From Streptomyces roseirectus (lineage in GTDB: Bacteria; Actinomycetota; Actinomycetes; Streptomycetales; Streptomycetaceae): 64,000 nucleotides of DNA. Below, piece after piece: positions 1-64,000 of this stretch (the first letter of the stretch is position 1; every line of letters starts with the position of its first letter). The notes under the pieces are model-generated. The model worked only from the letters and a program-made list of their open reading frames with translations. It did no database searches and had not been told where the DNA came from. The translations under genes and the position numbers were made by a program. The DNA lies in NCBI RefSeq assembly GCF_014489635.1, contig NZ_CP060828.1:2356001-2420000 (forward strand), given 5' to 3'.

Positions 1-53
1 TCCCACCCCACACATCCCCCCGCCCCCGGATACAGCACCCGCCCCCGCCCCAG

Positions 54-180
54 ACAGCGCCTCCCCACGCCATGCCTCCGCCCCCCATCCATACCTCCTC
101 AGCCTCCCGGTTCCGGCATCCGCCCCGCCCAGAACAACGCCTCCCCTCACCATGCGTCCACCCCCGATCCATACCTCCTC
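54..180. repeat. Two-copy direct repeat, period 80 bp
   Basis: A stretch of about 47 bp starting ACAGCGCCTCCCC near base 54 recurs with about 85-90% identity starting near base 134. Both copies end in ATCCATACCTCCT. It lies downstream of the minus-strand ACP-AT gene in C-rich sequence. No gene is supported in bases 1-244. Confidence 0.55.
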
Positions 181-244
181 CGTCCCCCTCCTCCGTCCCC
201 CGTCCCCCTCCTGCTTCCCTCGCGCCCTCCGCCCCCCACCCCCC

Positions 245-1474
245 TCACTCCCCCACCCCCGGCTCCCCCGCGTCCAGCGCCGCGAGCACCCCCGCCAACG
301 GAAGTGTGTCCGTGTCGTGGGAGATGGAGAGGCAGTGGGGGCCGGTGGGGCCGGCGAGGCGGCGGAGGAGGGGGGTGAGGATGGGGCGGGGGGCTATTTC
401 GATGATGTGGGTGGGGGCGTGGTGGGCGAGCATGTGGCGGGCGGCGTCGGCGAAGCGGACGGGGGCGGTCATGTGGTGGGCCCAGTAGGAGGTGCCCAAA
501 GGGTCGGTCAGTTGGCGGCCGTAGACCGTGGAGTAGAAGGGGAGTTGGGGACGGGCGCCCGGGGAGCGGCGGGCGGCCGCCGTGAACGGGGGGACGGCCG
601 CCGCCATGAAGGGGGAGTGGAAGGCGTGGTCGACGGGGAGGAGCCGGCTGGAGATGCCGGCGTCCGCGAGGCGGGTGCGGACGCGGGCCAGTCCTTCCAG
701 GTCGCCGGAGAGGACGGTCGCGCGGGCCGCGTTGACGGCGCCGATGGACACACCCGGCTCCACCGCGGCGACCTCCGCGGCCTCGTACGGATCGGCGCAG
801 GTCGCGAGCATGCCCCCGCTGCCCGGAAGACGTTGCATGCACGCGGCCCGCAGGGCGACGAGCCGCGCGGCGTGCCCGAGGGTCAGCGCCTCGGCGACGG
901 TCGCGGCGGCGAACTCCCCGATCCCGTGCCCGAGGACGGCCACGGGCCGCACCCCGGCGTCGAGCAGGGTCCGCGCGAGCGCGTACTCGACGGCGAACAG
1001 CGCCGGCTGCGACAGGGCCGTGCGGTCGATGCCGGGGTCCTGCCCGAGGACCAGGTCCGTGACCGAGCGGCCGAGGTAGGGCCACAGCACCTCGTCCACC
1101 CAGGTCAGGCTGGACCGGTAGCAGGTGGAGTGCCGGTACAGCCCCCGCGCCATCCCCGGGTACTGGCTGCCCTGCCCCCCGAACACGAACACCGCCCGCA
1201 CCCGCTGCCCGCCGTCCTCCCCCGCGCGGCGGGCCGCGAGGTGCCGGGCCAGTTCCCGGACCGTCGGGTACATCCACAGGTCCGCGGGACCGACCCCCGG
1301 CCCGAACTCGGCCTCGATGTCGCCGTAGAGGCTGAGCCGGGCCACCGAGTCGAGCCCGCAGTCCACGAGCAGCGCGTCCCGGCCCACCTCTCTTCGCGTG
1401 TAGTCCGCGATCCGCCCCGTCAGCCAGCCGACGCACTCCCGCTCGTGCCGTTCCCCGCTCAGTACGCGGATCAC
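245..1474 (-). CDS. ACP-AT didomain protein with Ser-less AT active site
   Basis: 409 aa. Residues about 10-82 form an acyl carrier domain with the phosphopantetheine site GLDS (Ser43). Residues about 93-390 form an FabD/PKS-type acyltransferase domain. The AT has the oxyanion motif GGQGSQ (99-104), an Arg-containing segment ALRAACMQ and the catalytic-His motif HAFHS. The nucleophile elbow, normally GHSxGE, reads GHGIGE, so Gly184 (codon GGG at 923-925) replaces the catalytic Ser. As written it should not form an acyl-enzyme. It lies 25 bp downstream of the acyl-AMP ligase gene and is probably cotranscribed. A role in priming the PKS with an unusual starter acid is inferred: the ligase would load the ACP domain while the AT-like domain docks or chaperones. 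The ATG start is well placed before the ACP domain. Confidence 0.88.
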   Translation of the reverse strand: MIRVLSGERHERECVGWLTGRIADYTRREVGRDALLVDCGLDSVARLSLYGDIEAEFGPGVGPADLWMYPTVRELARHLAARRAGEDGGQRVRAVFVFGGQGSQYPGMARGLYRHSTCYRSSLTWVDEVLWPYLGRSVTDLVLGQDPGIDRTALSQPALFAVEYALARTLLDAGVRPVAVLGHGIGEFAAATVAEALTLGHAARLVALRAACMQRLPGSGGMLATCADPYEAAEVAAVEPGVSIGAVNAARATVLSGDLEGLARVRTRLADAGISSRLLPVDHAFHSPFMAAAVPPFTAAARRSPGARPQLPFYSTVYGRQLTDPLGTSYWAHHMTAPVRFADAARHMLAHHAPTHIIEIAPRPILTPLLRRLAGPTGPHCLSISHDTDTLPLAGVLAALDAGEPGVGE

Positions 1475-1499
1475 CCCAGCCCCCCTCCGTCGTCCCGGT

Positions 1500-3239
1500 T
1501 CATCCGGTCAGTGCGGTCGCTCCCACGGCCAGGTCGGTGTCGAGCCGCTGGTGCAGCGGACGGATCCGGCCGCGCAGGAACAGCTCGCGCATCGCGGAGC
1601 GCTCCACCTTCCCGCTGGTCGTGCGGCGCACGGTGCCGGGCCGTACCAGCAGCACCCCGCCGACGTGCACGTCGAACTCCTCGGTGAGGCACCGCTCGAC
1701 CTGCCCGGCGAGCGCCGCGAGGTCGAGGTCGTAGCCGCTGCGGGCGCGCAGTTCCTGCACGACGACGACCCGCTCCCGCTCCCCCGGCACCGCGAACGCC
1801 GTCCCCGGCCCGAACAGCGCGTTGACGTGCTGCACGGTCCGCTCCACGTCCTGCGGGTAGAGGTTGCGTCCGGCGACGACGATGACGTCCTTGAGCCGCC
1901 CGGTGACATACAGGTGCCCGTCGTCGAGGGTGCCGAGGTCACCGGTGCGCAGGAAGCCGCACTCCCCGTCGGCGGTGCGGGCGTGGAACACGCGGGACGT
2001 CTCCCCGAGGTCGCGCCAGTAGCCGCGCGCCACCCCCGCCCCGCGCACCCAGATCTCGCCGATCCGCCCGTCCGGGACCGGCGTGCGGGTCTCGGGGTCG
2101 ACGATCCGCACCTCGCAGCCGGCCGCCCGCCCGCACGACAGCAGGCGCCGCACCGGCCGCCCCGGACGCGGCTCCTGCCACAGGTGGCGTTCCAGCGCCT
2201 CGGCGTCCACGAGCCGTTCGGGCCGGGTGCCCGCGCTGCCGGAGACGAGCAGGGTGGCCTCGGCGAGCCCGTAGCAGGCGGCGAACGCGTCGGCCCTGAA
2301 CCCGGCGGGGGCGAACCGCTGCGTGAAGTCCCGCAGCGTCTCCGGGCGGACCGGCTCGCCGCCGGAGACGGCCGTCCGCCAGCCGCTCAGGTCGAGGCCC
2401 GCGAGCTGGTCGTCCGTGACCCGGCGCAGGCACAGGTCGTAGGCGAAGTCGGGGGCGCCGCTGACGGTGATCCCGTGCCGGGCGACGGCCTCCAGCCAGC
2501 GCACCGGGTGGCGGACGAAGGTCTCGGCGGGCAGCATCACCGAGGTGCCGCCCAGCCACAGCGGGTGCAGCAACTGGCCGACCAGGCCCATGTCGTGGTG
2601 GAGCGGCAGCCAGCCGCCGACCCGGTCGCCGGGCCGGGTGTCCAGGGCTTCCTGGATCGCGCGCTGGTTGGCTAGCAGGTTCTCGTGGGTGATGACGACG
2701 CCGTGCGGGTGCCCGGTGGAGCCGGAGGTGTACTGGAGGTAGGCGACCGTGTCCGGGGTGGTCTGCGGGGGCGTCCACGGCGGGGCGCCCGGGACGGCGT
2801 CGGCGGGCAGGCACGGCATGTTGCCGAAGCCGCAGCGGGCCAGCAGCCGGGAGACCTCCGGGGCGAGGGCCGCGTCCGTGAGCGCCACGCACGGCGCGGT
2901 GTCCTTCACGATGCCGGTGATGCGCTCCTCGTGGTGCGCGTGGCCGCCGCCGGGCGGGCAGGGCACGGCGATGGCCCCGGCGTACAGGCAGGCCAGGAAG
3001 CTGACGGCGAACTGGCGGCGGGAGCGGTGCAGCAGCAGGACGCGTTCGCCGGCCGCGCCCTGGCTCTGCAGCCAGCCGGCGAGCCGGCGGACGGCCGCGT
3101 CGAGGGCCCGGTAGGAGACCGGTTTCGGGCGGCCCCGCTCCTCGCTGTCCGGCAGCAGGAGCAGCGCCTCCGCGCCGGGTGTCCGCTCCGCCCTGGCCAG
3201 CATGAGTTCGATGAAGTTCCGGTGGCTGGTGGTCAACAC
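1500..3239 (-). CDS. Fatty acyl-AMP ligase (FAAL-like)
   Basis: 579 aa from a GTG start preceded by GAGGGGG; a longer frame upstream has no comparable ribosome site. Adenylate-forming superfamily: the P-loop-like motif YTSGSTGHPHGVV, the A8 region with LRTGDLG, and a C-terminal GRLKDVIVVAGRNLYPQDVE segment typical of FAALs rather than CoA ligases. The enzyme would activate a carboxylic acid as acyl-AMP and pass it to a carrier-protein thiol. The obvious acceptor is the N-terminal ACP domain of the next gene downstream (25 bp away). In aromatic polyketide clusters this pairing suggests a non-acetate starter unit, or activation of a later-attached acyl group. Substrate not predictable by eye. 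Confidence 0.9.
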   Translation of the reverse strand: MLTTSHRNFIELMLARAERTPGAEALLLLPDSEERGRPKPVSYRALDAAVRRLAGWLQSQGAAGERVLLLHRSRRQFAVSFLACLYAGAIAVPCPPGGGHAHHEERITGIVKDTAPCVALTDAALAPEVSRLLARCGFGNMPCLPADAVPGAPPWTPPQTTPDTVAYLQYTSGSTGHPHGVVITHENLLANQRAIQEALDTRPGDRVGGWLPLHHDMGLVGQLLHPLWLGGTSVMLPAETFVRHPVRWLEAVARHGITVSGAPDFAYDLCLRRVTDDQLAGLDLSGWRTAVSGGEPVRPETLRDFTQRFAPAGFRADAFAACYGLAEATLLVSGSAGTRPERLVDAEALERHLWQEPRPGRPVRRLLSCGRAAGCEVRIVDPETRTPVPDGRIGEIWVRGAGVARGYWRDLGETSRVFHARTADGECGFLRTGDLGTLDDGHLYVTGRLKDVIVVAGRNLYPQDVERTVQHVNALFGPGTAFAVPGERERVVVVQELRARSGYDLDLAALAGQVERCLTEEFDVHVGGVLLVRPGTVRRTTSGKVERSAMRELFLRGRIRPLHQRLDTDLAVGATALTG

Positions 3240-3520
3240 GTCCCCCTCACATGTGTTCCCTCGGTCACGGAACGGGCCGGCGGGCCGCGCGGAGGTGGCG
3301 TGACCGCCCCGGCCCTCACTCGGCACGCCGCGGTCCGTGTTCCGCGACCTGCCCCGCCGGTTCGCACCGGCGCCGCCATCACCGCGGGCTCGTCCCAGGG
3401 CCCTTCTGAGGAGCGGGTGCGCGGACATGACATACATTGCCGCAGTCCGCTCGAACGCCGGTCGTGTGCGGGCCGGGGGAAGGTCGAGCGCGGGGTTGGG
3501 GGACGGGAGGGGTGCGCGGG

Positions 3521-4192
3521 TCACGGGGGCGGGGGCGTGGCCCGTTCCACCGTCAGACGGGTCGTGAGCCGTTCGAGGCGGCGGCGGCCGTCGTCGAAGC
3601 GGGTGCTGGACAGGGCGGCGGCACAGGGCTGGGCTGCGTGCCACCACATGAGGCCGAGGTAGGCGCGCGGATCGGTGGTGGAGCGCAGCAGGAGGACGCC
3701 GCCGAAGCCGATGTCGTGCATGAACGGGCCGGCGAGGGCGCCGAAGTCGCGTTCGAAGCGCGCGGGGTCGCCGTCCACGGACGCCTCGACGAGGACGGCG
3801 TGCGCGGTGTCCGGCAGGGTCGCGGGGGTGCCGAGCAGGCCGACGCCGACGGCCTGGGCCGGTTCGACCGTGGCGAGGGCGCCGAGGCGGCCCTGTTCGG
3901 CGCGGGCGCCGCCGTCGTGGAGGGCGGCGAGCAGCGTCGCGGACGAGCCCCAGCAGCTGACGTGCAGATAGCTGCGGGGGCGGTCCAGGGAACGGAGCGT
4001 CACCTGGCCCCGGTCGCCGGGGCGGCCCTCCTGCCGCCGGGCGCTGCGTCTCAGCTCGCGTTCAAGGTGCTCCCGGGAGTCCTCGCCGGTCAGCTCGTAC
4101 CGCCGTACGGCGGCGACGAGGCGCACCGGCTCGCCCTCGGTGTCGGCCCGACGGGGTTCCCGGCTCGCCCCGTTCGCCGTGTCCCGCGCCAC
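3521..4192 (-). CDS. Duplicated ABM-like (dimeric alpha/beta barrel) protein
   Basis: 223 aa from a GTG start with AAAGGA nine bases upstream; an ATG 69 bases further upstream is possible but adds a low-complexity tail. No firm family match by eye. Two halves of about 95 residues each resemble antibiotic-biosynthesis-monooxygenase folds: residues about 23-105, and about 118-210, where the pattern FERDFGALAGPFM...GFGGVLLLRS...AYLGLMWW has the spacing of an ABM domain. Fused double ABM proteins act as quinone-forming monooxygenases or cyclases in some aromatic polyketide pathways. It lies between the acyl-AMP ligase and a gene-free repeat region, same strand as the PKS genes. Function is inferred and tentative. 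Confidence 0.65.
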   Translation of the reverse strand: MARDTANGASREPRRADTEGEPVRLVAAVRRYELTGEDSREHLERELRRSARRQEGRPGDRGQVTLRSLDRPRSYLHVSCWGSSATLLAALHDGGARAEQGRLGALATVEPAQAVGVGLLGTPATLPDTAHAVLVEASVDGDPARFERDFGALAGPFMHDIGFGGVLLLRSTTDPRAYLGLMWWHAAQPCAAALSSTRFDDGRRRLERLTTRLTVERATPPPP

Positions 4193-4424
4193 AGCGCACC
4201 GTCCTTTCGGGGACCTGACGATCTCAGCGGAGTCTCGCCGCGGCGTGCGCGTTCGCGGCATACACGTGACACCTGAGCAAGAAACGCTCGAGCACGGCTA
4301 GAGCCCCTGGCGCGGGGCGGTTGAACTGGCGCGAACTTACCCCTGGGGGCCCGTTTCGAGCCGCCATCGAGCAGGCCGGCGCACCCTCCCCCGGACCACC
4401 GCCTCCACCCTGAAGGATCCCGCC

Positions 4425-4604
4425 ATGCCCGTCCCCCCGAACCCCACCCCCCACTCCCTGACCAGCCGCCTCCTCCGTTCCGCCTACCACTCCCTAGCCC
4501 TATACGGCTGGTTCTGGCTCCCCGGCGTCCCCCCGTCCGACCTCTTCGACCCCCCATACCCCCCGGAATGGAAAACCCCACCCACCCCACCCACCGCCCC
4601 CTGA
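4425..4604 (+). CDS. Small Pro-rich hypothetical protein (59 aa)
   Basis: A 59-codon frame starting ATG with AAGGA seven bases upstream. Codon third positions are almost all G/C. The product has a Pro-rich N-terminus, an aromatic/hydrophobic stretch SAYHSLALYGWFWLPGVPP and a Pro-rich acidic tail ending WKTPPTPPTAP. It resembles nothing I recognise. It stands alone on the plus strand between the ABM-like gene and the MITE-like elements. The ribosome site and codon bias argue for a real gene; its shortness and the C-rich surroundings argue against. Confidence 0.4.
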   Translation: MPVPPNPTPHSLTSRLLRSAYHSLALYGWFWLPGVPPSDLFDPPYPPEWKTPPTPPTAP

Positions 4605-4652
4605 ACACTCCGGCCGATTTGCCCCCCACCGCCGGCCTCAACGAGCCACATC

Positions 4653-4858
4653 GGTGGCGTCCCGCCGAGTGGTGTAACCATGCCCGCCGTGTGGCTCCGC
4701 TCAGGGTCGAGACGGCGCCGGCCGACCGGCTCGTGCGGCCGCAACGCGTGCTGCTCGCGGGCGTGAGCACCCCGATCCGGTGCCGAGGCGAACGCGTCGG
4801 CCAATTGACCTGCGGAGTCAAGAGCCCTGCGCCGCCACACCACTCGGCGGGACACCAG
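4653..4858 (+). repeat. MITE-like element copy A
   Basis: About 206 bp bounded by inverted repeats: the left end contains GCGTCCCGCCGAGTGGTGT (4657-4675) and the right end ACACCACTCGGCGGGACACC (4837-4856). The interior (CTGCTCGCGGGCGTGAGCAC near 4750) is a diverged match to the interior of the other copies. No coding capacity. Target-site duplications were not clearly seen. Confidence 0.6.
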
Positions 4859-4929
4859 CGCCACATCCACCGACACGGCCGGAGGCCCGACGCGACTGAA
4901 GCGGCCACCGTGGCCACCACGGCCGGAAA

Positions 4930-5010
4930 AGCTGGCGCGGCCGGGAGGCCGGGAGGCCGGGAAGGCCAGGGAAGGCCAGGGAAGGCCGGGAAGGCCGGGA
5001 AGGCTGAACG
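4930..5010. repeat. 9-10-bp tandem repeat
   Basis: About eight tandem variants of GGCCGGGAGG / GGCCAGGGAA / GGCCGGGAA between two MITE-like elements. Simple-sequence DNA with no gene assigned. Confidence 0.6.
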
Positions 5011-5352
5011 ATCGGCGCGGCTGGCGCGGGCGAAGCGGCCGGCGCGGGCGACGCGGTTGGCATGGCCGACGCGGCCGGCCGGCAGCCGTGGTCGGCGCAG
5101 CCGGCGACGAAGGCGTGTCGGTCGCCCCCTGAACGCTCCGGCCGAGGGCCCCGTAGGCCGTGCCCGGCGCAGAGACCGCCGGGAGGAGAACTGGACCCGA
5201 GGCACACGGACGCGCTGCGGCCCCCGCCGCGCATGACAGCCGCCCCGAGACAGCCAGGCTTCTCGGCCCGCCCGCGCCCGCCTCCCCACCCGGGTACCTC
5301 GCGGGCCGCGCCCCGGCAAGGGGACCGCCGGCGCGCCCCAACGAGCCCTACG

Positions 5353-5558
5353 GGTGGCCTCCTGCCGGGTGGCGTAGCGATGCGGGGCCGTCAGCCTCCG
5401 CCCGGAGCCGAAGCCGCGCCTGCCGGCCTGCCCGCCCGGCCGCGGCATGTGCCGCTCACCGGCGCCGACACCCCGACGCGCCGCGTCGACCCCGCCCCAG
5501 CGGGCGTGCCTGCCGAGCCACCGATCTCCGCGCCGGCACACCACCCAGCGGGACGTGC
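5353..5558 (+). repeat. MITE-like element copy B
   Basis: About 206 bp. The left end (5353-5375) is a degenerate GGTGGCCTCCTGCCGGGTGG and the right end is ACACCACCCAGCGGGACGTG (5537-5556). The interior is closely similar to copy C on the opposite strand: both share GCGATGCGGGGCCGTC, GCTCACCGGC and CACCCCGACGCGCCGCG in the same order. Confidence 0.65.
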
Positions 5559-5604
5559 CCCCAGCCCTGCGTCCCCATAAGCCCCACCCTCCAGACACGC
5601 AGCC

Positions 5605-5655
5605 CCGCGCCCCTCGCCCCTCGCCCCGCGCCCCGCGCCCCGCGCCCCGCGCCCC
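5605..5655. repeat. CGCCCCG short tandem array
   Basis: A run of CGCCCCT/CGCCCCG units of 7-8 bp, about seven copies, just right of MITE-like copy B. No gene. Confidence 0.55.
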
Positions 5656-5735
5656 GCGCAGGCGGAAGTGTCGGCGGCGGGGTCACGGCCTGCGGGCCCG
5701 CCGACGCCACCCCGGCACGTTCGCGGGTGTACTGA

Positions 5736-5778
5736 CGCCCTCCCCCGGGGCCCTTGGGAGGAGGCCGGGGAGAGGGCG
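5736..5778. terminator. Hairpin downstream of dehydrogenase gene
   Basis: CGCCCTCCCCCGG pairs with CCGGGGAGAGGGCG (one bulge) across a short loop. It begins 12 bases beyond the stop codon of the minus-strand gene at 5790-6647. Plausible terminator, without a strong T-run. Confidence 0.45.
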
Positions 5779-5789
5779 TCCGGGTGGGG

Positions 5790-6647
5790 TCACGCCTGGT
5801 GTTCGGCTATCACCGCCGCGTCCTTCGCGCCGTCGCCCGCGGCGACGACCGCGTGGAAGCGGGCGAGGACCGTGTCGAGGACGGGGAGGGTCAGGCCGGC
5901 GGTGTGGGCCGCCGTGGTGGCGATGTCGATGTCCTTCTCCATCAGGTCGGCGCGGAAGAAGGCGGGTTCGTAGCGGTTCTCCTTCATGAGGGCGGCGCGG
6001 AACTTCATGACGACGGAGCTGAAGCCGCTGTCCGAGATGGAGGTGATGAGCTGGGTGCGGTCGAGGCCGGAGGCGACGCCGTAGGCGATTGCTTCGGACA
6101 GGGCGGCGACCTGGGCGCCGAGCAGGAGGTTGAGGACGAGTTTCATGCTGGTCGCGGTCCCGGGCGGACCGAGGTGGAGAACTTGGGTACCAAGCGCGTC
6201 GAGCACGGGGCGGACCTCGGCGAAGTCGTCCTCGTCGCCGGAGACGTAGACGCGCAGGGCGCCCTCGCGGGCCTGGAAGGGGTTGCCGACGACGCACGCC
6301 TCGACCCGGCGCAGCCCCTGCGCGGAGAGCCGTCCGGCCGCGTCCCGGGCGTACCCGGGGGAGACGGTCGAGGTGTCGACGACCAGCGCGCCCGGCGCGA
6401 GCACCGGCACGACCCGCCCGAACAGCACCTCCTCGACGGCCCGTTCGTCACTGAGGCTCAGCAGGACGACGTGCTGCCCCTCGGCGGCCCCCTCGGGAGA
6501 GTCCGCGAGGACGGCCCCCGCCTCCACGAGCGGTTTCGCCTTGGCGGACGTCCGGTTGAAGACGGTGAGCCGGTGGCCCTGGTCGAGGAGCCGGTGCGCC
6601 ATCCCCCCGCCCATGTTGCCGAGGCCGATGAACGCCAGCTGGTTCAT
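5790..6647 (-). CDS. Beta-hydroxyacid dehydrogenase family NAD(P) oxidoreductase
   Basis: 285 aa. N-terminal Rossmann motif GLGNMGGGMAHRLL (about 8-21) and the conserved Lys region GPPGTATSMKLVLN (about 165-178), whose Lys is the catalytic base of the hydroxyisobutyrate/6-phosphogluconate dehydrogenase family. Retention of that Lys argues against an imine reductase. The last third, MKENRYEPAFFRADLMEKDI, is also typical. It would reduce or oxidise a beta-hydroxy acid or related tailoring or starter intermediate with NAD(P)H. It is last in the long minus-strand biosynthetic operon (31 bp after the ABM gene). The true substrate is unknown. Confidence 0.88.
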   Translation of the reverse strand: MNQLAFIGLGNMGGGMAHRLLDQGHRLTVFNRTSAKAKPLVEAGAVLADSPEGAAEGQHVVLLSLSDERAVEEVLFGRVVPVLAPGALVVDTSTVSPGYARDAAGRLSAQGLRRVEACVVGNPFQAREGALRVYVSGDEDDFAEVRPVLDALGTQVLHLGPPGTATSMKLVLNLLLGAQVAALSEAIAYGVASGLDRTQLITSISDSGFSSVVMKFRAALMKENRYEPAFFRADLMEKDIDIATTAAHTAGLTLPVLDTVLARFHAVVAAGDGAKDAAVIAEHQA

Positions 6648-6678
6648 GACTAGCTCCTTCCGGTCGGTACGCGGCGTG

Positions 6679-6969
6679 TCAGTACGCGGCGTCGACCTCG
6701 TACACGGCGAACGGCTTGCCCGCGCGGGTGTCGCGGAACGGCCGCAGCGGCGCCGTGTCCGCGCGGTGCCCGGCGCCCTGTTCCCATTTCTCGAACGCGG
6801 CCATGGACTCCCAGCGGCTGACCACCGCGAGCGCGGTCGGATCGGCGGGGCTGCGCAGCAGCTCGTTGCCGAGCATGCCGGGCACCCCCGCGAGCCGTTC
6901 GCTCACCAGGTGGTAGGCGGCCCGCACCTCGGCGAGCTGGGCCTCGTCGTACGCGGCCTGGTAGACCAT
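6679..6969 (-). CDS. Small antibiotic-biosynthesis monooxygenase-like protein
   Basis: 96 aa from an ATG with GAGG eight bases upstream; a GTG at 6990 in frame would overlap the previous gene by 11 bp. Single ABM fold: MVYQAAYDEAQLAEVRAAY, then LAGVPGMLGNELLRS and LAVVSRWESMAAFEKW. Members of this family are cofactor-free oxygenases (ActVA-Orf6-like) or ring-forming accessory enzymes that act on anthrone-like aromatic intermediates in the cytoplasm. It directly follows a second, sequence-distinct ABM gene. Oxygenation of a polycyclic phenol to a quinone is inferred. Confidence 0.8.
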   Translation of the reverse strand: MVYQAAYDEAQLAEVRAAYHLVSERLAGVPGMLGNELLRSPADPTALAVVSRWESMAAFEKWEQGAGHRADTAPLRPFRDTRAGKPFAVYEVDAAY

Positions 6970-6979
6970 GACCCTGACC

Positions 6980-7300
6980 TCAGCCGGCACGGCCCGCCGC
7001 CTCGCCGACGAGGTGGGTGACCAGCTCCATCGTGTGGAACGAACCCCCCTTGCGGTACGGGTGCAGGGTCGCCCGGTGCGCCAGGTGCTCGGGGCTGTCC
7101 TCGAACGCCCGGAAGCGCGGCTCGTCCACCCAGTCGCTGACGATGTAGTAGGTGGACTCCTCGGCGGTGGACCGCGACAGGGACTGCCCGAGGTTGGCGG
7201 GGTGCCCGGTGACGGCGTCGGTGCCCTCGTGCCAGGCGCGTTCGAAGGCGGCCTCCTTGCCGGGTTCGATCTCCATGCGCAGCATCACCCGGAACGTCAT
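6980..7300 (-). CDS. ABM-type monooxygenase, paralog of the 56.8-kb gene
   Basis: 106 aa. Starts [15 protein letters not shown]. Its ATG overlaps the TGA of the upstream SDR (TGATG), so the two are translationally coupled. ABM pattern: NLGQSLSRS, TYYIVSDWVDEPRF, then LHPYRKGG. It is clearly homologous to the protein at 56781-57095 (shared FRVMLRME, NLGQ, YYxVxDWVD, PYRxGG). Such cofactor-independent monooxygenases oxidise naphthacenone/anthrone positions in type II polyketides. Two related copies at opposite ends of the cluster suggest oxygenation at two positions or heterodimers. Confidence 0.85.
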   Translation of the reverse strand: MTFRVMLRMEIEPGKEAAFERAWHEGTDAVTGHPANLGQSLSRSTAEESTYYIVSDWVDEPRFRAFEDSPEHLAHRATLHPYRKGGSFHTMELVTHLVGEAAGRAG

Positions 7301-8052
7301 CAGGAGATCCCCCCGTCGACTCCGATCACGTTGCCGGTCACGTACCGGGACAGGTCGCTGGCCAGCCACAGCACCGCCCCGGCCACCTCCTCCGGCGTGC
7401 CGAGCCGCCCGAGCGCCGTCTTCGCGCTGTAGCGCTGGAGCATCAGCGTGCGCTGCTCCTCGGGCAGGTTGTGGAAGTTCTCCGTCTCGATGACGCCGAG
7501 CGCGAGGACGTTGAAGCGGATGCCCTTGGGCCCGAACTCCTTGGCCAGCGACCGGTTCAGGCCCACCAGCGCGGCCTTCGTCATCGTGTAGTGGGCCCGC
7601 AGCGGGATGCCCGCGTCGATCGACCGGGAGCCGATGCTGACGACGGAGGAGCCCTCCCCGAGGAGCGGCAGCGCGTGCTGGATCACCAGGTGCGCGCCGG
7701 TCACGTTGGTCGTGAGGATCCGCTGCCACTCCTCCAGCGGCAGGTCGGCGTACGGGACGTGGCTGATCGTGCCCGCGTTGTTGACGACGAGGTCGAGGCG
7801 GCCGTACCGCTCCCGGACCTGCTCCAGCAGGCCCGCGATCTCGGCCGCCTGGGAGAGGTCGGCGCGCAGGACGTGGTGGTCGCCGCCGGTCTCCTTCAGC
7901 GCGGCCTCCAGCGAGGCGACGTGCTCGCTGTCGTTCTGGTAGCAGGTGACGACGTCCATGCCGGCGCGGGCCAGCGCGAGGACGATGCCCCGGCCGACCC
8001 CGCGGGTGCCGCCGGTGACGAGGGCCTTCTTGCCCCGGAGCGCGAGTTCCAT
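7300..8052 (-). CDS. SDR ketoreductase (polyketide ketoreductase-like)
   Basis: 250 aa, ATG with AAGGAGG nine bases upstream. Classical short-chain dehydrogenase: cofactor motif [10 protein letters not shown] (about 14-23), NNAG, catalytic Ser in SIGSRS, and the YxxxK pair in [10 protein letters not shown]-terminal IGVDGGIS is typical of FabG-like enzymes. It sits between a DUF1772 gene and an ABM gene inside the PKS operon, so reduction of a nascent poly-beta-keto chain or a cyclised ketone by NADPH is likely. The cluster has a second SDR of this subtype at 13.8-14.5 kb. Confidence 0.9.
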
Positions 8053-8077
8053 CGGTGTTCCTCCTTGAGCGGTTGGG

Positions 8078-8539
8078 TCAGAGCAGGACGCCGAGCGCGG
8101 CGCAGTTGATCAGCAGCGCGGCGATGGTGAGGAGGCTGCGCCTGCGGTTCCAGGCGCCCCAGTCGTGGCGCGGGTCGCGGTCCGCGAAGTCCGCCGGCAG
8201 GTCCTCGGGGTCGAGGGTGCGCATCCAGCGGTTGACGGGGACGTTCTTCGCGACCGAGATGACGGAGGTCGCCGCCGCGAGGACGGCGGCCACCGCGAAC
8301 GCGGCCCGCGCGACCGGCTCCGGCGCGAGGAACGCCAGAGCCGTGTCGCAGCCGACGGTGCCGACCAGGCAGAGCGGCATCGCCGGGTCGTAGCGCGTCC
8401 CGAAGAACGCGTGGGCCTCGACGTACCGGTCGGCGGGCAGCGAGGCGAGGTAGGGGAAACCGCCCAGCTGGGTGCCGAACAGGACGCCCGCCGCGAGGCC
8501 GTTCAGCAGCAGGACGAGGGGGACGAGGAGGGTCAGCAC
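8078..8539 (-). CDS. DUF1772 integral membrane protein (anthrone oxygenase-like)
   Basis: 153 aa with four hydrophobic segments (about residues 1-20, 50-68, 78-95, 135-153), GTG start. Conserved features of DUF1772: an early Gly-rich helix, [10 protein letters not shown], and [22 protein letters not shown]. The NVPxNR segment followed by DP..LP occurs in anthrone-oxygenase-like proteins. Homologous to the gene at 12942-13394. In polyketide clusters these proteins accompany anthrone/quinone oxidation. Localisation is the membrane. Biochemical role here is inferred. Confidence 0.85.
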
Positions 8540-8549
8540 ACCGGCTCCC

Positions 8550-9032
<483 letters not shown>

Positions 9033-10253
9033 TCAGGGTCGGCCCAGGACCAGGGCCGAGGTGAAGCCCCCGTGGCCGCGCGCCAGCACCAGGGCGTGGC
9101 GCAGGGGGAGTTGCCGGGGGCCCTCGGTGACCAGGTCGATGTCCAGGCCGGGGGCCGGGCGGCGGGTGCCGATGGTGGGCGGGACGACGCCGTCGCGCAG
9201 CGCGAGCAGGGCGGTCGCGACGTCCAGGGGGGCGCCGCCGCCGTAGAGGCGGCCGGTGAGGGTCTTCGGCGCGGTCACCGGGACGGCCGACGGGCCGAAG
9301 ATCCCGGCGATCGCCTCGGCCTCGGCGCGGTCGTCCGCCGGGACGCCGGCGGCGTCCGCGAACACCACGTCGATGTCCCCGGGGGTCAGCCGGGCGTCCC
9401 GCAGGGCCTGTTCGGCGACCCTGCGCAGCACCCGGGGCCGGCCTGTCTCCGCCGGCGGGTCGAAGCCGGCGGCGTGGCCGAGGACCCGGCCGTAGCCCGG
9501 CCCGGCGCCCCGCGCCCCGGCGGACGCGGCGCTCTCCAGGACGAGGATGGCGCCGCCCTCGCCGGGCACGTACCCGCTCGCCTCCGCGTCGAAGGGGAGG
9601 TAGGCGCGGGCCGGGTCCTGCGCGGTCGACAGCTTGCCGGTGGACAGTTGCGCGGTCAGGCCGTACGGGCACAGCGAGGCGTCCGTACCGCCGGTCAGCA
9701 CCAGCCGCGCGCCCTTCCCGGTCAGCCGCTTCGCCTGCGCGAGCGCGTCGAGGCCGCCCGCCTGCTCGCACGCCAGCACCCCGCAGGGCCCGCGCATCTG
9801 GTGCCGGATGGACAACTGGCCGGTGGTGGCCGCGTAGAACCAGGCGATCGACTGGTAGGCGCCCACCCACGACGGCTCGTGCTGGTACAGCGCCGTCATC
9901 TCCCGCTGCCCGAACTCGGTGCCGCCGGACGAGGACGACGTGACGACCGCCATCTCGAACTCCGGCAGCGCCCCCGGGTCCACCTCCGCGTCCGCCAGCG
10001 CCTCCTCGGCCGCCGCCAGCGCCAGATGCGTCCAGTGGTCCGTCTGCGAGATCAGCCGCCGGGGCCGCACCGCGCTCTCCGCGTCGAACCCCGGCACCTC
10101 CCCCGCCAGCCGCACCGGATACCCCGCCGCGTCGAACCGCTCGATCCGCCCGATCGCCGACTTCCCCGCCAGCACGGCGGCCCAGTGCGCCTCCACCCCG
10201 ATCCCCGTCGGAGCGGTCACCCCGATCCCGGTGATCACCGGTGCGCCGGTCAT
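9033..10253 (-). CDS. Type II PKS ketosynthase beta (chain length factor)
   Basis: 406 aa. Thiolase-fold KS with the active-site Cys replaced by Gln in the signature [13 protein letters not shown], the hallmark of a chain length factor. It forms the heterodimer with KS-alpha and sets the polyketide length. The ATG overlaps the KS-alpha stop by four bases (ATGA), giving the 1:1 coupled translation usual for KS-alpha/KS-beta. C-terminal motifs include [11 protein letters not shown] and [13 protein letters not shown]. An in-frame upstream extension runs into the KS-alpha gene and was not used. Confidence 0.96.
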
Positions 10254-11539
10254 GATCCGCCCCTTCCCGCCGCCGCTGCCGCTGTGCCCGGACGGGCCAG
10301 GAGCATGGCGGTCTGGAAGCCGCCGAAGCCGCTGCCGACGCTGAGGATGACGTCCATGGCGTGGTCGCGAGCGGTGCGCGGGACGTAGTCGAGGTCGCAC
10401 TGGGGGTCGGAGTTGTGGAGGTTGGCGGTGGGCGGGACGACCTGGCGCTGGAGGGCGAGGGCGCAGGCCGCGACCTCGATGGAGCCGATGGCGCCCAGGG
10501 AGTGGCCGACCATGGACTTGATCGAGCTGACCGGGATGTCGTAGGCGTGCGAGCCCAGGCTGCGTTTGAAGGCGGCCGTCTCGTGCCGGTCGTTCTGCTT
10601 GGTGCCGGAGCCGTGGGCGTTGATGTAGCCGACGGCCGTCGGGTCCAGGCGGGCCTGGTCCAGGGAGACCCTGATCGCCTCGGCCATCTCGCGGCCGTCC
10701 GGCTTGAGGCCGGTCATGTGGTAGCCGTTGCTGCGGCCGGCGAACCCGACGATCTCGCCGTAGATACGGGCCCCCCGCGCCTCGGCGGCCTCGCGTTCCT
10801 CCAGGACGAGGACGGCCGAGCCCTCCGCGAGGACGAAGCCGTCACGGTCGCGGTCGAAGGGGCGCGAGGCGTGCTCGGGGTCGGAGTTGTTGGGCGTGGT
10901 GGCCTTGATCGCGTCGAAGCAGGCCGAGGTGATCGGGGAGAGCGGCGCGTCGGTGGCGCCCGCGAGGGCCACGTCCGCGCTGCCCTCCTCGATGAGCTGC
11001 GCGGCGTGCGCGATGGAGTCGAGGCCCGAGGTGCAGCCCGTCGACACCAGCGCGACCGGCCCCTCCGCGCCCACCTCCCACGCGACCTCCGCCGCGAGGG
11101 TGCTCGGCACCATGTAGCCGTACAGGTGCGGGACGCCGTACTCGTGGTCGACCAGCCACTTGCGGCCCCGGTCGCTGAGGACGACGTACTCCTCCTCCAG
11201 GCCCATCGTGCAGCCGACCGCGCTGCCGATGCTGACGGTGATCCGCTCGGGAGGCAGCGCCGCGAGGTCGATCCCGCTGTCCTCGACGGCCTCCCGGGCG
11301 GAGACGACCGCGAACTGGGCGGCGCGGTCCATCCGCCGGATCTGCTGCGCCCCGAGCCCCGCCGCCACCGGGTCGAAGTCGACCTCGGCGGCGACCTGGG
11401 AGCGGAAGGGCGCCGGGTCGAAGAGGCTGATCCGGCGGGTGGCGGTGCGTCCCTCGGACAGCAGCTGCCAGAACGCCTCCCGCCCCACCCCGCCCGGCAC
11501 CACCGCGCCGACCCCGGTGATGACGGCCCGTCGGCTCAC
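10250..11539 (-). CDS. Type II PKS ketosynthase alpha
   Basis: 429 aa from a GTG that overlaps the stop of the cupin gene (GTGA). Complete KS: active-site Cys169 in [11 protein letters not shown], catalytic His motifs [12 protein letters not shown] and [12 protein letters not shown], and the decarboxylation-type glycine-rich C-terminus [12 protein letters not shown]. It performs iterative Claisen condensation of malonyl-ACP with KS-beta and the ACP at 14511-14780. Gene order here (ACP-SDR-SchA/CurD-DUF1772, then cyclase-cupin-KSalpha-KSbeta-aromatase) is the minimal PKS core. Confidence 0.97.
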
Positions 11540-11970
11540 GGCGTACCGCCCACGTCCGGGTTGGACCGCTCGGGGTGCTGCGCCGCCTCGGTGTCGACGT
11601 GGCCCAGCTCCGGGCGCGGGGCCAGCGGCGAGAGGTGGAAGGCGCACTTCGCGGTCGTGTCACCGACGTTCACCAGCCGGTGGCGGACCCCGATCGGCAC
11701 GAGCAGGGAGTCGCCGGGCCCGAGGTCGATCCGCTCGCCGTCCAGGGTCATCGTCAGCGTGCCCTCGACGACGTGCAGGAACTCCTCGGAGTACGGGTGG
11801 TAGTGCTCGGTGACGTGGTCGCCGGGCTCCAGGGTCATGACCCCGCCGAAGCCGGAGGTGCAGCCGACCGTCTTGGGGCTGAGCGTGACCCGGATGTCGC
11901 CGCCGCGCCGGGTGTTGGGCACGGCCTCGTCGGCGGAGACCTTCACGGTCCGTGTGATGGAGGTGGTCAC
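11536..11970 (-). CDS. Cupin-domain protein
   Basis: 144 aa from a GTG overlapping the upstream cyclase stop. Single small-barrel cupin: motif 1 [21 protein letters not shown] gives two His and a Glu for metal, and motif 2 is [13 protein letters not shown]. Such cupins occur next to KS genes in aromatic polyketide clusters and have been assigned as cyclases/aromatases or oxygenase partners. Coupled translation with the TcmI-type cyclase and KS-alpha suggests it acts on the PKS-bound or early cyclised intermediate. Confidence 0.88.
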
Positions 11971-12302
11971 CGGATCCGCCCCTCGTCCTTGGTCCAGATG
12001 TAGAACGGCTCGGCCATCGCGTCCTTCGGCTCCTTCCAGTCGGGGTCGTAGGGCTCGACGCACTCTGCGAGCCGCGTGTTGATGTCGTGGTAGAGCGGGT
12101 GGCTGCGGGCCCGGTACAGGTTCGGGGTGATGTCCTCGTCGGCCTCGACGAGGTGGAAGTACAGCCCGTGGAAACGGAACAGGGTGCGCCGGGAGACGCC
12201 GATCATCCCCGGCAGGTCGGAGGCGTCGGACTCGGCGAAGATCTCGGCGATGTCGTCCGCCTTGTCGGGCTTGAGGCGGGCGACGATCAGGGTGCGGTGC
12301 AC
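11967..12302 (-). CDS. TcmI-family polyketide cyclase
   Basis: 111 aa. GTG start chosen because AGGAGG lies six bases upstream; a TTG 18 bases earlier is unlikely. Ferredoxin-like fold of TcmI cyclases: RTLIVARLKPDKADDIAEIF, the conserved FHGLYFHLVE strand, then HPLYHDINTRL and the C-terminal DPDWKEPKDAMAEPFY. These enzymes close later rings of linear or pentangular polyketides. First gene of a coupled cyclase-cupin-KSalpha-KSbeta unit, with its promoter in the divergent 12303-12506 gap. Confidence 0.93.
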   Translation of the reverse strand: MHRTLIVARLKPDKADDIAEIFAESDASDLPGMIGVSRRTLFRFHGLYFHLVEADEDITPNLYRARSHPLYHDINTRLAECVEPYDPDWKEPKDAMAEPFYIWTKDEGRIR

Positions 12303-12506
12303 GGCGTACCTCCTGGGCAACGGCGTCCGGCGTCAGGTCGGACCGGACCGTCGCACCGGCGTCTGGAGGGTCACTCGAAACCACCTCCAACTCCGGCGGG
12401 GTGGACGGGCGTTCGAGCGGAGCGCGAGAGGGCTGGGCTGGTCTGGGGGCCGAGACCGGCGCCGGAAACCCCGGTGCAGGGAACCCCGATCCCCGAGGAG
12501 CCGTCC
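12303..12506. promoter_or_regulatory. Divergent promoter region with candidate SARP repeats
   Basis: Gap between the minus-strand cyclase/KS unit and the plus-strand SchA/CurD gene. It contains the 11-bp-phased heptamers CTCGAAA (12374-12380) and CTCCAAC (12385-12391). On the minus strand these read GTTGGAG-N4-TTTCGAG, a plausible binding site for the cluster SARP. Inference from spacing only. Confidence 0.4.
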
Positions 12507-12878
12507 ATGCCGTTCGCCGCGATCACCTACGACATCAAGCCCGGCTGCGAGAAGGAACTCACCGAGATCTTCGGCAACTTCAGGCGGGTGCGCGGCAGCA
12601 GCGTCACCGACGACGCCGGCCGCGAGGCGGGCACGATCCTCGCCACCGCCGTCTTCCTGCGCGACGACACCCTCGTCCGCGTCATCGAGTACACCGGCGA
12701 CCTCGACGCCGTCGCCCGGCACATGGCGAGCCAGCCCGGCGTCCGCGAGGTCGAGCGCAAGCTGAAGCCCTACCTCACCCGGCCGCGCGACACGGACACG
12801 CCGGAGGGCTTCGTGGCGACGTTCCGCCGCAGTCTGCTGACGACGGTCGCGGAGATATCGATACGCGACCGCGCGTAG
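12507..12878 (+). CDS. SchA/CurD-like domain protein (cyclase-like)
   Basis: 123 aa, ATG with GAGGAG six bases upstream. Begins MPFAAITYDIKPGCEKELTEIF. Further motifs are TILATAVFLRDDTLVRVIEY and VARHMASQPGVREVE. It is a close relative of the protein at 13391-13780 (same MPxAAITYxxKPG start). The SchA/CurD family is found with type II PKS genes in spore-pigment-like and pentangular clusters and is thought to assist cyclisation or oxygenation. It is the only plus-strand gene in the left arm, ending at a strong convergent terminator hairpin. Confidence 0.88.
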   Translation: MPFAAITYDIKPGCEKELTEIFGNFRRVRGSSVTDDAGREAGTILATAVFLRDDTLVRVIEYTGDLDAVARHMASQPGVREVERKLKPYLTRPRDTDTPEGFVATFRRSLLTTVAEISIRDRA

Positions 12879-12888
12879 CGAACACGCA

Positions 12889-12929
12889 GGCCGTGCAGCC
12901 CTGTCCCGCCGACCGGGACAGGGCTGCAC
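12889..12929. terminator. Convergent terminator hairpin
   Basis: Perfect 18-bp stem: CCGTGCAGCCCTGTCCCG (12889-12906) pairs with 12912-12929 around a 5-base loop. It lies between the ends of the plus-strand SchA/CurD gene and the minus-strand DUF1772 gene, so it probably serves both directions. Confidence 0.8.
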
Positions 12930-12941
12930 GGGGTTGGTGGG

Positions 12942-13394
12942 TCAGGCCGCCGTGACCGCCGCCGCCGTCACGGCCAGGGCCAGCACGGCGAGCGCGGTGC
13001 GCAGGAGGTGCCAGCGGCGCCACAGGGGGCGCGGGTCCTCCCAGTCGGCGGGCAGGTCCGTCGGGTCGGTGACGGCCTTGACGCGGCGGTTGATGGGGAC
13101 GTTGCAGAGGTGGGAGACGGCGGAGACGCCCAGCAGGAGGACGACGGCCGCCAGGAACAGGGCCCGCGCCGGGCCGCCGGTCAGGGCGGCCAGCGCGCCG
13201 TTCGCCAGGGCGCTGCCCAGCACGATCACCGGCATCGTCGGATCCCAGTTGCGGCCCAGGAGCCGGTGCGCGTACACGTACGTGCCCGTCTCCATCGCGA
13301 AGAGCGCCGGGACGACGCTCAGCGCGACCGCGAACAGCACCCCCGCCGTGATCCCGCCGCCGAGCAGCGCGGCGACACCCAGCAGGGAGGTCAT
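12942..13394 (-). CDS. DUF1772 membrane protein, second copy
   Basis: 150 aa, four hydrophobic segments. ATG overlaps the stop of the upstream SchA/CurD gene (ATGA). Shares LLGRNWDPTMPVIV, LCNVPINRRVKAVTDPTDLPADW and the C-terminal membrane helix with the gene at 8078-8539. As with that copy, an anthrone-oxygenase-like or accessory oxidation role is inferred. The presence of both copies, each next to an SDR and a small alpha/beta-barrel enzyme, looks like duplication of a module. Confidence 0.85.
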   Translation of the reverse strand: MTSLLGVAALLGGGITAGVLFAVALSVVPALFAMETGTYVYAHRLLGRNWDPTMPVIVLGSALANGALAALTGGPARALFLAAVVLLLGVSAVSHLCNVPINRRVKAVTDPTDLPADWEDPRPLWRRWHLLRTALAVLALAVTAAAVTAA

Positions 13395-13780
13395 GACGCC
13401 GGGGCCGCCGCGGGGTGGGTGTCGATCGTCAGCTGGGACACCGTCCGCATCGTCGCGTCCCGGAAGTACGCCGCGAACCCCTCCCCGGAGCGGGTCTCGC
13501 GCTGCTCGGCGAGGTAGGGCGCCAGCTTCTCCTCCAGGACGTGCACCCCCTTCTGCGCGGCCATGTGCCGGGCGACGGCGGAGAAGTCGCCCTCGTAGTG
13601 GATGACCCGCACGAGGACGTCGTCCTTGAGGAAGACGGCCGTCCCCAGCAGCCGTCCGGCGCTCGCGCCGCCCTTCCCCGCGAAGTCGGGGGTGTCCACC
13701 CGCTGGAACCCCGCGAAGATCTCCGCGATCTCCTCCTCGTGCCCCGGTTTCACCCGGTAGGTGATGGCTGCGTACGGCAT
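13391..13780 (-). CDS. SchA/CurD-like domain protein, second copy
   Basis: 129 aa. Starts MPYAAITYRVKPGHEEEIAEIF with GAGG upstream. Its ATG falls inside the SDR stop region, so translation is coupled. Conserved AVFLKDDVLVRVIHY and VARHMAAQKGVHVLE match the 12507-12878 protein, but the C-terminus differs (TVSQLTIDTHPAAAPAS). Likely cyclase or cyclase-assisting protein for the aromatic polyketide, positioned between the SDR and DUF1772 genes. Confidence 0.88.
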   Translation of the reverse strand: MPYAAITYRVKPGHEEEIAEIFAGFQRVDTPDFAGKGGASAGRLLGTAVFLKDDVLVRVIHYEGDFSAVARHMAAQKGVHVLEEKLAPYLAEQRETRSGEGFAAYFRDATMRTVSQLTIDTHPAAAPAS

Positions 13781-14514
13781 CAGATACCTCCGTCGACTTC
13801 GAGTGTGGCGCCGGTGACGTACGAGGCCGTCTCCCCGGCGAGATACAGGACCGCTCCGGCGACGTCCTCGGGACGCCCGAGCCGGCCGAGCGCGGTCAGC
13901 CCGGCGATCCGCTGGGCCACCGCGGGCGGCAGCCCCGCGCCGGGCTCCGTCTCCGTCACCCCGGGGGCGACGGTGTTGACGCGGATCCCCCGCCCGCCCA
14001 GCTCCTTCGCGAGCGCCCGCGTGAACCCGATCAGGGCGGCCTTGGACGCGCTGTAGTGCGCCCCGAGCGGCCGGCCCCGCAGCGCCACCGAGGCGCCCAC
14101 GTTGACGACCGACCCGCCGTCCGCCAGCAGCCCCACCAGGGCGTGCGTGACGAGGTACGCGGACGTCGCGTTGTGGTCCATCACCCGGCGCCACTCCGCC
14201 TCGGCCAGGTCCTCGAACTTGGCGTGCCCGTCGACGCCCACGTTGTTGACGAGGACGTCGGCGCCGCCGAGTCTGTCGCGGACGGCGTCGGCGAGGCGGC
14301 GGGCGCCCTCGCCGGTCGTCAGGTCGGCGCGGACGAGGGCGTGGTCGTCGCCCAGTTCCTTCAGCTCGCTTGTGAGCGTCCGCACCGGCTCCCCGTCGGT
14401 GCGGTGCGCCACGACCAGCCGGGCGCCGGCCCGCGCGAACGCCAGCGCGGTCGCCCGGCCGATGCCCCGGGTGCCTCCGGTGACGACCACCCGGGTGCCC
14501 TCGAAGCCGGTCAC
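13780..14514 (-). CDS. SDR ketoreductase, second copy
   Basis: 244 aa from a GTG that overlaps the ACP stop (GTGA). Cofactor motif TGGTRGIGRA (about 11-20), NNVG in place of NNAG, catalytic YxxxK in AHYSASKAAL, C-terminal LEVDGGI. FabG-like NADPH-dependent reductase. Coupling to the ACP suggests reduction of an ACP-bound polyketone. Which of the two SDRs reduces which carbonyl cannot be told from sequence. Confidence 0.9.
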   Translation of the reverse strand: MTGFEGTRVVVTGGTRGIGRATALAFARAGARLVVAHRTDGEPVRTLTSELKELGDDHALVRADLTTGEGARRLADAVRDRLGGADVLVNNVGVDGHAKFEDLAEAEWRRVMDHNATSAYLVTHALVGLLADGGSVVNVGASVALRGRPLGAHYSASKAALIGFTRALAKELGGRGIRVNTVAPGVTETEPGAGLPPAVAQRIAGLTALGRLGRPEDVAGAVLYLAGETASYVTGATLEVDGGI

Positions 14515-14780
14515 CGGACCGCTCCGGCGCCCGGCGCGTCCTTGATCATGTTCAGCAGCAGCCGCGGGGTCTCGGCCTCCATCACGGCGTCGTCGGACAG
14601 CACGATGCCGTGCCGGCGCGTGATCAGACCGGTCACCTGGAGCAGGGCCAGCGAGTCGTAGCCGAAGTCCAGGAACGGCGTGTCGAGGGCGTCGTCGCTG
14701 TCGAGGCTCGTGCCCTCCTCGGGGGCGCCCACGCACTCCAGCAGCAGTTCGCTCAGCTCGGCCAGGGTGATCTCGCTCAT
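14511..14780 (-). CDS. Acyl carrier protein of the type II PKS
   Basis: 89 aa from an ATG with AAGGA ten bases upstream (an in-frame upstream ATG is less well placed). Discrete ACP with the phosphopantetheine motif DFGYDSLALLQ at about residues 37-47. It carries the growing polyketide for KS-alpha/KS-beta. First gene of the unit ACP-SDR-SchA/CurD-DUF1772; its promoter must lie in 14781-14888. Confidence 0.95.
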   Translation of the reverse strand: MSEITLAELSELLLECVGAPEEGTSLDSDDALDTPFLDFGYDSLALLQVTGLITRRHGIVLSDDAVMEAETPRLLLNMIKDAPGAGAVR

Positions 14781-14888
14781 CGGCGTTGTTCCTTCCACGA
14801 GACGGTTCGGTCGGGGATGTTCGGGGACGGGAAGACTGGGTCGGGGTGGGGAGATGGGGAGGACGGCTACCGGTGGTCGTCTGTTTCC

Positions 14889-15710
14889 TCAGCCGACTTT
14901 GGCGAGGCGGCCCGACGGCATGCCGACGTCCAGGTCCAGCAGGGACGAGCCCAGGACCGCGCGCTGCAGGTGCTCGATGCCGGGCGACGGGTCCAGGCCC
15001 AGGTTCTGGCCCAGCGCCGTGCGCAGCTGGCGGTACGTGGTGAGGGCGTCGCCCCGGCGGCCCGCGCGGTAGAGGGCGACCATCAGCTGGCCGTGGATGC
15101 CCTCGTTGAGCGGGTAGCGGGCGGCGAGCCCGGACAGCTCGCCGATCAGCTCATGGTGGCGCCCGAGCCTCAGGTCCGCCTCGATCCGCCCGTGCAGGAC
15201 GCTCATCCGGGACTCTTCGAGGCGGGTCGCCTCCACGTCGAGCAGCGGGCCGCGCTGCACGTCGACCAGGGCCCGGCCCTTCCACAGGGCCAGCGCCCGG
15301 CCCAGGTGCGCGGAGGCCGCCGACCAGTCGCCCTGCTCCAGGGCGCGGTGGCCGGCCGAGGACAGGACCTCGAACTCCTGCATGTCGAACAGGCCGCCCT
15401 GGGTGTCCAGCAGATAGCCGCCTGGCTCGGTGATCAGGACGCTCTTCGCGCCGTTCGGCAGGCCCGCGCACTCCTCGCCGAGCGCGGCGGCGATCAGCGT
15501 GCGCAGTTGCAGGATGTACGTCTGGAGGGTGGTCTGCACGCTGCGCGGCGGGGCCTCCCCCCACACCTCCTCCACGAGCGAGGAGACCGAGACGAGCTGG
15601 TTGGCCTGCAGGGCGAGCAGGGCGAGGACCTTGCGTGGCTTGACTGCGGTCGGGGTCACCGACACGCCTGACTGAGTCGCTTTGAACGGGCCGAGTACGC
15701 AGATGTCCAT
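14889..15710 (-). CDS. SARP-family pathway activator
   Basis: 273 aa, ATG with AAGGAG eight bases upstream. N-terminal OmpR-type winged helix (LGPFKATQSG...KPRKVLALLALQANQLVSVSSLVEEVWGE, residues about 5-100) followed by a bacterial transcriptional activation domain (about 100-265). It has the short length of pathway-specific SARPs with no ATPase domain. SARPs bind 11-bp-phased direct repeats overlapping the -35 region; candidate repeats are seen upstream of the TE, KS unit and ABM/POT genes. Probably the main activator of this cluster. Confidence 0.93.
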   Translation of the reverse strand: MDICVLGPFKATQSGVSVTPTAVKPRKVLALLALQANQLVSVSSLVEEVWGEAPPRSVQTTLQTYILQLRTLIAAALGEECAGLPNGAKSVLITEPGGYLLDTQGGLFDMQEFEVLSSAGHRALEQGDWSAASAHLGRALALWKGRALVDVQRGPLLDVEATRLEESRMSVLHGRIEADLRLGRHHELIGELSGLAARYPLNEGIHGQLMVALYRAGRRGDALTTYRQLRTALGQNLGLDPSPGIEHLQRAVLGSSLLDLDVGMPSGRLAKVG

Positions 15711-15738
15711 CCGCGGATCTCCTTCCACAACGAACACG

Positions 15739-16524
15739 TCAGCCGACTTGGGGCAGCGGCATCTCGGAATGCAGCGCCGCCCCGACGGCAAGGGGCAACT
15801 CACGGCCGCGGACGAAGAAATGCGCACCGGGCATCGTCCTGAAGTGGAACCGGGAGGTCGTGCAGCGCTCCCACGCGCGGACCTCCGGGACGCCCACCAT
15901 CCGGTCGTCCCGGCCCGCGAAGGCCCACAGCGGGCAGGGGAGCGGGCGGGCCGCCACCGAGCGCAGGCTGCGGGCCAGCCGCAGGTCCGCCCGGAGCGTG
16001 GGAAGCGTGGCCCGCAGCCACTCGGGGCGCCCGAGCAGCAGCTCGGGCACGCTGTCGTCGTCGGCGAGCAGGCCGACCAGTTGCTCGTCGGTCACTCCCG
16101 GCAGGGACGCTTCCTCCAGCAGGCGTGAGGGCAGGTGCGGTGCCGGGCAGGCGCCGACCAGCACGGCCTCCGGCGGTCTGCGGCCGGTGGCGGTCAGATG
16201 CAGGGCGAAGCGGTGGGCGACCAGGGCGCCGAGGCTGTGCCCGTAGAAGGCGTACGGCCGGTCGAGGAGCGGACCCAGGTCCTCGGTCAGCTCCTCCATC
16301 AGCCGGTGCGCGTCGGTCAGGGGAGGCTGGCGCCGCAGGGACTCCCGCCCCGGCAGCCGCACCGGGAGGACCGAGACGCCGGCCCCCACGCGCTGACGCC
16401 AGCCCGCGAAGGTCATCGCGCCCGCGCCGGCGTGGTGGAAGCACAGCAGCCGCCGTGCCGGGTCGTCCTCGGCCTTCGGACGCGTCGCGAGATAACGCAG
16501 CACTCCCGGATCCCCCTTCCGCAC
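15739..16524 (-). CDS. Type II thioesterase
   Basis: 261 aa from a GTG with GGAAGG four bases upstream. In-frame alternatives are a GTG at 16557 and a TTG at 16581. Alpha/beta hydrolase with CFHHAGAG near the N-terminus, nucleophile GHSLGA, acid GRDDRMV and catalytic His in PGAHFFV. TEIIs remove aberrant acyl groups from carrier proteins; here the targets would be the ACP and the ACP-AT protein. Divergence from unrelated genes to the right marks the end of the left arm. Confidence 0.9.
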   Translation of the reverse strand: MRKGDPGVLRYLATRPKAEDDPARRLLCFHHAGAGAMTFAGWRQRVGAGVSVLPVRLPGRESLRRQPPLTDAHRLMEELTEDLGPLLDRPYAFYGHSLGALVAHRFALHLTATGRRPPEAVLVGACPAPHLPSRLLEEASLPGVTDEQLVGLLADDDSVPELLLGRPEWLRATLPTLRADLRLARSLRSVAARPLPCPLWAFAGRDDRMVGVPEVRAWERCTTSRFHFRTMPGAHFFVRGRELPLAVGAALHSEMPLPQVG

Positions 16525-16577
16525 AGTGCCTTCCGGTGAGACGTCCCAGAGCGTCACCGCGCCCTCTGGAAACGCGC

Positions 16578-16604
16578 TCAACGGGCGGTCGAGCGGAGGT
16601 CGTT
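16578..16604 (-). promoter_or_regulatory. Candidate SARP operator upstream of thioesterase
   Basis: Read on the minus strand: AACGACC-N4-CTCGACC-N4-GTTGAGC, three heptamers in exact 11-bp phase. It lies 54-80 bases upstream of the chosen thioesterase start. Spacing is that of SARP boxes; the assignment is inference. Confidence 0.45.
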
Positions 16605-16792
16605 AAACACCGCCGCGCTCCCTCCCAACCCGCTGAACCCCCAGCTCAGCGGCCCCTTCCCGAGAGTTCCCGATTCCCCCGAAGACCCCTGGGGGCGCTC
16701 GACGCACACCCTCGCGTTCGCTCCCGCGATTCACGCGGGGCGCGCGGGGAGCGCAGGGGGCGCATTCCGTTTGTGGGGGAGTGCGCCGGGGC

Positions 16793-16984
16793 TCACCCCT
16801 CCGGGAAAGCCCGTACGGCGTCCGTCGCCGCCCGGTACTCCTCCCTCAGGCTCCGGGCCTCCTCGCAGTCCACGCCCTGCAGGCGGCACGTGTCCTCGCA
16901 GGAGGCCGCGTGGGTGAGCCAGGTCCGGTAGAGGGTCGCCGCGCGGGCGTGCGGCGGGTCCTCCGGAGCTTCGGGGGGTGTCAT
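16793..16984 (-). CDS. Small Cys-containing hypothetical protein
   Basis: 63 aa, ATG (or GTG three bases before) with AGGGGA upstream. Sequence features: RAATLYRTWLTHAASCEDTC and CEEARSLREEYRAATDAVRAF, with three Cys in about 13 residues that could bind a metal. The frame stays open upstream to an ATG at 17293 with its own ribosome site, so a 166-aa form with a basic/Pro-rich N-terminus is possible. It lies downstream of an anti-sigma-like ATPase gene, an arrangement common in Streptomyces. Function unknown. Confidence 0.6.
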   Translation of the reverse strand: MTPPEAPEDPPHARAATLYRTWLTHAASCEDTCRLQGVDCEEARSLREEYRAATDAVRAFPEG

Positions 16985-17466
16985 CACCGTGCGGTCCCCT
17001 GTCGTTCCGGGGCGCCTCACCTGGGGGTGGGGCGGGGCGCCGGGGGTGTGCGGGTGTCCTGTGTCATGGGTGGTGGGGGGATTGCGTTCACATGGGTGGG
17101 GTTGCAGGGCGGAGTGACCGGGGGCGAGGAGGTAGTACGGGGGGTCCCGTAGGGGGTGAGGGAAGATGTACGGGTCGTGGACATAGGGGGTTCGGCGGGG
17201 CGGGGGAGCAATGGGGGTACTACGGGGATTACGGGTACGACGGCGTCGGTACGACAGCAGCGTCGAGAGCAGGTGACGGGCGAGGCGTTTCATACGTGGG
17301 CTCCGGTGCTTTCGCGGGGTGTTCGGTGAGCCTGGGTTTCCGCTGACGCCGATACCCGGGCGGGACGGTCCGCCCCGGGCGTCGGCGGAGGCTCGACCGG
17401 GTGAGAAGGGGTTGCCCGGGAGCCTCACCTGCCGCGCGGTGTCGGGGGAACGTGCGCGGCAGGGTT
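16985..17466. other. Gap without a certain gene
   Basis: About 480 bp. On the minus strand it may encode the N-terminal extension of the 16793 gene (ATG at 17293, GGAGC seven bases upstream). Otherwise no recognisable gene, RNA or repeat. Confidence 0.4.
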
Positions 17467-17901
17467 CTACGGGAGCACCGGGGTGGGCCCCTGCGAGGGG
17501 AGGGCCTTCTCGGCCCAGACGGTCTTGCCGATGACCTCGCCGACGACGCCCCAGCCGCTGGCCAACGCATCGACGAGCGCGGGCCCCCGCCCGCCGTCCT
17601 CCTCGGCGCCGGCCTTCCTGAGCCGCGGCATCCTGTCGCTCTGTGCGTCCCGGACCTCGACGCGGAAGACGTCGCCGGTGCGGGTGATGGTGAGACGGAC
17701 CTGACGCCCCGTGGTGCCGGGGATCCGTCCGTGGGTGACGGCGTTGGTCACCAACTCGTCCACCACCAGCGTCAGTTCCTCGGCGAAGTCGTCGTCCACG
17801 GGGATACCGCAGGCGAGGAGGAACTTGCGGCAGTCGGTTCGGGCACGGGCGGCGGCGAGGCGGGTGGTGGGGTAGTGGAAGGCGGCGAACGTTTCGGACA
17901 T
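17467..17901 (-). CDS. Anti-sigma/RsbW-like ATP-binding protein
   Basis: 144 aa; ATG with GAAGGAA nine bases upstream. HATPase_c_2 domain: N box EELTLVVDELVTNAVTHG, G1-like VEVRDAQSDRMPRLR, then GGRGPALVDALASGWG and GKTVWAE. This family of serine-kinase-like regulators is abundant in Streptomyces, commonly near XRE/DUF397 genes as here (XRE gene divergent). Likely a regulatory kinase or sequestering protein. No link to the polyketide pathway is visible. Confidence 0.85.
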   Translation of the reverse strand: MSETFAAFHYPTTRLAAARARTDCRKFLLACGIPVDDDFAEELTLVVDELVTNAVTHGRIPGTTGRQVRLTITRTGDVFRVEVRDAQSDRMPRLRKAGAEEDGGRGPALVDALASGWGVVGEVIGKTVWAEKALPSQGPTPVLP

Positions 17902-18081
17902 GGCTGGGGTTCCTTCGGTAGGCACGACGCCGACGATTGCTTGCAAGGTTGATACTTTCGATAGCCTCCAAGCAACATGGACGCGAAACTTCGCCCGTTC
18001 GAGTGGTCGCCGAGCGGTATCGTGTGGGAGCGCTCCGGCACCTGCTATCGCTGGTCAGACCGGGAAAGGGGGGTGTGACTC
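17902..18081. promoter_or_regulatory. Divergent region with inverted repeat
   Basis: Between the ATPase and XRE genes. An imperfect inverted repeat TTGCTTGCAAGG ... CCTCCAAGCAA (17938-17976) surrounds GTTGATACTTTCGATAG and could be the operator for the XRE regulator. Composition is AT-richer than the neighbours. Confidence 0.35.
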
Positions 18082-18966
18082 ATGGCGACGCGCCGGATGT
18101 TGCAGCCGACTGCACGACAGGTCCGACTGGGATCGATCCTTCGTGGTCTTCGCGAGGACGGTAACGGCAGCCAGGGCGCCGTGTGCGGTGAAATCGGCTG
18201 GTCGGAATCCAAGTTGAGCCGTATCGAGACGGGGCGCTTGGGGATCAGCGAAGACGACCTGCAGTTCCTGCTGGATCGTTACGGCGTCAAGGACCAGAGC
18301 TTGCGCGGTTACGTCGTCGACCTGCGCCGACGAGGGAACGTCCGCGGCTGGGAGACGCGTGTCCGCTCGGCGGTGAGCGGCCCGTACGCCGACTTCATCG
18401 GCTACGAGTCGGATGCCGCGGAGATGTACAACGCGGAAACGATGCTGATCCCCGGACTGTTGCAGACGCATGACTACGCGGCGGCTGTCATCAAGCAGCA
18501 GGTGCCGGACATGCCCGAGGAAGAGCGCCGTGAGCGCTTGGACATCCGCGACAAGCGCCGAGAGGTGTTCGACCGGCCACGCCCTCTGGTCTTCTGGGGT
18601 GTCATCTCGGAGTCGGTGTTCCGGCATGTCATGGGCGGGCCCGAGGTGATGGCCGGTCAACTCGAACACTTGCTGAGCCTGTCCAGGGACTACCCGAGCA
18701 CGATCAACATCTACGTCCTGCCGGAGGAGTCCCAGTCGCACGGGACCCTGTTCGGCCCGTTCGTCATTCTCTCGTTCCCTCAGCGCTGGGAGCCTGACAT
18801 CGTCTACCTGGAAGGCTTCACCAGCACCAAGTTCCTGGAGGACACCGATCAGGTGCAGGAGTACAGCAGGCTGTTCCGACGCTTGATGATGACGGACTCA
18901 CTCCGTGGACCGGAGTCCCTGAAACTGATCGAGCACTATCTCAATGATTACCGCAAGGATGTATAG
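18082..18966 (+). CDS. XRE-family regulator (Scr1/DUF5753 type)
   Basis: 294 aa. N-terminal helix-turn-helix (about 14-70: RLGSILRGLREDGNGSQG, GWSESKLSRIETGRLG) and a C-terminal DUF5753 domain (about 95-285: ETMLIPGLLQTHDYAAAV, VFWGVISESVFRHVMGG). Typical of Scr1-like Streptomyces regulators that pair with a small DUF397 protein, which follows two bases after the stop. Function in development or metabolism is generic; targets unknown. Confidence 0.92.
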   Translation: MATRRMLQPTARQVRLGSILRGLREDGNGSQGAVCGEIGWSESKLSRIETGRLGISEDDLQFLLDRYGVKDQSLRGYVVDLRRRGNVRGWETRVRSAVSGPYADFIGYESDAAEMYNAETMLIPGLLQTHDYAAAVIKQQVPDMPEEERRERLDIRDKRREVFDRPRPLVFWGVISESVFRHVMGGPEVMAGQLEHLLSLSRDYPSTINIYVLPEESQSHGTLFGPFVILSFPQRWEPDIVYLEGFTSTKFLEDTDQVQEYSRLFRRLMMTDSLRGPESLKLIEHYLNDYRKDV

Positions 18967-18968
18967 GA

Positions 18969-19181
18969 ATGGCGCACTACATAATCACGGACGCCTCCGT
19001 GATGGATGTTTCATGGAAGAAAGCTTCAACCTCCGGCGCCAACGGCAACTGCGTTGAACTCGCCCCCTACCAAAACCGCATCGCCATCCGCGACAGCAAA
19101 TCCCCCCACGGCCCCGCCATCCTCTACTCCCACTCCGCAGCCACCACCCTCCTCATCTCCCTCAAATCCGACACTTTCTGA
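18969..19181 (+). CDS. DUF397-domain protein
   Basis: 70 aa. The DUF397 signature is clear: WKKASTSGANGNCVELAPY followed by IAIRDSKSPHGPAILYS. Almost always encoded directly after a Scr1-type XRE regulator, as here (2-bp gap). Such pairs behave like regulator/antagonist modules. Terminates just before a low-GC stretch. Confidence 0.92.
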   Translation: MAHYIITDASVMDVSWKKASTSGANGNCVELAPYQNRIAIRDSKSPHGPAILYSHSAATTLLISLKSDTF

Positions 19182-19421
19182 GGCAAGCAGGCTGGGGCTG
19201 CGGAACTCCTCGCAACCCCCTCTGACTTCTTGGACTTCTCGCCTGCGGGCAGGATGCGCCTTCCTGAAATCAGAAGCAGTGATGCCCCGATGAATCGAAT
19301 CATACTTTTTAGAATTTTTCGATCTTTTCCCCGTCGGGTACTTGCATCCGGTGAGTGTCACGAGAGCGAGGAACGCCGTGAGCGCGAGAGCGCCCGTCTT
19401 CAGTCGGCTTTTTGGAAGCAC
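19182..19421 (-). pseudogene. Degenerate lipoprotein gene remnant (probable)
   Basis: On the minus strand a GTG at 19421, 22 bp inside the upstream lipoprotein gene, opens a frame with a lipoprotein signal (LALVTLTGC, Cys at about residue 26) and a Lys/Ser-rich start (KYPTGKRSKNSKKYDS). The frame then continues without similarity through the antisense of the DUF397 gene down to 19026. No good ribosome site. Most likely a truncated member of the lipoprotein operon. Local GC is clearly lower than in the cluster. Confidence 0.35.
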
Positions 19422-19924
19422 TGCGAGTACACAGTCACGTCAAGCAGAGGCGTATTTCCATCGATGCCTTTAAGCCACCTGACCTCAAGCTGACTATTCG
19501 TCTCCTGGTGGACGGCCAGGATCTCCGGATTCTTATTTCGACTGCCGTCATCTCCATCCTTCACGATCTTCCACCCGTCACCGGGAAGCGATTTCTTCAG
19601 ATTAGAGAATCCTTCACCGAGCTTGCTATTATCGATTCCATACATGGACCAGGGATGCCTAACCCAGACACCCTTTTGGCCACTATCGGTGCAGGATGAA
19701 GTGTACGGTCCGGGTTCAGTGACTTTCCCTTTGACTTTAAACATGTCCAGCACCCGACTGGAGAGCGACGAAACCTCTCCCTCCACTGTCGATGAACTGC
19801 GCACCGGCAAAGATTTGCCGATTCCCTTTCCCATTGAACATCCTGAGGCGAGAAGGAGCGATGAAGTCATGAGTGTGGCGGCCAGAAAAGCTTGCCATGC
19901 ACTCCGTCTATTCCAGCTTGACAT
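19400..19924 (-). CDS. Lipoprotein of unknown function
   Basis: 174 aa; the second ATG is chosen because AAGG lies at proper distance. Signal peptide with lipobox LLASGC (Cys about 27), then a hydrophilic domain with one Cys pair (SCTDSG and YSQC) and a WKIVKDGDDGSRNK segment. Overlaps the DUF1023 gene by 17 bp, so coupled. Low-GC, low-bias codons mark it as recently acquired. Exported lipoproteins often end such WXG100/DUF1023 operons. Confidence 0.75.
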   Translation of the reverse strand: MSSWNRRSAWQAFLAATLMTSSLLLASGCSMGKGIGKSLPVRSSSTVEGEVSSLSSRVLDMFKVKGKVTEPGPYTSSCTDSGQKGVWVRHPWSMYGIDNSKLGEGFSNLKKSLPGDGWKIVKDGDDGSRNKNPEILAVHQETNSQLEVRWLKGIDGNTPLLDVTVYSQCFQKAD

Positions 19925-21719
19925 CTCCATACCTTCCTGCGATTACGTCTGCTTGGTTTTTGAGGCTCGTTGAAGCCTGCCCCTCTTCGTAGTCCCAGTA
20001 AGAGCTGTGACCCGAGAAGAAGCCGCCGGTGTCGTTTTGCATGACATTGGCGCCGAAGGATTCATCAGTGGGATTCGCCAACCAGTCGCCGAGGCCGACC
20101 AGTCTGCCACCGTGACGGACGATAGCGTCATCCATCGACCCGTCCGCCCCTTCGGCCCACACGTGGTCTGCCCCTACCCCAAGGTCCTTCGCATGCTCGA
20201 CCTGCATGCCGGGGCTGCCGAGCGCGATGATGTCATCGGCCGGGATGTGGTTATGTCTGGCGGTCTCGCCGATTACCGTGCTGCCGTAGCTGTGACCAAT
20301 CACAGTCGTGTGGCTAGCATTTGCTCCTCCTTGCGCGGTCTGGGTGCCTTGGAGGAAATCTTCGAGTCTTGTGCTGGCACGCTCAGCACGTGAACCACTC
20401 ATGGCCTGCGGAATTCCATCCGGGGCGTCATAGTCGAACCAGTAAATACTTGAAACTGACTGACCTGGCACGAGGCGCTGACTTTCCCGCCACATTACCT
20501 CGCTGCGCTCGATTCCACCGCCAGTCCCCCCGATATTTGTTCCCGTACCAGGAACGTATATCGCAGTGTGATCGGCAGTGTCGGGATTTCCGTTGGCGAG
20601 GATTACACGCCCATCCCCCTCACCTTTGGGGTCGAAGCCCAAGAGATAGACTTCGGGGAGTCCGCTTTCGCCCGTCCTATCAAATCGTTCCTGGATCGAG
20701 TTCATTCCGTCGAGCAGTTTGTGGGCGTTCTTCCTTGACTCTTCCCACTCTTTCCACTCTTCGGTCTCGACATTGAATCCCATCACGACGCCCGTGTAGG
20801 GGTCGATGTACTTCTGGAATCGTTGCGGCTCCGGGTGTTCCTTCAGCCAGCCGTCGTATGCCACCTGCGCGACGCCATGAGCCTCCGCAAGCACCATGCG
20901 GTTGGCCTCGTCCCGCACCGTGGCCGGAAGTCCGTCGAGCGCGCCCACGGAGTCCGGTCGCATGGAGATCCAGGCGGCCTGTTGTTCGGCGTCGAGTCCC
21001 TTCCACCACTCGGCGTTGGCCTTGGGGTCGCCGTGCTTGGGTGGTTGGGGAAGGGAGTCGAGGTATCCCTTGCCCGCTGCCTGGACCCCCGTGGTGTCCG
21101 AGGAGGCGTCGGCGAGGTCGGCGTCGGAGACGGTGAGGTCGTCGTCGGCCTTCAGTGCGCGCAGTTTCGGTGCCCACTTGGTGTCGGCCTCGGTGGCCTC
21201 GGCCAGCGCGGCGGCGATGAGGTCGGCGCAGTCCTGGGCGGCGCGGTGGTGGGGGTTGGGGTCGAAGTTGGCGGCGGAGCGGCCGATCGCGGCGGCGCTG
21301 GGGTCGAGGTAGCCGCTGACGGTGCCGCCGTCGGGGGTCTTGCCGTCCGGGCCCTTTTCCCCGCCGGCCGGGTAGGAGACCGAGCCGTCGGTGTTGACGG
21401 TCAGCCCGGCCGCTGCCGCCTCCGCGAGGGCGGTGTCGAGTGTGCGTCTGGCCGCCTGCATCTCGTACGAGAACGCCTCGAGGGCTGTGGCGACGAGTCC
21501 GCATTCGATCTGGATGTAGTGGAAGTTCTTGCCGAGTTCGGTGAGCTGGCCGATGGCGGCTGTCGCGGCCTCGCCGCTCAGGGACTGCCGCATCGCCGCG
21601 GCGATCTGGTTCTCGATGCGGTCCTTGGCCGCGCTCGCGAGGGTGGCGGTGCTCCGGTAGCCGTCGGCGGCCTGGGCGTACTCGGTGGGCTTGAGGGCCT
21701 TGAGGGTCGCGAGGTCCAT
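19908..21719 (-). CDS. DUF1023 alpha/beta hydrolase with WXG-like N-terminus
   Basis: 603 aa. Residues about 1-230 are Ala-rich helical, of the type preceding secreted DUF1023 proteins. The C-terminal alpha/beta hydrolase has TAIYVPGTGTN, nucleophile elbow VIGHSYGSTV and a late His (FFSGHSSYW). No signal peptide, consistent with export by a type VII-like system. In the same minus-strand operon as the mycosin and WXG100-like genes. Substrate unknown. The 3' third is AT-richer than the 5' two thirds, suggesting a mosaic gene. Confidence 0.88.
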   Translation of the reverse strand: MDLATLKALKPTEYAQAADGYRSTATLASAAKDRIENQIAAAMRQSLSGEAATAAIGQLTELGKNFHYIQIECGLVATALEAFSYEMQAARRTLDTALAEAAAAGLTVNTDGSVSYPAGGEKGPDGKTPDGGTVSGYLDPSAAAIGRSAANFDPNPHHRAAQDCADLIAAALAEATEADTKWAPKLRALKADDDLTVSDADLADASSDTTGVQAAGKGYLDSLPQPPKHGDPKANAEWWKGLDAEQQAAWISMRPDSVGALDGLPATVRDEANRMVLAEAHGVAQVAYDGWLKEHPEPQRFQKYIDPYTGVVMGFNVETEEWKEWEESRKNAHKLLDGMNSIQERFDRTGESGLPEVYLLGFDPKGEGDGRVILANGNPDTADHTAIYVPGTGTNIGGTGGGIERSEVMWRESQRLVPGQSVSSIYWFDYDAPDGIPQAMSGSRAERASTRLEDFLQGTQTAQGGANASHTTVIGHSYGSTVIGETARHNHIPADDIIALGSPGMQVEHAKDLGVGADHVWAEGADGSMDDAIVRHGGRLVGLGDWLANPTDESFGANVMQNDTGGFFSGHSSYWDYEEGQASTSLKNQADVIAGRYGDVKLE

Positions 21720-21724
21720 GCCGG

Positions 21725-22150
21725 TCAGCCCTTCCCGCCGACGGCGGACGTGTCCGCGTACGCCACCTTCAGGTTCTGGACGTCGATCAGGACACTGTCG
21801 TCGGTCTTCTGCAGGTCACTGCCCGCCTTCCCCAGCAGCGCCCCGAGCTTTTCGCACCGCCCGCCGACGTCCTTCACATAGCGCGCCCAGGAGTCGTAGA
21901 CCTGCTTCTGCGCCCCGGCGGTCTCGCAGCCGGCGTCCGCGCCCAGCCCCTGCTGCCCGCCCGAGAGCTGACCCAGCGCCTTGGTGACGTCCTCGCGCAG
22001 AGCGCCGACGTCCTGTCCGGCCTTCGTCCAGACCGGCCTGTTCGACACCAGTTTCCCCGAGCCCGCCGCGTCGGACGGAAGCGAGTTCAGCCGCGTCCCC
22101 GCGCGTTCCGCCGCCGCGCCCTTGAGCTGTTCCCACTCGTCCCACGCCAC
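21725..22150 (-). CDS. Small helical WXG100-operon protein
   Basis: 141 aa from a GTG with GGGAG nine bases upstream; a GTG at 22192 is an alternative. Begins VAWDEWEQLKGAAAERAGTRLNSLP, then a long Ala/Gly-rich helical region and a C-terminal coiled segment GSDLQKTDDSVLIDVQNLKVAYADT. It resembles the small helical proteins encoded before DUF1023 hydrolases in actinobacterial type VII loci. Stop is 5 bp before the hydrolase start. Likely chaperone or co-secreted partner. Confidence 0.75.
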   Translation of the reverse strand: MAWDEWEQLKGAAAERAGTRLNSLPSDAAGSGKLVSNRPVWTKAGQDVGALREDVTKALGQLSGGQQGLGADAGCETAGAQKQVYDSWARYVKDVGGRCEKLGALLGKAGSDLQKTDDSVLIDVQNLKVAYADTSAVGGKG

Positions 22151-22257
22151 CGTCAGTCGCTCCCGTGCCCTCGCCCGCCATGATCGGCTCACACGATAAT
22201 CGGCTCGGCGGTGGCCACGTATCTGTACCTCTGCCTGGGTGTTCTGAGTATCCGTAC

Positions 22258-23589
22258 TCAGAACGTGCCGGAGTCCCGGCCCGGGGGCGGAGGGATGCTG
22301 CCGGGCATGACCGGGGGCGGGCCGAAGCCCTGCTGGGGCGTGGGGTGCTGCTGGGGCTGGGGTGTCGGCGGGGCGGTGGTGCGGCGCTTCCGGACGACGA
22401 CCGCTGCCGCCACGCCGATCACGCCCAGGGCACCCACGCCGAGGCCGATACCCAGCCACGGAGTACCGTCGTCGCCCTTCGTCGCGGCCACCGCCTTCGC
22501 CGGTTCGCTCTCCTTCGCCGACGGGGTGGGGGCGGGGGACGCCGACTGCTGCGCCTCCGCGAGGTCGGGGAGGGGGTAGACGTCCGCCGGGCCGGGGTCG
22601 CCAGGGTTCTGGAGGGCGATGCGGGGGCGGACGATGCCGTAGCCGATGGCGTCGTTGCGCTTGGCGCCGTCCGTGGGGCCACCGATGGTGTTCAGCATGA
22701 CGCGCAGGACCTGGTTGTTGGTCCAGGTGGGGTGGACGGACCAGATCAGGGCGGCGCTGGCGGAGGCCAGGGCGGTGGCGTCGCTGGTGCCGCTCGTCTC
22801 GCAGAGGCCGGTCTTGCCACCGCAGGCATGGACCATGTCCTCGCCAGGGGCGGCCATGTCGACCTGAGGGCCGTACTGGGAGAAGTCGGTTCTGTGAAGG
22901 TTCTTGCCGACCGCCGCGACGCCGACGACACCGGGGGTGGCCGCCGGGTACATCAGCAAGTTGCCCTGCTCCGCGTCGTTGCCGACACCGGCGAAGATCA
23001 ATGAACCTTTCTTCAGGGCGTACTTGACCGCCTCGGCCACTTCTGGTGTGTCCTCCCGGGCTGCCTGAGAGATGTTGATGACCTTCGCGCCGTGATCAGT
23101 GGCATAACGGATCGCAGGAGCCAATGCCCCGTTGAAGACCTTGTTCCCCTCGATCAGGTTGGCCCCTTTGCCGCTCTCGGGCAGGCGGATCGGCAGGATC
23201 TTGGCGCCGGGAGCGAGGCCGAAGGAGCCCCGCCCGCCGCCGTTCGCGCCCGTCGCCGCGATGAGCCCGGCCATGCCGGTGCCGTGGCCGTCATAGTCCG
23301 TGTGCTCATCGCCGGGCTGGTCCGTGGCGTAGTTCTTGCCCGGGAGAACGCGTCCGATGAGATCAGGGTTGGTGCCGTCCACACCCGTGTCGATGACCGC
23401 GACGGTGACACCTCTGCCGGTGCTGGTCTTCCACATGTTCTCGGCCTGCATCCGGTCCAGATACCACTGCTCCTGGCGGATCGTCTCGGCGCTGACCGCC
23501 GGTGCCGCGGCGGTGCCCGTCAGCAGCAGGCCCAGGGCCGTCGCCGCGACGACACGACGGACCCCGCGCCGAGTACTACCGGTACCCAT
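22258..23589 (-). CDS. Mycosin-like S8 serine protease (type VII secretion)
   Basis: 443 aa. Signal peptide (about 1-33), then a subtilisin domain with the Asp motif VIDTGVDG, His motif DGHGTGMAG and Ser motif SGTSDATALAS. After that come an Ala/Pro linker, a transmembrane helix (about 378-400: LGIGLGVGALGVIGVAAAVV) and a cytoplasmic basic/Pro-Gln tail. This is MycP architecture, a membrane-anchored protease of ESX/type VII systems. The catalytic triad is intact. ATPase and channel genes (eccC/eccD) are not in the window. Confidence 0.93.
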   Translation of the reverse strand: MGTGSTRRGVRRVVAATALGLLLTGTAAAPAVSAETIRQEQWYLDRMQAENMWKTSTGRGVTVAVIDTGVDGTNPDLIGRVLPGKNYATDQPGDEHTDYDGHGTGMAGLIAATGANGGGRGSFGLAPGAKILPIRLPESGKGANLIEGNKVFNGALAPAIRYATDHGAKVINISQAAREDTPEVAEAVKYALKKGSLIFAGVGNDAEQGNLLMYPAATPGVVGVAAVGKNLHRTDFSQYGPQVDMAAPGEDMVHACGGKTGLCETSGTSDATALASASAALIWSVHPTWTNNQVLRVMLNTIGGPTDGAKRNDAIGYGIVRPRIALQNPGDPGPADVYPLPDLAEAQQSASPAPTPSAKESEPAKAVAATKGDDGTPWLGIGLGVGALGVIGVAAAVVVRKRRTTAPPTPQPQQHPTPQQGFGPPPVMPGSIPPPPGRDSGTF

Positions 23590-23621
23590 GGACTTCGCTC
23601 TCCCTCATCCCGGACCACATG

Positions 23622-25193
23622 TCAGTCGACGACCGGCGGCACGGTGGGCCGCTGGTTCCGGCGCCAAGTTTCCTCGTCCTCCGTGACTCCGTACGGCCGA
23701 CCGCTTCCGTTTCTCGTGTTCCGTGGAGGAGCCGACTGGGACGGGCCGGACGTCGCAGCCCCCGTCCGGCCCTCGCCGGGGCGTGCCGCAGCGGTCGTAC
23801 CGCCGGTGACCGGGGTGCGAGGTCCCGTCCCGCCCGCGCCGGGTACCCGGGCGTCGGGGCGTCCCGGCCGCTGGGCCACACCACTGCCGACCACACCGGA
23901 AGGAGATGCCGTGGGGCGTCCTCCGACAATGCCGCCGGAACCGGACGGGGAAACGAGACGGCCACCTGGAGATGTGGCCGGCGTGCCCGCCGCCCGGCCG
24001 ACGGGGGTGGTCGTGCCGGAGGTCTGACCCATCGGCCCCATCGGACCGCGTGCGGGGGCGCCTTCCCCGCCCACGACCGTGCCACGCGGGATGGCCCCCG
24101 CGGGCCGGCTCTCGGAGGGGAGGACGGGACGGCCTCCGACGATGCCGCTGCCGCCACCGGAGACGCTGGGCGCGCGGCCGAAGGCCATACCGGGCTCCTG
24201 ACCGACCGGGGACAGGGGAACTCGGCCCACACCGGGCATCCGGCCCTGTGGCGCCGGGCTGTTGACGGGGAGAACCCGCCCACCGCCGGACAGCGGAGGC
24301 ACGGGCCCGGTCTGTGGCAGCACGCCCCTCACCGGGCCAGGATCGACCGGGGCTCGCGGAGTCTCCGGCGGAGTCTGCGCGGGCAGACTGCCGACCGAAT
24401 CAATGCTCGTCCGCACTGGAGGCAAGGTCTCGCCTGGGACGCGCGGCTGGACTGCGGGAGCGTTCAAGACGTGCCCCGCAGGAGAAAACCCGGCTGAACC
24501 ACCTGCCCCGGAATCGCTACCAGCCACGTGACCTGTTCCGGTCGTGAATGGGGCACCAGAATGCCCGCCGAGATTGGGCCTGTCGGTGCTACCGACATCA
24601 ACCTTCCCGGCAACTTCAGGCACGAAAGCCTCCGGCGGTGGCGGCAGCTTCGGCCTCTCCAACGAGTTCAGCTGCGTAGCCGACCACGAATACGACTGCG
24701 CCAGCTTGTTCATCTGGGTGGCCGCCTCCAGGCGGACCTTCTCCCGGTCCGCCTTCAGAGCCGCCAGCTCGGCGGAGGACTTGGACGCGATGGAGGCCGC
24801 GTCGGGGTCGTTGTGCGCGGCGTTCGCGGCGGCCAGGTTGGCGGTGGCGCCGGGCAGGTCGCGGGGAATGGAGGACTGGGCCAGGGAGATGGCGTCCGAG
24901 GCATGACCGAGCCAGGTGCCGGAGTCACGGCTGAAGTCGCTCAGCCGCAGGGTCGCGTTCGCGAGGTCGGCCGCCCAGGTGCGGAAGGCATCGGCGCCCT
25001 CGCCCTTCCAGGCGACCCACTGCGGACGGACCTTCAGTTCGTCGGCGATGCTCTGGATCTCGGTGGCCGCCTTCTTCAGACGGTCCGCCGCACCACTGAC
25101 CACGCCCGCGTTCGCCTGGTCCAGCCACGCCAGCATCTGCTCATGGCTCATACCGTCGAAGAACGTACCGCCCGAACTCTGAGCGTCACGCAT
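23622..25193 (-). CDS. WXG100-like/PPE-like secreted protein
   Basis: 523 aa. The N-terminal helical hairpin contains WKGEGADAF, a WxG turn, at about residue 61 within a four-helix WXG100-type region (about 10-180). The remaining 340 residues are a low-complexity Pro/Gly/Arg/Thr-rich tail (GGRPVLPSESRPAG and similar) with no domain. Length and shape match long Streptomyces WXG100-fused proteins encoded upstream of mycosin. Start ATG with weak ribosome site. Probably a type VII substrate. Confidence 0.85.
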   Translation of the reverse strand: MRDAQSSGGTFFDGMSHEQMLAWLDQANAGVVSGAADRLKKAATEIQSIADELKVRPQWVAWKGEGADAFRTWAADLANATLRLSDFSRDSGTWLGHASDAISLAQSSIPRDLPGATANLAAANAAHNDPDAASIASKSSAELAALKADREKVRLEAATQMNKLAQSYSWSATQLNSLERPKLPPPPEAFVPEVAGKVDVGSTDRPNLGGHSGAPFTTGTGHVAGSDSGAGGSAGFSPAGHVLNAPAVQPRVPGETLPPVRTSIDSVGSLPAQTPPETPRAPVDPGPVRGVLPQTGPVPPLSGGGRVLPVNSPAPQGRMPGVGRVPLSPVGQEPGMAFGRAPSVSGGGSGIVGGRPVLPSESRPAGAIPRGTVVGGEGAPARGPMGPMGQTSGTTTPVGRAAGTPATSPGGRLVSPSGSGGIVGGRPTASPSGVVGSGVAQRPGRPDARVPGAGGTGPRTPVTGGTTAAARPGEGRTGAATSGPSQSAPPRNTRNGSGRPYGVTEDEETWRRNQRPTVPPVVD

Positions 25194-25336
25194 CAGACCG
25201 TCCCGCCCTCGACCAGCATCCCGCCCCTCCCGCACAGATCAGATCGTCAGACTCTAACCGCCCCTCCCGACAGCCGGCTTCCGGGGACGTCATCGTCCAT
25301 CCAACCCCCACAACCACCCCGCCCGCATGAGTACCC

Positions 25337-25585
25337 CTACTCAGGCACTGGCCCGCCGCCCAGGAGCCGGGCACGGGCCGCGTCGATCTCCTCCCGCATG
25401 AGCGGATCATTGCCGGTCTCGAAGTCGGCGACGATGTCACGGAGCTTGTCCATGGCCACCCGTTGCTCCAGGGCTTCGGCCAGGTACGCGGAGAAACCCC
25501 CGGGGCCGACATGCTGACGCACGGCCTCGGCGAGGTCTTCGGGAAGGTTGACCGAGTATTTCTCGCTGCTGCCCCTGCTGCTCAC
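25337..25585 (-). CDS. Orphan ribbon-helix-helix (CopG-like) antitoxin-type protein
   Basis: 82 aa, GTG start. Core EKYSVNLPEDLAEAVRQHVGPGGFSAYLAEALEQRVAMDKLRDIV is the RHH DNA-binding plus dimerisation region of PIN-toxin antitoxins, with an acidic Asp/Glu-rich C-terminus that would normally bind a toxin. No toxin gene follows: the 100 bp between its stop (25337) and the WXG100 operon are empty. Either a stand-alone regulator or the leftover of a toxin-antitoxin pair. Confidence 0.65.
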   Translation of the reverse strand: MSSRGSSEKYSVNLPEDLAEAVRQHVGPGGFSAYLAEALEQRVAMDKLRDIVADFETGNDPLMREEIDAARARLLGGGPVPE

Positions 25586-25762
25586 GCTACCGCTGGCGGG
25601 AGTCGGCGTACCGCGTGTTACGGCGATGCGCCATGGGTCCACGCCCGCCCCCCGATCGAGTCGATCCCGAGTCGATCGATAGGGCGTTGGCTCACCGTCG
25701 GGTGCGGATCGGAGCCTCGGGGGTGCCGGGGTCCTCGACGTGTGAAGGGGCTGACGGAATCC

Positions 25763-26947
25763 ATGCGCGTACTGTTCACGACCTGGGCCTGGCCTTCGCA
25801 TCTGTACGCCCTGGTGCCGCTGGCGTCGGCGTTCAGGGCGGCAGGGCACGAGGTGTTGATCGCGAGTCAGCCGGCGTTGAAGGGGGAGATCGAGCGGACG
25901 GGGCTGCCGGCCGCGGTGGTCGGTGAGGACGTCGACGCGGTCGGCATGGTGCGCGGGTACGTCCTGCCGTCGTCGGCCGGCGAGTCCGCGGGCGGCCCGC
26001 AGGCGCCGCGCGAGGGCAAGGGCCCCCGGGCGCTGCGGATGTTCTCGGCGCACGCGGAGTCGATGACGGACGGCCTGGTGGAGCTGGCCCGCTCGTGGCG
26101 GGCGGACGCGGTGGTGTACGAGCCGACCGCGCTGGCGGGCCCGATCGCGGCGGCGGCCGTGAACGTCCCGGCGATCCGGGTGCTGTACGGCACCGACCTG
26201 ATGCTGCGGGCCCGCGCGCTGCTGCCGGACGTCCTCGCCCCGCTCCTGGAGCGGCACGGCGTGACGGACTTCGACCCGCTGGGCGCGGTCACCGTCGACC
26301 CGTGCCCCGACACGTTCCAGGTGCCCACCGACTACGCGAGGCTGCCGGTGCGCCACGTCCCCTACAACGGGGTCGGCACCTCCCCGGGCCCGCTGCCCGC
26401 GCCCGCGCCGGGTGTGCGCCGGGTGCTGGTGACCTGGGGCCACACGATGGCCCGCCTCAGCCCCGATCTGTTCCTCGCGGGCGAGGTCGCGGGGGCGCTG
26501 CGGGCCCCGGACACCGAGGTCGTCCTCGCGGTCACGTCGTCCCAAAGGGCCCTCCTGGAGCCGGAGTTGGTCCCCAAGGTACGGGTCGTCACCGACGCCC
26601 CCCTGCACACCCTGCTGCCGGGCACCGATCTAGTCGTCGCGCACGGCGGCGCCGGCACCGTCCTGGCCTCGCTGCGGGCCGGCGTCCCCCTGCTCCTCGT
26701 CCCGCAGCTCCCGGACCACACCGGGCACGCGGGGCGCGTCTTCGCGGCCGGCGCCGGCGAGGTCCTGTCGCGGGACGAGGCGACGCCGCGCCGGCTGCGC
26801 GAGGAGGCCGGCCGGCTGCTGGACCCCGTGGCGGGCGCGGCCGTCCGGAAGACGGCGCGCGGGCTGCGGGAGCGGATGCTCCGGACGCCGACGCCCGCCG
26901 ACATCGTCAACGAACTGCGGACGAAGGTGATCACGTGTGCGGCATAG
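25763..26947 (+). CDS. GT1-family glycosyltransferase
   Basis: 394 aa from ATG. GT-B fold of antibiotic glycosyltransferases (EryCIII/UrdGT-like): MRVLFTTWAWPSHLYALVPLA, a C-terminal nucleotide-binding segment VAHGGAGTVLASLRAGVPLLLVPQLPDH with the conserved HGGAGT, then VFAAGAGEVLS. It would transfer a nucleotide-activated sugar to the polyketide core. No sugar-nucleotide or deoxysugar genes occur in the window, so the donor comes from primary metabolism or elsewhere. Its stop overlaps the amidotransferase start by 13 bp. First gene of the right arm. Confidence 0.92.
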   Translation: MRVLFTTWAWPSHLYALVPLASAFRAAGHEVLIASQPALKGEIERTGLPAAVVGEDVDAVGMVRGYVLPSSAGESAGGPQAPREGKGPRALRMFSAHAESMTDGLVELARSWRADAVVYEPTALAGPIAAAAVNVPAIRVLYGTDLMLRARALLPDVLAPLLERHGVTDFDPLGAVTVDPCPDTFQVPTDYARLPVRHVPYNGVGTSPGPLPAPAPGVRRVLVTWGHTMARLSPDLFLAGEVAGALRAPDTEVVLAVTSSQRALLEPELVPKVRVVTDAPLHTLLPGTDLVVAHGGAGTVLASLRAGVPLLLVPQLPDHTGHAGRVFAAGAGEVLSRDEATPRRLREEAGRLLDPVAGAAVRKTARGLRERMLRTPTPADIVNELRTKVITCAA

Positions 26948-28776
26948 CGGGCTGGGTCGACTTCCGGCGTGACCTGAGCGGGGAGGGCGCCACGGTGCGG
27001 ACGATGGTCGCCACCCTCGCCAACCGGGGCCCGGACGCCGAGGGGGTGTGGACCGACCGGCAGGCCGCGCTCGGCCACCGCAGGCTCTCCGTCATCGACC
27101 TGGAGCACAGCACCCAGCCGATGACGGTCGAGGAGGACGGCCGCACGCTCGCGGTCGTCGTCCACAACGGCGAGATCTACAACTTCCGTGAGCTGCGCCG
27201 CACCCTGGAGGCCCGGGGCCACCGCTTCCGCACCTCGGGGGACACCGAGGTCGTGGTGCGCGCCTACCTGGAGTGGGGCGAGCGGTGCGTGGAGCACCTG
27301 GACGGCATGTTCGCGTTCGCCGTCTGGGACCCGGGCCGGGGCAGGCTCCTGCTGGCCCGCGACCGCCTCGGCATCAAGCCCTTGTTCTACGCCCGCACCG
27401 CGCAGGGCGTCCTGTTCGGCTCGGAGCCGAAGGCCCTGTTCGCGCACCCCGCGCTGGAGTGCGCGGTCGACGCCGAGGGCCTGGCCGAACTCCTCGCGTA
27501 CATCGCGACGCCGGGCCACGCGGTCTACCGGGGCGTGCGGGAGCTGCCGGCCGGGCACACGGCGGTGATCGCGCACGGCGGGGTCACCGAGTCCGCGTAC
27601 TGGAGCCTGCCGAACCGCCCGCACACGGACGACGCGGCGACGACCGTCGACACCGTGCGCGGGCTGCTCGCGGAGTCCGTCGAAGCGCACCTCGTCTCGG
27701 ACGTCCCGCTGTGCACGCTGCTGTCCGGCGGCGTCGACTCCAGCGCCATCGCCGCGCTCGCCGCCCGCGCCGGGGGCCGCCCCCGGACGTTCGCCGTCGA
27801 CTTCGAGGGCCACACCGAGCGCTTCCAGAAGGACTTCTGGCACGAGGACCCCGACGCCCCCTACGCCGCCGAGGTCGCCCGCCACGTGGGCGCCGACCAC
27901 GAGCCGGTGGTGCTGCGGACGGCCGACCTCGTCGACCCCGTCGTCGACGCGGCGGCGCTGCGCTCCCAGGACCTGCCGCGCCCGATCCCCGACATGGACC
28001 GCTCGCTGTACCTGCTGCTGCGCGCGGTGCGCCGGCGCTCGACGGTGGCCCTGATGGGCGAGGCGGCGGACGAACTCTTCGGCGGCTACCGGTCGTTCCA
28101 GGACCCGTCGCTGGTCGACACCGGCAACTTCCCGTGGGTGACGATGGGGTTGAAGGTCGCCCCGCACGGCATGAGCACCGGCCTCCTCGACCCGGGCCTG
28201 CTGAAGAAGATCGACGTCCCCGGCCACGCCGCCCAGCGGTACGCGGAGGCGATCGCCGAAGTGCCGCGCGTGGCGGGCGAGTCGGAGCTGGAGCACCGGA
28301 TGCGCCGGGTCAGCCACGTGCACCTGACGCGCTGGATGCCGCTGCTGCTGACCCGCGACGACCGGCTCAGCATGGCCGTCGGCCTGGAGCTGCGGGTGCC
28401 GTACTGCGAGCACCGGCTCGTCGAGTACGTCTACAACATCCCCTGGGAGATGAAGACCGCCGACGGCCGGGAGAAGAGCGTGCTGCGCTCCGCCGTGGCC
28501 GATCTGCTGCCCGCGTCGGTGACCGAGCGCCGCAAGAGCCCCTTCCCCATCACGCAGGACCCGGGCTACGGGCGGGTGTTGAAGGAGCGGTTCGACGCCG
28601 TCGTCCACGACCCCTCCGGTCCGGTCGCGCCGCTGCTCGACCGGGAGGCGTGCGCCCGGCTCGCCGCGCAGGACCGGCCCATCGAGGTCAGCGGGTGGGG
28701 GGAGCGGCGGGACGTGGAGATGGTGCTCCAGCTCGACACCTGGCTGCGGCAGCACCGGGTACGGCTGGACCTGTGA
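26935..28776 (+). CDS. Asparagine synthetase-like amidotransferase, intact
   Basis: 613 aa from a GTG. The second codon is TGC, so Cys2 becomes the N-terminal nucleophile of the glutaminase domain (VCGIAGW; ANRGPD at 29-34; VHNGEIYN). The synthetase domain has the PPi-loop SGGVDSS (264-270), GEAADELFGGY and EKSVLRSAVADLLP. It would convert a polyketide carboxylate to an amide with glutamine and ATP, as in xantholipin/lysolipin-type pathways (known roles; the substrate here is inferred). Coupled to the glycosyltransferase. The downstream TenA-like gene starts after a 530-bp low-complexity gap. Confidence 0.93.
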   Translation: MCGIAGWVDFRRDLSGEGATVRTMVATLANRGPDAEGVWTDRQAALGHRRLSVIDLEHSTQPMTVEEDGRTLAVVVHNGEIYNFRELRRTLEARGHRFRTSGDTEVVVRAYLEWGERCVEHLDGMFAFAVWDPGRGRLLLARDRLGIKPLFYARTAQGVLFGSEPKALFAHPALECAVDAEGLAELLAYIATPGHAVYRGVRELPAGHTAVIAHGGVTESAYWSLPNRPHTDDAATTVDTVRGLLAESVEAHLVSDVPLCTLLSGGVDSSAIAALAARAGGRPRTFAVDFEGHTERFQKDFWHEDPDAPYAAEVARHVGADHEPVVLRTADLVDPVVDAAALRSQDLPRPIPDMDRSLYLLLRAVRRRSTVALMGEAADELFGGYRSFQDPSLVDTGNFPWVTMGLKVAPHGMSTGLLDPGLLKKIDVPGHAAQRYAEAIAEVPRVAGESELEHRMRRVSHVHLTRWMPLLLTRDDRLSMAVGLELRVPYCEHRLVEYVYNIPWEMKTADGREKSVLRSAVADLLPASVTERRKSPFPITQDPGYGRVLKERFDAVVHDPSGPVAPLLDREACARLAAQDRPIEVSGWGERRDVEMVLQLDTWLRQHRVRLDL

Positions 28777-29305
28777 ACCCGGCGAGCGCCGCACCCCGGC
28801 TCCGGCAGCACCACCCCCCCCCCAACTCCGACCTCCGGCCCCACCCCTGGCCCCGGCTCCGACTCCGACTCCGGCCCGGCCCTGGCGCAGCCCGGCCCCT
28901 GGCACTGGCCCCGGCCTCCGGCCCCGGCGCTGGCCCTGGCCCTGGCCCCGACTCCGACCTCCGGCCCCGACTCCGGCCCGGCCCTGACCCCGGCTCCGGC
29001 CCGGCCCTGGCACAGCCCGGCCCCTGGCACTGGCCCCGGCCCCGGCCTCCGGCCCCGACACCGACTCCGACACCGACTCCGGCCTCCGGCCCCGGCCCTG
29101 GCCCCGACTCCGGCCTCCGGCCCTGGCACTGGCCCCGATCCCGACTCCGACCCCCGGCCCCGACTCCGGCCCGGCCCGGGTCCCGGCCCTGACCCCGACC
29201 CCGGTCTCCGGCCCTGGCCCCGACCCCGGCCTGGCCCTGGCCCCGACTCCGGTCCGGCACTGGCCCCGGCTACGAACTCTGGCTACGAAAAGAAGGAGGA
29301 TGCCC
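28777..29305. repeat. C-rich minisatellite inside a tailoring operon
   Basis: About 480 bp of degenerate CTCCGG/CCCTGGCC units on the plus strand, with strong C-over-G skew. A larger unit containing GGCCCTGGCGCAGCCCGGC and CCTGGCACTGGCCCCGG recurs about every 120 bp (near 28880 and 29000). It separates the amidotransferase gene from the TenA-like gene in the same direction. No gene is supported; open frames on both strands follow from composition. Confidence 0.7.
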
Positions 29306-29974
29306 GTGCTGAGCAAGGAACTCCAGGAACTGGCCGAGCCCGTGCTCGCCAAGGTCAAGGAGCATCCGTTCTGGGCGGGGCTGCGGGACGGCACGCTACC
29401 GCCCGAGTGCCTGGCCCACTTCGTCGAGCAGGACACGTCCCACCTGCTGCCGGCGTACGCGCGGGCGCTGGCCCGCACCGCCGCCGCGACCCGCTGGGAC
29501 GAGCACGCCTCGCTGCTCGCCCGCTCGGTCATGGGCTCGCTGGAGGCCCGCGACCGGCTGCGGACGGCGTACACCGAACTGGCCCCCGGTCTCGGGCTGC
29601 CGGCGCTCGCCGCCGCGCCCGAGGCGTCCGCCGCCACCCACGCCCACTGCTCCTTCCTGCACGCCGCGACCGCCTCGACGGTCGCCGCCGGGATGGGGGC
29701 GCTGCTGCCGATGGTCTGGTTCAACCACCGGATCTCCGACGACCTCCTGGAGCGGCACACGCCGGGCTCCCGGTACGCCGACTGGATCCAGGCGTACCAC
29801 CCGGGCGAGGGCTACCGGTTCGCCGTGCGGGCCTTCATGGCCGCGTACGACGAACTGGGCGAGCGGATGGCCGTGCCGGGCCGCGCCGAACTCCTCCAGT
29901 ACTTCACGACGAGCGTCCGCTACGAGTGGGCGTTCGCCGAGGGGGCCTGGTCCAGGTCGGGCTGGCCGCTGTGA
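29306..29974 (+). CDS. TenA-family protein lacking catalytic Cys
   Basis: 222 aa from a GTG chosen because GAAGGAGG lies six bases upstream (the ATG six bases earlier touches the Shine-Dalgarno). TenA/PqqC all-helical fold: HPFWAGLRDGTLP, FVEQDTSHLLPAYARALA (Asp43 retained), GALLPMVWFNHRI, Tyr-rich WIQAYHPGEGYRF, C-terminal FTTSVRYEWAFAEGAW. In thiaminases the ALLPC motif holds the catalytic Cys; here it is Met136. A thiamin-salvage role is therefore unlikely. It lies between the amidotransferase and a P450 in the tailoring operon. Function open; a specialised hydrolase or non-catalytic partner is possible. Confidence 0.88.
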   Translation: MLSKELQELAEPVLAKVKEHPFWAGLRDGTLPPECLAHFVEQDTSHLLPAYARALARTAAATRWDEHASLLARSVMGSLEARDRLRTAYTELAPGLGLPALAAAPEASAATHAHCSFLHAATASTVAAGMGALLPMVWFNHRISDDLLERHTPGSRYADWIQAYHPGEGYRFAVRAFMAAYDELGERMAVPGRAELLQYFTTSVRYEWAFAEGAWSRSGWPL

Positions 29975-30041
29975 CCGCGCCGTCCGCCGTGACCGCCCCT
30001 GTCCGCCGTGAACCGATGACACCGTCTGTGAAGGGATCGAT

Positions 30042-31271
30042 GTGACCGCCGACGTGAGCCCCGAAGTGTGCCCGCACGCCGCCAACCCGCCCAGGTATCC
30101 GTTCGCCTGGAGCCCGCCCATGGAGATGCCGGAGGCCCTGCGCGACGTCCACGGCTCCTCGGCGATGGAGGTGACGCTGCCGAGCGGTGACACCGCGACG
30201 CTCGTCACCCGCTACCAGGACGTCCGTGCCCTGTTCGCCGACAAGCGGCTGTCGCGCAACATCGCGCGGCCCGACTGCGCGCGGATCTCCAAGGACAACG
30301 ACCTGTTCATGGACCCGCACATCGACCCCGACCCGCCGAAGCACACGCAGGTGCGGTCGCTGGTGACCAAGGCGTTCACCGCGCGGCGCATCGAGTCGCT
30401 GCGGCCGTACGTCCAGGAGGTCGCCGATCAGCTCCTCGACGAGATGGCCGCGGGGCCCCGTCCGGCCGAGCTGAACGAGGCGTTCGCGTTTCCGCTGCCC
30501 ATCAAGGTCATCTGCAAGCTGCTCGGCGTGCCCGCCGAGGACCGGGACCAGTTCCGGGGGTACGTCGACGGCTTCCTCGCCGTGACGAAGCTGCCGCCGG
30601 AGGAGATCGGCAAGGCCCGGCAGAACCTGTGGAAGTACCTGGGCGACCTCATCGAGGCCAAGCGCGCCAACCCCGCCGACGACCTCATCAGCGAGTTCAT
30701 CCGCGTCCGCGACGAGGACGACAACCGGATGAACGAGCACGAGCTGCACTTCTGGTGCCAGGGCCTGCTCATCGCCGGCTACGTCACCACGGCCAGCCAG
30801 ATCGGCACCGGCACGGCGGTGTTGCTGAACCGTCCCGACCTGGTCCGCGAGATCCAGGCGGACTGGTCCCTGGTCCCGTCGGCGGTCGAAGAACTCCTCC
30901 GCACGCAGATCATGGGCTCGTCGGTCGGCACGATGCGCTACGCGGTCGAGGACATCCCGTTGTCCGACGGCAGCGTCATCAAGAAGGGCACCAGCGTCCT
31001 CCTCTCCGAAGAGGGCGCCAACTGCGACCCCGCCGTCTTCGACAACCCCTTCGAGCTGGACATCCGCCGCGAAGAGAACCACCACATGACCTTCGGCGCC
31101 GGCATCCACTACTGCGTAGGCGCGGCCCTGGCCCGCATGGAACTCCAGATCGCCACGGAATCCCTCCTCCGCCGCTTCCCGTCGATCCGCCTGGCCAAGC
31201 CCGCCAACGAACTCCCACGCGCCCTCGGCGGCTTCATGGAGGGCTTCACCGAGATCCCCGTGGACTGGTGA
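30042..31271 (+). CDS. Cytochrome P450 with non-canonical I-helix
   Basis: 409 aa from a GTG with AAGGGA upstream. CYP fold: ExxR in VEELLRTQ, haem loop FGAGIHYCVGAALAR with the ligand Cys. The I-helix motif, usually AGHETT, reads AGYVTT (245-250): Tyr-Val replaces His-Glu, so the acidic residue of the acid-alcohol pair is missing. A ferredoxin gene follows 8 bp later and would supply electrons. In related polycyclic xanthone clusters P450s form methylenedioxy bridges or oxidise rings; that assignment is inference. Confidence 0.93.
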   Translation: MTADVSPEVCPHAANPPRYPFAWSPPMEMPEALRDVHGSSAMEVTLPSGDTATLVTRYQDVRALFADKRLSRNIARPDCARISKDNDLFMDPHIDPDPPKHTQVRSLVTKAFTARRIESLRPYVQEVADQLLDEMAAGPRPAELNEAFAFPLPIKVICKLLGVPAEDRDQFRGYVDGFLAVTKLPPEEIGKARQNLWKYLGDLIEAKRANPADDLISEFIRVRDEDDNRMNEHELHFWCQGLLIAGYVTTASQIGTGTAVLLNRPDLVREIQADWSLVPSAVEELLRTQIMGSSVGTMRYAVEDIPLSDGSVIKKGTSVLLSEEGANCDPAVFDNPFELDIRREENHHMTFGAGIHYCVGAALARMELQIATESLLRRFPSIRLAKPANELPRALGGFMEGFTEIPVDW

Positions 31272-31279
31272 GGCACCCC

Positions 31280-31477
31280 ATGCGCGTGATCGCCACCCCC
31301 TCCACCTGCGCAGTCAGCAGCCTCTGCGTCTACCGTCTCCCCACCGTCTTCGACCAGGACGAAGACGGCCTCGTCCTCATCCTCGACGACCACCCCGACC
31401 CCACCCTCCACGAAGAACTCCACCGAGCCGCCCGAGCCTGCCCCACCAACTCCATCAAAATCCTGGACTCCGACTGA
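31280..31477 (+). CDS. Single-cluster ferredoxin
   Basis: 65 aa. Cys at 10, 16 and 54 (STCAVSSLC then RACPTNSIKIL) is the three-Cys pattern of 3Fe-4S ferredoxins that serve bacterial P450s. VFDQDEDGLVLIL matches the family core. The ATG is 8 bp after the P450 stop, so it is very likely its redox partner; the second P450 at 52.9 kb has none of its own nearby. Confidence 0.92.
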   Translation: MRVIATPSTCAVSSLCVYRLPTVFDQDEDGLVLILDDHPDPTLHEELHRAARACPTNSIKILDSD

Positions 31478-31559
31478 CCCCCACCTCTCCTGCCACCGGC
31501 CCGGGACCCCCAAGGGGCTCCCGGGCCGCACCATGCCCGGGGGCCACAGGGGGTGATGG

Positions 31560-32272
31560 GGCGGCGAACGGCGAGGCGGCGGTGCAGGCAACGAGCGGAG
31601 CCAGAGGGCTGACGGCGAGCAGCAGGCGAGGGGCGCGAGCGGCGGCCGGGGCGACGGGGGCGAGAGCCAGGCAGCGAACGGGGACGGCTGGCGACTGAGG
31701 CAGCGGGCAAGGGCTCGGGGACGAGCGGCGGGCAAGGGGCAGCGAGGATGGGCGACAGAACGGCGGGGGCGGACAGCAAGCGGGAGCGAGACGGGGGTGA
31801 GCAGCAGGCAGCGGGCGGGGCAGAGGGCTGACGGCGAACAGCAGGCGGCGGGCAGCGGCCGGGGGCGAGAGCCGGGCAGCGAACGAGGGCCGGGCGTCGA
31901 ACGGCTGGGACAACGAACGGGCACGGCTGGCGACTGGGGCAGCAGGCAAGGGCTCGGGGGCAAGCGGCGAACGGCGAGGCAGCGAGGACGGGCGACAGAA
32001 CGGCGGGGGCGGACAGCAAGCGAGGGCGAGGCGGGGGTGAGCAGCAGGCGGCGAGCGGAGGCAGGGGGCTGACGGCGAGCGGCGAGGCGGCGGGCTGACG
32101 GCAAGCAGCAGGCGACAGGCGGGGGCACGAGCGGCGGCCAGGGGCGACGAGGGGGCGAGAGCCGGGCAGCGAACGAGGGCCGGGCGTCGAACGGCTGGGG
32201 CAACGGGCGAGGGCTCGGGGGGCGAGCGGCGGGGGTGGGCAGCGAGCGAGGACTGGGCGTCGAGCGGCTGGG
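31560..32272. repeat. Imperfect long tandem repeats
   Basis: G-rich on the plus strand. Units of roughly 200-290 bp recur: GCAGCGAACGAGGGCCGGGC occurs near 31877 and 32166, and GACAGAACGGCGGGGGCGG near 31752 and 31992. Diverged minisatellite DNA; open frames over it are compositional. Confidence 0.65.
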
Positions 32273-32335
32273 GCAGCGGGCAGCGGGCAGCGGGCAGCGG
32301 GCAGCGGGCAGCGGGCAGCGGGCAGCGGGCAGCGG
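32273..32335. repeat. 7-bp tandem array (GCAGCGG)9
   Basis: Nine uninterrupted copies of GCAGCGG. A perfect short array of this kind is prone to length variation. Confidence 0.9.
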
Positions 32336-32337
32336 GC

Positions 32338-32538
32338 GAATATATCGGTCACGTCCCGGTGGGTGGTGTGCCGGCGTGGAGCGGGCGGTCTGCCGGGCCG
32401 GCGTCGGCGCGGCGCGTCGGGGTGCCGGTGCCGGTGAGCAGTCCATGGCGTGGCCGGGCGGGCCGGCAGGTGCCGCTTCGGTCCCGGGCGACGGCCCCGC
32501 ATCGCCACACCACCCGGCGGGACACCATCGACATATCC
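32338..32538 (-). repeat. MITE-like element copy C
   Basis: 201 bp with about 33-bp imperfect terminal inverted repeats: left GAATATATCGGTCACGTCCC..., right end GGATATGTCGATGGTGTCCC when read on the minus strand. Read on the minus strand, the interior matches copy B over nearly its full length (GCGATGCGGGGCCGTC, CACCCCGACGCGCCGCG). No ORF. Confidence 0.7.
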
Positions 32539-32599
32539 GATGCCGGGGATGGAAGGCGGCACGCCGCAGGAGGCGTGGGTGGCACACGGGACGTGGCTG

Positions 32600-32806
32600 G
32601 GTCGTGTCCCCCGTCGTGGTGTAGCCGATCACGGTCCGTCGCTTCCGCTTCGGAGCCGTCCGGTACGTGCCGCTGCGGTCCGTCGTGCGATCACCACTGG
32701 TCCCGGCTCGGTGAGCCCTCAACAGGGCCGCCGGCGAGGGCGATTCGGGCCGCGACCTGCGGATTCCGCCAGCTTGATCGGCTACACCACTCGGCGGGAC
32801 GCCATC
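32600..32806. repeat. MITE-like element copy D
   Basis: About 207 bp. Left end contains GTCGTGGTGTAGCCGATCA (32614-32632) and right end TGATCGGCTACACCACTCGG (32775-32794), an inverted repeat of about 28 bp with few mismatches. Adjacent to copy C. No ORF. Confidence 0.65.
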
Positions 32807-32941
32807 CGTGGCTGAGGCAAGTCACCCGGCGGCAAGTACGCGCGGGCGCCCCCGGTCGTCGTGGGCGGCACCGCAAGTAGCCGACGGACGTACCCACTTG
32901 GCCTGTCACCATCACGAGGAACCACCCGCACCCAACACCCC

Positions 32942-33020
32942 AGGGGCGCGGGGAACTGCGCGAACAACCACGACGCACCCGCACCCCGCAGCCGGACTCA
33001 GCCACCCCACCCGAACCCGG
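32942..33020 (+). repeat. Intergenic repeat, copy 1
   Basis: About 79 bp (AGGGGCGCGGGG ... CCACGACG ... CGCAGCCGGACTCAGCC ... CACCCGAACCC). A related copy lies at 35831-35933 in the same orientation. The GGGGCGCGGGGAACTGCGCG core is a frequent intergenic motif in Streptomyces. Confidence 0.7.
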
Positions 33021-33039
33021 AACTCACCCACAACCCGAA

Positions 33040-33072
33040 CGCCGGACAAGCTGGGGTTCAGCTTGTCCGGCG
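33040..33072. terminator. Perfect 14-bp stem hairpin
   Basis: CGCCGGACAAGCTG (33040-33053) pairs exactly with 33059-33072 around loop GGGTT. It begins 15 bases past the stop of the minus-strand monooxygenase gene. Likely terminator. Confidence 0.8.
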
Positions 33073-33087
33073 TTGAAGGGGAAAACG

Positions 33088-34680
33088 TCAGTCGCGGCCC
33101 AGGAGGCGTTGCACAGCCCCCTTCAGTTCGGTGACGGAGTCCGTGTCGGCGGATGTGGCTCGCCAGGAGACGAAGCCGTCGGGGCGGACGAGGACGGCAC
33201 CGTCGGGACCGATCCCGTGGCGGGCGGGGAAGACGTCGGCGGGGTCGGTCAGATCACCGGTGCCGAGACGGTGAACAACAAGGGGGACACCGAGTTCGGC
33301 GGCGACAGCCGTACCGGCGGCCTCCCAGGCCCCGCCGGCGGCAGGCGTGACGAGCACGGGACCGGAGCCGTAGAGGTCGAGGGAGGACACGGACTCCCCA
33401 CCCCGCGAGAGCGGAACGTGCGGCGCCCGAGTCCCCGGCTCACCGGACAGCAGCCGGGGCAGCACCGGCGCCCCCTCGGAGTACCGGTACCCGAACACGG
33501 TCGTGCTGTAGCTGTCGGCCGGCGACAGCCCCCCGTCCTCGCCCCCGTCCTGCCCGGTCCGGTCCTGCATCATCGCCATGGTCTGCTGAAGCGTCATCCA
33601 GGCGACGGGCTGCCGCTCGGCCTGATACGTGTCGAGCAGCGCTTCTCCCCCGCTCCCGCCGAGCACCGCGCCCAGCTTCCATGCGAGGTTGTGCGCGTCC
33701 TGGATCCCGAGACTCGCCCCGAACCCCCCGGTGGGCGGCACGAGATGCGCCGCGTCCCCGACGAGGAACACCCGCCCCCGCCGGTACTCGCGAGCGACCT
33801 GCGCCCCGATGACGAAGCTGAGCCACTTCGCCCCGCCGGCGGGCAACTGCGGCACGATCCGGACGTCGAGATCGGCCACCCCGATCGCCGCCCGCACGAG
33901 CCCGACCGCCTGTTCCTCGGTCACCGTCTCCAGTGTCGTCCCGGGCGGCATCGGCGTCGCGAAGATCCACCGCTTGTCCCCGTCGTGCGCGAAGAGGATC
34001 GTCGACGGCGCCGGCTCGTCGAGGTAGCAGACCCCCACCGGACGCCCGCGCGCCGCCTCACCGAGGTCCGCCTCGAACAGCACGGAGACGGTCGTGGCGA
34101 ACTCCCCGGGCCCGTCGAGTTCGATCCCGAGCCCGGCGCGCACGGGACTGCGCCCCCCGTCGGCGGCGACCAGGTACCGCGCACGCACGGTCCGCTCGGC
34201 CCCGTCCTGCCGCAGCACCGCGCTGACCCCGTCGTCGTCCTGCTCGAAGGAGACCAGCTCGGTCCCGAAGGAGAGGTGCGCCCCGAGTTCCACGGCCCGC
34301 TCGCGCAGCAGGTGCTCCAGCCGGTCCTGGTCGATCGGCGCCCACTCGGCGGGGCTGACCTCCCCGCTCGGGTCGGGGCTGTCGGTCGGCCCGCTGAAGT
34401 GCTCCTCGGCGGCCAGCGTCCGCGCCCTGATCATCTGGAGCTTGCTGAAGTCCGTGGCGAGGCTCGCCTCGGCCCAGATGCGTTCGTCGAGCCCCGCCTG
34501 CCGGTAGATCTCGACGGTGCGGGGGTTGATGCCCCGGGAGCGGGGGTGGCTGAGGGTGTCGGGGTGCCGCTCGACGACGAGGGCGCTGACTCCGTGCCGG
34601 GCGAGGAAGACGGCGGTCGACAGGCCGGTGACCGCGCCCCCGACGATCAGCACCTGTACCTCGGTAGGCGCCTTGCTCAT
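33088..34680 (-). CDS. Group A flavin monooxygenase (PheA/TfdB type)
   Basis: 530 aa, ATG with AGAGGAG upstream. FAD-binding start VLIVGGAVTGLSTAVFLARHG (GGAVTG replaces the usual GGGPVG), DG motif ARYLVAADGGRSPVR and the second FAD motif GRVFLVGDAAHLVPPTGGFGA. C-terminal thioredoxin-like domain as in phenol hydroxylase-type enzymes. Hydroxylates or oxidatively cleaves aromatic polyketide rings with NADPH and O2. Downstream partner of the methyltransferase at 34710 (29 bp gap, same strand). Paralogous to the enzyme at 36004. Confidence 0.93.
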   Translation of the reverse strand: MSKAPTEVQVLIVGGAVTGLSTAVFLARHGVSALVVERHPDTLSHPRSRGINPRTVEIYRQAGLDERIWAEASLATDFSKLQMIRARTLAAEEHFSGPTDSPDPSGEVSPAEWAPIDQDRLEHLLRERAVELGAHLSFGTELVSFEQDDDGVSAVLRQDGAERTVRARYLVAADGGRSPVRAGLGIELDGPGEFATTVSVLFEADLGEAARGRPVGVCYLDEPAPSTILFAHDGDKRWIFATPMPPGTTLETVTEEQAVGLVRAAIGVADLDVRIVPQLPAGGAKWLSFVIGAQVAREYRRGRVFLVGDAAHLVPPTGGFGASLGIQDAHNLAWKLGAVLGGSGGEALLDTYQAERQPVAWMTLQQTMAMMQDRTGQDGGEDGGLSPADSYSTTVFGYRYSEGAPVLPRLLSGEPGTRAPHVPLSRGGESVSSLDLYGSGPVLVTPAAGGAWEAAGTAVAAELGVPLVVHRLGTGDLTDPADVFPARHGIGPDGAVLVRPDGFVSWRATSADTDSVTELKGAVQRLLGRD

Positions 34681-34709
34681 GAAGGAACTCCTCTCTGGTG
34701 GCGGGGGGT

Positions 34710-35723
34710 TCAGGGCTTCTTGCGGCACACGACGAGCGTGTCGTACTCGCTCAGCGGCGAGACCTCGACCTCGTCGAAGCCGACCTTCTTCGCGACGGCG
34801 ACGGCCTCGGAGACCGGGTACTCCTCACCGCCGTCGGTGACGAGGAGCATGTCGAGGCTGATGACCAGGTTCTCGATGTGCGTGGACTCGTCCTCCAGCA
34901 TCCGGTCGTAGATCAGCAGCGTCCCGCCGGGGTTGACGGCGTCGTACGCCTTCGCGATGAGCTGCGCGCGCTGGGTCTCGTCCCAGTCGTGCAGGACGTG
35001 GCCGAGGATGACGACGTCGGCGGTGGGCAGCGGGTCGGTGAAGAAGCTGCCGCCGTGGAAGGTGACGCGCTCGGTGAGGCCGTCCTCGGCGACGCGCTCG
35101 TCGAAGAGGGGTTCCATCGCCGGGAGGTCGAAGACGTGGCCGGTGAGGTGGGGGTGGTGCTTGGTGATGATGGAGCACAGGTTGCCCCGCGCGCCGCCGA
35201 CGTCCAGCACGGACGCGTGCCCCGACCAGTCGTACTTCTGGGCGAGTTCGGGTCCGACGACGTGGGTGAGCGCGTCCATCATCCCCACGAACTGGCGCAG
35301 GATGTGCGGGTTCTTGGTGACGGCGTCGAAGTCGCTCCCCGACTGCTGCTGACCGGTCCGCAGCCCCTCGGACAGCCGCCCCCACGCCGGGTACAGATTC
35401 CGGTTCGACCGCTCCAGGAACCCGCCGACGTACGTCTTCTCCCCCTGCACGAGATAGGTGTCGGCACCGGGGGCGTTGCGGTACTTCCCCCCGTCCCGCT
35501 CCAACAGCTCCAGCGCGGTGAGCAGGCTGAGAAAGTCCCCGAGCCCCCTCCCATGCAGCCCCAGCGCCTCCTTGATCTCCCCCTCGCTCGCCTCCCCCTT
35601 CTCGTGCAGCACCGTGAACAGCCGCAGCTCCACGGCCGTCAGCAACGCCTTCGCATCACAGAACATGTTCCCCAGCCGGATGATCCCAGCAGGAGTCCCC
35701 ACGTCCGGAACGGTCTGCGCCAT
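34710..35723 (-). CDS. SAM-dependent O-methyltransferase 1
   Basis: 337 aa. N-terminal dimerisation/winged-helix region (about 1-110) and class I methyltransferase domain with LDVGGARGNLC (motif I), ADVVILGHVLHDWDE and YDRMLEDE. The family is the carminomycin/TcmN-type polyketide O-methyltransferases; catalysis relies on a His/Asp pair (HVLHDWD). It likely methylates a phenolic hydroxyl. Three paralogs occur in the window (also 37627 and 42518), suggesting at least three O-methylations. Confidence 0.93.
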   Translation of the reverse strand: MAQTVPDVGTPAGIIRLGNMFCDAKALLTAVELRLFTVLHEKGEASEGEIKEALGLHGRGLGDFLSLLTALELLERDGGKYRNAPGADTYLVQGEKTYVGGFLERSNRNLYPAWGRLSEGLRTGQQQSGSDFDAVTKNPHILRQFVGMMDALTHVVGPELAQKYDWSGHASVLDVGGARGNLCSIITKHHPHLTGHVFDLPAMEPLFDERVAEDGLTERVTFHGGSFFTDPLPTADVVILGHVLHDWDETQRAQLIAKAYDAVNPGGTLLIYDRMLEDESTHIENLVISLDMLLVTDGGEEYPVSEAVAVAKKVGFDEVEVSPLSEYDTLVVCRKKP

Positions 35724-35830
35724 AGCCCAGCACTCCCTCCATCACCCACGACGCCCATTGCCCCGCGGCCCCCGGACAGTGACACCCCGAAGTCGAGACC
35801 CCCTCGAACCCGACCGGTGCCGCCATTTTT

Positions 35831-35933
35831 AGGGGCGCGGGGCTGTACCGAACAGCGGCTGCGCCGCGGGGCGCGAACAACCACGACGAAACCCGCACTC
35901 CGCAGCCGGACTCAGCCCACCCACCCGAACCCG
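35831..35933 (+). repeat. Intergenic repeat, copy 2
   Basis: Matches copy 1 (32942-33020) with a 25-bp insertion (CTGTACCGAACAGCGG...). Lies in the promoter gap between the divergent methyltransferase 1 and flavin monooxygenase 2 genes. Confidence 0.65.
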
Positions 35934-36003
35934 TCTCCACCACCCCTTGAGCCCGCGCGGCTATTCATCTCGCGTCCGTCCGGACCGTCCAGAGGGGACA
36001 TAC

Positions 36004-37614
36004 ATGTACGACGTGAGGATCCCGGTGCTGATCGTCGGTGGAGGCCCAGTCGGCCTCTCCACCGCCCTGTTCAGCGGACGCCGCGGTGTACGCACGATGC
36101 TGCTGGAGAAGCGCGACACCACCTCCACCCTCCCCCGCGCCCCCGGCCTCCAGGCCCGCACGATGGAGCTGTTCCGCGCCGCCGGCCTGGGCAAGGAGAT
36201 CCGGGCCCTGGAGATGGGCGACTCGCACGCCTACTTCGAGGGCGGCATCATCAAGGTCCACACCTTCGCCGAGATAGACGAGGCGGTCCTGCTGGAGGCC
36301 CCCTCCCTGGACGGCCCCACGGTCAGCCCGGAGCGCGTGATGGGCTGCGGCCAGGACCGCTACGAGAAGGTCCTCGCGGACAAGGCCCGCGAGGCCGGCG
36401 CCGACGTCCGCTTCGGCACGAAACTCATCTCCTTCGAGCAGGACGCCGACGGCGTGACGGCGATCGCGGAGGAGACCGGCGGCAAGAGGTTCACGATCCG
36501 CGCCGACTACCTCGTGGGCGCGGACGGCGCGGGCAGCCGCACACGGGAGATGCTGGGCGTCAAGCGCACCGGCCGCGGCACCGTCTTCGACGCGCTGAGC
36601 ATCTACTTCCGCGCCCCCGAGCTGGAGGTCCTGCTGAAGGACGCGAAGTTCATCCTCTGCTACGCCAGCGCGGGCGGCACGCTGATGGGCCTGTCCCGGC
36701 TGCACGGCTGCGACCCGTGGCTCGCGACCCCCCTGTACTACCCGGAGAAGGGCGAGAAGCCGGAGGACTTCGACGACGCCCGCTGCGTCGACATCGTCCG
36801 CAGGGCGGCCGGCCACGACATCGACGTCGAGGTCGTCGCGAAGGTCCCGTGGCGCGGCGCGCAGCTCGTGTCGGAGACGTTCCGCGAGGGCCGGGTCTTC
36901 CTCGCGGGCGACGCCGCGCACGTGCACCCCCCGGCGGGCGGCTTCGGCGCGAACACCGGTATCCACGACGCCCACAACCTCGCCTGGAAGCTCGCCGCGG
37001 TCCTCCAGGGCTGGGGCACGGACGCCCTCCTCGACACGTACGACGCGGAGCGCCGCCCGCTGGGCACGGCGATGTCGGAGCAGGCCCTGGTCCGCAACCG
37101 CATCCGGCACGGCTACGCCACCGAGCAGGACCGCGCGGACTTCGTGGACGACGTGATCATCACGCTCGGCTACCGCTACCGCTCCTCCTCGGTGATCGCC
37201 CCGGCGGGCGCCAAGGTCCTCTCCCCGGACCTGGAGCTGACGGGCGAGCCGGGCACCCGGGCTCCGCACCTGTGGCTGCGCAAGGGCGGCGAGACGATCT
37301 CGACGATCGACCTGTTCTGGGACTCGTACGTCCTGCTCACCGGCCCCGACGGCGCGGCGTGGACGCAGGCGGCGGCGAAGGTCGCGGAGAAGCTGGGCGT
37401 CCCGCTGCGGGTGCACACGATCGGCGAGGCACAGGCGCTGAAGCCGGTGGACCGGGAGTGGACGGACGTCTACGGGGTGGGCCCGGCGGGCGCGGTCCTG
37501 GTGCGGCCGGACGCGTTCGTGTCGTGGCGTGCGGAGGGCCCCGCGGCCGATCCGCTGGCCGTGCTGTCCGATGTGATCGCCCGTGCGGCCGGCCATGTGC
37601 CGGCGTCGGTCTGA
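36004..37614 (+). CDS. Group A flavin monooxygenase 2
   Basis: 536 aa, ATG with GAGGGGA upstream. FAD motif VLIVGGGPVGLSTALFSGRRG, DG motif DYLVGADGAGSRTRE, second motif GRVFLAGDAAHVHPPAGGFGA, and a C-terminal thioredoxin-like domain. Same family as the 33.1-kb enzyme but divergently oriented from it. Hydroxylation, epoxidation or Baeyer-Villiger chemistry on the polycyclic core is possible; the position cannot be predicted. Followed 12 bp later by methyltransferase 2. Confidence 0.93.
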   Translation: MYDVRIPVLIVGGGPVGLSTALFSGRRGVRTMLLEKRDTTSTLPRAPGLQARTMELFRAAGLGKEIRALEMGDSHAYFEGGIIKVHTFAEIDEAVLLEAPSLDGPTVSPERVMGCGQDRYEKVLADKAREAGADVRFGTKLISFEQDADGVTAIAEETGGKRFTIRADYLVGADGAGSRTREMLGVKRTGRGTVFDALSIYFRAPELEVLLKDAKFILCYASAGGTLMGLSRLHGCDPWLATPLYYPEKGEKPEDFDDARCVDIVRRAAGHDIDVEVVAKVPWRGAQLVSETFREGRVFLAGDAAHVHPPAGGFGANTGIHDAHNLAWKLAAVLQGWGTDALLDTYDAERRPLGTAMSEQALVRNRIRHGYATEQDRADFVDDVIITLGYRYRSSSVIAPAGAKVLSPDLELTGEPGTRAPHLWLRKGGETISTIDLFWDSYVLLTGPDGAAWTQAAAKVAEKLGVPLRVHTIGEAQALKPVDREWTDVYGVGPAGAVLVRPDAFVSWRAEGPAADPLAVLSDVIARAAGHVPASV

Positions 37615-37626
37615 GGGGAGTCCGCG

Positions 37627-38655
37627 ATGACGGACACCTCAAACGCCGCCGGGCGTCCGGCGGCCGTCCTCGGGCAGGCGATGGCGTTCCAGTACGCGAA
37701 GCTGGTGCTGACGGGGCTCGATCTGGGCCTGTTCGAGGCGCTGGCGAAGGAGCCGGGCACCGCCGAGGAGCTGCGCGGCCGACTGGGGCTGCACGCCCGG
37801 GGCACCGGGCACTTCCTGGCGGCCCTGGCCGAACTGGGCTTCCTGGAGCGGGACTCCGCTGGCCGCTACCGCAACGCCCCGACGGCCCGGGACTGTCTGG
37901 TGCCGGGCGGCGAGGGGTTCCTCGGCGGTTTCCTGCGGGCCGCGGACCAGGTGATGTACCCGGCGTGGGGGCGGCTCGCGGAGTCGCTGCGCACGGGGGC
38001 GCCGCAGGCCGCGACGTTCTCCGGCGAGGACATGTTCGGGGAGCTGTACGACAGCGAGGAGAAGAAGGGGGGCCTCGTCGGGATGGCGGAGGACGCGAGC
38101 CGTCCGCTGATCCCGGCGCTGACGTCCCGTTTCGACTGGCCGTCGTACCGTTCGGTGCTCGAACTGGGCGGCTGCCGGGGCAACGTACTGGCGGGGCTGG
38201 TGCGGGCGCATCCGCACCTGGACGCCCGGGTCCTGGACCTGCCGCAGATGGAGGCGGACTTCACCGCGCACATGGCGGCGATCGGGATGACGGGGAAGGT
38301 CGGCTTCCACGGGGGCGACTTCTTCGCGGGGCCGCTGCCCGAGGCGGACGTCCTGATGATCGGCCACTCCCTCATCGACTGGAACGACGAGCAGCGCGAG
38401 CGACTGGTGCGCAACGCCTTCGCGGCGGTGCGGCCGGGCGGGGCGTTCCTGGTGTGGGACCCGGTCATCGTGGACGGCGCGGACAGCTATCTGCGCAACC
38501 TGGTCCGCAGCCTGAACCTCCAGCTGATGACCCCGCACGGCACCGGGTACGACCTGGAGCAGTGCGCGGGGTGGATGCGGGCGGCGGGCTTCGCGTCCGT
38601 CGACCACACCTCACTGGGCCACGACGTGACGCTGGTCGTCGCCAGGAAGGAGTGA
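37627..38655 (+). CDS. SAM-dependent O-methyltransferase 2
   Basis: 342 aa, ATG with GAGGGGAG upstream. Motif I region LELGGCRGNVLAG, DVLMIGHSLIDWND (His-Asp pair retained), VRPGGAFLVWDPV. Same family as methyltransferases 1 and 3. It may act right after flavin monooxygenase 2 on a newly made hydroxyl (order inferred from coupling). Confidence 0.93.
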   Translation: MTDTSNAAGRPAAVLGQAMAFQYAKLVLTGLDLGLFEALAKEPGTAEELRGRLGLHARGTGHFLAALAELGFLERDSAGRYRNAPTARDCLVPGGEGFLGGFLRAADQVMYPAWGRLAESLRTGAPQAATFSGEDMFGELYDSEEKKGGLVGMAEDASRPLIPALTSRFDWPSYRSVLELGGCRGNVLAGLVRAHPHLDARVLDLPQMEADFTAHMAAIGMTGKVGFHGGDFFAGPLPEADVLMIGHSLIDWNDEQRERLVRNAFAAVRPGGAFLVWDPVIVDGADSYLRNLVRSLNLQLMTPHGTGYDLEQCAGWMRAAGFASVDHTSLGHDVTLVVARKE

Positions 38656-38677
38656 GCGCGGCCGTGTGACGACCGCC

Positions 38678-39154
38678 TCAGCCGCGGATCCGGGCGACGT
38701 GTTTCTCCTGGACCTCGCGGCTGCTGCGGACGAACTCGACGAGCAGCCTCAGCTCGTCCACCGAGTAGTGCTGGAGCCCGGCGTTGGCCTCCTCGGCGAG
38801 CGGCCGGTAGATCTCCTCGGCGGCCTTGCGGGTGCGCTCGCTGGCCCGCACGACGGACCTGCGGCGGTCGCCGGGGTCCGGTTCGCGGGTGAGGTAGCCG
38901 AGTTTGTCGAGCCGGTCCAGCATGGCCGTGACGCTGCCGGTGGTGAGTCCGAGCGCCGCACCCAGTTCACCGGGTGCGGCGCTCTCGCGTTGCAGCAGGA
39001 CGTCGAGGCAGCGCAGGTCGGTCTGGTTGATGCCGAGCCGGGCGGCGGCCGCCGCGTCGACCGCCTCGACCGCGCCCTGGAGGGCCCGCACCTCGCCCGC
39101 GAGTTCCCAGCACAGCGCTTCCTTGCCCAGGCCGGTCACAGCTTCACTTGACAT
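38678..39154 (-). CDS. MarR-family regulator
   Basis: 158 aa. Winged helix (about 35-115): LGINQTDLRCLDVLL, LGLTTGSVTAMLDRLDKLGYL and the wing REPDPGDRRRSVVRAS. Its start codon lies inside one of four 13-bp palindromes (39147-39216), so it surely binds its own promoter. The same operator array stands before the flavin monooxygenase at 46647-47840. MarR proteins usually sense phenolic ligands, here plausibly the pathway product, and de-repress efflux or resistance genes. Confidence 0.93.
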   Translation of the reverse strand: MSSEAVTGLGKEALCWELAGEVRALQGAVEAVDAAAAARLGINQTDLRCLDVLLQRESAAPGELGAALGLTTGSVTAMLDRLDKLGYLTREPDPGDRRRSVVRASERTRKAAEEIYRPLAEEANAGLQHYSVDELRLLVEFVRSSREVQEKHVARIRG

Positions 39155-39216
39155 TCAAGTATCTCGACCTTCAAGATAGAAGTACGCCTTGACAGTCAAG
39201 ATAGTTGACCGGCAAG
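39147..39216. promoter_or_regulatory. MarR operator array 1 (four 13-mers, 16/25/16 phasing)
   Basis: Sites CTTGACATTCAAG (39147), CTCGACCTTCAAG (39163), CTTGACAGTCAAG (39188) and GTTGACCGGCAAG (39204): consensus CTTGAN3TCAAG. Starts are 16, 25 and 16 bp apart. It covers the marR start and the promoter of the divergent 39274 gene. An array of identical phasing lies at 47902-47971. Confidence 0.85.
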
Positions 39217-39240
39217 GAAAAGCAAGCCGTACAAGATCGG

Positions 39241-39282
39241 GAATGTTGCCCGGGTTCCAGGAGGAACGCTGCGATGAACACC
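39241..39282 (+). repeat. Shared 42-bp leader, copy 1
   Basis: Starts GAATGTTGCCCGGGTTCC and continues through the ribosome site AGGAGGAAC to the start codon and ATGAACACC. It is 40/42 identical to the leader of the flavin monooxygenase at 47832-47873 (opposite strand). Confidence 0.92.
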
Positions 39283-39789
39283 CCGCACGACATGAACAAG
39301 GACAGTAACAACACCGAGGAGACCGTCCTCGTGGAGGTGTACTACACCTCCGAGAAAAGGCTGGGCCACTGGACGACGGCCCGCCGGATCGAGGTCCACG
39401 CCCGCCGCTCCTCACTCCACCTCGACCTGCGCTCCCACCGGATCCCGGACGGCGAGATCACCGTCCACCTGCGGGCCGAGCGCACCACCGTCAAGCTCCT
39501 CGTCCCGGACGGCGCCACCGTCGACGAGAAGGAGCTGGAGCTGCCCGACAACTCCAAGGTCAAGGACGCCCAGCGGCACGCGCCGCACACCGGCGGCCGG
39601 CGGATCCGGCTCACCGGCCGGCTCCAGCACAGCGAGGTCCGCGTCGCCCGGGGCGGCATGGCCAACCTCTCCTCGATGTTCACGCGCGAGTTCGTCGAGG
39701 AGACCCGCCGCGCCCACCGCGACGGCGACCACCCCGCCCTGCCGGACCCCTCGCTGCCGGGCCCGCGCCCCAAGAGCGACGACGTCTGA
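39274..39789 (+). CDS. Unknown protein under MarR-type control
   Basis: 171 aa; the ATG has AGGAGG nine bases upstream. No family recognised with confidence. Charged, no signal or membrane segment. Residues 30-140 alternate beta-like strands (IEVHARRSSLHLDLRSHRI, ITVHLRAERTTVKLLVPDGA), loosely like the beta-helical C-terminal domains of cell-envelope response proteins. Basic/Pro tail. The promoter, operators and leader are duplicated from (or to) the flavin monooxygenase gene at 46.6 kb, implying the same induction signal. Perhaps a stress or resistance function. Confidence 0.7.
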   Translation: MNTPHDMNKDSNNTEETVLVEVYYTSEKRLGHWTTARRIEVHARRSSLHLDLRSHRIPDGEITVHLRAERTTVKLLVPDGATVDEKELELPDNSKVKDAQRHAPHTGGRRIRLTGRLQHSEVRVARGGMANLSSMFTREFVEETRRAHRDGDHPALPDPSLPGPRPKSDDV

Positions 39790-39919
39790 CGCCCCCGGAA
39801 GACGCCTGACACCTTCGCCCGACACCTTCGACAGAGGCTTGAGCGGCCCCCCTTACCTTCTCGCCCTGCCCGTCCGGAACCCCGGCGGGCGGGCCCCGAG
39901 AAGCAAGGAGAGCTGTGCG

Positions 39920-39976
39920 ATGAGCCTCGAAGAACCGGCCCCCTTCCGCGCGGCAGGGGGCCCCAGGTGGATCTGA
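39920..39976 (+). CDS. 18-aa leader peptide overlapping antiporter start
   Basis: ATG with AAGGAG upstream; codes MSLEEPAPFRAAGGPRWI and ends in TGA at 39974-39976, ten bases inside the antiporter gene (GTG at 39967). The antiporter has no ribosome site of its own, so it is probably translated by coupling. Confidence 0.55.
   Translation: MSLEEPAPFRAAGGPRWI
39937..39962 (+). promoter_or_regulatory. Hairpin inside the leader ORF, before antiporter start
   Basis: GGCCCCCT (39937-39944) pairs perfectly with AGGGGGCC (39955-39962) around a 10-base loop, ending five bases before the antiporter GTG. Translation of the leader would melt it, a possible on/off switch. Confidence 0.5.
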
Positions 39977-41232
39977 GCACCCTGGGCCGGCTGCTGCTCG
40001 CCCTGACCGTGATCGTCACCGTCGCGCGCCTGCTCGGCGCCCTCGCCGGACGGCTTCAACAGCCGCCCGTGATAGGCGAGATCATCGGCGGGATCCTGCT
40101 GGGACCCACGCTGTTCGACGGCGAGATCACCTCCGCCCTCTTCCCCGCCGACGTCCGCCCGTCCCTGACGAACCTCGCGAACCTCGGCGTGTGCGTCTTC
40201 ATGTTCCTGGTCGGCCTGGAGTTCGACCGGGGTCTGCTGCGGGGCCAGGGCCGCATCGCGGCCGGCGTCTCGCTGAGCGCGATCGTCCTGCCGTTCTCCC
40301 TCGGCGCGCTCCTCGCCCTCCACCTCGCGGACGGCCACCCCACCGACGACAAGCTCGCGTTCGTCCTGTTCCTCGGGACGGCCATGTCGGTGACCGCGTT
40401 CCCCGTGCTGGCCCGCATCCTCACCGACAAGAACCTCATCAGCACGCCCGTCGGCGGCCTCGCCCTCGCGGCGGCGGCCGTCGACGACGTCCTCGCCTGG
40501 TCGATGCTGGCCGCCGTCGCGGCCCTCGCCGGCGCGGCGGGCGCCCCCTGGCACGTCGCGCTCGTCCTTCCCTACGCCGCGCTGCTGCTGTGGGGCGTAC
40601 GGCCGCTGCTGGCGAAGCTGGCCGCGCGGGCCCCTGGCCGCAGGGCGGGCCGGCTGACCGACGCCGGAGTACTGCTCGGCGTCGCGGGCGGGCTGTACCT
40701 GTCGGCTCAGGCCACCGAGTGGATGGGCCTCCACCTGATCTTCGGCGCGTTCCTGTTCGGCATCGTGCTGCCCCGCGAAGGCGCTGCGCGGCTACGCAGC
40801 CGGGCCCTTCCCTGGGTCGAACGCACCTCCTCCCTCCTCCTGCTCCCCGTGTTCTTCATGGTCGCCGGCCTCAAGGTCGACCTCTCCCGCATGGACGCGA
40901 CCGCCTTCGGCGAACTGGCCCTGATCCTCCTGGTCGCGATCGGCGGCAAGTTCATAGGCGCCTTCCTCGGCGCCCGCGCCAACGGTGTCCAGCCACGCCA
41001 CTCCGTCGTCCTCGCCCTCCTCATCAACACCCGCGGCCTCACCGAACTGATCGTCCTGACCGTCGGCCTCCAACTCGGCGTCCTCGACCAGCCCCTCTAC
41101 TCCCTCATGGTCATCATGGCCCTGGTGACCACCGCCATGGCCGGCATCGTCCTGCCGTTCGTCTACCCCGAGGAACGAATACGGGCCGACCTGGCTGCCC
41201 GCGAGGGGGCGACGCCCCGCCGGGTGGGGTGA
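39967..41232 (+). CDS. CPA2-family cation/proton antiporter
   Basis: 421 aa, GTG start, about 12 membrane helices. Motifs of the CPA2/KefB family: PPVIGEIIGGILLGPTLF, GVCVFMFLVGLEFDR, AAAAVDDVLAWSMLA (the transport Asp pair region) and INTRGLTELIVLT. Would exchange Na+ or K+ (possibly an organic compound) for H+ in the membrane. In actinomycete polyketide clusters such genes are often taken as exporters or pH/ion protection. Start overlaps an 18-codon leader ORF. Confidence 0.92.
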   Translation: MDLSTLGRLLLALTVIVTVARLLGALAGRLQQPPVIGEIIGGILLGPTLFDGEITSALFPADVRPSLTNLANLGVCVFMFLVGLEFDRGLLRGQGRIAAGVSLSAIVLPFSLGALLALHLADGHPTDDKLAFVLFLGTAMSVTAFPVLARILTDKNLISTPVGGLALAAAAVDDVLAWSMLAAVAALAGAAGAPWHVALVLPYAALLLWGVRPLLAKLAARAPGRRAGRLTDAGVLLGVAGGLYLSAQATEWMGLHLIFGAFLFGIVLPREGAARLRSRALPWVERTSSLLLLPVFFMVAGLKVDLSRMDATAFGELALILLVAIGGKFIGAFLGARANGVQPRHSVVLALLINTRGLTELIVLTVGLQLGVLDQPLYSLMVIMALVTTAMAGIVLPFVYPEERIRADLAAREGATPRRVG

Positions 41233-41568
41233 CCGCGCGGACCGTTCGGCTCCGCCAGAGGCCGGGTGGTGTCCGGCGGGGTGGTGGGCGGCGCGTCGCT
41301 CCGGAGTACCGGTGAGCGGCACATTCCGCGTCCGGCCGGGCGGGCGCCACCCCGCTTCCGGACGCCACCCCGACTCCGGGCGTCAGGCCGACGGCCCGCG
41401 CCGCCCGCCACCCGGCGGGACACCACCCGCGGGCCGTGCGCGGGTGCCGGCCAACCCGGCGCGGTGCGGCGGCCACCGCCTCGGCCGGTCGGCCCTCCGC
41501 GTCACGGGCTCCACTCCTCCACACCACCACGCCACCGGCAGAACACCGCACCACGCCCCCTGACACAC
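41233..41568. other. Gene-free gap with MITE-like copy E
   Basis: About 340 bp between the antiporter and the downstream terminator. Apart from the MITE-like element (41264-41428) and the terminator that follows, no gene or RNA is seen. Confidence 0.6.
41264..41428 (-). repeat. MITE-like element copy E
   Basis: 165 bp with near-perfect terminal inverted repeats: GGGTGGTGTCCGGCGGGGTG (41264-41283) and CACCCGGCGGGACACCACCC (41409-41428). Read on the minus strand it shares GGGCCGTC and ATGTGCCGCTCACCGG with copies B and C. Starts 31 bp after the antiporter stop. Confidence 0.7.
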
Positions 41569-41607
41569 CCGGGCGGGGTGGCTGTCGCAGCCACCCCGCC
41601 CGGTTTT
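41569..41607. terminator. Rho-independent terminator
   Basis: 16-bp perfect stem CCGGGCGGGGTGGCTG / CAGCCACCCCGCCCGG, 3-base loop, followed on the plus strand by TTTTCTGTGTG. Ends antiporter transcription; the reverse side follows the luciferase-like gene stop. Confidence 0.88.
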
Positions 41608-41640
41608 CTGTGTGCGCCGGCTCAGCCCCCGGCGCCGTGC

Positions 41641-42501
41641 TCAGCCCAGCGACGCCTTCGCCAGCAGTTCCAGCTGGCCGGGGTCCGCTGTGCACGGGAA
41701 GATCAGCAGTTCGTCGCAGCCGGCCTCCTCGTAGGCGGTGACGGTGTCGCGGAGGGCTTCGGCGCCGATGACGACCGCTTTGGCGGCCATTTCCGCCTTG
41801 GGGCCGATGAAGGCGTAGTAGGACCGCAGGTAGCTCTCGGCGATGTCTCGTGCGCCGGGGCCGAGGCAGGCGTACACGAGGGCGACCAGGCGGGGTTTGT
41901 CGGGGCGGCCCGCCGTGCGCCATGCCTCGCGGGCCCGCTGCGCGAGGTCGGCGTAGCCGGTGGCAGAGCTGCCGCCGGCGATCCAGCCGTCGGCGTGGCG
42001 GGCGGCGCGGGCCATCGCGGCCGGGGTGTGCCCGCCCACGATCAGCTCGGGACGGCCGTCCTCGGCGAAGGCGGGGCCGATGCCGGGGACGGGGCCGCGG
42101 CCCGCCCAGGTCTCCTTCAGCTCGGCGATGATGCCGTCCAGGCGGCGGCCCCGGTCGCCGTAGGACGCCCCGGTGGCCCGGAAGTCGTCGTCCCGGCCGC
42201 CGGCGGCGACGCCCAGGGTGAGCCGGCCGCCGGAGAGGGCGTGGACGGTGGCCGCCTGCTTGGCGAGCACCGCCGTGCCCGGCCGGTAGGCGGCGATGAG
42301 GATGCTGGACGTGAGACGGATGCGCTCGGTCACCGCGGCGGCGGCGGCGAGCGAGGTCAGCGACTCGTAGTTGTCGTACACGAGCCGGTCGAGCACGCCG
42401 AGGCTCGCGAAACCCAGGTTCTCGGCCTCGCGGGCCCAGCCGGTGAGCCGGGCGCCGGTGACGTCCGGGACGGTGGTGGGCAGGCCCACTCCGGTCTCCA
42501 T
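41641..42501 (-). CDS. Luciferase-like F420/FMN-dependent oxidoreductase
   Basis: 286 aa, ATG with GGGAGG upstream. Bacterial-luciferase-type TIM barrel: VGLPTTVPDVTGARLTGWAREAENLGF, LTSSILIAAYRPGTAVLAKQAATVHALSGGRLTLGVAAG and LIVGGHTPAAMARAARHADGW. Subfamily members use F420H2 or FMNH2. Candidate for ring reduction, or for the reduced ring often seen in xanthone-type polyketides (inference). 16 bp downstream of methyltransferase 3, same operon with the halogenase. Confidence 0.92.
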   Translation of the reverse strand: METGVGLPTTVPDVTGARLTGWAREAENLGFASLGVLDRLVYDNYESLTSLAAAAAVTERIRLTSSILIAAYRPGTAVLAKQAATVHALSGGRLTLGVAAGGRDDDFRATGASYGDRGRRLDGIIAELKETWAGRGPVPGIGPAFAEDGRPELIVGGHTPAAMARAARHADGWIAGGSSATGYADLAQRAREAWRTAGRPDKPRLVALVYACLGPGARDIAESYLRSYYAFIGPKAEMAAKAVVIGAEALRDTVTAYEEAGCDELLIFPCTADPGQLELLAKASLG

Positions 42502-42517
42502 GGCGGCCTCCCTTCGC

Positions 42518-43516
42518 CTAGGCGGGTTTACGGGCGACGAGGAGCGTGTTGCCCAGCAGCAGCGGATGCCGGGTGACGTCGGTGAACCCGGCCACCCGCA
42601 TCCACTGCTCGCAGTCACCGGGGTGGTAGCCGGCGCCGGCCGGGGTCATCACCAGCATGTGCAGGCTGGACACCAGCGCGGGCAGGTGCGGTTCGTCGCC
42701 CGGCATCGGGTCGTACACCAGCAGCGCGCCGCCGGGCGCGACGGCCTCGTACGCCTTCCCCACCAGCGTCTTGCGCTCGTCGACGGAGAAGTCCGCGAGG
42801 ACGTGGCCGATGACGACGACGTCGGCGGGCGGCAGCGGGTCGGCGAAGAAGTCGCCGCCGGTGAACTCCAGGCGCCCCTCGACACCGAGCGCCTTGGCGT
42901 GCTCGGCGCACGGCTCGGCGTTCTGCGGACGGTCGAAGACGCGGGCGGTGAGGTGCGGCCGGGCCTGGAGGACGAGCCCGGCGAGGTTGCCGCGCGCGCC
43001 GCCGACGTCGGTGAGGGTGGCGTACCCGGTGAGGTCGAGGGCGTCGAGGAGCTGCGGGACGAGGGGTGCGCTGAGGGCGTCCTGCATCGCGAGGAACGTC
43101 TGGCGGGCGCGGGGGTCGTCGAGCATCGCCTCGAAGTCGCCCTCGGCCTGCGGTTTTCCGGTGCGCAGGGCCTCGGTGAGGCGGCCCCAGGCGGGGTAGA
43201 GGACGTAGTTCGCGCCGTCCAGGAAACCGCCCCGGAAGTTCTCGCCGCGCACCAAATAGCCTTGCGCGAGCGGGCTGTTGCGGTAGCGGCCCTCCGTCTT
43301 CTCCAGGAGGCCGAGGGCGACCAGGGCGTCGAAGAAGTCGGTGGCGGCGCGGGCGTGCAGGCCGGTCGCCGCGCGCAGCTCCTCCGTCTCGGCGCTGCCC
43401 TCGACGGTCTGCGCGAGGGCGGTGAAGACGCCGAGTTCCACGGCGCTCAGGAGGAGCTTGGAGACGGTGAAGCTGTGGGCGAGTCCGCTGATCTTGGTGA
43501 GGTCGTCGGGGGTCAT
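42518..43516 (-). CDS. SAM-dependent O-methyltransferase 3
   Basis: 332 aa; ATG overlaps the halogenase TGA (ATGA). Motif I LTDVGGARGNLAG, then ADVVVIGHVLADFS: the Trp after the His-x-x-Asp pattern is replaced, but His and Asp-like residues remain (HVLADF). Otherwise closely like methyltransferases 1 and 2, sharing the YPAWGRLTEALRTG segment. O-methylation of a phenol is expected, possibly directly after halogenation. Confidence 0.93.
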   Translation of the reverse strand: MTPDDLTKISGLAHSFTVSKLLLSAVELGVFTALAQTVEGSAETEELRAATGLHARAATDFFDALVALGLLEKTEGRYRNSPLAQGYLVRGENFRGGFLDGANYVLYPAWGRLTEALRTGKPQAEGDFEAMLDDPRARQTFLAMQDALSAPLVPQLLDALDLTGYATLTDVGGARGNLAGLVLQARPHLTARVFDRPQNAEPCAEHAKALGVEGRLEFTGGDFFADPLPPADVVVIGHVLADFSVDERKTLVGKAYEAVAPGGALLVYDPMPGDEPHLPALVSSLHMLVMTPAGAGYHPGDCEQWMRVAGFTDVTRHPLLLGNTLLVARKPA

Positions 43517-44916
43517 CGGCCCTGGGTCCCTTCGGCGCGGCGCAGGCCCAGTTTCGGGCCGAAGGTGAGGTAGAGGCCGCCGACCGCGTTGGCCGGATTC
43601 ATCGGGGCCTGCTTCTGCTCGTGCACCTTGTTGAGGTTGGCGAGCGGGTTGGGGTCGCCGCTCTCGGCGCCGTTGAGGTGGGCGTGGACGCTGGCGTAGA
43701 CGTCCTGCGCGTCGTCCATGTCGGCGATGCCGGTGACGATGCGGTTGAACGCCTCCTGGAGGTTCAGGCTGTCGCGCTGGCTCTGGGTGAGGCGCTGGGC
43801 GTTGTAGAAGTGGTGCTCCTTGCCCCGGTAGCTCTCGTAGAACACGGAGACGAGGACCAGGAGACGTTCGTAGGCGTGCCGGTAGACGGTCTGGTAGAAG
43901 TCCCACGCCTCGTCCTCCTCTACCTCGCCGCGTAGGACGCTGCCGAGGGCCGCGGCGCTCAACATGCCGCTGTAGGTGGCGAGGTGGACGCCGGTGGAGA
44001 GCAGGGGGTCCAGGAAGCAGGCGGCGTCGCCGCTGAGGAGGTAGCCGGGGCCGCAGAACGCGTCGGCGGTGTACGAGTAGTCCTGCTCGACCTTCATGCC
44101 GGCGACCTGTTCGGCGCCCTCCAGCATTCCGGCGACCTGCGGGCACTCGGTGATGACCTTGTCGTACACCTCCTGGATGCCGCCCTGGAGGCGCTTCTTC
44201 TCGTTGAAGATGTCCCGGCCGGTGACCAGGCCGACGCTCGTCGTCCCGTCGTGCAGCGGGATCACCCAGAACCAGCCGTCGGGCGCGGAGCACACGGCGA
44301 TCGCGCCGTCCGGGCCCCGGTCCAGGCGCTTGACGCCCTTCCAGTACGTCCACGCGGCGACGTTCTGGAACACCTCGTGGTACGTGCGGTTCTTCTGCTG
44401 CCGGGCGGCGATCAGGCCGGTGCGGCCGGAGGCGTCGATGACGTAGTCGAACGAGATCCGTCCGCTGCGCGAGGGGTCCTTGGTACCGGCCCAGCTCGCG
44501 GCGACGGGCCGCCCGTCCTCGAAGTGCACCTCCTTGACGGTGGTCTCCTCGACGACGGTCACGCCCAGCTCGGCCGCGTGGCGCAGCAGTATCTCGTCGA
44601 ACTCCGAGCGGACGACCTGCCAGGCGTTGGTGCCGTCGGCGCCGAGCCCGTTGAAGTTCACTTCCCACTCCTCGGGCCCCCAGAAGAAGTACGCGCCCCC
44701 CTTCGGCTGGAACCCGTGCCGGTTGACCTTGTCCCAGACCCCCAGGTGCTCCAGGATCGGCCGGCACGACGGCAGGATCGACTCCCCGATGTGATAGCGC
44801 GGGAACTTCTCCCGCTCCACCAACGTGACCTCGAACCCCTCCTTCGCCAACAGCCCAGCCGCCGTCGACCCGGCGGGCCCTCCCCCGATGACCAGGATCT
44901 GCGTGGACTCGCGCAT
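43513..44916 (-). CDS. FAD-dependent halogenase
   Basis: 467 aa; the second of two ATGs is chosen for spacing to GGGAGAA. FAD motif LVIGGGPAGSTAAGLLAKEG, the halogenase signature GWFWVIPL (WxWxIP), and the catalytic-Lys region GFQPKGGAYFFWGPEEW. Typical phenolic (variant B) halogenase length with a helical C-terminal extension. It would chlorinate an aromatic ring using FADH2, chloride and O2; a flavin reductase gene is not seen in the window. Heads the halogenase-methyltransferase-luciferase-like operon. Confidence 0.94.
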   Translation of the reverse strand: MRESTQILVIGGGPAGSTAAGLLAKEGFEVTLVEREKFPRYHIGESILPSCRPILEHLGVWDKVNRHGFQPKGGAYFFWGPEEWEVNFNGLGADGTNAWQVVRSEFDEILLRHAAELGVTVVEETTVKEVHFEDGRPVAASWAGTKDPSRSGRISFDYVIDASGRTGLIAARQQKNRTYHEVFQNVAAWTYWKGVKRLDRGPDGAIAVCSAPDGWFWVIPLHDGTTSVGLVTGRDIFNEKKRLQGGIQEVYDKVITECPQVAGMLEGAEQVAGMKVEQDYSYTADAFCGPGYLLSGDAACFLDPLLSTGVHLATYSGMLSAAALGSVLRGEVEEDEAWDFYQTVYRHAYERLLVLVSVFYESYRGKEHHFYNAQRLTQSQRDSLNLQEAFNRIVTGIADMDDAQDVYASVHAHLNGAESGDPNPLANLNKVHEQKQAPMNPANAVGGLYLTFGPKLGLRRAEGTQGR

Positions 44917-46040
44917 GAGTTCTCCCATCCCTACGTCCCCCAGGACGCGCTAGCGGGCCGAATTACCGTCCGCCACCGTGAGGGGCCTCTCTGGAAAGGG
45001 AGTTGAACCCCACTCAACGCTCCGCGCGGGGCCGAGCCCTTGGAGAAGTCGACGCGCACACCTATTCCGCACAGCACCAGCCGCACAGGGGGCAGGGCCA
45101 GGCGCGGCATGCGGAGCGGGCGGATTCGAGGGGCCCGGGGTCCACAGCGCCAGCCGCACGGGGGGCGTGCCCTCGGAGATGGGCAACTCGCACACCTATT
45201 CCACACAGCGCCAGTCACACGGGTGCAGACCACCATCACGGCCCACGCCGCCACGACGACCGACACCCACGCCACCAAGCCCCCGGCCCACCGGGTTCGA
45301 CGCCCCGCGTACTCAACACCCCGGCCCACAAAGCACTCACCACCCCCCGGCCCCTCAACCACTCCACACCGGCCCATCCGGCCCGGCACACTCGGCCCCC
45401 GCCACAAGACTCAACCCCCAGCGGCCCCACGCCTCAACCCCCCGACACCTCCGGCGACTTCCCGGCCGCCCCACTCGCCAAAACCCCCACCCCTCCCCCA
45501 CACACGCCGCCCTCCGCTCCTCAACACCCCCTCCCATCCCGCGACTTGGCGCACCCAACACCTCCCCACGCCCCACCGCGAGTCGCCTCTCCTCAACGCG
45601 CCCTCCAGCCCCACGGCTTCGCCCCCCGGCCCGCCAGGTTCGACACCCGGCGTGCTCAACACCCGGACCCTCGAAGCACTCGCCCCCACCACTCCACACC
45701 TGCCCGCCCGGCCCGCCCGGCCCGCCGCAAGGCTCAGCCCCAGTAGCCCCACGTCTCAACCCCCCGGCGCCTTCCCGGCCGGCCCGCTCGCCAGAACCCC
45801 CGCCCCTCCCCACGCGCGCCGCCCCCGCTCCTCAACACCCCCTCCCGCCCCACGACTTCGCGCCCCCGTCCCCCCGTCCGCTCCCCATCCCCGCCCGCGC
45901 ACCACCCCCGCGGCCCCGCCCATTCGACCCCCCGTTCCCCCACCCCCTCGTTCGAGTGGTGTGCGAGGCTCGCCCGAGCGGGAATCGGCCAGGGTCTGGC
46001 TCAATCGTGCTCTGCACATCACGAGTACGAGGAGTGACCG
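44917..46040. other. Gene-free C-rich gap (1.1 kb)
   Basis: Divergent gap between the halogenase and the VOC gene. Long frames on both strands are compositional (Pro/Ser/Thr-rich or Gly/Arg-rich). A segment CGCACACCTATTCC...CAG is repeated at about 45054 and 45189 (135 bp apart), with a third partial copy near 45142. Last 80 bases must hold the VOC promoter. No RNA gene recognised. Confidence 0.6.
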
Positions 46041-46577
46041 ATGAGGACGTCGTCGAACGCGCGAAGATGGGCCGCGAGCACGGGGGTCGCCGCGCTGCTG
46101 CTGGTGGGGCTGAACGGTGTGGGGAACGCGATGGCGGAGCCGGAGGCGGGGCAGACCGCGCCGGTGGCCGCAGCCGCGCCGGCCCGTTTCGGTCAGCCGA
46201 ACCTCTACACCAGCGACGTCGACAAGATGCTGGACTTCTACAACAAGGCCCTGGGTTTCCAGGTGGACTTCCGGTTCCCGGCGGCGGGGACCGCGGCGTT
46301 CGGAACGGTCTCCAAGGGGAGCGCCTACTACATCACTTTCACGTCGTTCGACACGATCAAGCAGAACACCCCGCTGAAGCACATCGGCAAGTCCACGCAG
46401 AAGCAGTCGGACGTGGCCGTGCTCGTCGCGGACGTGGACGCCGCCTTCGCCACGGCGAAGAACGCGGGCGCGAAGGTGCTGATGGCTCCCAAGGACCAGC
46501 CCTGGGGCGAGCGCCAGGCGTACGTGGCCGACCCCGAGGGCAACCTCGTGCAGATCTCCACGCACTCCGACCACTGA
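46041..46577 (+). CDS. Exported VOC-family (glyoxalase/bleomycin-resistance-like) protein
   Basis: 178 aa, ATG with AGGAG seven bases upstream. N-terminal signal peptide (about 1-33: basic start, AALLLVGLNGVGNAMA then EPEAG), no lipobox. Mature domain is a VOC fold: PNLYTSDVDKMLDFYNKALGFQVDFRF, then VAVLVADVDAAFATAKNAGAKVL and YVADPEGNLVQI with the metal-site-like Glu. Cytoplasmic VOC proteins commonly bind and sequester antibiotics; a secreted one is unusual and suggests extracellular binding or self-protection. Ends at a bidirectional terminator. Confidence 0.88.
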   Translation: MRTSSNARRWAASTGVAALLLVGLNGVGNAMAEPEAGQTAPVAAAAPARFGQPNLYTSDVDKMLDFYNKALGFQVDFRFPAAGTAAFGTVSKGSAYYITFTSFDTIKQNTPLKHIGKSTQKQSDVAVLVADVDAAFATAKNAGAKVLMAPKDQPWGERQAYVADPEGNLVQISTHSDH

Positions 46578-46594
46578 CGGCGTAAGAAAAACAC

Positions 46595-46630
46595 CGGGAA
46601 CCGGCAGGGCACGGCCCCTGCCGGTTCCCG
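46595..46630. terminator. Bidirectional terminator hairpin
   Basis: 15-bp perfect stem CGGGAACCGGCAGGG / CCCTGCCGGTTCCCG, 6-base loop, with AAGAAAAACA just before it on the plus strand (a T-run for minus transcripts). Between the convergent VOC and flavin monooxygenase genes. Confidence 0.88.
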
Positions 46631-46646
46631 TGGGCCGCCGCCCGGA

Positions 46647-47840
46647 TCAGCGGGCGGCGGCCACGGCGTTCTCGGCCACCTTCTCCTCCCAGGAGACCCG
46701 GTAGGAGTACACGGGGATGGTCGCCTTGACGCCGAGCTTGAGGAAGAACGGCAGCACCAGGTCCCGCACGGCCCGCGCGAGCCCGTTGGGCGCGGCCTTC
46801 TGGTTCCCCGTCCTCCGCCCTTCCTTGATGATCTTCTCGACCCGGTCCTGCCGGATCGCCTGGAACGCGGCGAACGCCCGCTGCGGCGTCGGCAGATCCC
46901 GCAGGCACTTGGCCAGCACGATCGCGTCCTCCATGGCCATCGACGCCCCCTGCCCGACGTGCGGCGAGGTCGCGTGCGCCGCGTCGCCGACGAGACAGAC
47001 CTTGCCCCGGTGCCACACCGGCAGCGTCAGCATGTCGTAGATGGGGTAGCCGATGATCCCCTCCGGCGTGGAGTCGATGATCGCCGACACCGGGTGGTGG
47101 TCACGCTTGTGCCGCTCCAGGAGCCGGGACTTCCACACGTCGTGCGGCGTGCGCTCGGTCTCGCCCCGGGCCGGCTCGACGGGCTCGTGGTAGTTCTCGA
47201 ACCAGTAGACCTCCCCGCCGGGGATGGTCTGGTAACCGAAGAAGCCCTTGTAGCAGAAGGACATCCGCATCACGCCGTCCGCCGGCGCCGCGTCCCGCGA
47301 GCGGGTGTAGCCGGCGGTGCCGATCACCCCGGTGTACTCGGGGTGGGGGGCGTCGGGCATGACGGTGTAGCGGGTCTTGGAGTGGATGCCGTCGCAGCCG
47401 ATGAGGATGTCCGCCTCGGCGGTGGACCCGTCGGCGAACCGGATCAGCACGCCGTCCGGCGTCTCCACGACCGTCTCGAAGAACTTGCCGTACTCGACCC
47501 GGATGCCGTGCCGCACGGCCGCCTCGCGCAGCCCCTTGTTGAGCAGGCCGCGCTTGAGGAGCAGGGTCTCGGCGGGGTTCTCGCCGAGCTTCTTGCCGTG
47601 GTGGTTGAGGAAGGCGGTGCTGGTGGTCAGGGCGCCGTACTGCTCGACGTCCTCCCGGATGCCGAGGGTGTCGAGGACGGCGAGGCCGTTGGGCGCGAGG
47701 TTGAGGAAGGCGCCCGCGTCGTCACGGGGTTCGGCGCTGCCTTCGTAGATGACGGCCTCGATGCCGGCCTTCCGCAGGAAAAGGGCCAGAACCGGTCCGG
47801 CGATACCGCAGCCGATGAGGGCCGCACTCCTGGTGTTCAT
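46647..47840 (-). CDS. FAD monooxygenase (TetX/salicylate-hydroxylase-like)
   Basis: 397 aa, ATG with AGGAGG upstream. FAD motif ALIGCGIAGPVLALFLRKAG, DG motif ILIGCDGIHSKTR, second motif KVCLVGDAAHATSPHVGQGASMAMEDA. Shorter than the two PheA-type enzymes, lacking the thioredoxin-like domain. Known relatives hydroxylate, open or rearrange polycyclic rings (xanthone-forming enzymes in this product class) or inactivate antibiotics (TetX). Its promoter, four MarR-type operators and leader are a copy of those at the marR locus, so induction by product is likely and a detoxifying role is possible. Confidence 0.93.
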   Translation of the reverse strand: MNTRSAALIGCGIAGPVLALFLRKAGIEAVIYEGSAEPRDDAGAFLNLAPNGLAVLDTLGIREDVEQYGALTTSTAFLNHHGKKLGENPAETLLLKRGLLNKGLREAAVRHGIRVEYGKFFETVVETPDGVLIRFADGSTAEADILIGCDGIHSKTRYTVMPDAPHPEYTGVIGTAGYTRSRDAAPADGVMRMSFCYKGFFGYQTIPGGEVYWFENYHEPVEPARGETERTPHDVWKSRLLERHKRDHHPVSAIIDSTPEGIIGYPIYDMLTLPVWHRGKVCLVGDAAHATSPHVGQGASMAMEDAIVLAKCLRDLPTPQRAFAAFQAIRQDRVEKIIKEGRRTGNQKAAPNGLARAVRDLVLPFFLKLGVKATIPVYSYRVSWEEKVAENAVAAAR

Positions 47841-47873
47841 CGCAGTGTTCCTCCTGGAACCTGGGCAACATTC
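47832..47873 (-). repeat. Shared 42-bp leader, copy 2
   Basis: Same sequence as 39241-39282 with two changes (AGGTTCC for GGGTTCC, GAACACTGCG for GAACGCTGCG), including ribosome site and ATGAACACC. Read on the minus strand it starts the flavin monooxygenase. Confidence 0.92.
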
Positions 47874-47901
47874 GCGTCGGTGACACGCCTCTGGCGTTCC
47901 C

Positions 47902-47971
47902 CTTGAAGGTCGATCTTCTTGACGTTCAAGGCACTCCTTTATCTTGAGGGTCGAGAATCTTGAATGTCAAG
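47902..47971. promoter_or_regulatory. MarR operator array 2 (four 13-mers, 16/25/16 phasing)
   Basis: Sites CTTGAAGGTCGAT (47902), CTTGACGTTCAAG (47918), CTTGAGGGTCGAG (47943) and CTTGAATGTCAAG (47959), with start spacings 16, 25, 16 as in array 1. It stands 62-131 bp upstream of the flavin monooxygenase start. Confidence 0.85.
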
Positions 47972-48041
47972 TGAAGACTTCACTGGATGAAAAACGCCGC
48001 ACCCAGGTCTCCCTGGATGCGGCGTCCGACGCCCCGGCCGG

Positions 48042-49625
48042 TCAGTGGTGCGACGCTTCGATGCTGCGCGGGGCACTGCCTTCCGTGCCCGGCTTCACGA
48101 CCGTGAACTGCCCCATCATCCCCACGTCCTCGTGGCGCAGGATGTGGCAGTGGAACATGTACGGCGTCTTCGGGTCGGTGTACGGCGGCAGCGTGACCGC
48201 GAGCCGCATGGTCCCGCCCGGCGGCACCCGCACCGTGTCCTTGGGCCCCCGCAGCCAGGCGTCCGGCTTCTTCCCGTCGTAGTCGATGACGTTGAACGTG
48301 AGCCCGTGGACGTGGAAGTTGTGGACGACCTCCGCGTCCCCGCTCACCTCCCAGATCTCGGTCTTCCCGGCCGGGCAGACCTCGTCGATCCGGCTCATGT
48401 CCATGCCCTTGCCGTTGATCACGGTGCTGTTGAAGTCGAACGTCCGCACCCGCGCGTCCGCCGGCACCGCGATGGCGGCCTGCGCCCCGCGCAGCCGTCC
48501 GGGCAGCGGCGCCGACGCGGCGAGCCGGCTCTTGGCCCGCACCTCGATCATGTCGAAGGTGTCCTCCCCGCCCCCGAACCGCTTCGTCGGGAACGACAGC
48601 CCGAGCTCCGGCGGATAGCTGCGCAGGACGACCTTCTCCCCGGGCTTGAACGCGACGACGATCTCGGCGCGTTCCCCCGGCGACAGCTGCAACCGGCGCA
48701 GCGGCAGCGGCTGTTCGAGCAGCCCGTTCTCCTGGGCGACGAGGTGGAACTCGCGGCTGTCGGTGAACGCCAGGTTGTAGGAGCGGGCGTTGGACCCGTT
48801 CAGCAGCCGGAACCGGACGAGCGAGGTGGACACCTCGACGTGGGGGTTGTAGGTGCCGTTGACGAGGATCTTGTCGCCGAGGACGCCGGGGCTGCCGACC
48901 CCGGCGAGGCTCTGGAGGAAGGACGCGCCGCGCAGGTCGATGGAGCCGTCGTCGTCGAAGGCGCGGTCCTGGAGGATCAGCGGGATGTCGTCCACGCCGT
49001 AGTCGCGCGGGAGTCCGGCCCGGTCCGCCTCGTCGTCCTCGACGATGAACAGGCCGGCCACGCCGCGTGAGACGTGGTCGGCGGTGTTCTGGTGGGGGTG
49101 GGGGTGGTACCAGAGGGTCGAGGCGGGCTGGGCGATCTCCCACTGGGGGTTCCAGGTCTCGCCGGGGCGGACCATCTGGTGCGGGCCGCCGTCCATCTCG
49201 GCGGGCAGGTGCATGCCGTGCCAGTGGAGGGTCGTCGACTCGGGGAGCTTGTTGGTGAGGGAGACGGAGATCTTCTGGCCCCGGCGCACCCGGAGCGTGG
49301 GGCCGAGGAAGGCGCCGTTGACGCCCCAGGTCGGGGTCTTCTTGCCGGGCAGCAGTTCGCTCTCGCCGGTCTGGGCGGTGAGTTCGAAGACCCGGCGTCC
49401 CGAGCCGTCGTCCTTGCCCTCCAGGAGCGGGGGGACGCGCACCTTGTTCTCGAAGGAGAGGTCGCCGACGTTGCTGAGCTTGCGGCCCCGGTAGGCGACG
49501 GCGAAGTTGGCGGCGTAGGCGCCCGCGCCGAGCACGCCGATGCCGAGCAGGCCCCCGGTGAACAGCAGGATCCTGCGGCGGATGGTCCTGGGCCGCTTCG
49601 CGGGCGCCCCACCGCCGGGCTCCAT
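48042..49625 (-). CDS. Membrane-anchored three-domain multicopper oxidase
   Basis: 527 aa from the ATG giving a sensible N-terminus; an ATG at 49688 adds 21 residues. N-terminal twin-Arg-like RRR and a hydrophobic segment (about 18-42: ILLFTGGLLGIGVLGAGAYAA) predict an exported, anchored protein. All four copper motifs are present: HWHGMH, WYHPHPH, HNFHVHGL and FHCHILRHEDVGMMG (type 1 Cys, axial Met). CotA/CueO-type laccase. It could oxidise the phenolic product outside the membrane, e.g. to a quinone or dimer, or serve copper homeostasis; its place in the cluster favours the former. Confidence 0.9.
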   Translation of the reverse strand: MEPGGGAPAKRPRTIRRRILLFTGGLLGIGVLGAGAYAANFAVAYRGRKLSNVGDLSFENKVRVPPLLEGKDDGSGRRVFELTAQTGESELLPGKKTPTWGVNGAFLGPTLRVRRGQKISVSLTNKLPESTTLHWHGMHLPAEMDGGPHQMVRPGETWNPQWEIAQPASTLWYHPHPHQNTADHVSRGVAGLFIVEDDEADRAGLPRDYGVDDIPLILQDRAFDDDGSIDLRGASFLQSLAGVGSPGVLGDKILVNGTYNPHVEVSTSLVRFRLLNGSNARSYNLAFTDSREFHLVAQENGLLEQPLPLRRLQLSPGERAEIVVAFKPGEKVVLRSYPPELGLSFPTKRFGGGEDTFDMIEVRAKSRLAASAPLPGRLRGAQAAIAVPADARVRTFDFNSTVINGKGMDMSRIDEVCPAGKTEIWEVSGDAEVVHNFHVHGLTFNVIDYDGKKPDAWLRGPKDTVRVPPGGTMRLAVTLPPYTDPKTPYMFHCHILRHEDVGMMGQFTVVKPGTEGSAPRSIEASHH

Positions 49626-49792
49626 GGCCGTACCGCTCTCCTCACTTCCCCTGTGAGGGTCGGTCGTGGAGCTTTTTTTACCAGTCATTGGGGAATTATG
49701 GGCGCGCCCACCGGAGCGCCGCCGGGGTCTTGCTCGATTCCTGCTCGATCGAGTACCCCGCGAACCGGTGAACCCGCACGTCAGACACGTGT

Positions 49793-49805
49793 CTTGAGGT
49801 TCGAG
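49793..49805. promoter_or_regulatory. Single degenerate MarR-type site
   Basis: CTTGAGGTTCGAG, one mismatch from the CTTGAN3TCAAG consensus, in the divergent gap between the multicopper oxidase and SDR genes. Only one site, so a weaker case than the two arrays. Confidence 0.4.
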
Positions 49806-49871
49806 AGATTTTCCAGCAGACGACCGCATGCTGGGCGGCAGCCCGTGCCCACGCCCGGATCAGGAGTCGAT

Positions 49872-50555
49872 ATGCCCCCTTTCCGCACCGCTCTCGTGAC
49901 CGGAGCGAACCGGGGTCTCGGCCTCGCGGTGGCCGCCGATCTGTACGCCCGGGGTCACCGGGTGCTGCTCGCGGCCCGTGACGCCGGCGCCGCCGCCGAG
50001 GCCGCCGGGAAGCTGGGCGAGCGGGCCGTGCCGCTCACCCTCGACGTCACCGACCAGGCGTCCGTGGACCGCGCTCTCGCCGACGCCGGCGCCGTCGACG
50101 TGCTCGTCAACAACGCGGGCGTGCAGCTCGACTGGGGCGAGGCGCCGTCCACGATCGCCCTGGACCGGGTACGGGAGACGCTGGACGTCAACCTCCTGGG
50201 CGCCTGGCGGATGGCGCAGGCGCTGCTGCCGGGCATGGTCGCGCGCGGGTGGGGAAGAGTCGTCAACGTCTCCAGCGGTGCCGCCTCCTTCGCGTACGGT
50301 CCGGCCGCGCAGTGCCCGGCGTACTCGGCGTCCAAGACGGCGCTGAACGCGCTGACGGTGATGCTGGCCAAGGAGACCGAGGGGACCGGGGTGCTGGTGA
50401 ACTCCGTGAACCCGGGGCTGGTCAGGACCCGGATGCGGCCGGACGCGCCGCAGACGCCCGAGGACGCCGCGCGGCGGATCGCGGACGCCGCGACGCTGCC
50501 CGGTGACGGCCCGTCAGGGGCGTTCCTGCGGGGGGACGGCACGATGCCGTGGTGA
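49872..50555 (+). CDS. SDR-family oxidoreductase
   Basis: 227 aa; ATG with AGGAG six bases upstream. Cofactor motif TGANRGLGLA (8-17), LDVTD, NNAG, Ser in NVSSGAAS, and catalytic YSASK. Carbonyl-reductase-like (VNSVNPGLVRT). Tailoring ketone reduction or dehydrogenation on the polyketide is inferred. Divergent from the multicopper oxidase, and followed after 84 bp by the MMPL exporter. Confidence 0.9.
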   Translation: MPPFRTALVTGANRGLGLAVAADLYARGHRVLLAARDAGAAAEAAGKLGERAVPLTLDVTDQASVDRALADAGAVDVLVNNAGVQLDWGEAPSTIALDRVRETLDVNLLGAWRMAQALLPGMVARGWGRVVNVSSGAASFAYGPAAQCPAYSASKTALNALTVMLAKETEGTGVLVNSVNPGLVRTRMRPDAPQTPEDAARRIADAATLPGDGPSGAFLRGDGTMPW

Positions 50556-50639
50556 ATCTAGCGTGACTGTACGCGGACACTAGCGGCGTGTGCGTCCATG
50601 GCTCCCCTCATTTCTTCCACAAGGGGAATCACCACCACC

Positions 50640-52808
50640 ATGTCTACTCGTCCACCCGAGGCCGCCTCCGCCGTCCGGCCAGGTCAGGCCGGTTTTTTCT
50701 CCCGGATCGCGGGGTTCGCCAACCGGCACCGATGGACCGCGCTGATCCTGTGGCTCGTCGTGCTCGTCGGCGTCTGGGCCGGCGCCTCGCAGGCGGGCGA
50801 CCGCTACCGGGACGACTACTCGCTGCCCGGCACCGAGACCCAGCGGGCCCTGGAGATCCTGAAGGAACACGGCGCCGGGAACGCCTGGAACACCGTCGAC
50901 ATCGTCCTGCACGACAAGGACGGGCTGAGCGGTGAGGCCACCCGGAGCGTGGTCGCCGGAATGCTGAAGGAGGTCTCCGGGCTCCCCGGCGTCGTCGGGG
51001 TGCGCAGCCCCTACGACGACCGGTCCGCGCTCTCGGCGGACGGGACCGTCGCCTACGCGACCGTCGAACTGGACCGGCCCGCCGAGAACGTGCCGGTCGC
51101 CCAGAGCGAGAAGATCCTCGACACCGCGCGGGAGATCCAGAAGGACGGGCTCCAGGTCGAGCTGGGCGGGGAGGCCGCGCGCAAGCTCGGCGCGAACCAG
51201 GGCAGCGGGGCCGAGGGCGCCGGGATCTTCGCGGCGCTGCTGATCCTGCTGTTCATGTTCGGGACGGTGATCGCCGCGAGCCTGCCGGTCATCACCGCCG
51301 TGTTCGCGGTCGGGGCGACGCTCGGGATCATCGTGCTCGCCTCCCACACGTTCACCATCGCCAGCTACTCGCCGTACGTGATGTCGCTGGTCGGGCTCGG
51401 GGTCGGGATCGACTACGCGCTGCTGATCTTCGCGCGGTACCGGGCCGAACTCGTCAAGGACGTCGCGCCCGAGGAGGCCGAGCGGCGGGCGCTGGAGGGG
51501 GCCGGGCGGACCGTGCTGTTCGCCGGGTGCACCGTCATCATCGCGCTCCTCGGACTCGTCGCCCTCGGGCTCGGTTCGCTGCGCGGGATGGCGCTCGCGG
51601 TGGCGCTGACCGTCCTGCTGACGATGCTGGCCTCACTGACCCTGCTGCCCTCGCTGCTCGCGATCTTCGGGAAGCGGTTCGCGCGGCAGTTCAGCGCGCG
51701 GGCCCACAAGCGGGCCGCCCAGGGCAAGCCCGAGGAGGGGGCCCGGTGGCGGGCCTGGAGCGAGGCCGTCCAGCGGCGCCCCTGGGCCGCGCTGCTCCTG
51801 CCCGTCGTCGCGCTCGGCGCGCTCGCCGTGCCGGCGGCGGACCTGCGGCTCGGGCTCGCGGACGCCGGGAACGACCCCGACGGCACGACCAGCCGCGTCG
51901 CCTACGACCTCCTCGCGAAGGGGTTCGGGCCCGGCGTCAACGGGCCGCTGGTGATCGTGACCGAGGGCGACGACGCGGTGAAGGCGGCCGGGGCCGCCGC
52001 GGGCACCCTCCGGGACACGCCGGGGATCGCGCTGGTCAACGGGCCGATCCCGACCGAGGACGGCAAGGCCGCGATGCTGCTCGCCGTCCCGAGGACGGCG
52101 CCGCAGGACACGGCGACGACGGAACTGGTCCACCATCTCCGGGACGACGTGCTGCCGGGGGTCTCCCGGCAGACCCAGGCGAAGTACCTGGTCGGCGGGG
52201 CCACGGGCTCGGTCATCGACTTCTCCGACACGATCGGCGGAAAACTCCCCCTCTTCGTGGCGATCGTGATCGGCCTCTCCGTCCTCCTCCTGATGATGGT
52301 CTTCCGCTCGGTCCTCATCCCCCTCAAGGCCGCCGTCCTCAACCTCCTCAGCGTCGGCGCGGCCCTCGGCGCCGTCTCCCTCGTCTTCCAGCACGGCTGG
52401 TTCGGCGCCGAGGCCGGCCCCATCGAGGCGTTCATCCCCACGATGATCTTCGCCATCGTCTTCGGGCTCTCCATGGACTACGAGATCTTCCTCGTCTCCC
52501 GCATGCGCGAGGAATGGCTGCGCACCCAGGACGCCGGCCGCGCCGTCCGCGAGGGCCTGGCCCACACCGGCGCCGTCGTCACCGCCGCCGGCGCCGTCAT
52601 GATCGTCGTCTTCGGCGGCTTCATGCTCAGCCCCGACCGCATGCTCCGCCAGTTCGGCTTCGGCCTCGCCGTCGCCATCCTCATCGACGCCGTCATCATC
52701 CGCTCCCTCATCCTCCCCGCCACCATGCGCCTCCTGGGCCCCCGAGCCTGGTGGCTCCCCGCCCCCCTAGCCCGCGCCCTCCCCGAGGTCCGCGTGGAAT
52801 CCCCCTGA
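50640..52808 (+). CDS. MMPL/RND-superfamily exporter
   Basis: 722 aa; the ATG with AAGGGGA 12 bases upstream is chosen, an earlier in-frame ATG (50598) lacks a site. Two repeats of membrane helix, large extracytoplasmic loop and five-helix bundle (loops about residues 55-185 and 400-535). Motifs: VMSLVGLGVGIDYALLIFARYR and the second-half counterpart FGLSMDYEIFLVSRMREEW. ActII-3/MmpL-type drug or lipid exporter, proton-driven. Likely exports the cluster product. Confidence 0.94.
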   Translation: MSTRPPEAASAVRPGQAGFFSRIAGFANRHRWTALILWLVVLVGVWAGASQAGDRYRDDYSLPGTETQRALEILKEHGAGNAWNTVDIVLHDKDGLSGEATRSVVAGMLKEVSGLPGVVGVRSPYDDRSALSADGTVAYATVELDRPAENVPVAQSEKILDTAREIQKDGLQVELGGEAARKLGANQGSGAEGAGIFAALLILLFMFGTVIAASLPVITAVFAVGATLGIIVLASHTFTIASYSPYVMSLVGLGVGIDYALLIFARYRAELVKDVAPEEAERRALEGAGRTVLFAGCTVIIALLGLVALGLGSLRGMALAVALTVLLTMLASLTLLPSLLAIFGKRFARQFSARAHKRAAQGKPEEGARWRAWSEAVQRRPWAALLLPVVALGALAVPAADLRLGLADAGNDPDGTTSRVAYDLLAKGFGPGVNGPLVIVTEGDDAVKAAGAAAGTLRDTPGIALVNGPIPTEDGKAAMLLAVPRTAPQDTATTELVHHLRDDVLPGVSRQTQAKYLVGGATGSVIDFSDTIGGKLPLFVAIVIGLSVLLLMMVFRSVLIPLKAAVLNLLSVGAALGAVSLVFQHGWFGAEAGPIEAFIPTMIFAIVFGLSMDYEIFLVSRMREEWLRTQDAGRAVREGLAHTGAVVTAAGAVMIVVFGGFMLSPDRMLRQFGFGLAVAILIDAVIIRSLILPATMRLLGPRAWWLPAPLARALPEVRVESP

Positions 52809-52814
52809 CCAGGA

Positions 52815-52852
52815 GCCGTGCCCGGCGGCCCCTGACAGCCCCCGGGCACGGC
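52815..52852. terminator. Convergent terminator hairpin
   Basis: GCCGTGCCCGG / CCGGGCACGGC (11 bp) with a 16-base loop, between the MMPL gene and the convergent P450 gene. Confidence 0.7.
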
Positions 52853-52868
52853 CCCTCTCACAGCGCCG

Positions 52869-54059
52869 TCACCACTCCACCGGCAGCGACAGCAGCCCCC
52901 GGGACACCGGATGGTCCTTCCAGCGGATGCGGTGTTCGGGGATCGCCAGGCGGAGGGTGGGGATCCTGCGCAGGAGGGTCGCGAGGGTGACCTGGAGTTC
53001 CATGCGGGCCATCTGGGCGCCGAGGCAGCGGTGGATGCCGTAGCCGAAGGCGAGGTGGGGGTTGGGGGTGCGGGAGATGTCGAGCTGGGCGGGGGTGGGG
53101 AAGACGGCGGGGTCGTGGTTGGCGGAGCCGATCGCGGGGACGACCGCTTCGCCCGCGTGGATGGTGACGCCGCCGAGGGTGACGTCCGAGAGCGCGACCC
53201 GGGGCAGCGCCCCGCTGATCGCGGAGGGGTTGTAGCGCAGCAGTTCCTCGACGGCGTCCGGGATCAACTCGGGCCGCTCCCGCAGGAGATCGAGTTGGCC
53301 GGGGTTGAGGAGCAGCGTGAGGACACCGCTGGAGATGGCGTTGACGGTGCTCAGATACCCGGCGGTGACCAGCAGGAACGCGAACCCGACGAGCTCTCTC
53401 TCGGTGAGTTTCCCGCCCTCCCGCTCGGCGACCAGCGCCCCCAGCAGATCGTCCGAGGGCCGGGCCCGGCGCAGCGCGATCATCCCGGAGACGTACTCCT
53501 CCAGAGACCCGCGCGCGGCCTTGATCTCGTCCTGCGAATGCCTCGTCATGCTGAACGCGGTGTCGGTCCAGGCGCACAGCTGCGGACTGTCCTGCGCGGG
53601 CACCCCCAGCAGCTCCAGCACCAGCATGAGCGGCACGGGCAAGGCGAGCCCCGGCACGAGGTCGCCCGGCGGCCCCGCCGCCACGAGCGTGTCGAGCAGC
53701 GAGTCCGCGAGCGCCTGCGTCCAGGGCCGCAGCCGTTCCACCCGCCGGTTCGTGAAGTGCTTCACCGCGAGTCTGCGCAGCCGCGCGTGATCGGGCCCGT
53801 CCATCCCGAGCAGCACATCGGGCCCGGGATTGGACGCGCCCATCCGCGGCGCACCCGGCGCCTCGGCGGCGGCGCGGCTGAACCGCTCGTCGTTCAGCAC
53901 GAGTTGGACATCGTCGTACCGCGTGACCAGCCACGCCTCGTCGCCGGTGGCCAGCACCACCCGCGCGACCGGCGCCTCCTTGCGCAGCAGCGCGAGTTCA
54001 CGGGGCTGGGCGATGCCCGAGGGGAAGGCGAAGGGGAAGTCCAGTGGTTGTCCAGGCAT
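52869..54059 (-). CDS. Cytochrome P450 2 with non-canonical I-helix
   Basis: 396 aa. ExxR in VEELLRYN, haem loop FGYGIHRCLGAQMAR. The I-helix reads TAGYLSTVN (232-240) where most bacterial P450s have AGHETT: Tyr-Leu-Ser for His-Glu-Thr, so the acid is lost, just as in the 30.0-kb P450. Otherwise CYP105/107-like. No dedicated ferredoxin adjacent; it may share the one at 31280. Stands alone on the minus strand, divergent from the SDR at 54193. Confidence 0.93.
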   Translation of the reverse strand: MPGQPLDFPFAFPSGIAQPRELALLRKEAPVARVVLATGDEAWLVTRYDDVQLVLNDERFSRAAAEAPGAPRMGASNPGPDVLLGMDGPDHARLRRLAVKHFTNRRVERLRPWTQALADSLLDTLVAAGPPGDLVPGLALPVPLMLVLELLGVPAQDSPQLCAWTDTAFSMTRHSQDEIKAARGSLEEYVSGMIALRRARPSDDLLGALVAEREGGKLTERELVGFAFLLVTAGYLSTVNAISSGVLTLLLNPGQLDLLRERPELIPDAVEELLRYNPSAISGALPRVALSDVTLGGVTIHAGEAVVPAIGSANHDPAVFPTPAQLDISRTPNPHLAFGYGIHRCLGAQMARMELQVTLATLLRRIPTLRLAIPEHRIRWKDHPVSRGLLSLPVEW

Positions 54060-54192
54060 CACGGCCTGTTCTCCTCCGTCGTGGGGGTTCCGGTCGAGCA
54101 GTGGACCACGCCCCGCTTCACATCGGCTCAAGAACCGTCGCGTTCGAGCAGCCCTCCACCACCCGTCGGGCGCTGTTGCCGACGATGCCCGT

Positions 54193-54972
54193 ATGACTGT
54201 CATCGTGATCACCGGCGGCAGCCGGGGCATCGGACTGGGCCTCGCGCACGCGTTCGCCTCCCGCGGCTGCCACGTCGTGATCTGCGGCCGCGACGAGACG
54301 TCCGTGACGGCCGCCGCCGAGCAGAGCGGCGCCCTCGGCGTCCCCGCCGACGTCACCTCCCGCGCCGACGTCCGCCGCCTGTGGGACACCGCCACCGAGC
54401 GCTTCGGCCGCGTCGACCACTGGATCAACAACGCCGGCATCGCACTGGCCCCGCGCCTCCTGCACGACATCCCGGAGGACGACGTCCGCCGCCTAGTCGA
54501 CGTCAACCTGGTCGGCGCGATCAACGGCTGCGCCGTCGCCGTCGAGCGGATGCTCGATCAGGGCGGCGGGTTCGTGTGGAACATGGTCGGCTTCGGCAGC
54601 AACGGCCGTGTCTCGCGCGGCATGGCGCCGTACGGGTCGACGAAGCGGGCCCTGGCGTACCTGCACGACACGCTGACCCTGGAGGCGAAGGGCACGCCGG
54701 TGCGGATCGGCCTGCTCTCCCCCGGCCTCGTCGTCACGGAACTCGTCGCCGGCAACGACCTCCGCTCCGACCTGCGGGGCCGCCGCCAGCAGGTGTACTA
54801 CGAGGTCCTGTCGGACCCGCTGGACGTCGTCGCCCCCTGGCTCGCCACCCGCGTCCTGTCGGCGACCAGGAACGGCACCCGCGCGGAACGCCTCACCGGC
54901 CCCAAGGCGTGCGGACGCCTGGCGACGGCACTGCTGCGGGGCCGACTGCATCCGGCGCTGCGGGCGACCTGA
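54193..54972 (+). CDS. SDR-family oxidoreductase
   Basis: 259 aa; ATG at MTVIVITGG with weak ribosome site. Cofactor motif TGGSRGIGLG (7-16), NNAG, YGSTK catalytic pair, and a longer C-terminal region (residues 190-259) than FabG-type SDRs, ending in basic residues. Subtype differs from the other three SDRs in the cluster. 24 bp before the second amidotransferase-like gene, so they probably form an operon. Substrate unknown. Confidence 0.88.
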   Translation: MTVIVITGGSRGIGLGLAHAFASRGCHVVICGRDETSVTAAAEQSGALGVPADVTSRADVRRLWDTATERFGRVDHWINNAGIALAPRLLHDIPEDDVRRLVDVNLVGAINGCAVAVERMLDQGGGFVWNMVGFGSNGRVSRGMAPYGSTKRALAYLHDTLTLEAKGTPVRIGLLSPGLVVTELVAGNDLRSDLRGRRQQVYYEVLSDPLDVVAPWLATRVLSATRNGTRAERLTGPKACGRLATALLRGRLHPALRAT

Positions 54973-54996
54973 ACTTTCGAGACCTAGGGAGATCCC

Positions 54997-56733
54997 GTGT
55001 CAGAACTCGCAGGCTGGGTCGATTTCGAGCGGACGCTCCCCGAGGGGCGGGAGGCCGTCGTCGCGATGACCCGCGCCCTGCGCGCCGGGGACGCGGGCGG
55101 CGGACGGCTGTGGGGAGGTCCGGGCGCCGTCCTCGGCGTGCGGTCCGGCGTCGATCCCGCCGTGGAGGGCGACAGCCTCGGCACCGTCGCCGCCGTCGCC
55201 TTCGCCGGCCAGTGCGACAACCGCGCCGAACTCCCCCGCGCCGGCACCGACGCGCAGGCGGTCCTGCTGTCGTGGCTCGCCACGGGCCCGGCCGGCGCCG
55301 ACCGCCCGCGCGGCTCGTACGCGTTCGCGGTGTGGGAGCCGCGCGCGGCCGAACTCACCCTGGTCCGCGACCGGTTGGGCACCCGCCCGCTGTACTGGGC
55401 GCGCACCCCGACCGGCGTGGTCTTCGCCTCCCGCCCCGACGCCCTCTTCGCCCACCCGGAGCTGCGCCCCCGCCTCGACGCGGACGCCCTGCGCACCGTC
55501 CTCGCCGGCATCAACGTCCCCGGCCGGACCGTGTTCGGGGACGTGTACGAGGTCCCGCCGGGCCACCTCGTCCGCTTCACCGCCGCCGGCCACACCGTCC
55601 ACCGCTACTGGCGCCCGGAGGCCGCCGAGCACTCCGACGACGTGGCCACCACCGCCGTCCGCGTCCGCGAACTGCTCGCCGGCGCCGTCGCGGAGCACAC
55701 CGGACGGGCGGGCACCCGGGTCGGCAGTCTCATGTCCGGGGGGCTGGACTCCAGCGCGCTGGCCGCGCTGCTCGCGGCGGGGGCGGAGGGGCCGGTGCCG
55801 ACGTTCGCCGTCGACTACCAGGGGTACGAGGAGAACTTCCGCCCGCACATCGTGCGCCCCCAGCCGGACAGCCCCTTCGTCCGCGACATGGCCGCGCACC
55901 TCGGCTCCGACCACACGGACGTCGTCCTCACCACCGGCGACCTCACCCGCCCCGAGCTGTGGACGCACCTGGTCACGGAACTGGACCAGCCGCGCCTGTT
56001 CGCGGACACCGAGCCGTCCATGGCGCGGCTGTACGCGGCGGTGGGCGGCCGGGTCGACACGCTGCTCAGCGGCGAGGGCGCGGACGAACTCTTCGGCGGC
56101 TTCCCCTGGTTCCACCATCCGCGCTGGGCGCAGGCGCCCGACTTCCCGTGGACGCCGACGACGGACGAACTGGTCGGCACCCTGTTCGCGCCGGCGATGA
56201 AGGAGCTGGAGGTGCGGACGTTCCGCGCCGACCACTACGCGACCGCGCTCGCGGAGATCCCCGGGCTGCCCGGCGAGGATCCGCTGGAGCGCCGGATGCG
56301 CGAGGTGGTCTACCTCTTCACGACCCGTTTCCTGCCCGAACAGCTCGACCGCGCGCACCGCTTCGGCGCCGCCGCCGGCCTCGACGTCCGCCTCCCCTTC
56401 TGCGACCACCGCCTCGTCCAGTACGCCCTGAACATCCCCTGGTCGACGAAGACGTCGGACGGCTGGGAGAAGAGCACCCTGCGCGCGGCGGTCGCCGACC
56501 TCCTGCCGGCGTCGGTCCTCCAGCGCCGCAAGTCCGGCTACCCGATGACCCACGACGACGGCTACGACGCCACGCTCCGCACGCGCCTGGCCGCGCTGCC
56601 GGCGGACGCGCCGGTCCGTCCGCTGCTGGATCCGGCGGCGCTGCACGCGCCTCGGTTGAGCCGGACGGAGCTGGAGCTGGCGTTGAAGGTGAACGGGTGG
56701 TTGGAGAGGTACGGGTTGACGCTGCCGGGGTGA
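54997..56733 (+). CDS. Asparagine synthetase-like enzyme with lost glutaminase nucleophile
   Basis: 578 aa from a GTG with AGGGAG five bases upstream. Paralog of 26935-28776. The N-terminus reads VSELAGWVDF where the paralog has VCGIAGWVDF: Cys2 is Ser (codon TCA), the RGPD loop and the NGEIYN motif are gone (AGQCDN instead). The synthetase half is complete: SGGLDSS (247-253), GEGADELFGGF, EKSTLRAAVADLLP, RRKSGYPMTHDDGY. So ATP-dependent carboxylate activation should work, but not glutamine hydrolysis. Like beta-lactam synthetase, it may use a different amine (intramolecular lactam closure or an external N-nucleophile) or free ammonia. Confidence 0.93.
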   Translation: MSELAGWVDFERTLPEGREAVVAMTRALRAGDAGGGRLWGGPGAVLGVRSGVDPAVEGDSLGTVAAVAFAGQCDNRAELPRAGTDAQAVLLSWLATGPAGADRPRGSYAFAVWEPRAAELTLVRDRLGTRPLYWARTPTGVVFASRPDALFAHPELRPRLDADALRTVLAGINVPGRTVFGDVYEVPPGHLVRFTAAGHTVHRYWRPEAAEHSDDVATTAVRVRELLAGAVAEHTGRAGTRVGSLMSGGLDSSALAALLAAGAEGPVPTFAVDYQGYEENFRPHIVRPQPDSPFVRDMAAHLGSDHTDVVLTTGDLTRPELWTHLVTELDQPRLFADTEPSMARLYAAVGGRVDTLLSGEGADELFGGFPWFHHPRWAQAPDFPWTPTTDELVGTLFAPAMKELEVRTFRADHYATALAEIPGLPGEDPLERRMREVVYLFTTRFLPEQLDRAHRFGAAAGLDVRLPFCDHRLVQYALNIPWSTKTSDGWEKSTLRAAVADLLPASVLQRRKSGYPMTHDDGYDATLRTRLAALPADAPVRPLLDPAALHAPRLSRTELELALKVNGWLERYGLTLPG

Positions 56734-56740
56734 CCCCCCA

Positions 56741-56770
56741 AGGGGCGCGTACCTTGCGGCACGCGCCCCT
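56741..56770. terminator. Convergent terminator hairpin
   Basis: AGGGGCGCGT / ACGCGCCCCT (10 bp) with a 10-base loop between the convergent amidotransferase-like and ABM genes. Confidence 0.7.
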
Positions 56771-56780
56771 CCGCGCTCCC

Positions 56781-57095
56781 CTACCCCGCGCTCAGCACGC
56801 ACACCGTCTGACTCAGCCGCATCTCCCCGCCCCGCCGGTACGGCTGGAGCCGGCGCCGGTTCTCCACATGCTCCTCGCTGTGCTCGAACCGGTGGAAACT
56901 CGCCGCGTCGACCCAGTCGGTGACGACGTAGTAGACGTCCTCCTCGTCGACGGCCCGCGCCAGCGCCTGCCCGAGGTTGCCGGCCTGCGCGGCGATTCCC
57001 CGCCCCACCTCCTCCCACACCTTCTCGAACTCGGCGCCCCGCCCGGGGACGGTCTCCATGCGCAGCATCACACGGAAGGGAAGCGAATCCGGCAT
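56781..57095 (-). CDS. ABM-type monooxygenase, third copy
   Basis: 104 aa, ATG with GGAGGT upstream. Homolog of the protein at 6980-7300: FRVMLRMETVPGR, NLGQALARA, VYYVVTDWVDAASF, LQPYRRGGEM. Cofactor-free quinone-forming monooxygenase or accessory cyclase of aromatic polyketide pathways. Divergent from the POT transporter, with candidate SARP repeats in the shared gap, linking this gene to cluster regulation. Confidence 0.87.
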   Translation of the reverse strand: MPDSLPFRVMLRMETVPGRGAEFEKVWEEVGRGIAAQAGNLGQALARAVDEEDVYYVVTDWVDAASFHRFEHSEEHVENRRRLQPYRRGGEMRLSQTVCVLSAG

Positions 57096-57153
57096 CTGAA
57101 CTACCTCCGAGACGGCCCGGGTCGGCAAAGGGAGCCCAGTCTCGGCACGCCTC

Positions 57154-57171
57154 CTCGACGTCCGCTCGAAG
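57154..57171. promoter_or_regulatory. Candidate SARP repeats between ABM and POT genes
   Basis: CTCGACG-N4-CTCGAAG, two heptamers in 11-bp phase (minus strand: CTTCGAG-N4-CGTCGAG), about 60-77 bp upstream of the ABM start. Inference from spacing. Confidence 0.45.
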
Positions 57172-57256
57172 CCCCGCCCTTCGAGCCGTCCTCCAGAGCC
57201 TTTGGACAAGCGTTCGGCACCCTCGGCTCCCCCGAACCGTCCCCTTTGGAGGAGCC

Positions 57257-58756
57257 ATGACCGCCCCGGCCAAGCCCCCCGCCCTCCAGCCGGCCGAAGG
57301 CACCGGCAGACGCGGCCCCCTCGGCTGGCCCCGCTGGTTCACCACCCTGTTCGGGACCGACATATGGGAGCGGTTCAGCTTCTACGGCATGACGGCGATC
57401 CTCGTCCTGTACGCGACGGAGGACACCGCGGACGGCGGCCTCGGCCTGTCGAACGACGACGCGACGCTGCTGTTCGGCCTCTACATGGCGTCGGTGTTCC
57501 TGTGCTCGGTGCCGGGCGGCTGGCTGGGCGACCGCCTGTTCGGCTCGTCGCGGGCGGTCCTGTACGGCGGTGTCCTGATCGGTATGGGGCACGTGTCGAT
57601 GGCCGTGCCCGGCCGGTTCCTCTTCTACCCCGGTCTGCTGCTGATCGCGGCCGGCACCGGGCTCCTGAAGCCGAACATGGCCAACCTGCTGAGCGCGTTC
57701 TACGCCCCGCGGGACCGGGCCGGCCGCGACGCCGGGTTCGCGATCTTCTACATGAGCGTGCAGGTCAGCGCGCTGGCCGCGCCGGTGATCGTCGGCGCGG
57801 TGGGTGAGACGGTCGACTGGCACCTCGGCTTCGGCCTGGCCGCCGTCGGCATGGCGCTGGGCCTCGTGCAGTACACGCGCGGCATGCGTCACTTCGGCGG
57901 CACGGGCAGCGCCCCCGACCGCGCGGCGACCCCGGCCCAGCGTGCCCGCGTCCTGCGCCGGAGCGGTGCGGCGGCCGTCGTCCTCGCGCTGGTCTACGGC
58001 ACGGACGCGGCGCTGGGCACCTTCGAGATCGTCCACGTCATGGGGCTGATCGGCGTGCTGACGGTCGTCGTCCCGGCCGTCTTCTTCTGGCGTCTGCTGC
58101 GCGATCCGGTCCTGACGGACGCCGAGCGCGTCCGGGTGAGGACGTACATCTGGCTCTTCCTGGCCTCCGCGCTCTTCTGGGCGATGTTCCTCCAGGGCGG
58201 CTCGGTGTTCTCCCTGTTCGCGAAGGAGTCCACCGACCGCGCGGTCCTCGGTTTCACCGTCCCCACGAGCTGGTTCCAGTCCGCGACCCCCCTCTTCGTC
58301 CTGGCCACGGCCCCGCTCTTCGCCGCCCTCTGGCGCCGGGCCGGCGACCGCGTCAACACGGCCGTCAAGTTCGGCATCGGCATGATCAGCACGGCGCTGG
58401 CCTTCATGGTCATGTCCGCGGCGGCCTGGCAGGCGTCCGCCTCCGACACCGGCCTGGTCTCCCCCTGGTGGCTGGTCGCGGCCTTCCTCCTCCTAGCGGC
58501 CGGCGAGGTCGCCTTCGCCCCCGTCGGCATGAGCGCCACCACCGCCATCGCCCCCGCCACCTTCGTCAGCCAGATGGTCGGCCTCTTCTGGCTCGCCGGA
58601 GCCCTCGGCGGCGGCCTCGGCGGCAACGCCCTCAAAGCCTCCGGCTCCTCCTCCCCCTCCCCCGCCTACTTCCTCACCCTCGCCCTCATCACCCTCACCA
58701 CCGGCACCACCCTCATCCTGTCTCGCCGCCCTTTGGGCCACCGCTTGGGCGTCTGA
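57257..58756 (+). CDS. POT/PTR2-family transporter
   Basis: 499 aa, about 14 hydrophobic segments. POT signatures: TDIWERFSFYGMTAILVLY (ExxERF region, with Asp in first place) and GTGLLKPNMANLLSAFY. Normally proton-coupled di/tripeptide uptake; in biosynthetic clusters such proteins may move other solutes. ATG with GGAGG upstream. It is the last gene with a plausible link to the polyketide cluster. Confidence 0.9.
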   Translation: MTAPAKPPALQPAEGTGRRGPLGWPRWFTTLFGTDIWERFSFYGMTAILVLYATEDTADGGLGLSNDDATLLFGLYMASVFLCSVPGGWLGDRLFGSSRAVLYGGVLIGMGHVSMAVPGRFLFYPGLLLIAAGTGLLKPNMANLLSAFYAPRDRAGRDAGFAIFYMSVQVSALAAPVIVGAVGETVDWHLGFGLAAVGMALGLVQYTRGMRHFGGTGSAPDRAATPAQRARVLRRSGAAAVVLALVYGTDAALGTFEIVHVMGLIGVLTVVVPAVFFWRLLRDPVLTDAERVRVRTYIWLFLASALFWAMFLQGGSVFSLFAKESTDRAVLGFTVPTSWFQSATPLFVLATAPLFAALWRRAGDRVNTAVKFGIGMISTALAFMVMSAAAWQASASDTGLVSPWWLVAAFLLLAAGEVAFAPVGMSATTAIAPATFVSQMVGLFWLAGALGGGLGGNALKASGSSSPSPAYFLTLALITLTTGTTLILSRRPLGHRLGV

Positions 58757-58795
58757 CCGGGGCTCACACTCCAACTCTCCTCCGCACACGGACCT

Positions 58796-58825
58796 TTGAC
58801 CAGATGTCGTCAATCGACCTACATT
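58796..58825 (+). promoter_or_regulatory. Predicted sigma-70-type promoter of the R-M gene
   Basis: TTGACC (58796-58801), 18-base spacer, TACATT (58820-58825). It lies in an AT-richer stretch about 80 bases upstream of the restriction-modification gene. A good match to housekeeping promoter boxes. Confidence 0.55.
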
Positions 58826-58905
58826 CGCTGGCGTTTACCACTTAGTTTGTCATGGGCATTCTGTATAGGTCTGATCGTCGGCGTAGGTGCGACCTTGGGG
58901 GGCCG

Positions 58906-61900
58906 ATGGCAAGAGGGGACGCCTGGGCGGCAAAGGGCACGACCGGATCAGTCGCGGATCTCGTCGCCCGGTTCGGCGAGGAGGTCAGGGCCAAGCTTCA
59001 AGGTCCCGCAGGGGCGGTCAGCAGCAAGGAGGACAGCCTGACCGCGCCGGTGGAGCAATTACTGCGCGGCATGGCCTCGCGGCAACGTCTCAAGCTCATC
59101 GCCCACGGCCAGAGTCGCGTCAAGGAACTCAAGATCCGGCCCGACTTCGCCATCTCCTGCGGCGGCAGGACCATCGGGCACGTCGAACTGAAGCCACCAG
59201 GAGCGGGTGCCGATCCGGAGCAGTGGTCGGTGAGAAGCCACAACCGGAGGCAATGGGAGAAGATCAAGGCCCTGCACAACGTGCTCTACACCGACGGGTA
59301 CCAGTGGGCTGTCTACCGTTTCGGCGTACAGGTCGGCCCGACTGGAGTCCTGGTCGGGGACCTTGAATCCGGCAGCCGGCGACTCGCCGTCGCGGACACC
59401 GGTTTCGAGCGTGCCCTTACGCACTTTTTCCTGCCCGCCCCCATCGTCCACGGCAGCATCGCCGAACTGGTCAAGCGCATCGCGAAAATCTGCGCTCTGC
59501 TGCGCGATGAGGTCACCGAACGTCTCACCCGCGAAGAGCACGGGGAAGCCGACGCCGCGTTCGCGATCCTGGCCGACAACTGGAAGGACCTGCTCTTTCC
59601 TGATGCCCGCCCGGAGGAATTCGCGGACCAATACAGCCAGACATTGACCTTTGCCACGCTGCTGGCTCGCCTTGAGCACATTGACCTGAGCAGGCTCACG
59701 CTCCCCGAGGTCGCGATCCGGCTGGGCAAACGACATTCGTTGATGGGCAAGGCGCTGGCCGTGCTGACGGATGACGCCCTCGACGACCTGCGGGGCGTCA
59801 TCGACCCGTTGATCGACGTCATATCGGCCGTCGACCCCGAGATGTTCAAGGACGAGACCGGAGACGCCTACCTTCACTTGTACGAGGGGTTTCTGACCGC
59901 CTACGACCCGGAACTGCGACGCCGGACGGGTACGTACTACACGGCCGGCGAAGTCGTCCGCTTCATGGTCCGCTTCACCGACGAGGTGCTGCGTGACCGA
60001 CTCGGTCAGGAGGACGGATACGGAAGCGAGGACGTCACCGTCGTCGATCCGGCCATGGGCACCGGGACCTTCCTCATCAACATCATCGACCACGTCGCCA
60101 AGTCCCTGTCGCTGAAGTACGGCGGGACGCTCAAGTCCGGGCTGCTCCAGGAGCTCGCGGGCCGGCTGGTCGGGCTGGAGAAACAGACCGGGCCGTACGC
60201 GGTCGCGGAACTCCGGGTGCACCACGCCTTCCGGTCCCACGACGCCGACGTCACGCGCCGCCCGCCGAGGCTTCTGGTGGCCGACACGCTCGACGATCCC
60301 GCCGTCGAGCATCACCTGGGCTTCATGTACGAGGCGATCGCTCGCCACCGCCGCATGGCGAACAAGATCAAGGCGGACGAAAAGGTCATGGTGGTCATCG
60401 GCAATCCGCCCTACCTGCGGGGCGCACGGCAGTCAGGGGTCGGACGCTGGGTCACCGAGGGCAACCCGAACGACAAGGGCGCGATCCTCGCCCGCTTCCA
60501 CCCGGAGGACAACGGACGCGTCGGTTACGCCCTCGACAACCTCTACGTCTACTTCTGGGCGTGGTCCACCTGGAAGGTCTTCGACCAGTTGACCGTCTCG
60601 GGAGCGCCGAAGGCCCCCAGCGGGATCGTCGCCCTCATCACCAACTCCGGATACCTGGACAGCGACGGCGCGGCCGGCATGCGCCACTACCTGCGCGAGG
60701 CCGCCGACGAGGGCTGGGTCATCGGCCTCTCCCCCGAAGGCGCCTACTCCGACCCGCGTACTCGTGTCTTCCAGGACGTCAAGCGGGAGATCTGCATCGC
60801 CGTCTTCGTCCGCCACGGCGCCCCGAACGCGGGTACACCGGCGCGGGTCTGGCGCCTCGATGTCCCCGCGGGCACGCGCGAGGAGAAGTTCGACTGGCTG
60901 GAAGGGCTTGGCCTCGACGGCCATCGCGGAGGGACCTCCTGGCAGCTCTGCCCCACACAGTGGACCGCGCCCTTTCACATCACGTCCGACTCCGAGTGGT
61001 CGGCCATGCCACCGGTGGACGCCCTGCTGCCCTGGACCAGCTCCGGCAACAAGAACAACCGCAGCTGGCCCGTCTCACCCAGCCGGGACGTTCTGAAGGC
61101 CCGGTGGCGCAGGCTCGTCCAAGCCCCGGCGGAGGACAAGGCCGCACTGCTGAAATCCACCCGGGACCGCCGTCCCGACAAACCAGAACCACCACTGCCC
61201 GGCCAGCGGGAAAGAAGCACCCTCGCTGCGGAGCAGGAGACGGTACCGGTCATCGTTCCCTACGGCCGGATGACGTTCGACAGGCAGTACATCATCGCGG
61301 ACCGGCGAGTGATCGACTTTCCACGACCGGCCTTGTGGTTCGCCCACAACGACCGACGCCAGATCTACCTCTCCGAGCTGCATACGGAGTCGGGACGCAT
61401 CGGCCCGGCCGTCGGGTTCACCGCTCTCCTTCCCGACATGCACCACTTCAAAGGCACCGAAGGTGGACGCGTCGCCCCTCTCTACCGCCACCCCCACCTG
61501 GCAGAACCGAACGTGACCCCTGGCCTGCTGCGGCTGCTCACCGAGACGCACGGCGTGACAGTCACCGCCGAGGACCTCTTCGCGTACATCGCGGGAACAG
61601 CCGGCCACAGCGGGTACACCCGCCGCTTCGCCGCGAACCTCGCCGAGCGGGGTGCCCGGATCCCTATGACGCGCGACCCGGCTCTTTGGGCGGAGGTCGT
61701 GGAAGTGGGCAGGCGCACGGTGTGGATCCACACGTACGGCCGGCGCTTCGCCTCCCACCACGGCAGTTCGCCCGGCACGCCCCCCAGGCTTCCCCCGGAG
61801 GAACGACCGGAATGCGTCGTCGCGATCGGAGAGGACGACGGGTTACCCGAGGCCATCTCCTACGACACGTCCACGCGGACCCTCACCGTGGGCACGGGCC

Positions 61901-62283
61901 GCATACGTCCGGTGGCGCCGGAGGTCTGGGACTACCGGATCGGCGGAGTGCAGGTGATCCGCAAGTGGTTCGGCTTCCGCAAGCGCAGGCCGGACGTGGA
62001 ACGGCAGACCCCGTTGAACGAGATCCTGCCCCCGGCCTGGCCCGCCCGGTGGACCGTCGACCTGCTCGACCTCATCAACGCACTCGGGCTCCTCGTGGCC
62101 CTCGAACCCCGACAGGCCCGGCTGCTGGATGCCGTGAGCAGCGGCCCGCTCATCACCGTCGACGACTTACGGGGCGAGGGCATCCTGCCCGTGCCTGCCT
62201 ACGCGATCAGGGAACCGAAACCGCCACGGAAGTCTCGACGCACCCCTGGTCCGGGTCAGGAGAGTTTCGACTTTCCTGACTGA
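58906..62283 (+). CDS. Type ISP single-chain restriction-modification enzyme
   Basis: 1125 aa from ATG (an in-frame upstream ATG at 58852 is AT-rich and less likely). N-terminal nuclease-like domain with a PD-(D/E)xK pattern: Asp80 (RPDFAIS) and Glu94-Leu-Lys96 (HVELKPP). A helical linker is followed by the N6-adenine methyltransferase with DPAMGTGTF (Asp381) and NPPY (Asn500), then a C-terminal target-recognition region (about 650-1100). Architecture fits type ISP/IIG enzymes that cut and methylate in one chain. A translocase motor is not evident by eye. No separate methylase or specificity gene flanks it. Codon use slightly less GC-biased: probable defence cargo beside the cluster. Confidence 0.9.
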
Positions 62284-62322
62284 CGCCCACGACGTCGAGG
62301 GAAGCCGTACGCCATAGGCGCC

Positions 62323-63675
62323 CTACTTCACCGGCTCCAGAATCGCCACGCATTCGACGTGGTGGGTCATCGGAAACAGATCGAACGCCCGAAGCGTCCG
62401 CACCCGATACCCCCCCTCCCGGAAGTACCCCAGATCCCGAGCCAGCGCAGCAGGATCGCAGGCGACGTAAGCGATCCGCCGAGCCCCGAGGGAGGCGAGG
62501 TGCTGGACGGTGGAGCGCCCGGCGCCCGCGCGGGGCGGGTCGAGGACGATGAGGTCGACCTCGGTGATGCCGGTGCGAGGCAGGACGGAGTCGACCTTGC
62601 CCTGCTCGATGCGGACACGGGGGAACCCGGCGAGATTGTGCCGCGCGTCCTCGACGGCCCGCTTGCCGGACTCGATGCCGAGGACGGCGCCGGCCTCGCC
62701 GAGCCGGTCCGCGAGGGCGCCCGCGAAGAGCCCCACCCCGCAGTACAGGTCGAGCGCCATCTCGCCCTTGCGCGGCAGCAGCCCCTGCATGACCGCGAGG
62801 ACGAGCGTGTCGGCCGCCTTGGGGTGAACCTGCCAGAAACCGCCGCTGCCGACCCGGTGCGTACGCCCGTCCGCACGCTCGCGGACGAAGGCCCGCCCGT
62901 GGACACGGTGCACACCCCCGTCCCGCTCCTCGACGCGCATGACGGAGACGGGCTTGTCGAGTTCGACGAGGGGCAGGCGGGCGCCGGGACGGGGCGTGAG
63001 GATGACCTGCCGGTCCTGGGAACCGGTCGCGGCGATCGCCTCGACGGACTCCATCCCGGCCCAGTCCCGCTTCTCGACGCCGAGTTCGCTGACCCCCGGC
63101 GCCGCGATCATGCAGTGGTCGACGACCTCGACCTCGTGGGACCGGTGCCGGCGCAGACCGGCGTTGCCGTCCGCGTCGACGGCGTACTGCACCCGCGTCC
63201 GCCACTGCGGGACCTCGCCCGCGGGCAGCTTGTCACCCTCGGCCGGCATGACCGTGCCGTCCCAGCCGACGTCCTCGGGGGTGAGCCCGGCGAGGCGCAG
63301 CAGCTGCTCGGCGATGACCTCGCCCTTCATGCGCCGCTGGGCGCCGGGCTTGGCGTGCTGCCAGTCGCAGCCCCCGCACTTCCCGGGCCCGGCGAAGGGG
63401 CACGGCGCCTCGACCCGGTCCTTGGACGCCGTCCGGATCTCGACGGCGTCGGCGCGCAGGAACCGTGCACCCTCCTCGCCCTCGGTGACCCGCGCGAGCA
63501 CCCGCTCACCGGGCAGCGCGTGCCGGACGAACAGCACCTGGCCCTCGTCCGTGCGCGCGATGCAGTGCCCACCGTGGGCGACGGGGCCGATCTCGACCTC
63601 GTACTCACGGCCGACGAGCGAGACCCGCTCGTCGAGAGACTTCCCCGCCTGCTGTTTCTTCGGTTCTGCCTGCAT
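62323..63675 (-). CDS. TrmA/RlmD-family RNA (uracil-5) methyltransferase
   Basis: 450 aa; ATG chosen where homology starts. N-terminal TRAM domain (EYEVEIGPVAHGGHCIAR), iron-sulfur Cys cluster (CPFAGPGKCGGCDW plus a later Cys), SAM-binding LDLYCGVGLFAGAL, LDPPRAGAG and catalytic Cys motif YVACDPAAL. Methylates U in tRNA or rRNA at C5. A housekeeping gene marking the right border of the accessory region. Confidence 0.93.
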   Translation of the reverse strand: MQAEPKKQQAGKSLDERVSLVGREYEVEIGPVAHGGHCIARTDEGQVLFVRHALPGERVLARVTEGEEGARFLRADAVEIRTASKDRVEAPCPFAGPGKCGGCDWQHAKPGAQRRMKGEVIAEQLLRLAGLTPEDVGWDGTVMPAEGDKLPAGEVPQWRTRVQYAVDADGNAGLRRHRSHEVEVVDHCMIAAPGVSELGVEKRDWAGMESVEAIAATGSQDRQVILTPRPGARLPLVELDKPVSVMRVEERDGGVHRVHGRAFVRERADGRTHRVGSGGFWQVHPKAADTLVLAVMQGLLPRKGEMALDLYCGVGLFAGALADRLGEAGAVLGIESGKRAVEDARHNLAGFPRVRIEQGKVDSVLPRTGITEVDLIVLDPPRAGAGRSTVQHLASLGARRIAYVACDPAALARDLGYFREGGYRVRTLRAFDLFPMTHHVECVAILEPVK

Positions 63676-64000
63676 GGCGGGGTGACTCCAGATCGGGGAG
63701 GTGAGGGGGCGCGGCGGCCTGCGGACCGCCGTACGACGACAGCCGTCCAGTCTAGGCCCTCGGCCAGGAAGCGACGACCGCCGCCGCACGGGAAGCCGAC
63801 CGCCGTACGAGGCGCCCGGCCCGGTACCTGAAGCCCATCGCCATACGAGGAGCCCAGCCCGGTACGGGAAACCCACCGCCGCACGAGGAGCCCAGCCCGG
63901 TACGGGAAACCCACCGCCGCACGAGGAGCCCAGCCCGGTACGGGAAACCCACCGCCGCACGAGGAGCCCAGCCCGGTACGGGAAACCGCGCCCGCTCCCC
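63676..64000. repeat. 38-bp tandem repeat array, continues beyond window
   Basis: From about 63777 diverged copies, then from 63851 near-identical 38-bp units (starting AGCCCAGCCCGGTACGGG) at 63851, 63889, 63927 and 63965. No gene in this 325-bp stretch apart from the promoter of the methyltransferase. Confidence 0.85.

Follow-up and report, generated by a model that had tools for sequence, protein, structure and literature searches.

An asparagine-synthetase-like (AS-like) protein encoded in a polyketide cluster of Streptomyces roseirectus, here called B, has lost the nucleophile and both motifs of the glutamine site, and the loss is shared by two orthologs. We see an even chance that B is an ATP-dependent synthetase that joins a carboxylate to a directly bound, non-glutamine nucleophile and works together with a cytochrome P450 (P450b) and a short-chain dehydrogenase (SDR_b) as an optional polyketide tailoring module. 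The DNA analysed (the window, 64,000 nucleotides) is part of a 9.95-Mb single-contig genome and encodes two AS-like proteins of interest here:

54997 to 56733, + strand: B, AS-like protein without the glutaminase nucleophile (alignment and profile scans)
26935 to 28776, + strand: A, the Cys-bearing AS-like amide synthetase of the cluster

Loss of the Glutaminase Site in B

The open frame of B starts with a GTG at position 54997, ends at 56733 and encodes 578 amino acids. Its residues 1 to 10 (xSELAGWVDF) align with those of A (xCGIAGWVDF), with Ser2 (55000-55002) replacing Cys2. Three codons upstream of the GTG lies an in-frame TAG, with a GGGAG stretch in between; therefore, no earlier start could give B a Cys. 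In the alignment the RGPD region reads RAGDAGGG in B versus ANRGPDAE in A, so that Gly31 and Gly34 occupy the positions of Arg and Asp, and the NGE loop reads AFAGQCDN versus VHNGEIYN. The glutaminase domain is also shortened, with residues missing after the NGE-loop position. In profile scans B scored 262.4 bits with TIGR01536 (AsnB, NCBIfam), just under the cut-off of 267.1 (A: 495.8), and 246 bits with PF00733 (Asn_synthase), for which the cut-off is 21.

Cys2 is present in 72 of the 76 distinct AS-like proteins from the fetched loci that were aligned with A and B, where start codons were chosen with a preference for one with a Cys within 12 residues, which could favour Cys. The GIxG context flanking Cys2 in the relatives agrees with the chosen starts. 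The four rows that lack it are B's own copy, two orthologs of B and one distant Caulobacteraceae protein. The orthologs, both 65% identical to B, are encoded in Streptosporangium canum (L009) and Streptosporangium minutum (L010) and show the same Ser2 and the same motif losses; the three B proteins thus span two families. A sequence-only reading of this DNA had reported that A keeps Cys2, RGPD and NGEIYN and that B has Ser2 and has lost both glutamine-site motifs. The alignment bears out the first statement, and alignment and orthologs together confirm the second. The same reading had raised a sequencing error as a possible explanation; this, and a wrong start, are ruled out by the identical state of both orthologs and the stop just upstream.

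Searches with B of 394 genomes from the window's family, 396 from its phylum, 341 from the S. canum family and a fourth set of 392 genomes of the genus revealed no further ortholog. The sets overlap. Per genome, the three or four best first-look candidates were scored and matches under an E-value limit were taken, so that misses are possible; another search relied on exact peptide words, by which orthologs can also be missed.

Divergence of the Two Halves

The two halves of B have not diverged evenly. Compared with the S. canum ortholog, 112 of 195 N-domain positions and 275 of 372 C-domain positions are identical (difference -0.165, Fisher 9.2e-5); compared with the S. minutum ortholog, the counts are 114/195 and 273/372 (difference -0.149, Fisher 4.2e-4). 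Between the two Streptosporangium proteins the difference is -0.036 and not significant (p 0.09), which counts against our proposal for the function of B. Among Cys-bearing proteins (2540 pairs from 72 rows), the mean N/C difference is positive in every band covered. The lowest value among these pairs is -0.136; seven pairs lie at -0.10 or below, none of them as low as B versus either ortholog. The glutaminase half of B has therefore diverged more than the synthetase half, the opposite of the Cys-bearing average. This should be the picture expected if the glutaminase was lost while selection on the synthetase was retained. Of the residues in columns that are at least 95% conserved in 65 Cys-bearing rows of the clade, B keeps 44/84 in the N-domain and 99/135 in the C-domain.

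B shares 39% identity with A and 38-45% with the 64 other Cys-bearing rows of the clade. In a phylogenetic tree B and its two orthologs are placed apart from A; the tree contains long branches, and the branching around A and B is open. It omitted L002 and L005 (copies of A and B) as well as L011; L007 and L008 had no matching frame, and TsnB9, the closest solved relative (see below), was absent. The possibility that B is a recent duplicate of A was rejected on the basis of the 39% identity and of the tree, which separates the B group from A. To judge from these comparisons, the Cys-bearing and Cys-less copies are distinct lineages.

The Synthetase Half and the Glu-Tyr Dyad

B retains SGGLDSS, SGEGADELFGG and the RRKS lysine, and the PP-loop, the SGE motif, the dyad Glu and the Lys are present in all three B proteins.

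55735 to 55755, + strand: ATP-pyrophosphatase loop (SGGLDSS) of B, which both orthologs conserve
56068 to 56103, + strand: SGEGADELFGGF of B, with Glu364 kept (56086-56088) and Phe369 in place of the dyad Tyr (56101-56103)

The dyad is taken from PesC: the accessible text of a recent preprint describes Glu363-Tyr368 as common to PesC, E. coli AS, AsnO, TsrC and ScdTA and reports that the exchange Y368F abolishes PesC activity, and it terms the mechanism of PesC's family not well understood (PMC13060819). We placed the dyad on the E and Y of ADE-x-x-G-G-Y by spacing, which is our own mapping. In the clade, 65 of 65 Cys-bearing relatives, among them A, have the Tyr after FGG, as do 7 of 7 paralogs at greater distance; 3 of 3 B proteins have Phe instead and retain the Glu. 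B thus lacks the pair of Glu and Tyr five residues apart after SGE by which AS-like amidating enzymes were recognised here. About twenty other C-domain residues conserved in the clade are lost in B as well. The view that the synthetase half is intact, held in the sequence-only reading, is correct for SGGLDSS and GEGADELFGG but does not extend to the dyad Tyr.

Because the dyad Tyr is Phe in all three B proteins, B is not simply an AsnB deprived of its glutamine supply; its catalytic pocket is changed as well. The changed pocket speaks for another nucleophile, other chemistry or an inactive protein. Phe369 counts against the proposal that B is a coupling enzyme, since the same exchange inactivates PesC according to the part of the preprint that is accessible (PMC13060819), so that B might be inactive. 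With both the glutaminase nucleophile and the dyad Tyr lost, B could be a pseudoenzyme that serves as a structural or regulatory partner of the P450 and the SDR or of A. We regard this as improbable, although the Phe makes it a serious rival: 3/3 proteins retain the PP-loop, SGE, the dyad Glu and the Lys, the C-domain is 73-74% conserved, and TsnB9, which has a His at the site of Phe369, is described as active.

Another alternative is that B uses free ammonium instead of glutamine and forms a primary amide. PesC and canonical asparagine synthetases take ammonia in place of glutamine (PMC13060819, accessible text), and the synthetase motifs of B are retained. However, A with its intact glutaminase site is already present in the cluster, and the loss of the dyad Tyr and of about twenty conserved C-domain residues means that more than the nitrogen source has changed; such an ammonia-dependent B therefore seems to us to have little probability.

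Comparison With Known AS-Like Enzymes

The closest solved relative of B is TsnB9 (PDB 7ylz), the hydroxyamidotransferase of trichostatin biosynthesis, which matches residues 4-549 with an E-value of 9.2e-102. Full-length similarity and an insertion preceding SGE place B in the TsnB9 (XanA-type) clade of natural-product AS-like enzymes. Like B, TsnB9 has this central insertion and lacks Tyr at the dyad site. Unlike B, it has intact Cys2, RGPD and SGE motifs and takes its nitrogen from glutamyl hydroxamate: for TsnB9 and SaHAT, relatives from this clade, transfer of the hydroxamate nitrogen from this donor is described in the accessible part of PMC13418202. TsnB9 with its intact Cys site is therefore no direct precedent for the use of a free nucleophile, which counts against our proposal. 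An AlphaFold2 model of B, calculated from five alignment rows, reached a mean pLDDT of 45.8 and is not usable, a further point against our proposal; a Foldseek search with this model ranked TsnB9 first, but at TM-scores near 0.25, from which we draw no conclusion.

XanA, LlpA, Abf2 and LtmO from polycyclic xanthone pathways, which we know from papers, are of the same enzyme type as B and come from the same kind of PKS cluster. A is likely the counterpart of these amide synthetases. In the accessible literature one such gene is named per XanA-type cluster, whereas B is an extra, glutaminase-dead copy; LtmO is said there to have conserved catalytic sites. For the AS-like Arx5 of arixanthomycin, addition of serine rather than ammonia to the terminal carboxyl before oxazolidine formation has been proposed (PMC9327801, accessible text). 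That text names no other enzyme of this type for the arixanthomycin cluster, whereas B is a second copy. In the open-access literature, which leaves most subscription papers outside, we found no report of such a glutaminase-dead extra copy and nothing usable on PdmN, on pradimicin together with an asparagine synthetase or on AS-like amide ligases that lack the Cys. In Streptomyces sp. 2323.1 a lysolipin-like cluster contains an extra asparagine synthase with a transglutaminase beside it (PMC13200232, accessible text). We rejected it as a precedent for B; the adjacent transglutaminase suggests that it belongs to a lasso-peptide cluster and is no homolog of B.

Two AS relatives, beta-lactam synthetase and carbapenam synthetase (CarA), work without glutaminase activity and need no ammonia from glutamine to form a C-N bond. 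B could likewise close a lactam within one molecule, as the sequence-only reading had suggested by analogy; weak matches to these synthetases are found among the relatives of A and B. But B is far nearer to TsnB9 (E-value above) than to CarA (1.4e-4), and beta-lactam synthetase (1jgt) does not reach 0.001 with B. These synthetases differ from B in their weak sequence relation and in their intramolecular chemistry. Moreover, B has Glu360 in SGE at the position where beta-lactam synthetase carries a Tyr (Tyr348), and B thus shows neither the close relation nor the Tyr that would mark a beta-lactam synthetase. A beta-lactam-synthetase-like closure by B accordingly finds no specific support and is in our opinion very improbable. 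Lasso-peptide cyclases are AS-like as well and catalyse ATP-dependent macrolactam formation, but with NF033535 (lasso-peptide cyclase) B scores 122.9 bits, below the cut-off of 525. Neither this score nor the structure matches gave a reason to regard B as a lasso cyclase or a beta-lactam synthetase.

The Polyketide Cluster and Copy A

Pfam scans covered 48 of the called ORFs of the window and revealed a type II PKS cluster. Its main landmarks are:

9033 to 14780, - strand: type II PKS core with KS-beta (9033-10238), KS-alpha (10250-11539), cupin, cyclase, anthrone-oxygenase-like protein, SchA/CurD, KR and ACP (14511-14780; KS and ACP positions from Pfam)
36097 to 37614, + strand: FAD monooxygenase of the aromatic-ring type; among solved structures it is nearest to the rubromycin/griseorhodin enzymes RubL and GrhO5
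43513 to 44916, - strand: flavin-dependent halogenase, 70-72% identical to proteins in nine genomes of the S. canum family

According to Pfam the cluster also encodes cyclases, two ketoreductases, ABM and anthrone-oxygenase-like proteins, three FAD monooxygenases, three O-methyltransferases, two P450s, a glycosyltransferase, a TenA-like protein and transporters. A make-up with a halogenase and an AS-like gene is described for xantholipin/lysolipin-like pentangular polyketides in the accessible text of PMC9327801 and PMC13200232. On gene composition we assign the cluster to this pentangular, xantholipin-like class. Among the Pfam hits of the 48 ORFs there is no PLP enzyme or other plain amine-making family, which counts against our proposal for B. 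The window gave no hits with Rfam at the gathering threshold and none in a tRNA scan.

Copy A shows a peculiarity in its SGE motif, which has Met for Ser (MGEAADELFGG); its counterparts in seven other clusters and in S. minutum have Ala at this Ser and RGVD or RGVT for RGPD. Next to A a TenA-like protein is encoded (29300-29974), which has 56-58% matches in seven related stretches and matches PDB 9wdg, named TenA-family regulator LysR2, with 2.9e-74. Between the PKS core and the tailoring genes lies a block (15700-25700) that is almost unmatched in related stretches and contains genes for a thioesterase, HATPase, DUF5753, an alpha/beta hydrolase, a subtilase and unknown proteins. A multicopper oxidase gene of the cluster (48042-49625) is matched at 49% in G805 and at 33-35% in two further related stretches. 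Just outside the cluster, at 59050-62283, a type ISP restriction-modification protein is encoded.

The P450b, SDR_b and B Trio

B is preceded by the two genes that complete the trio:

52869 to 54062, - strand: P450b, cytochrome P450 with the heme motif FGYGIHRCLG (read by eye)
54193 to 54972, + strand: SDR_b, short-chain dehydrogenase with GGSRGIG, NNAG and YGSTK motifs

The stop of SDR_b lies 24 bases ahead of B, and P450b is transcribed divergently from SDR_b. In both P450s of the window (52869-54062 and 30042-31271) the acid-Thr pair of the I-helix is absent and AGYLS and AGYVT are found instead; P450s without this usual pair may carry out unusual oxygen chemistry.

The window's trio is bracketed by SDR_a (49929) and POT (57257). 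Homologs of SDR_a (54-58%) occur in five related stretches and those of POT (41-44%) in four. ABM3, located beside B, was not taken as a bracket; its matches in related clusters are mostly the counterpart of ABM2. The trio is also found together in S. canum (P450 69%, SDR 73%, B 65%). There it is located at 321-325 kb, and the matching PKS cluster (KS-alpha 74%, halogenase 72%, P450a 72%, FAD oxygenase 69%) lies at about 65-109 kb on the same contig, approximately 212 kb apart. The S. canum trio adjoins a gene for a large SARP-type regulator (L056:3967-5943). Ten of its neighbours were scanned, and no PKS or NRPS families were detected among them.

The halogenase was used as marker to survey 341 genomes of the S. 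canum family. A match at 1e-120 was found in 21 genomes, nine of which showed 70-72% identity, namely those of S. canum and S. minutum and seven others. We compared the stretches around the halogenases of these seven and of two weaker matches (59% and 55%). Six of the seven stretches contain an A-type gene (all except G1070), and neither of the weaker-match stretches does. KS-alpha matches of 73-76% are present in four of the seven. Three of the seven are incomplete views, some of them truncated where the contig ends: G928 and G1043 are on contigs of 21.7 and 36.5 kb, with no KS in the stretch, and in that of G1070 both KS and A are missing. Cys2 is kept in all six A-type genes and in those of S. 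canum and S. minutum. The trio is found in none of the seven 70-72% stretches and in neither of the two weaker ones. Within the family, B is present in 2 of the 9 genomes with a 70-72% halogenase versus 0 of 332 others (Fisher 6.2e-4, a value that counts two close Streptosporangium species as independent and depends on a 70% cut set after the list had been seen). All three genomes with B, including the window's genome, which is outside the family set, also carry the halogenase and an A-type gene.

Because A is found in most marker stretches and B in only 2/9 genomes, far off from the cluster in S. canum, A looks like a core gene and B like an optional tailoring gene not bound to the cluster location. 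This weakens the idea of the sequence-only reading that a fixed order, first amide formation and then the step of B, applies: B was not found in seven of nine marker genomes, and the distance of about 212 kb in S. canum further weakens a fixed division of labour.

The remote location in S. canum counts against our proposal in a second respect, since the substrate may then not be a polyketide. The trio might make or modify a small molecule unrelated to the polyketide and lie beside the window's PKS cluster by chance; its distance in S. canum, its own SARP-type regulator and the ten neighbours free of PKS and NRPS families are in line with this. On the other hand, the cluster marker is present in 3/3 genomes with B, the distribution in the S. 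canum family is 2/9 versus 0/332 (with two Streptosporangium species so closely related that they may represent a single event), and the trio of the window is flanked by genes with homologs in related clusters. We therefore consider a product unrelated to the polyketide unlikely, if worth keeping in mind.

Proposed Function of B

With its glutaminase site gone and its synthetase half better conserved, B likely has a role other than glutamine-dependent amidation. In this respect the sequence-only reading holds: glutamine-dependent amidation is gone; its beta-lactam-synthetase chemistry was too specific and its two-step logic was not borne out. The P450b and SDR_b partners and the Tyr-to-Phe exchange are additions to that reading. 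For the coupling of a carboxylate to a non-glutamine nucleophile, we infer that B is catalytically active, which acid and which nucleophile it uses, and in what order P450, SDR and B act, as follows. Glutamine hydrolysis by B would be permanently lost. P450b and SDR_b would oxidise a position of the scaffold, for example an alkyl group or an alcohol, and thereby expose a carbonyl or carboxylate. B would adenylate the carboxylate and couple the activated acid to a nucleophile from the pool, such as serine or another amino acid or amine, instead of glutamine-derived ammonia. Arx5, as proposed, offers a precedent for serine coupling in this compound class, and TsnB9 and SaHAT offer one within the clade for a nucleophile other than ammonia. 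The substrate of the trio would be the pentangular, xantholipin-like polyketide of the surrounding cluster. A pool amine or amino acid would be the simplest donor, because no PLP or amine-making family was found in the 48 scanned ORFs.

A further-reaching reading, which we put forward as speculative and rather unlikely, is that B represents a new functional class of AS-like enzymes in which glutamine hydrolysis and the Glu-Tyr proton relay were dropped together. The acyl adenylate of the polyketide would be passed to a nucleophile that needs no general base, and the trio would be a portable carboxyl-rewriting module for aromatic polyketides. Candidate acceptors would be hydroxylamine or hydrazine (alpha-nucleophiles), a hydroxyl group (giving a lactone or ester in place of a lactam) or even hydride, with SDR_b reducing the acyl adenylate.

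If B is active, it would show how a family that delivers ammonia can come to couple other nucleophiles to aromatic polyketides, and the Tyr-to-Phe exchange that it naturally carries would make the role of the Glu-Tyr dyad directly testable. The presence of B also suggests that its host strains are likely to produce a modified congener of the polycyclic-xanthone-like kind.
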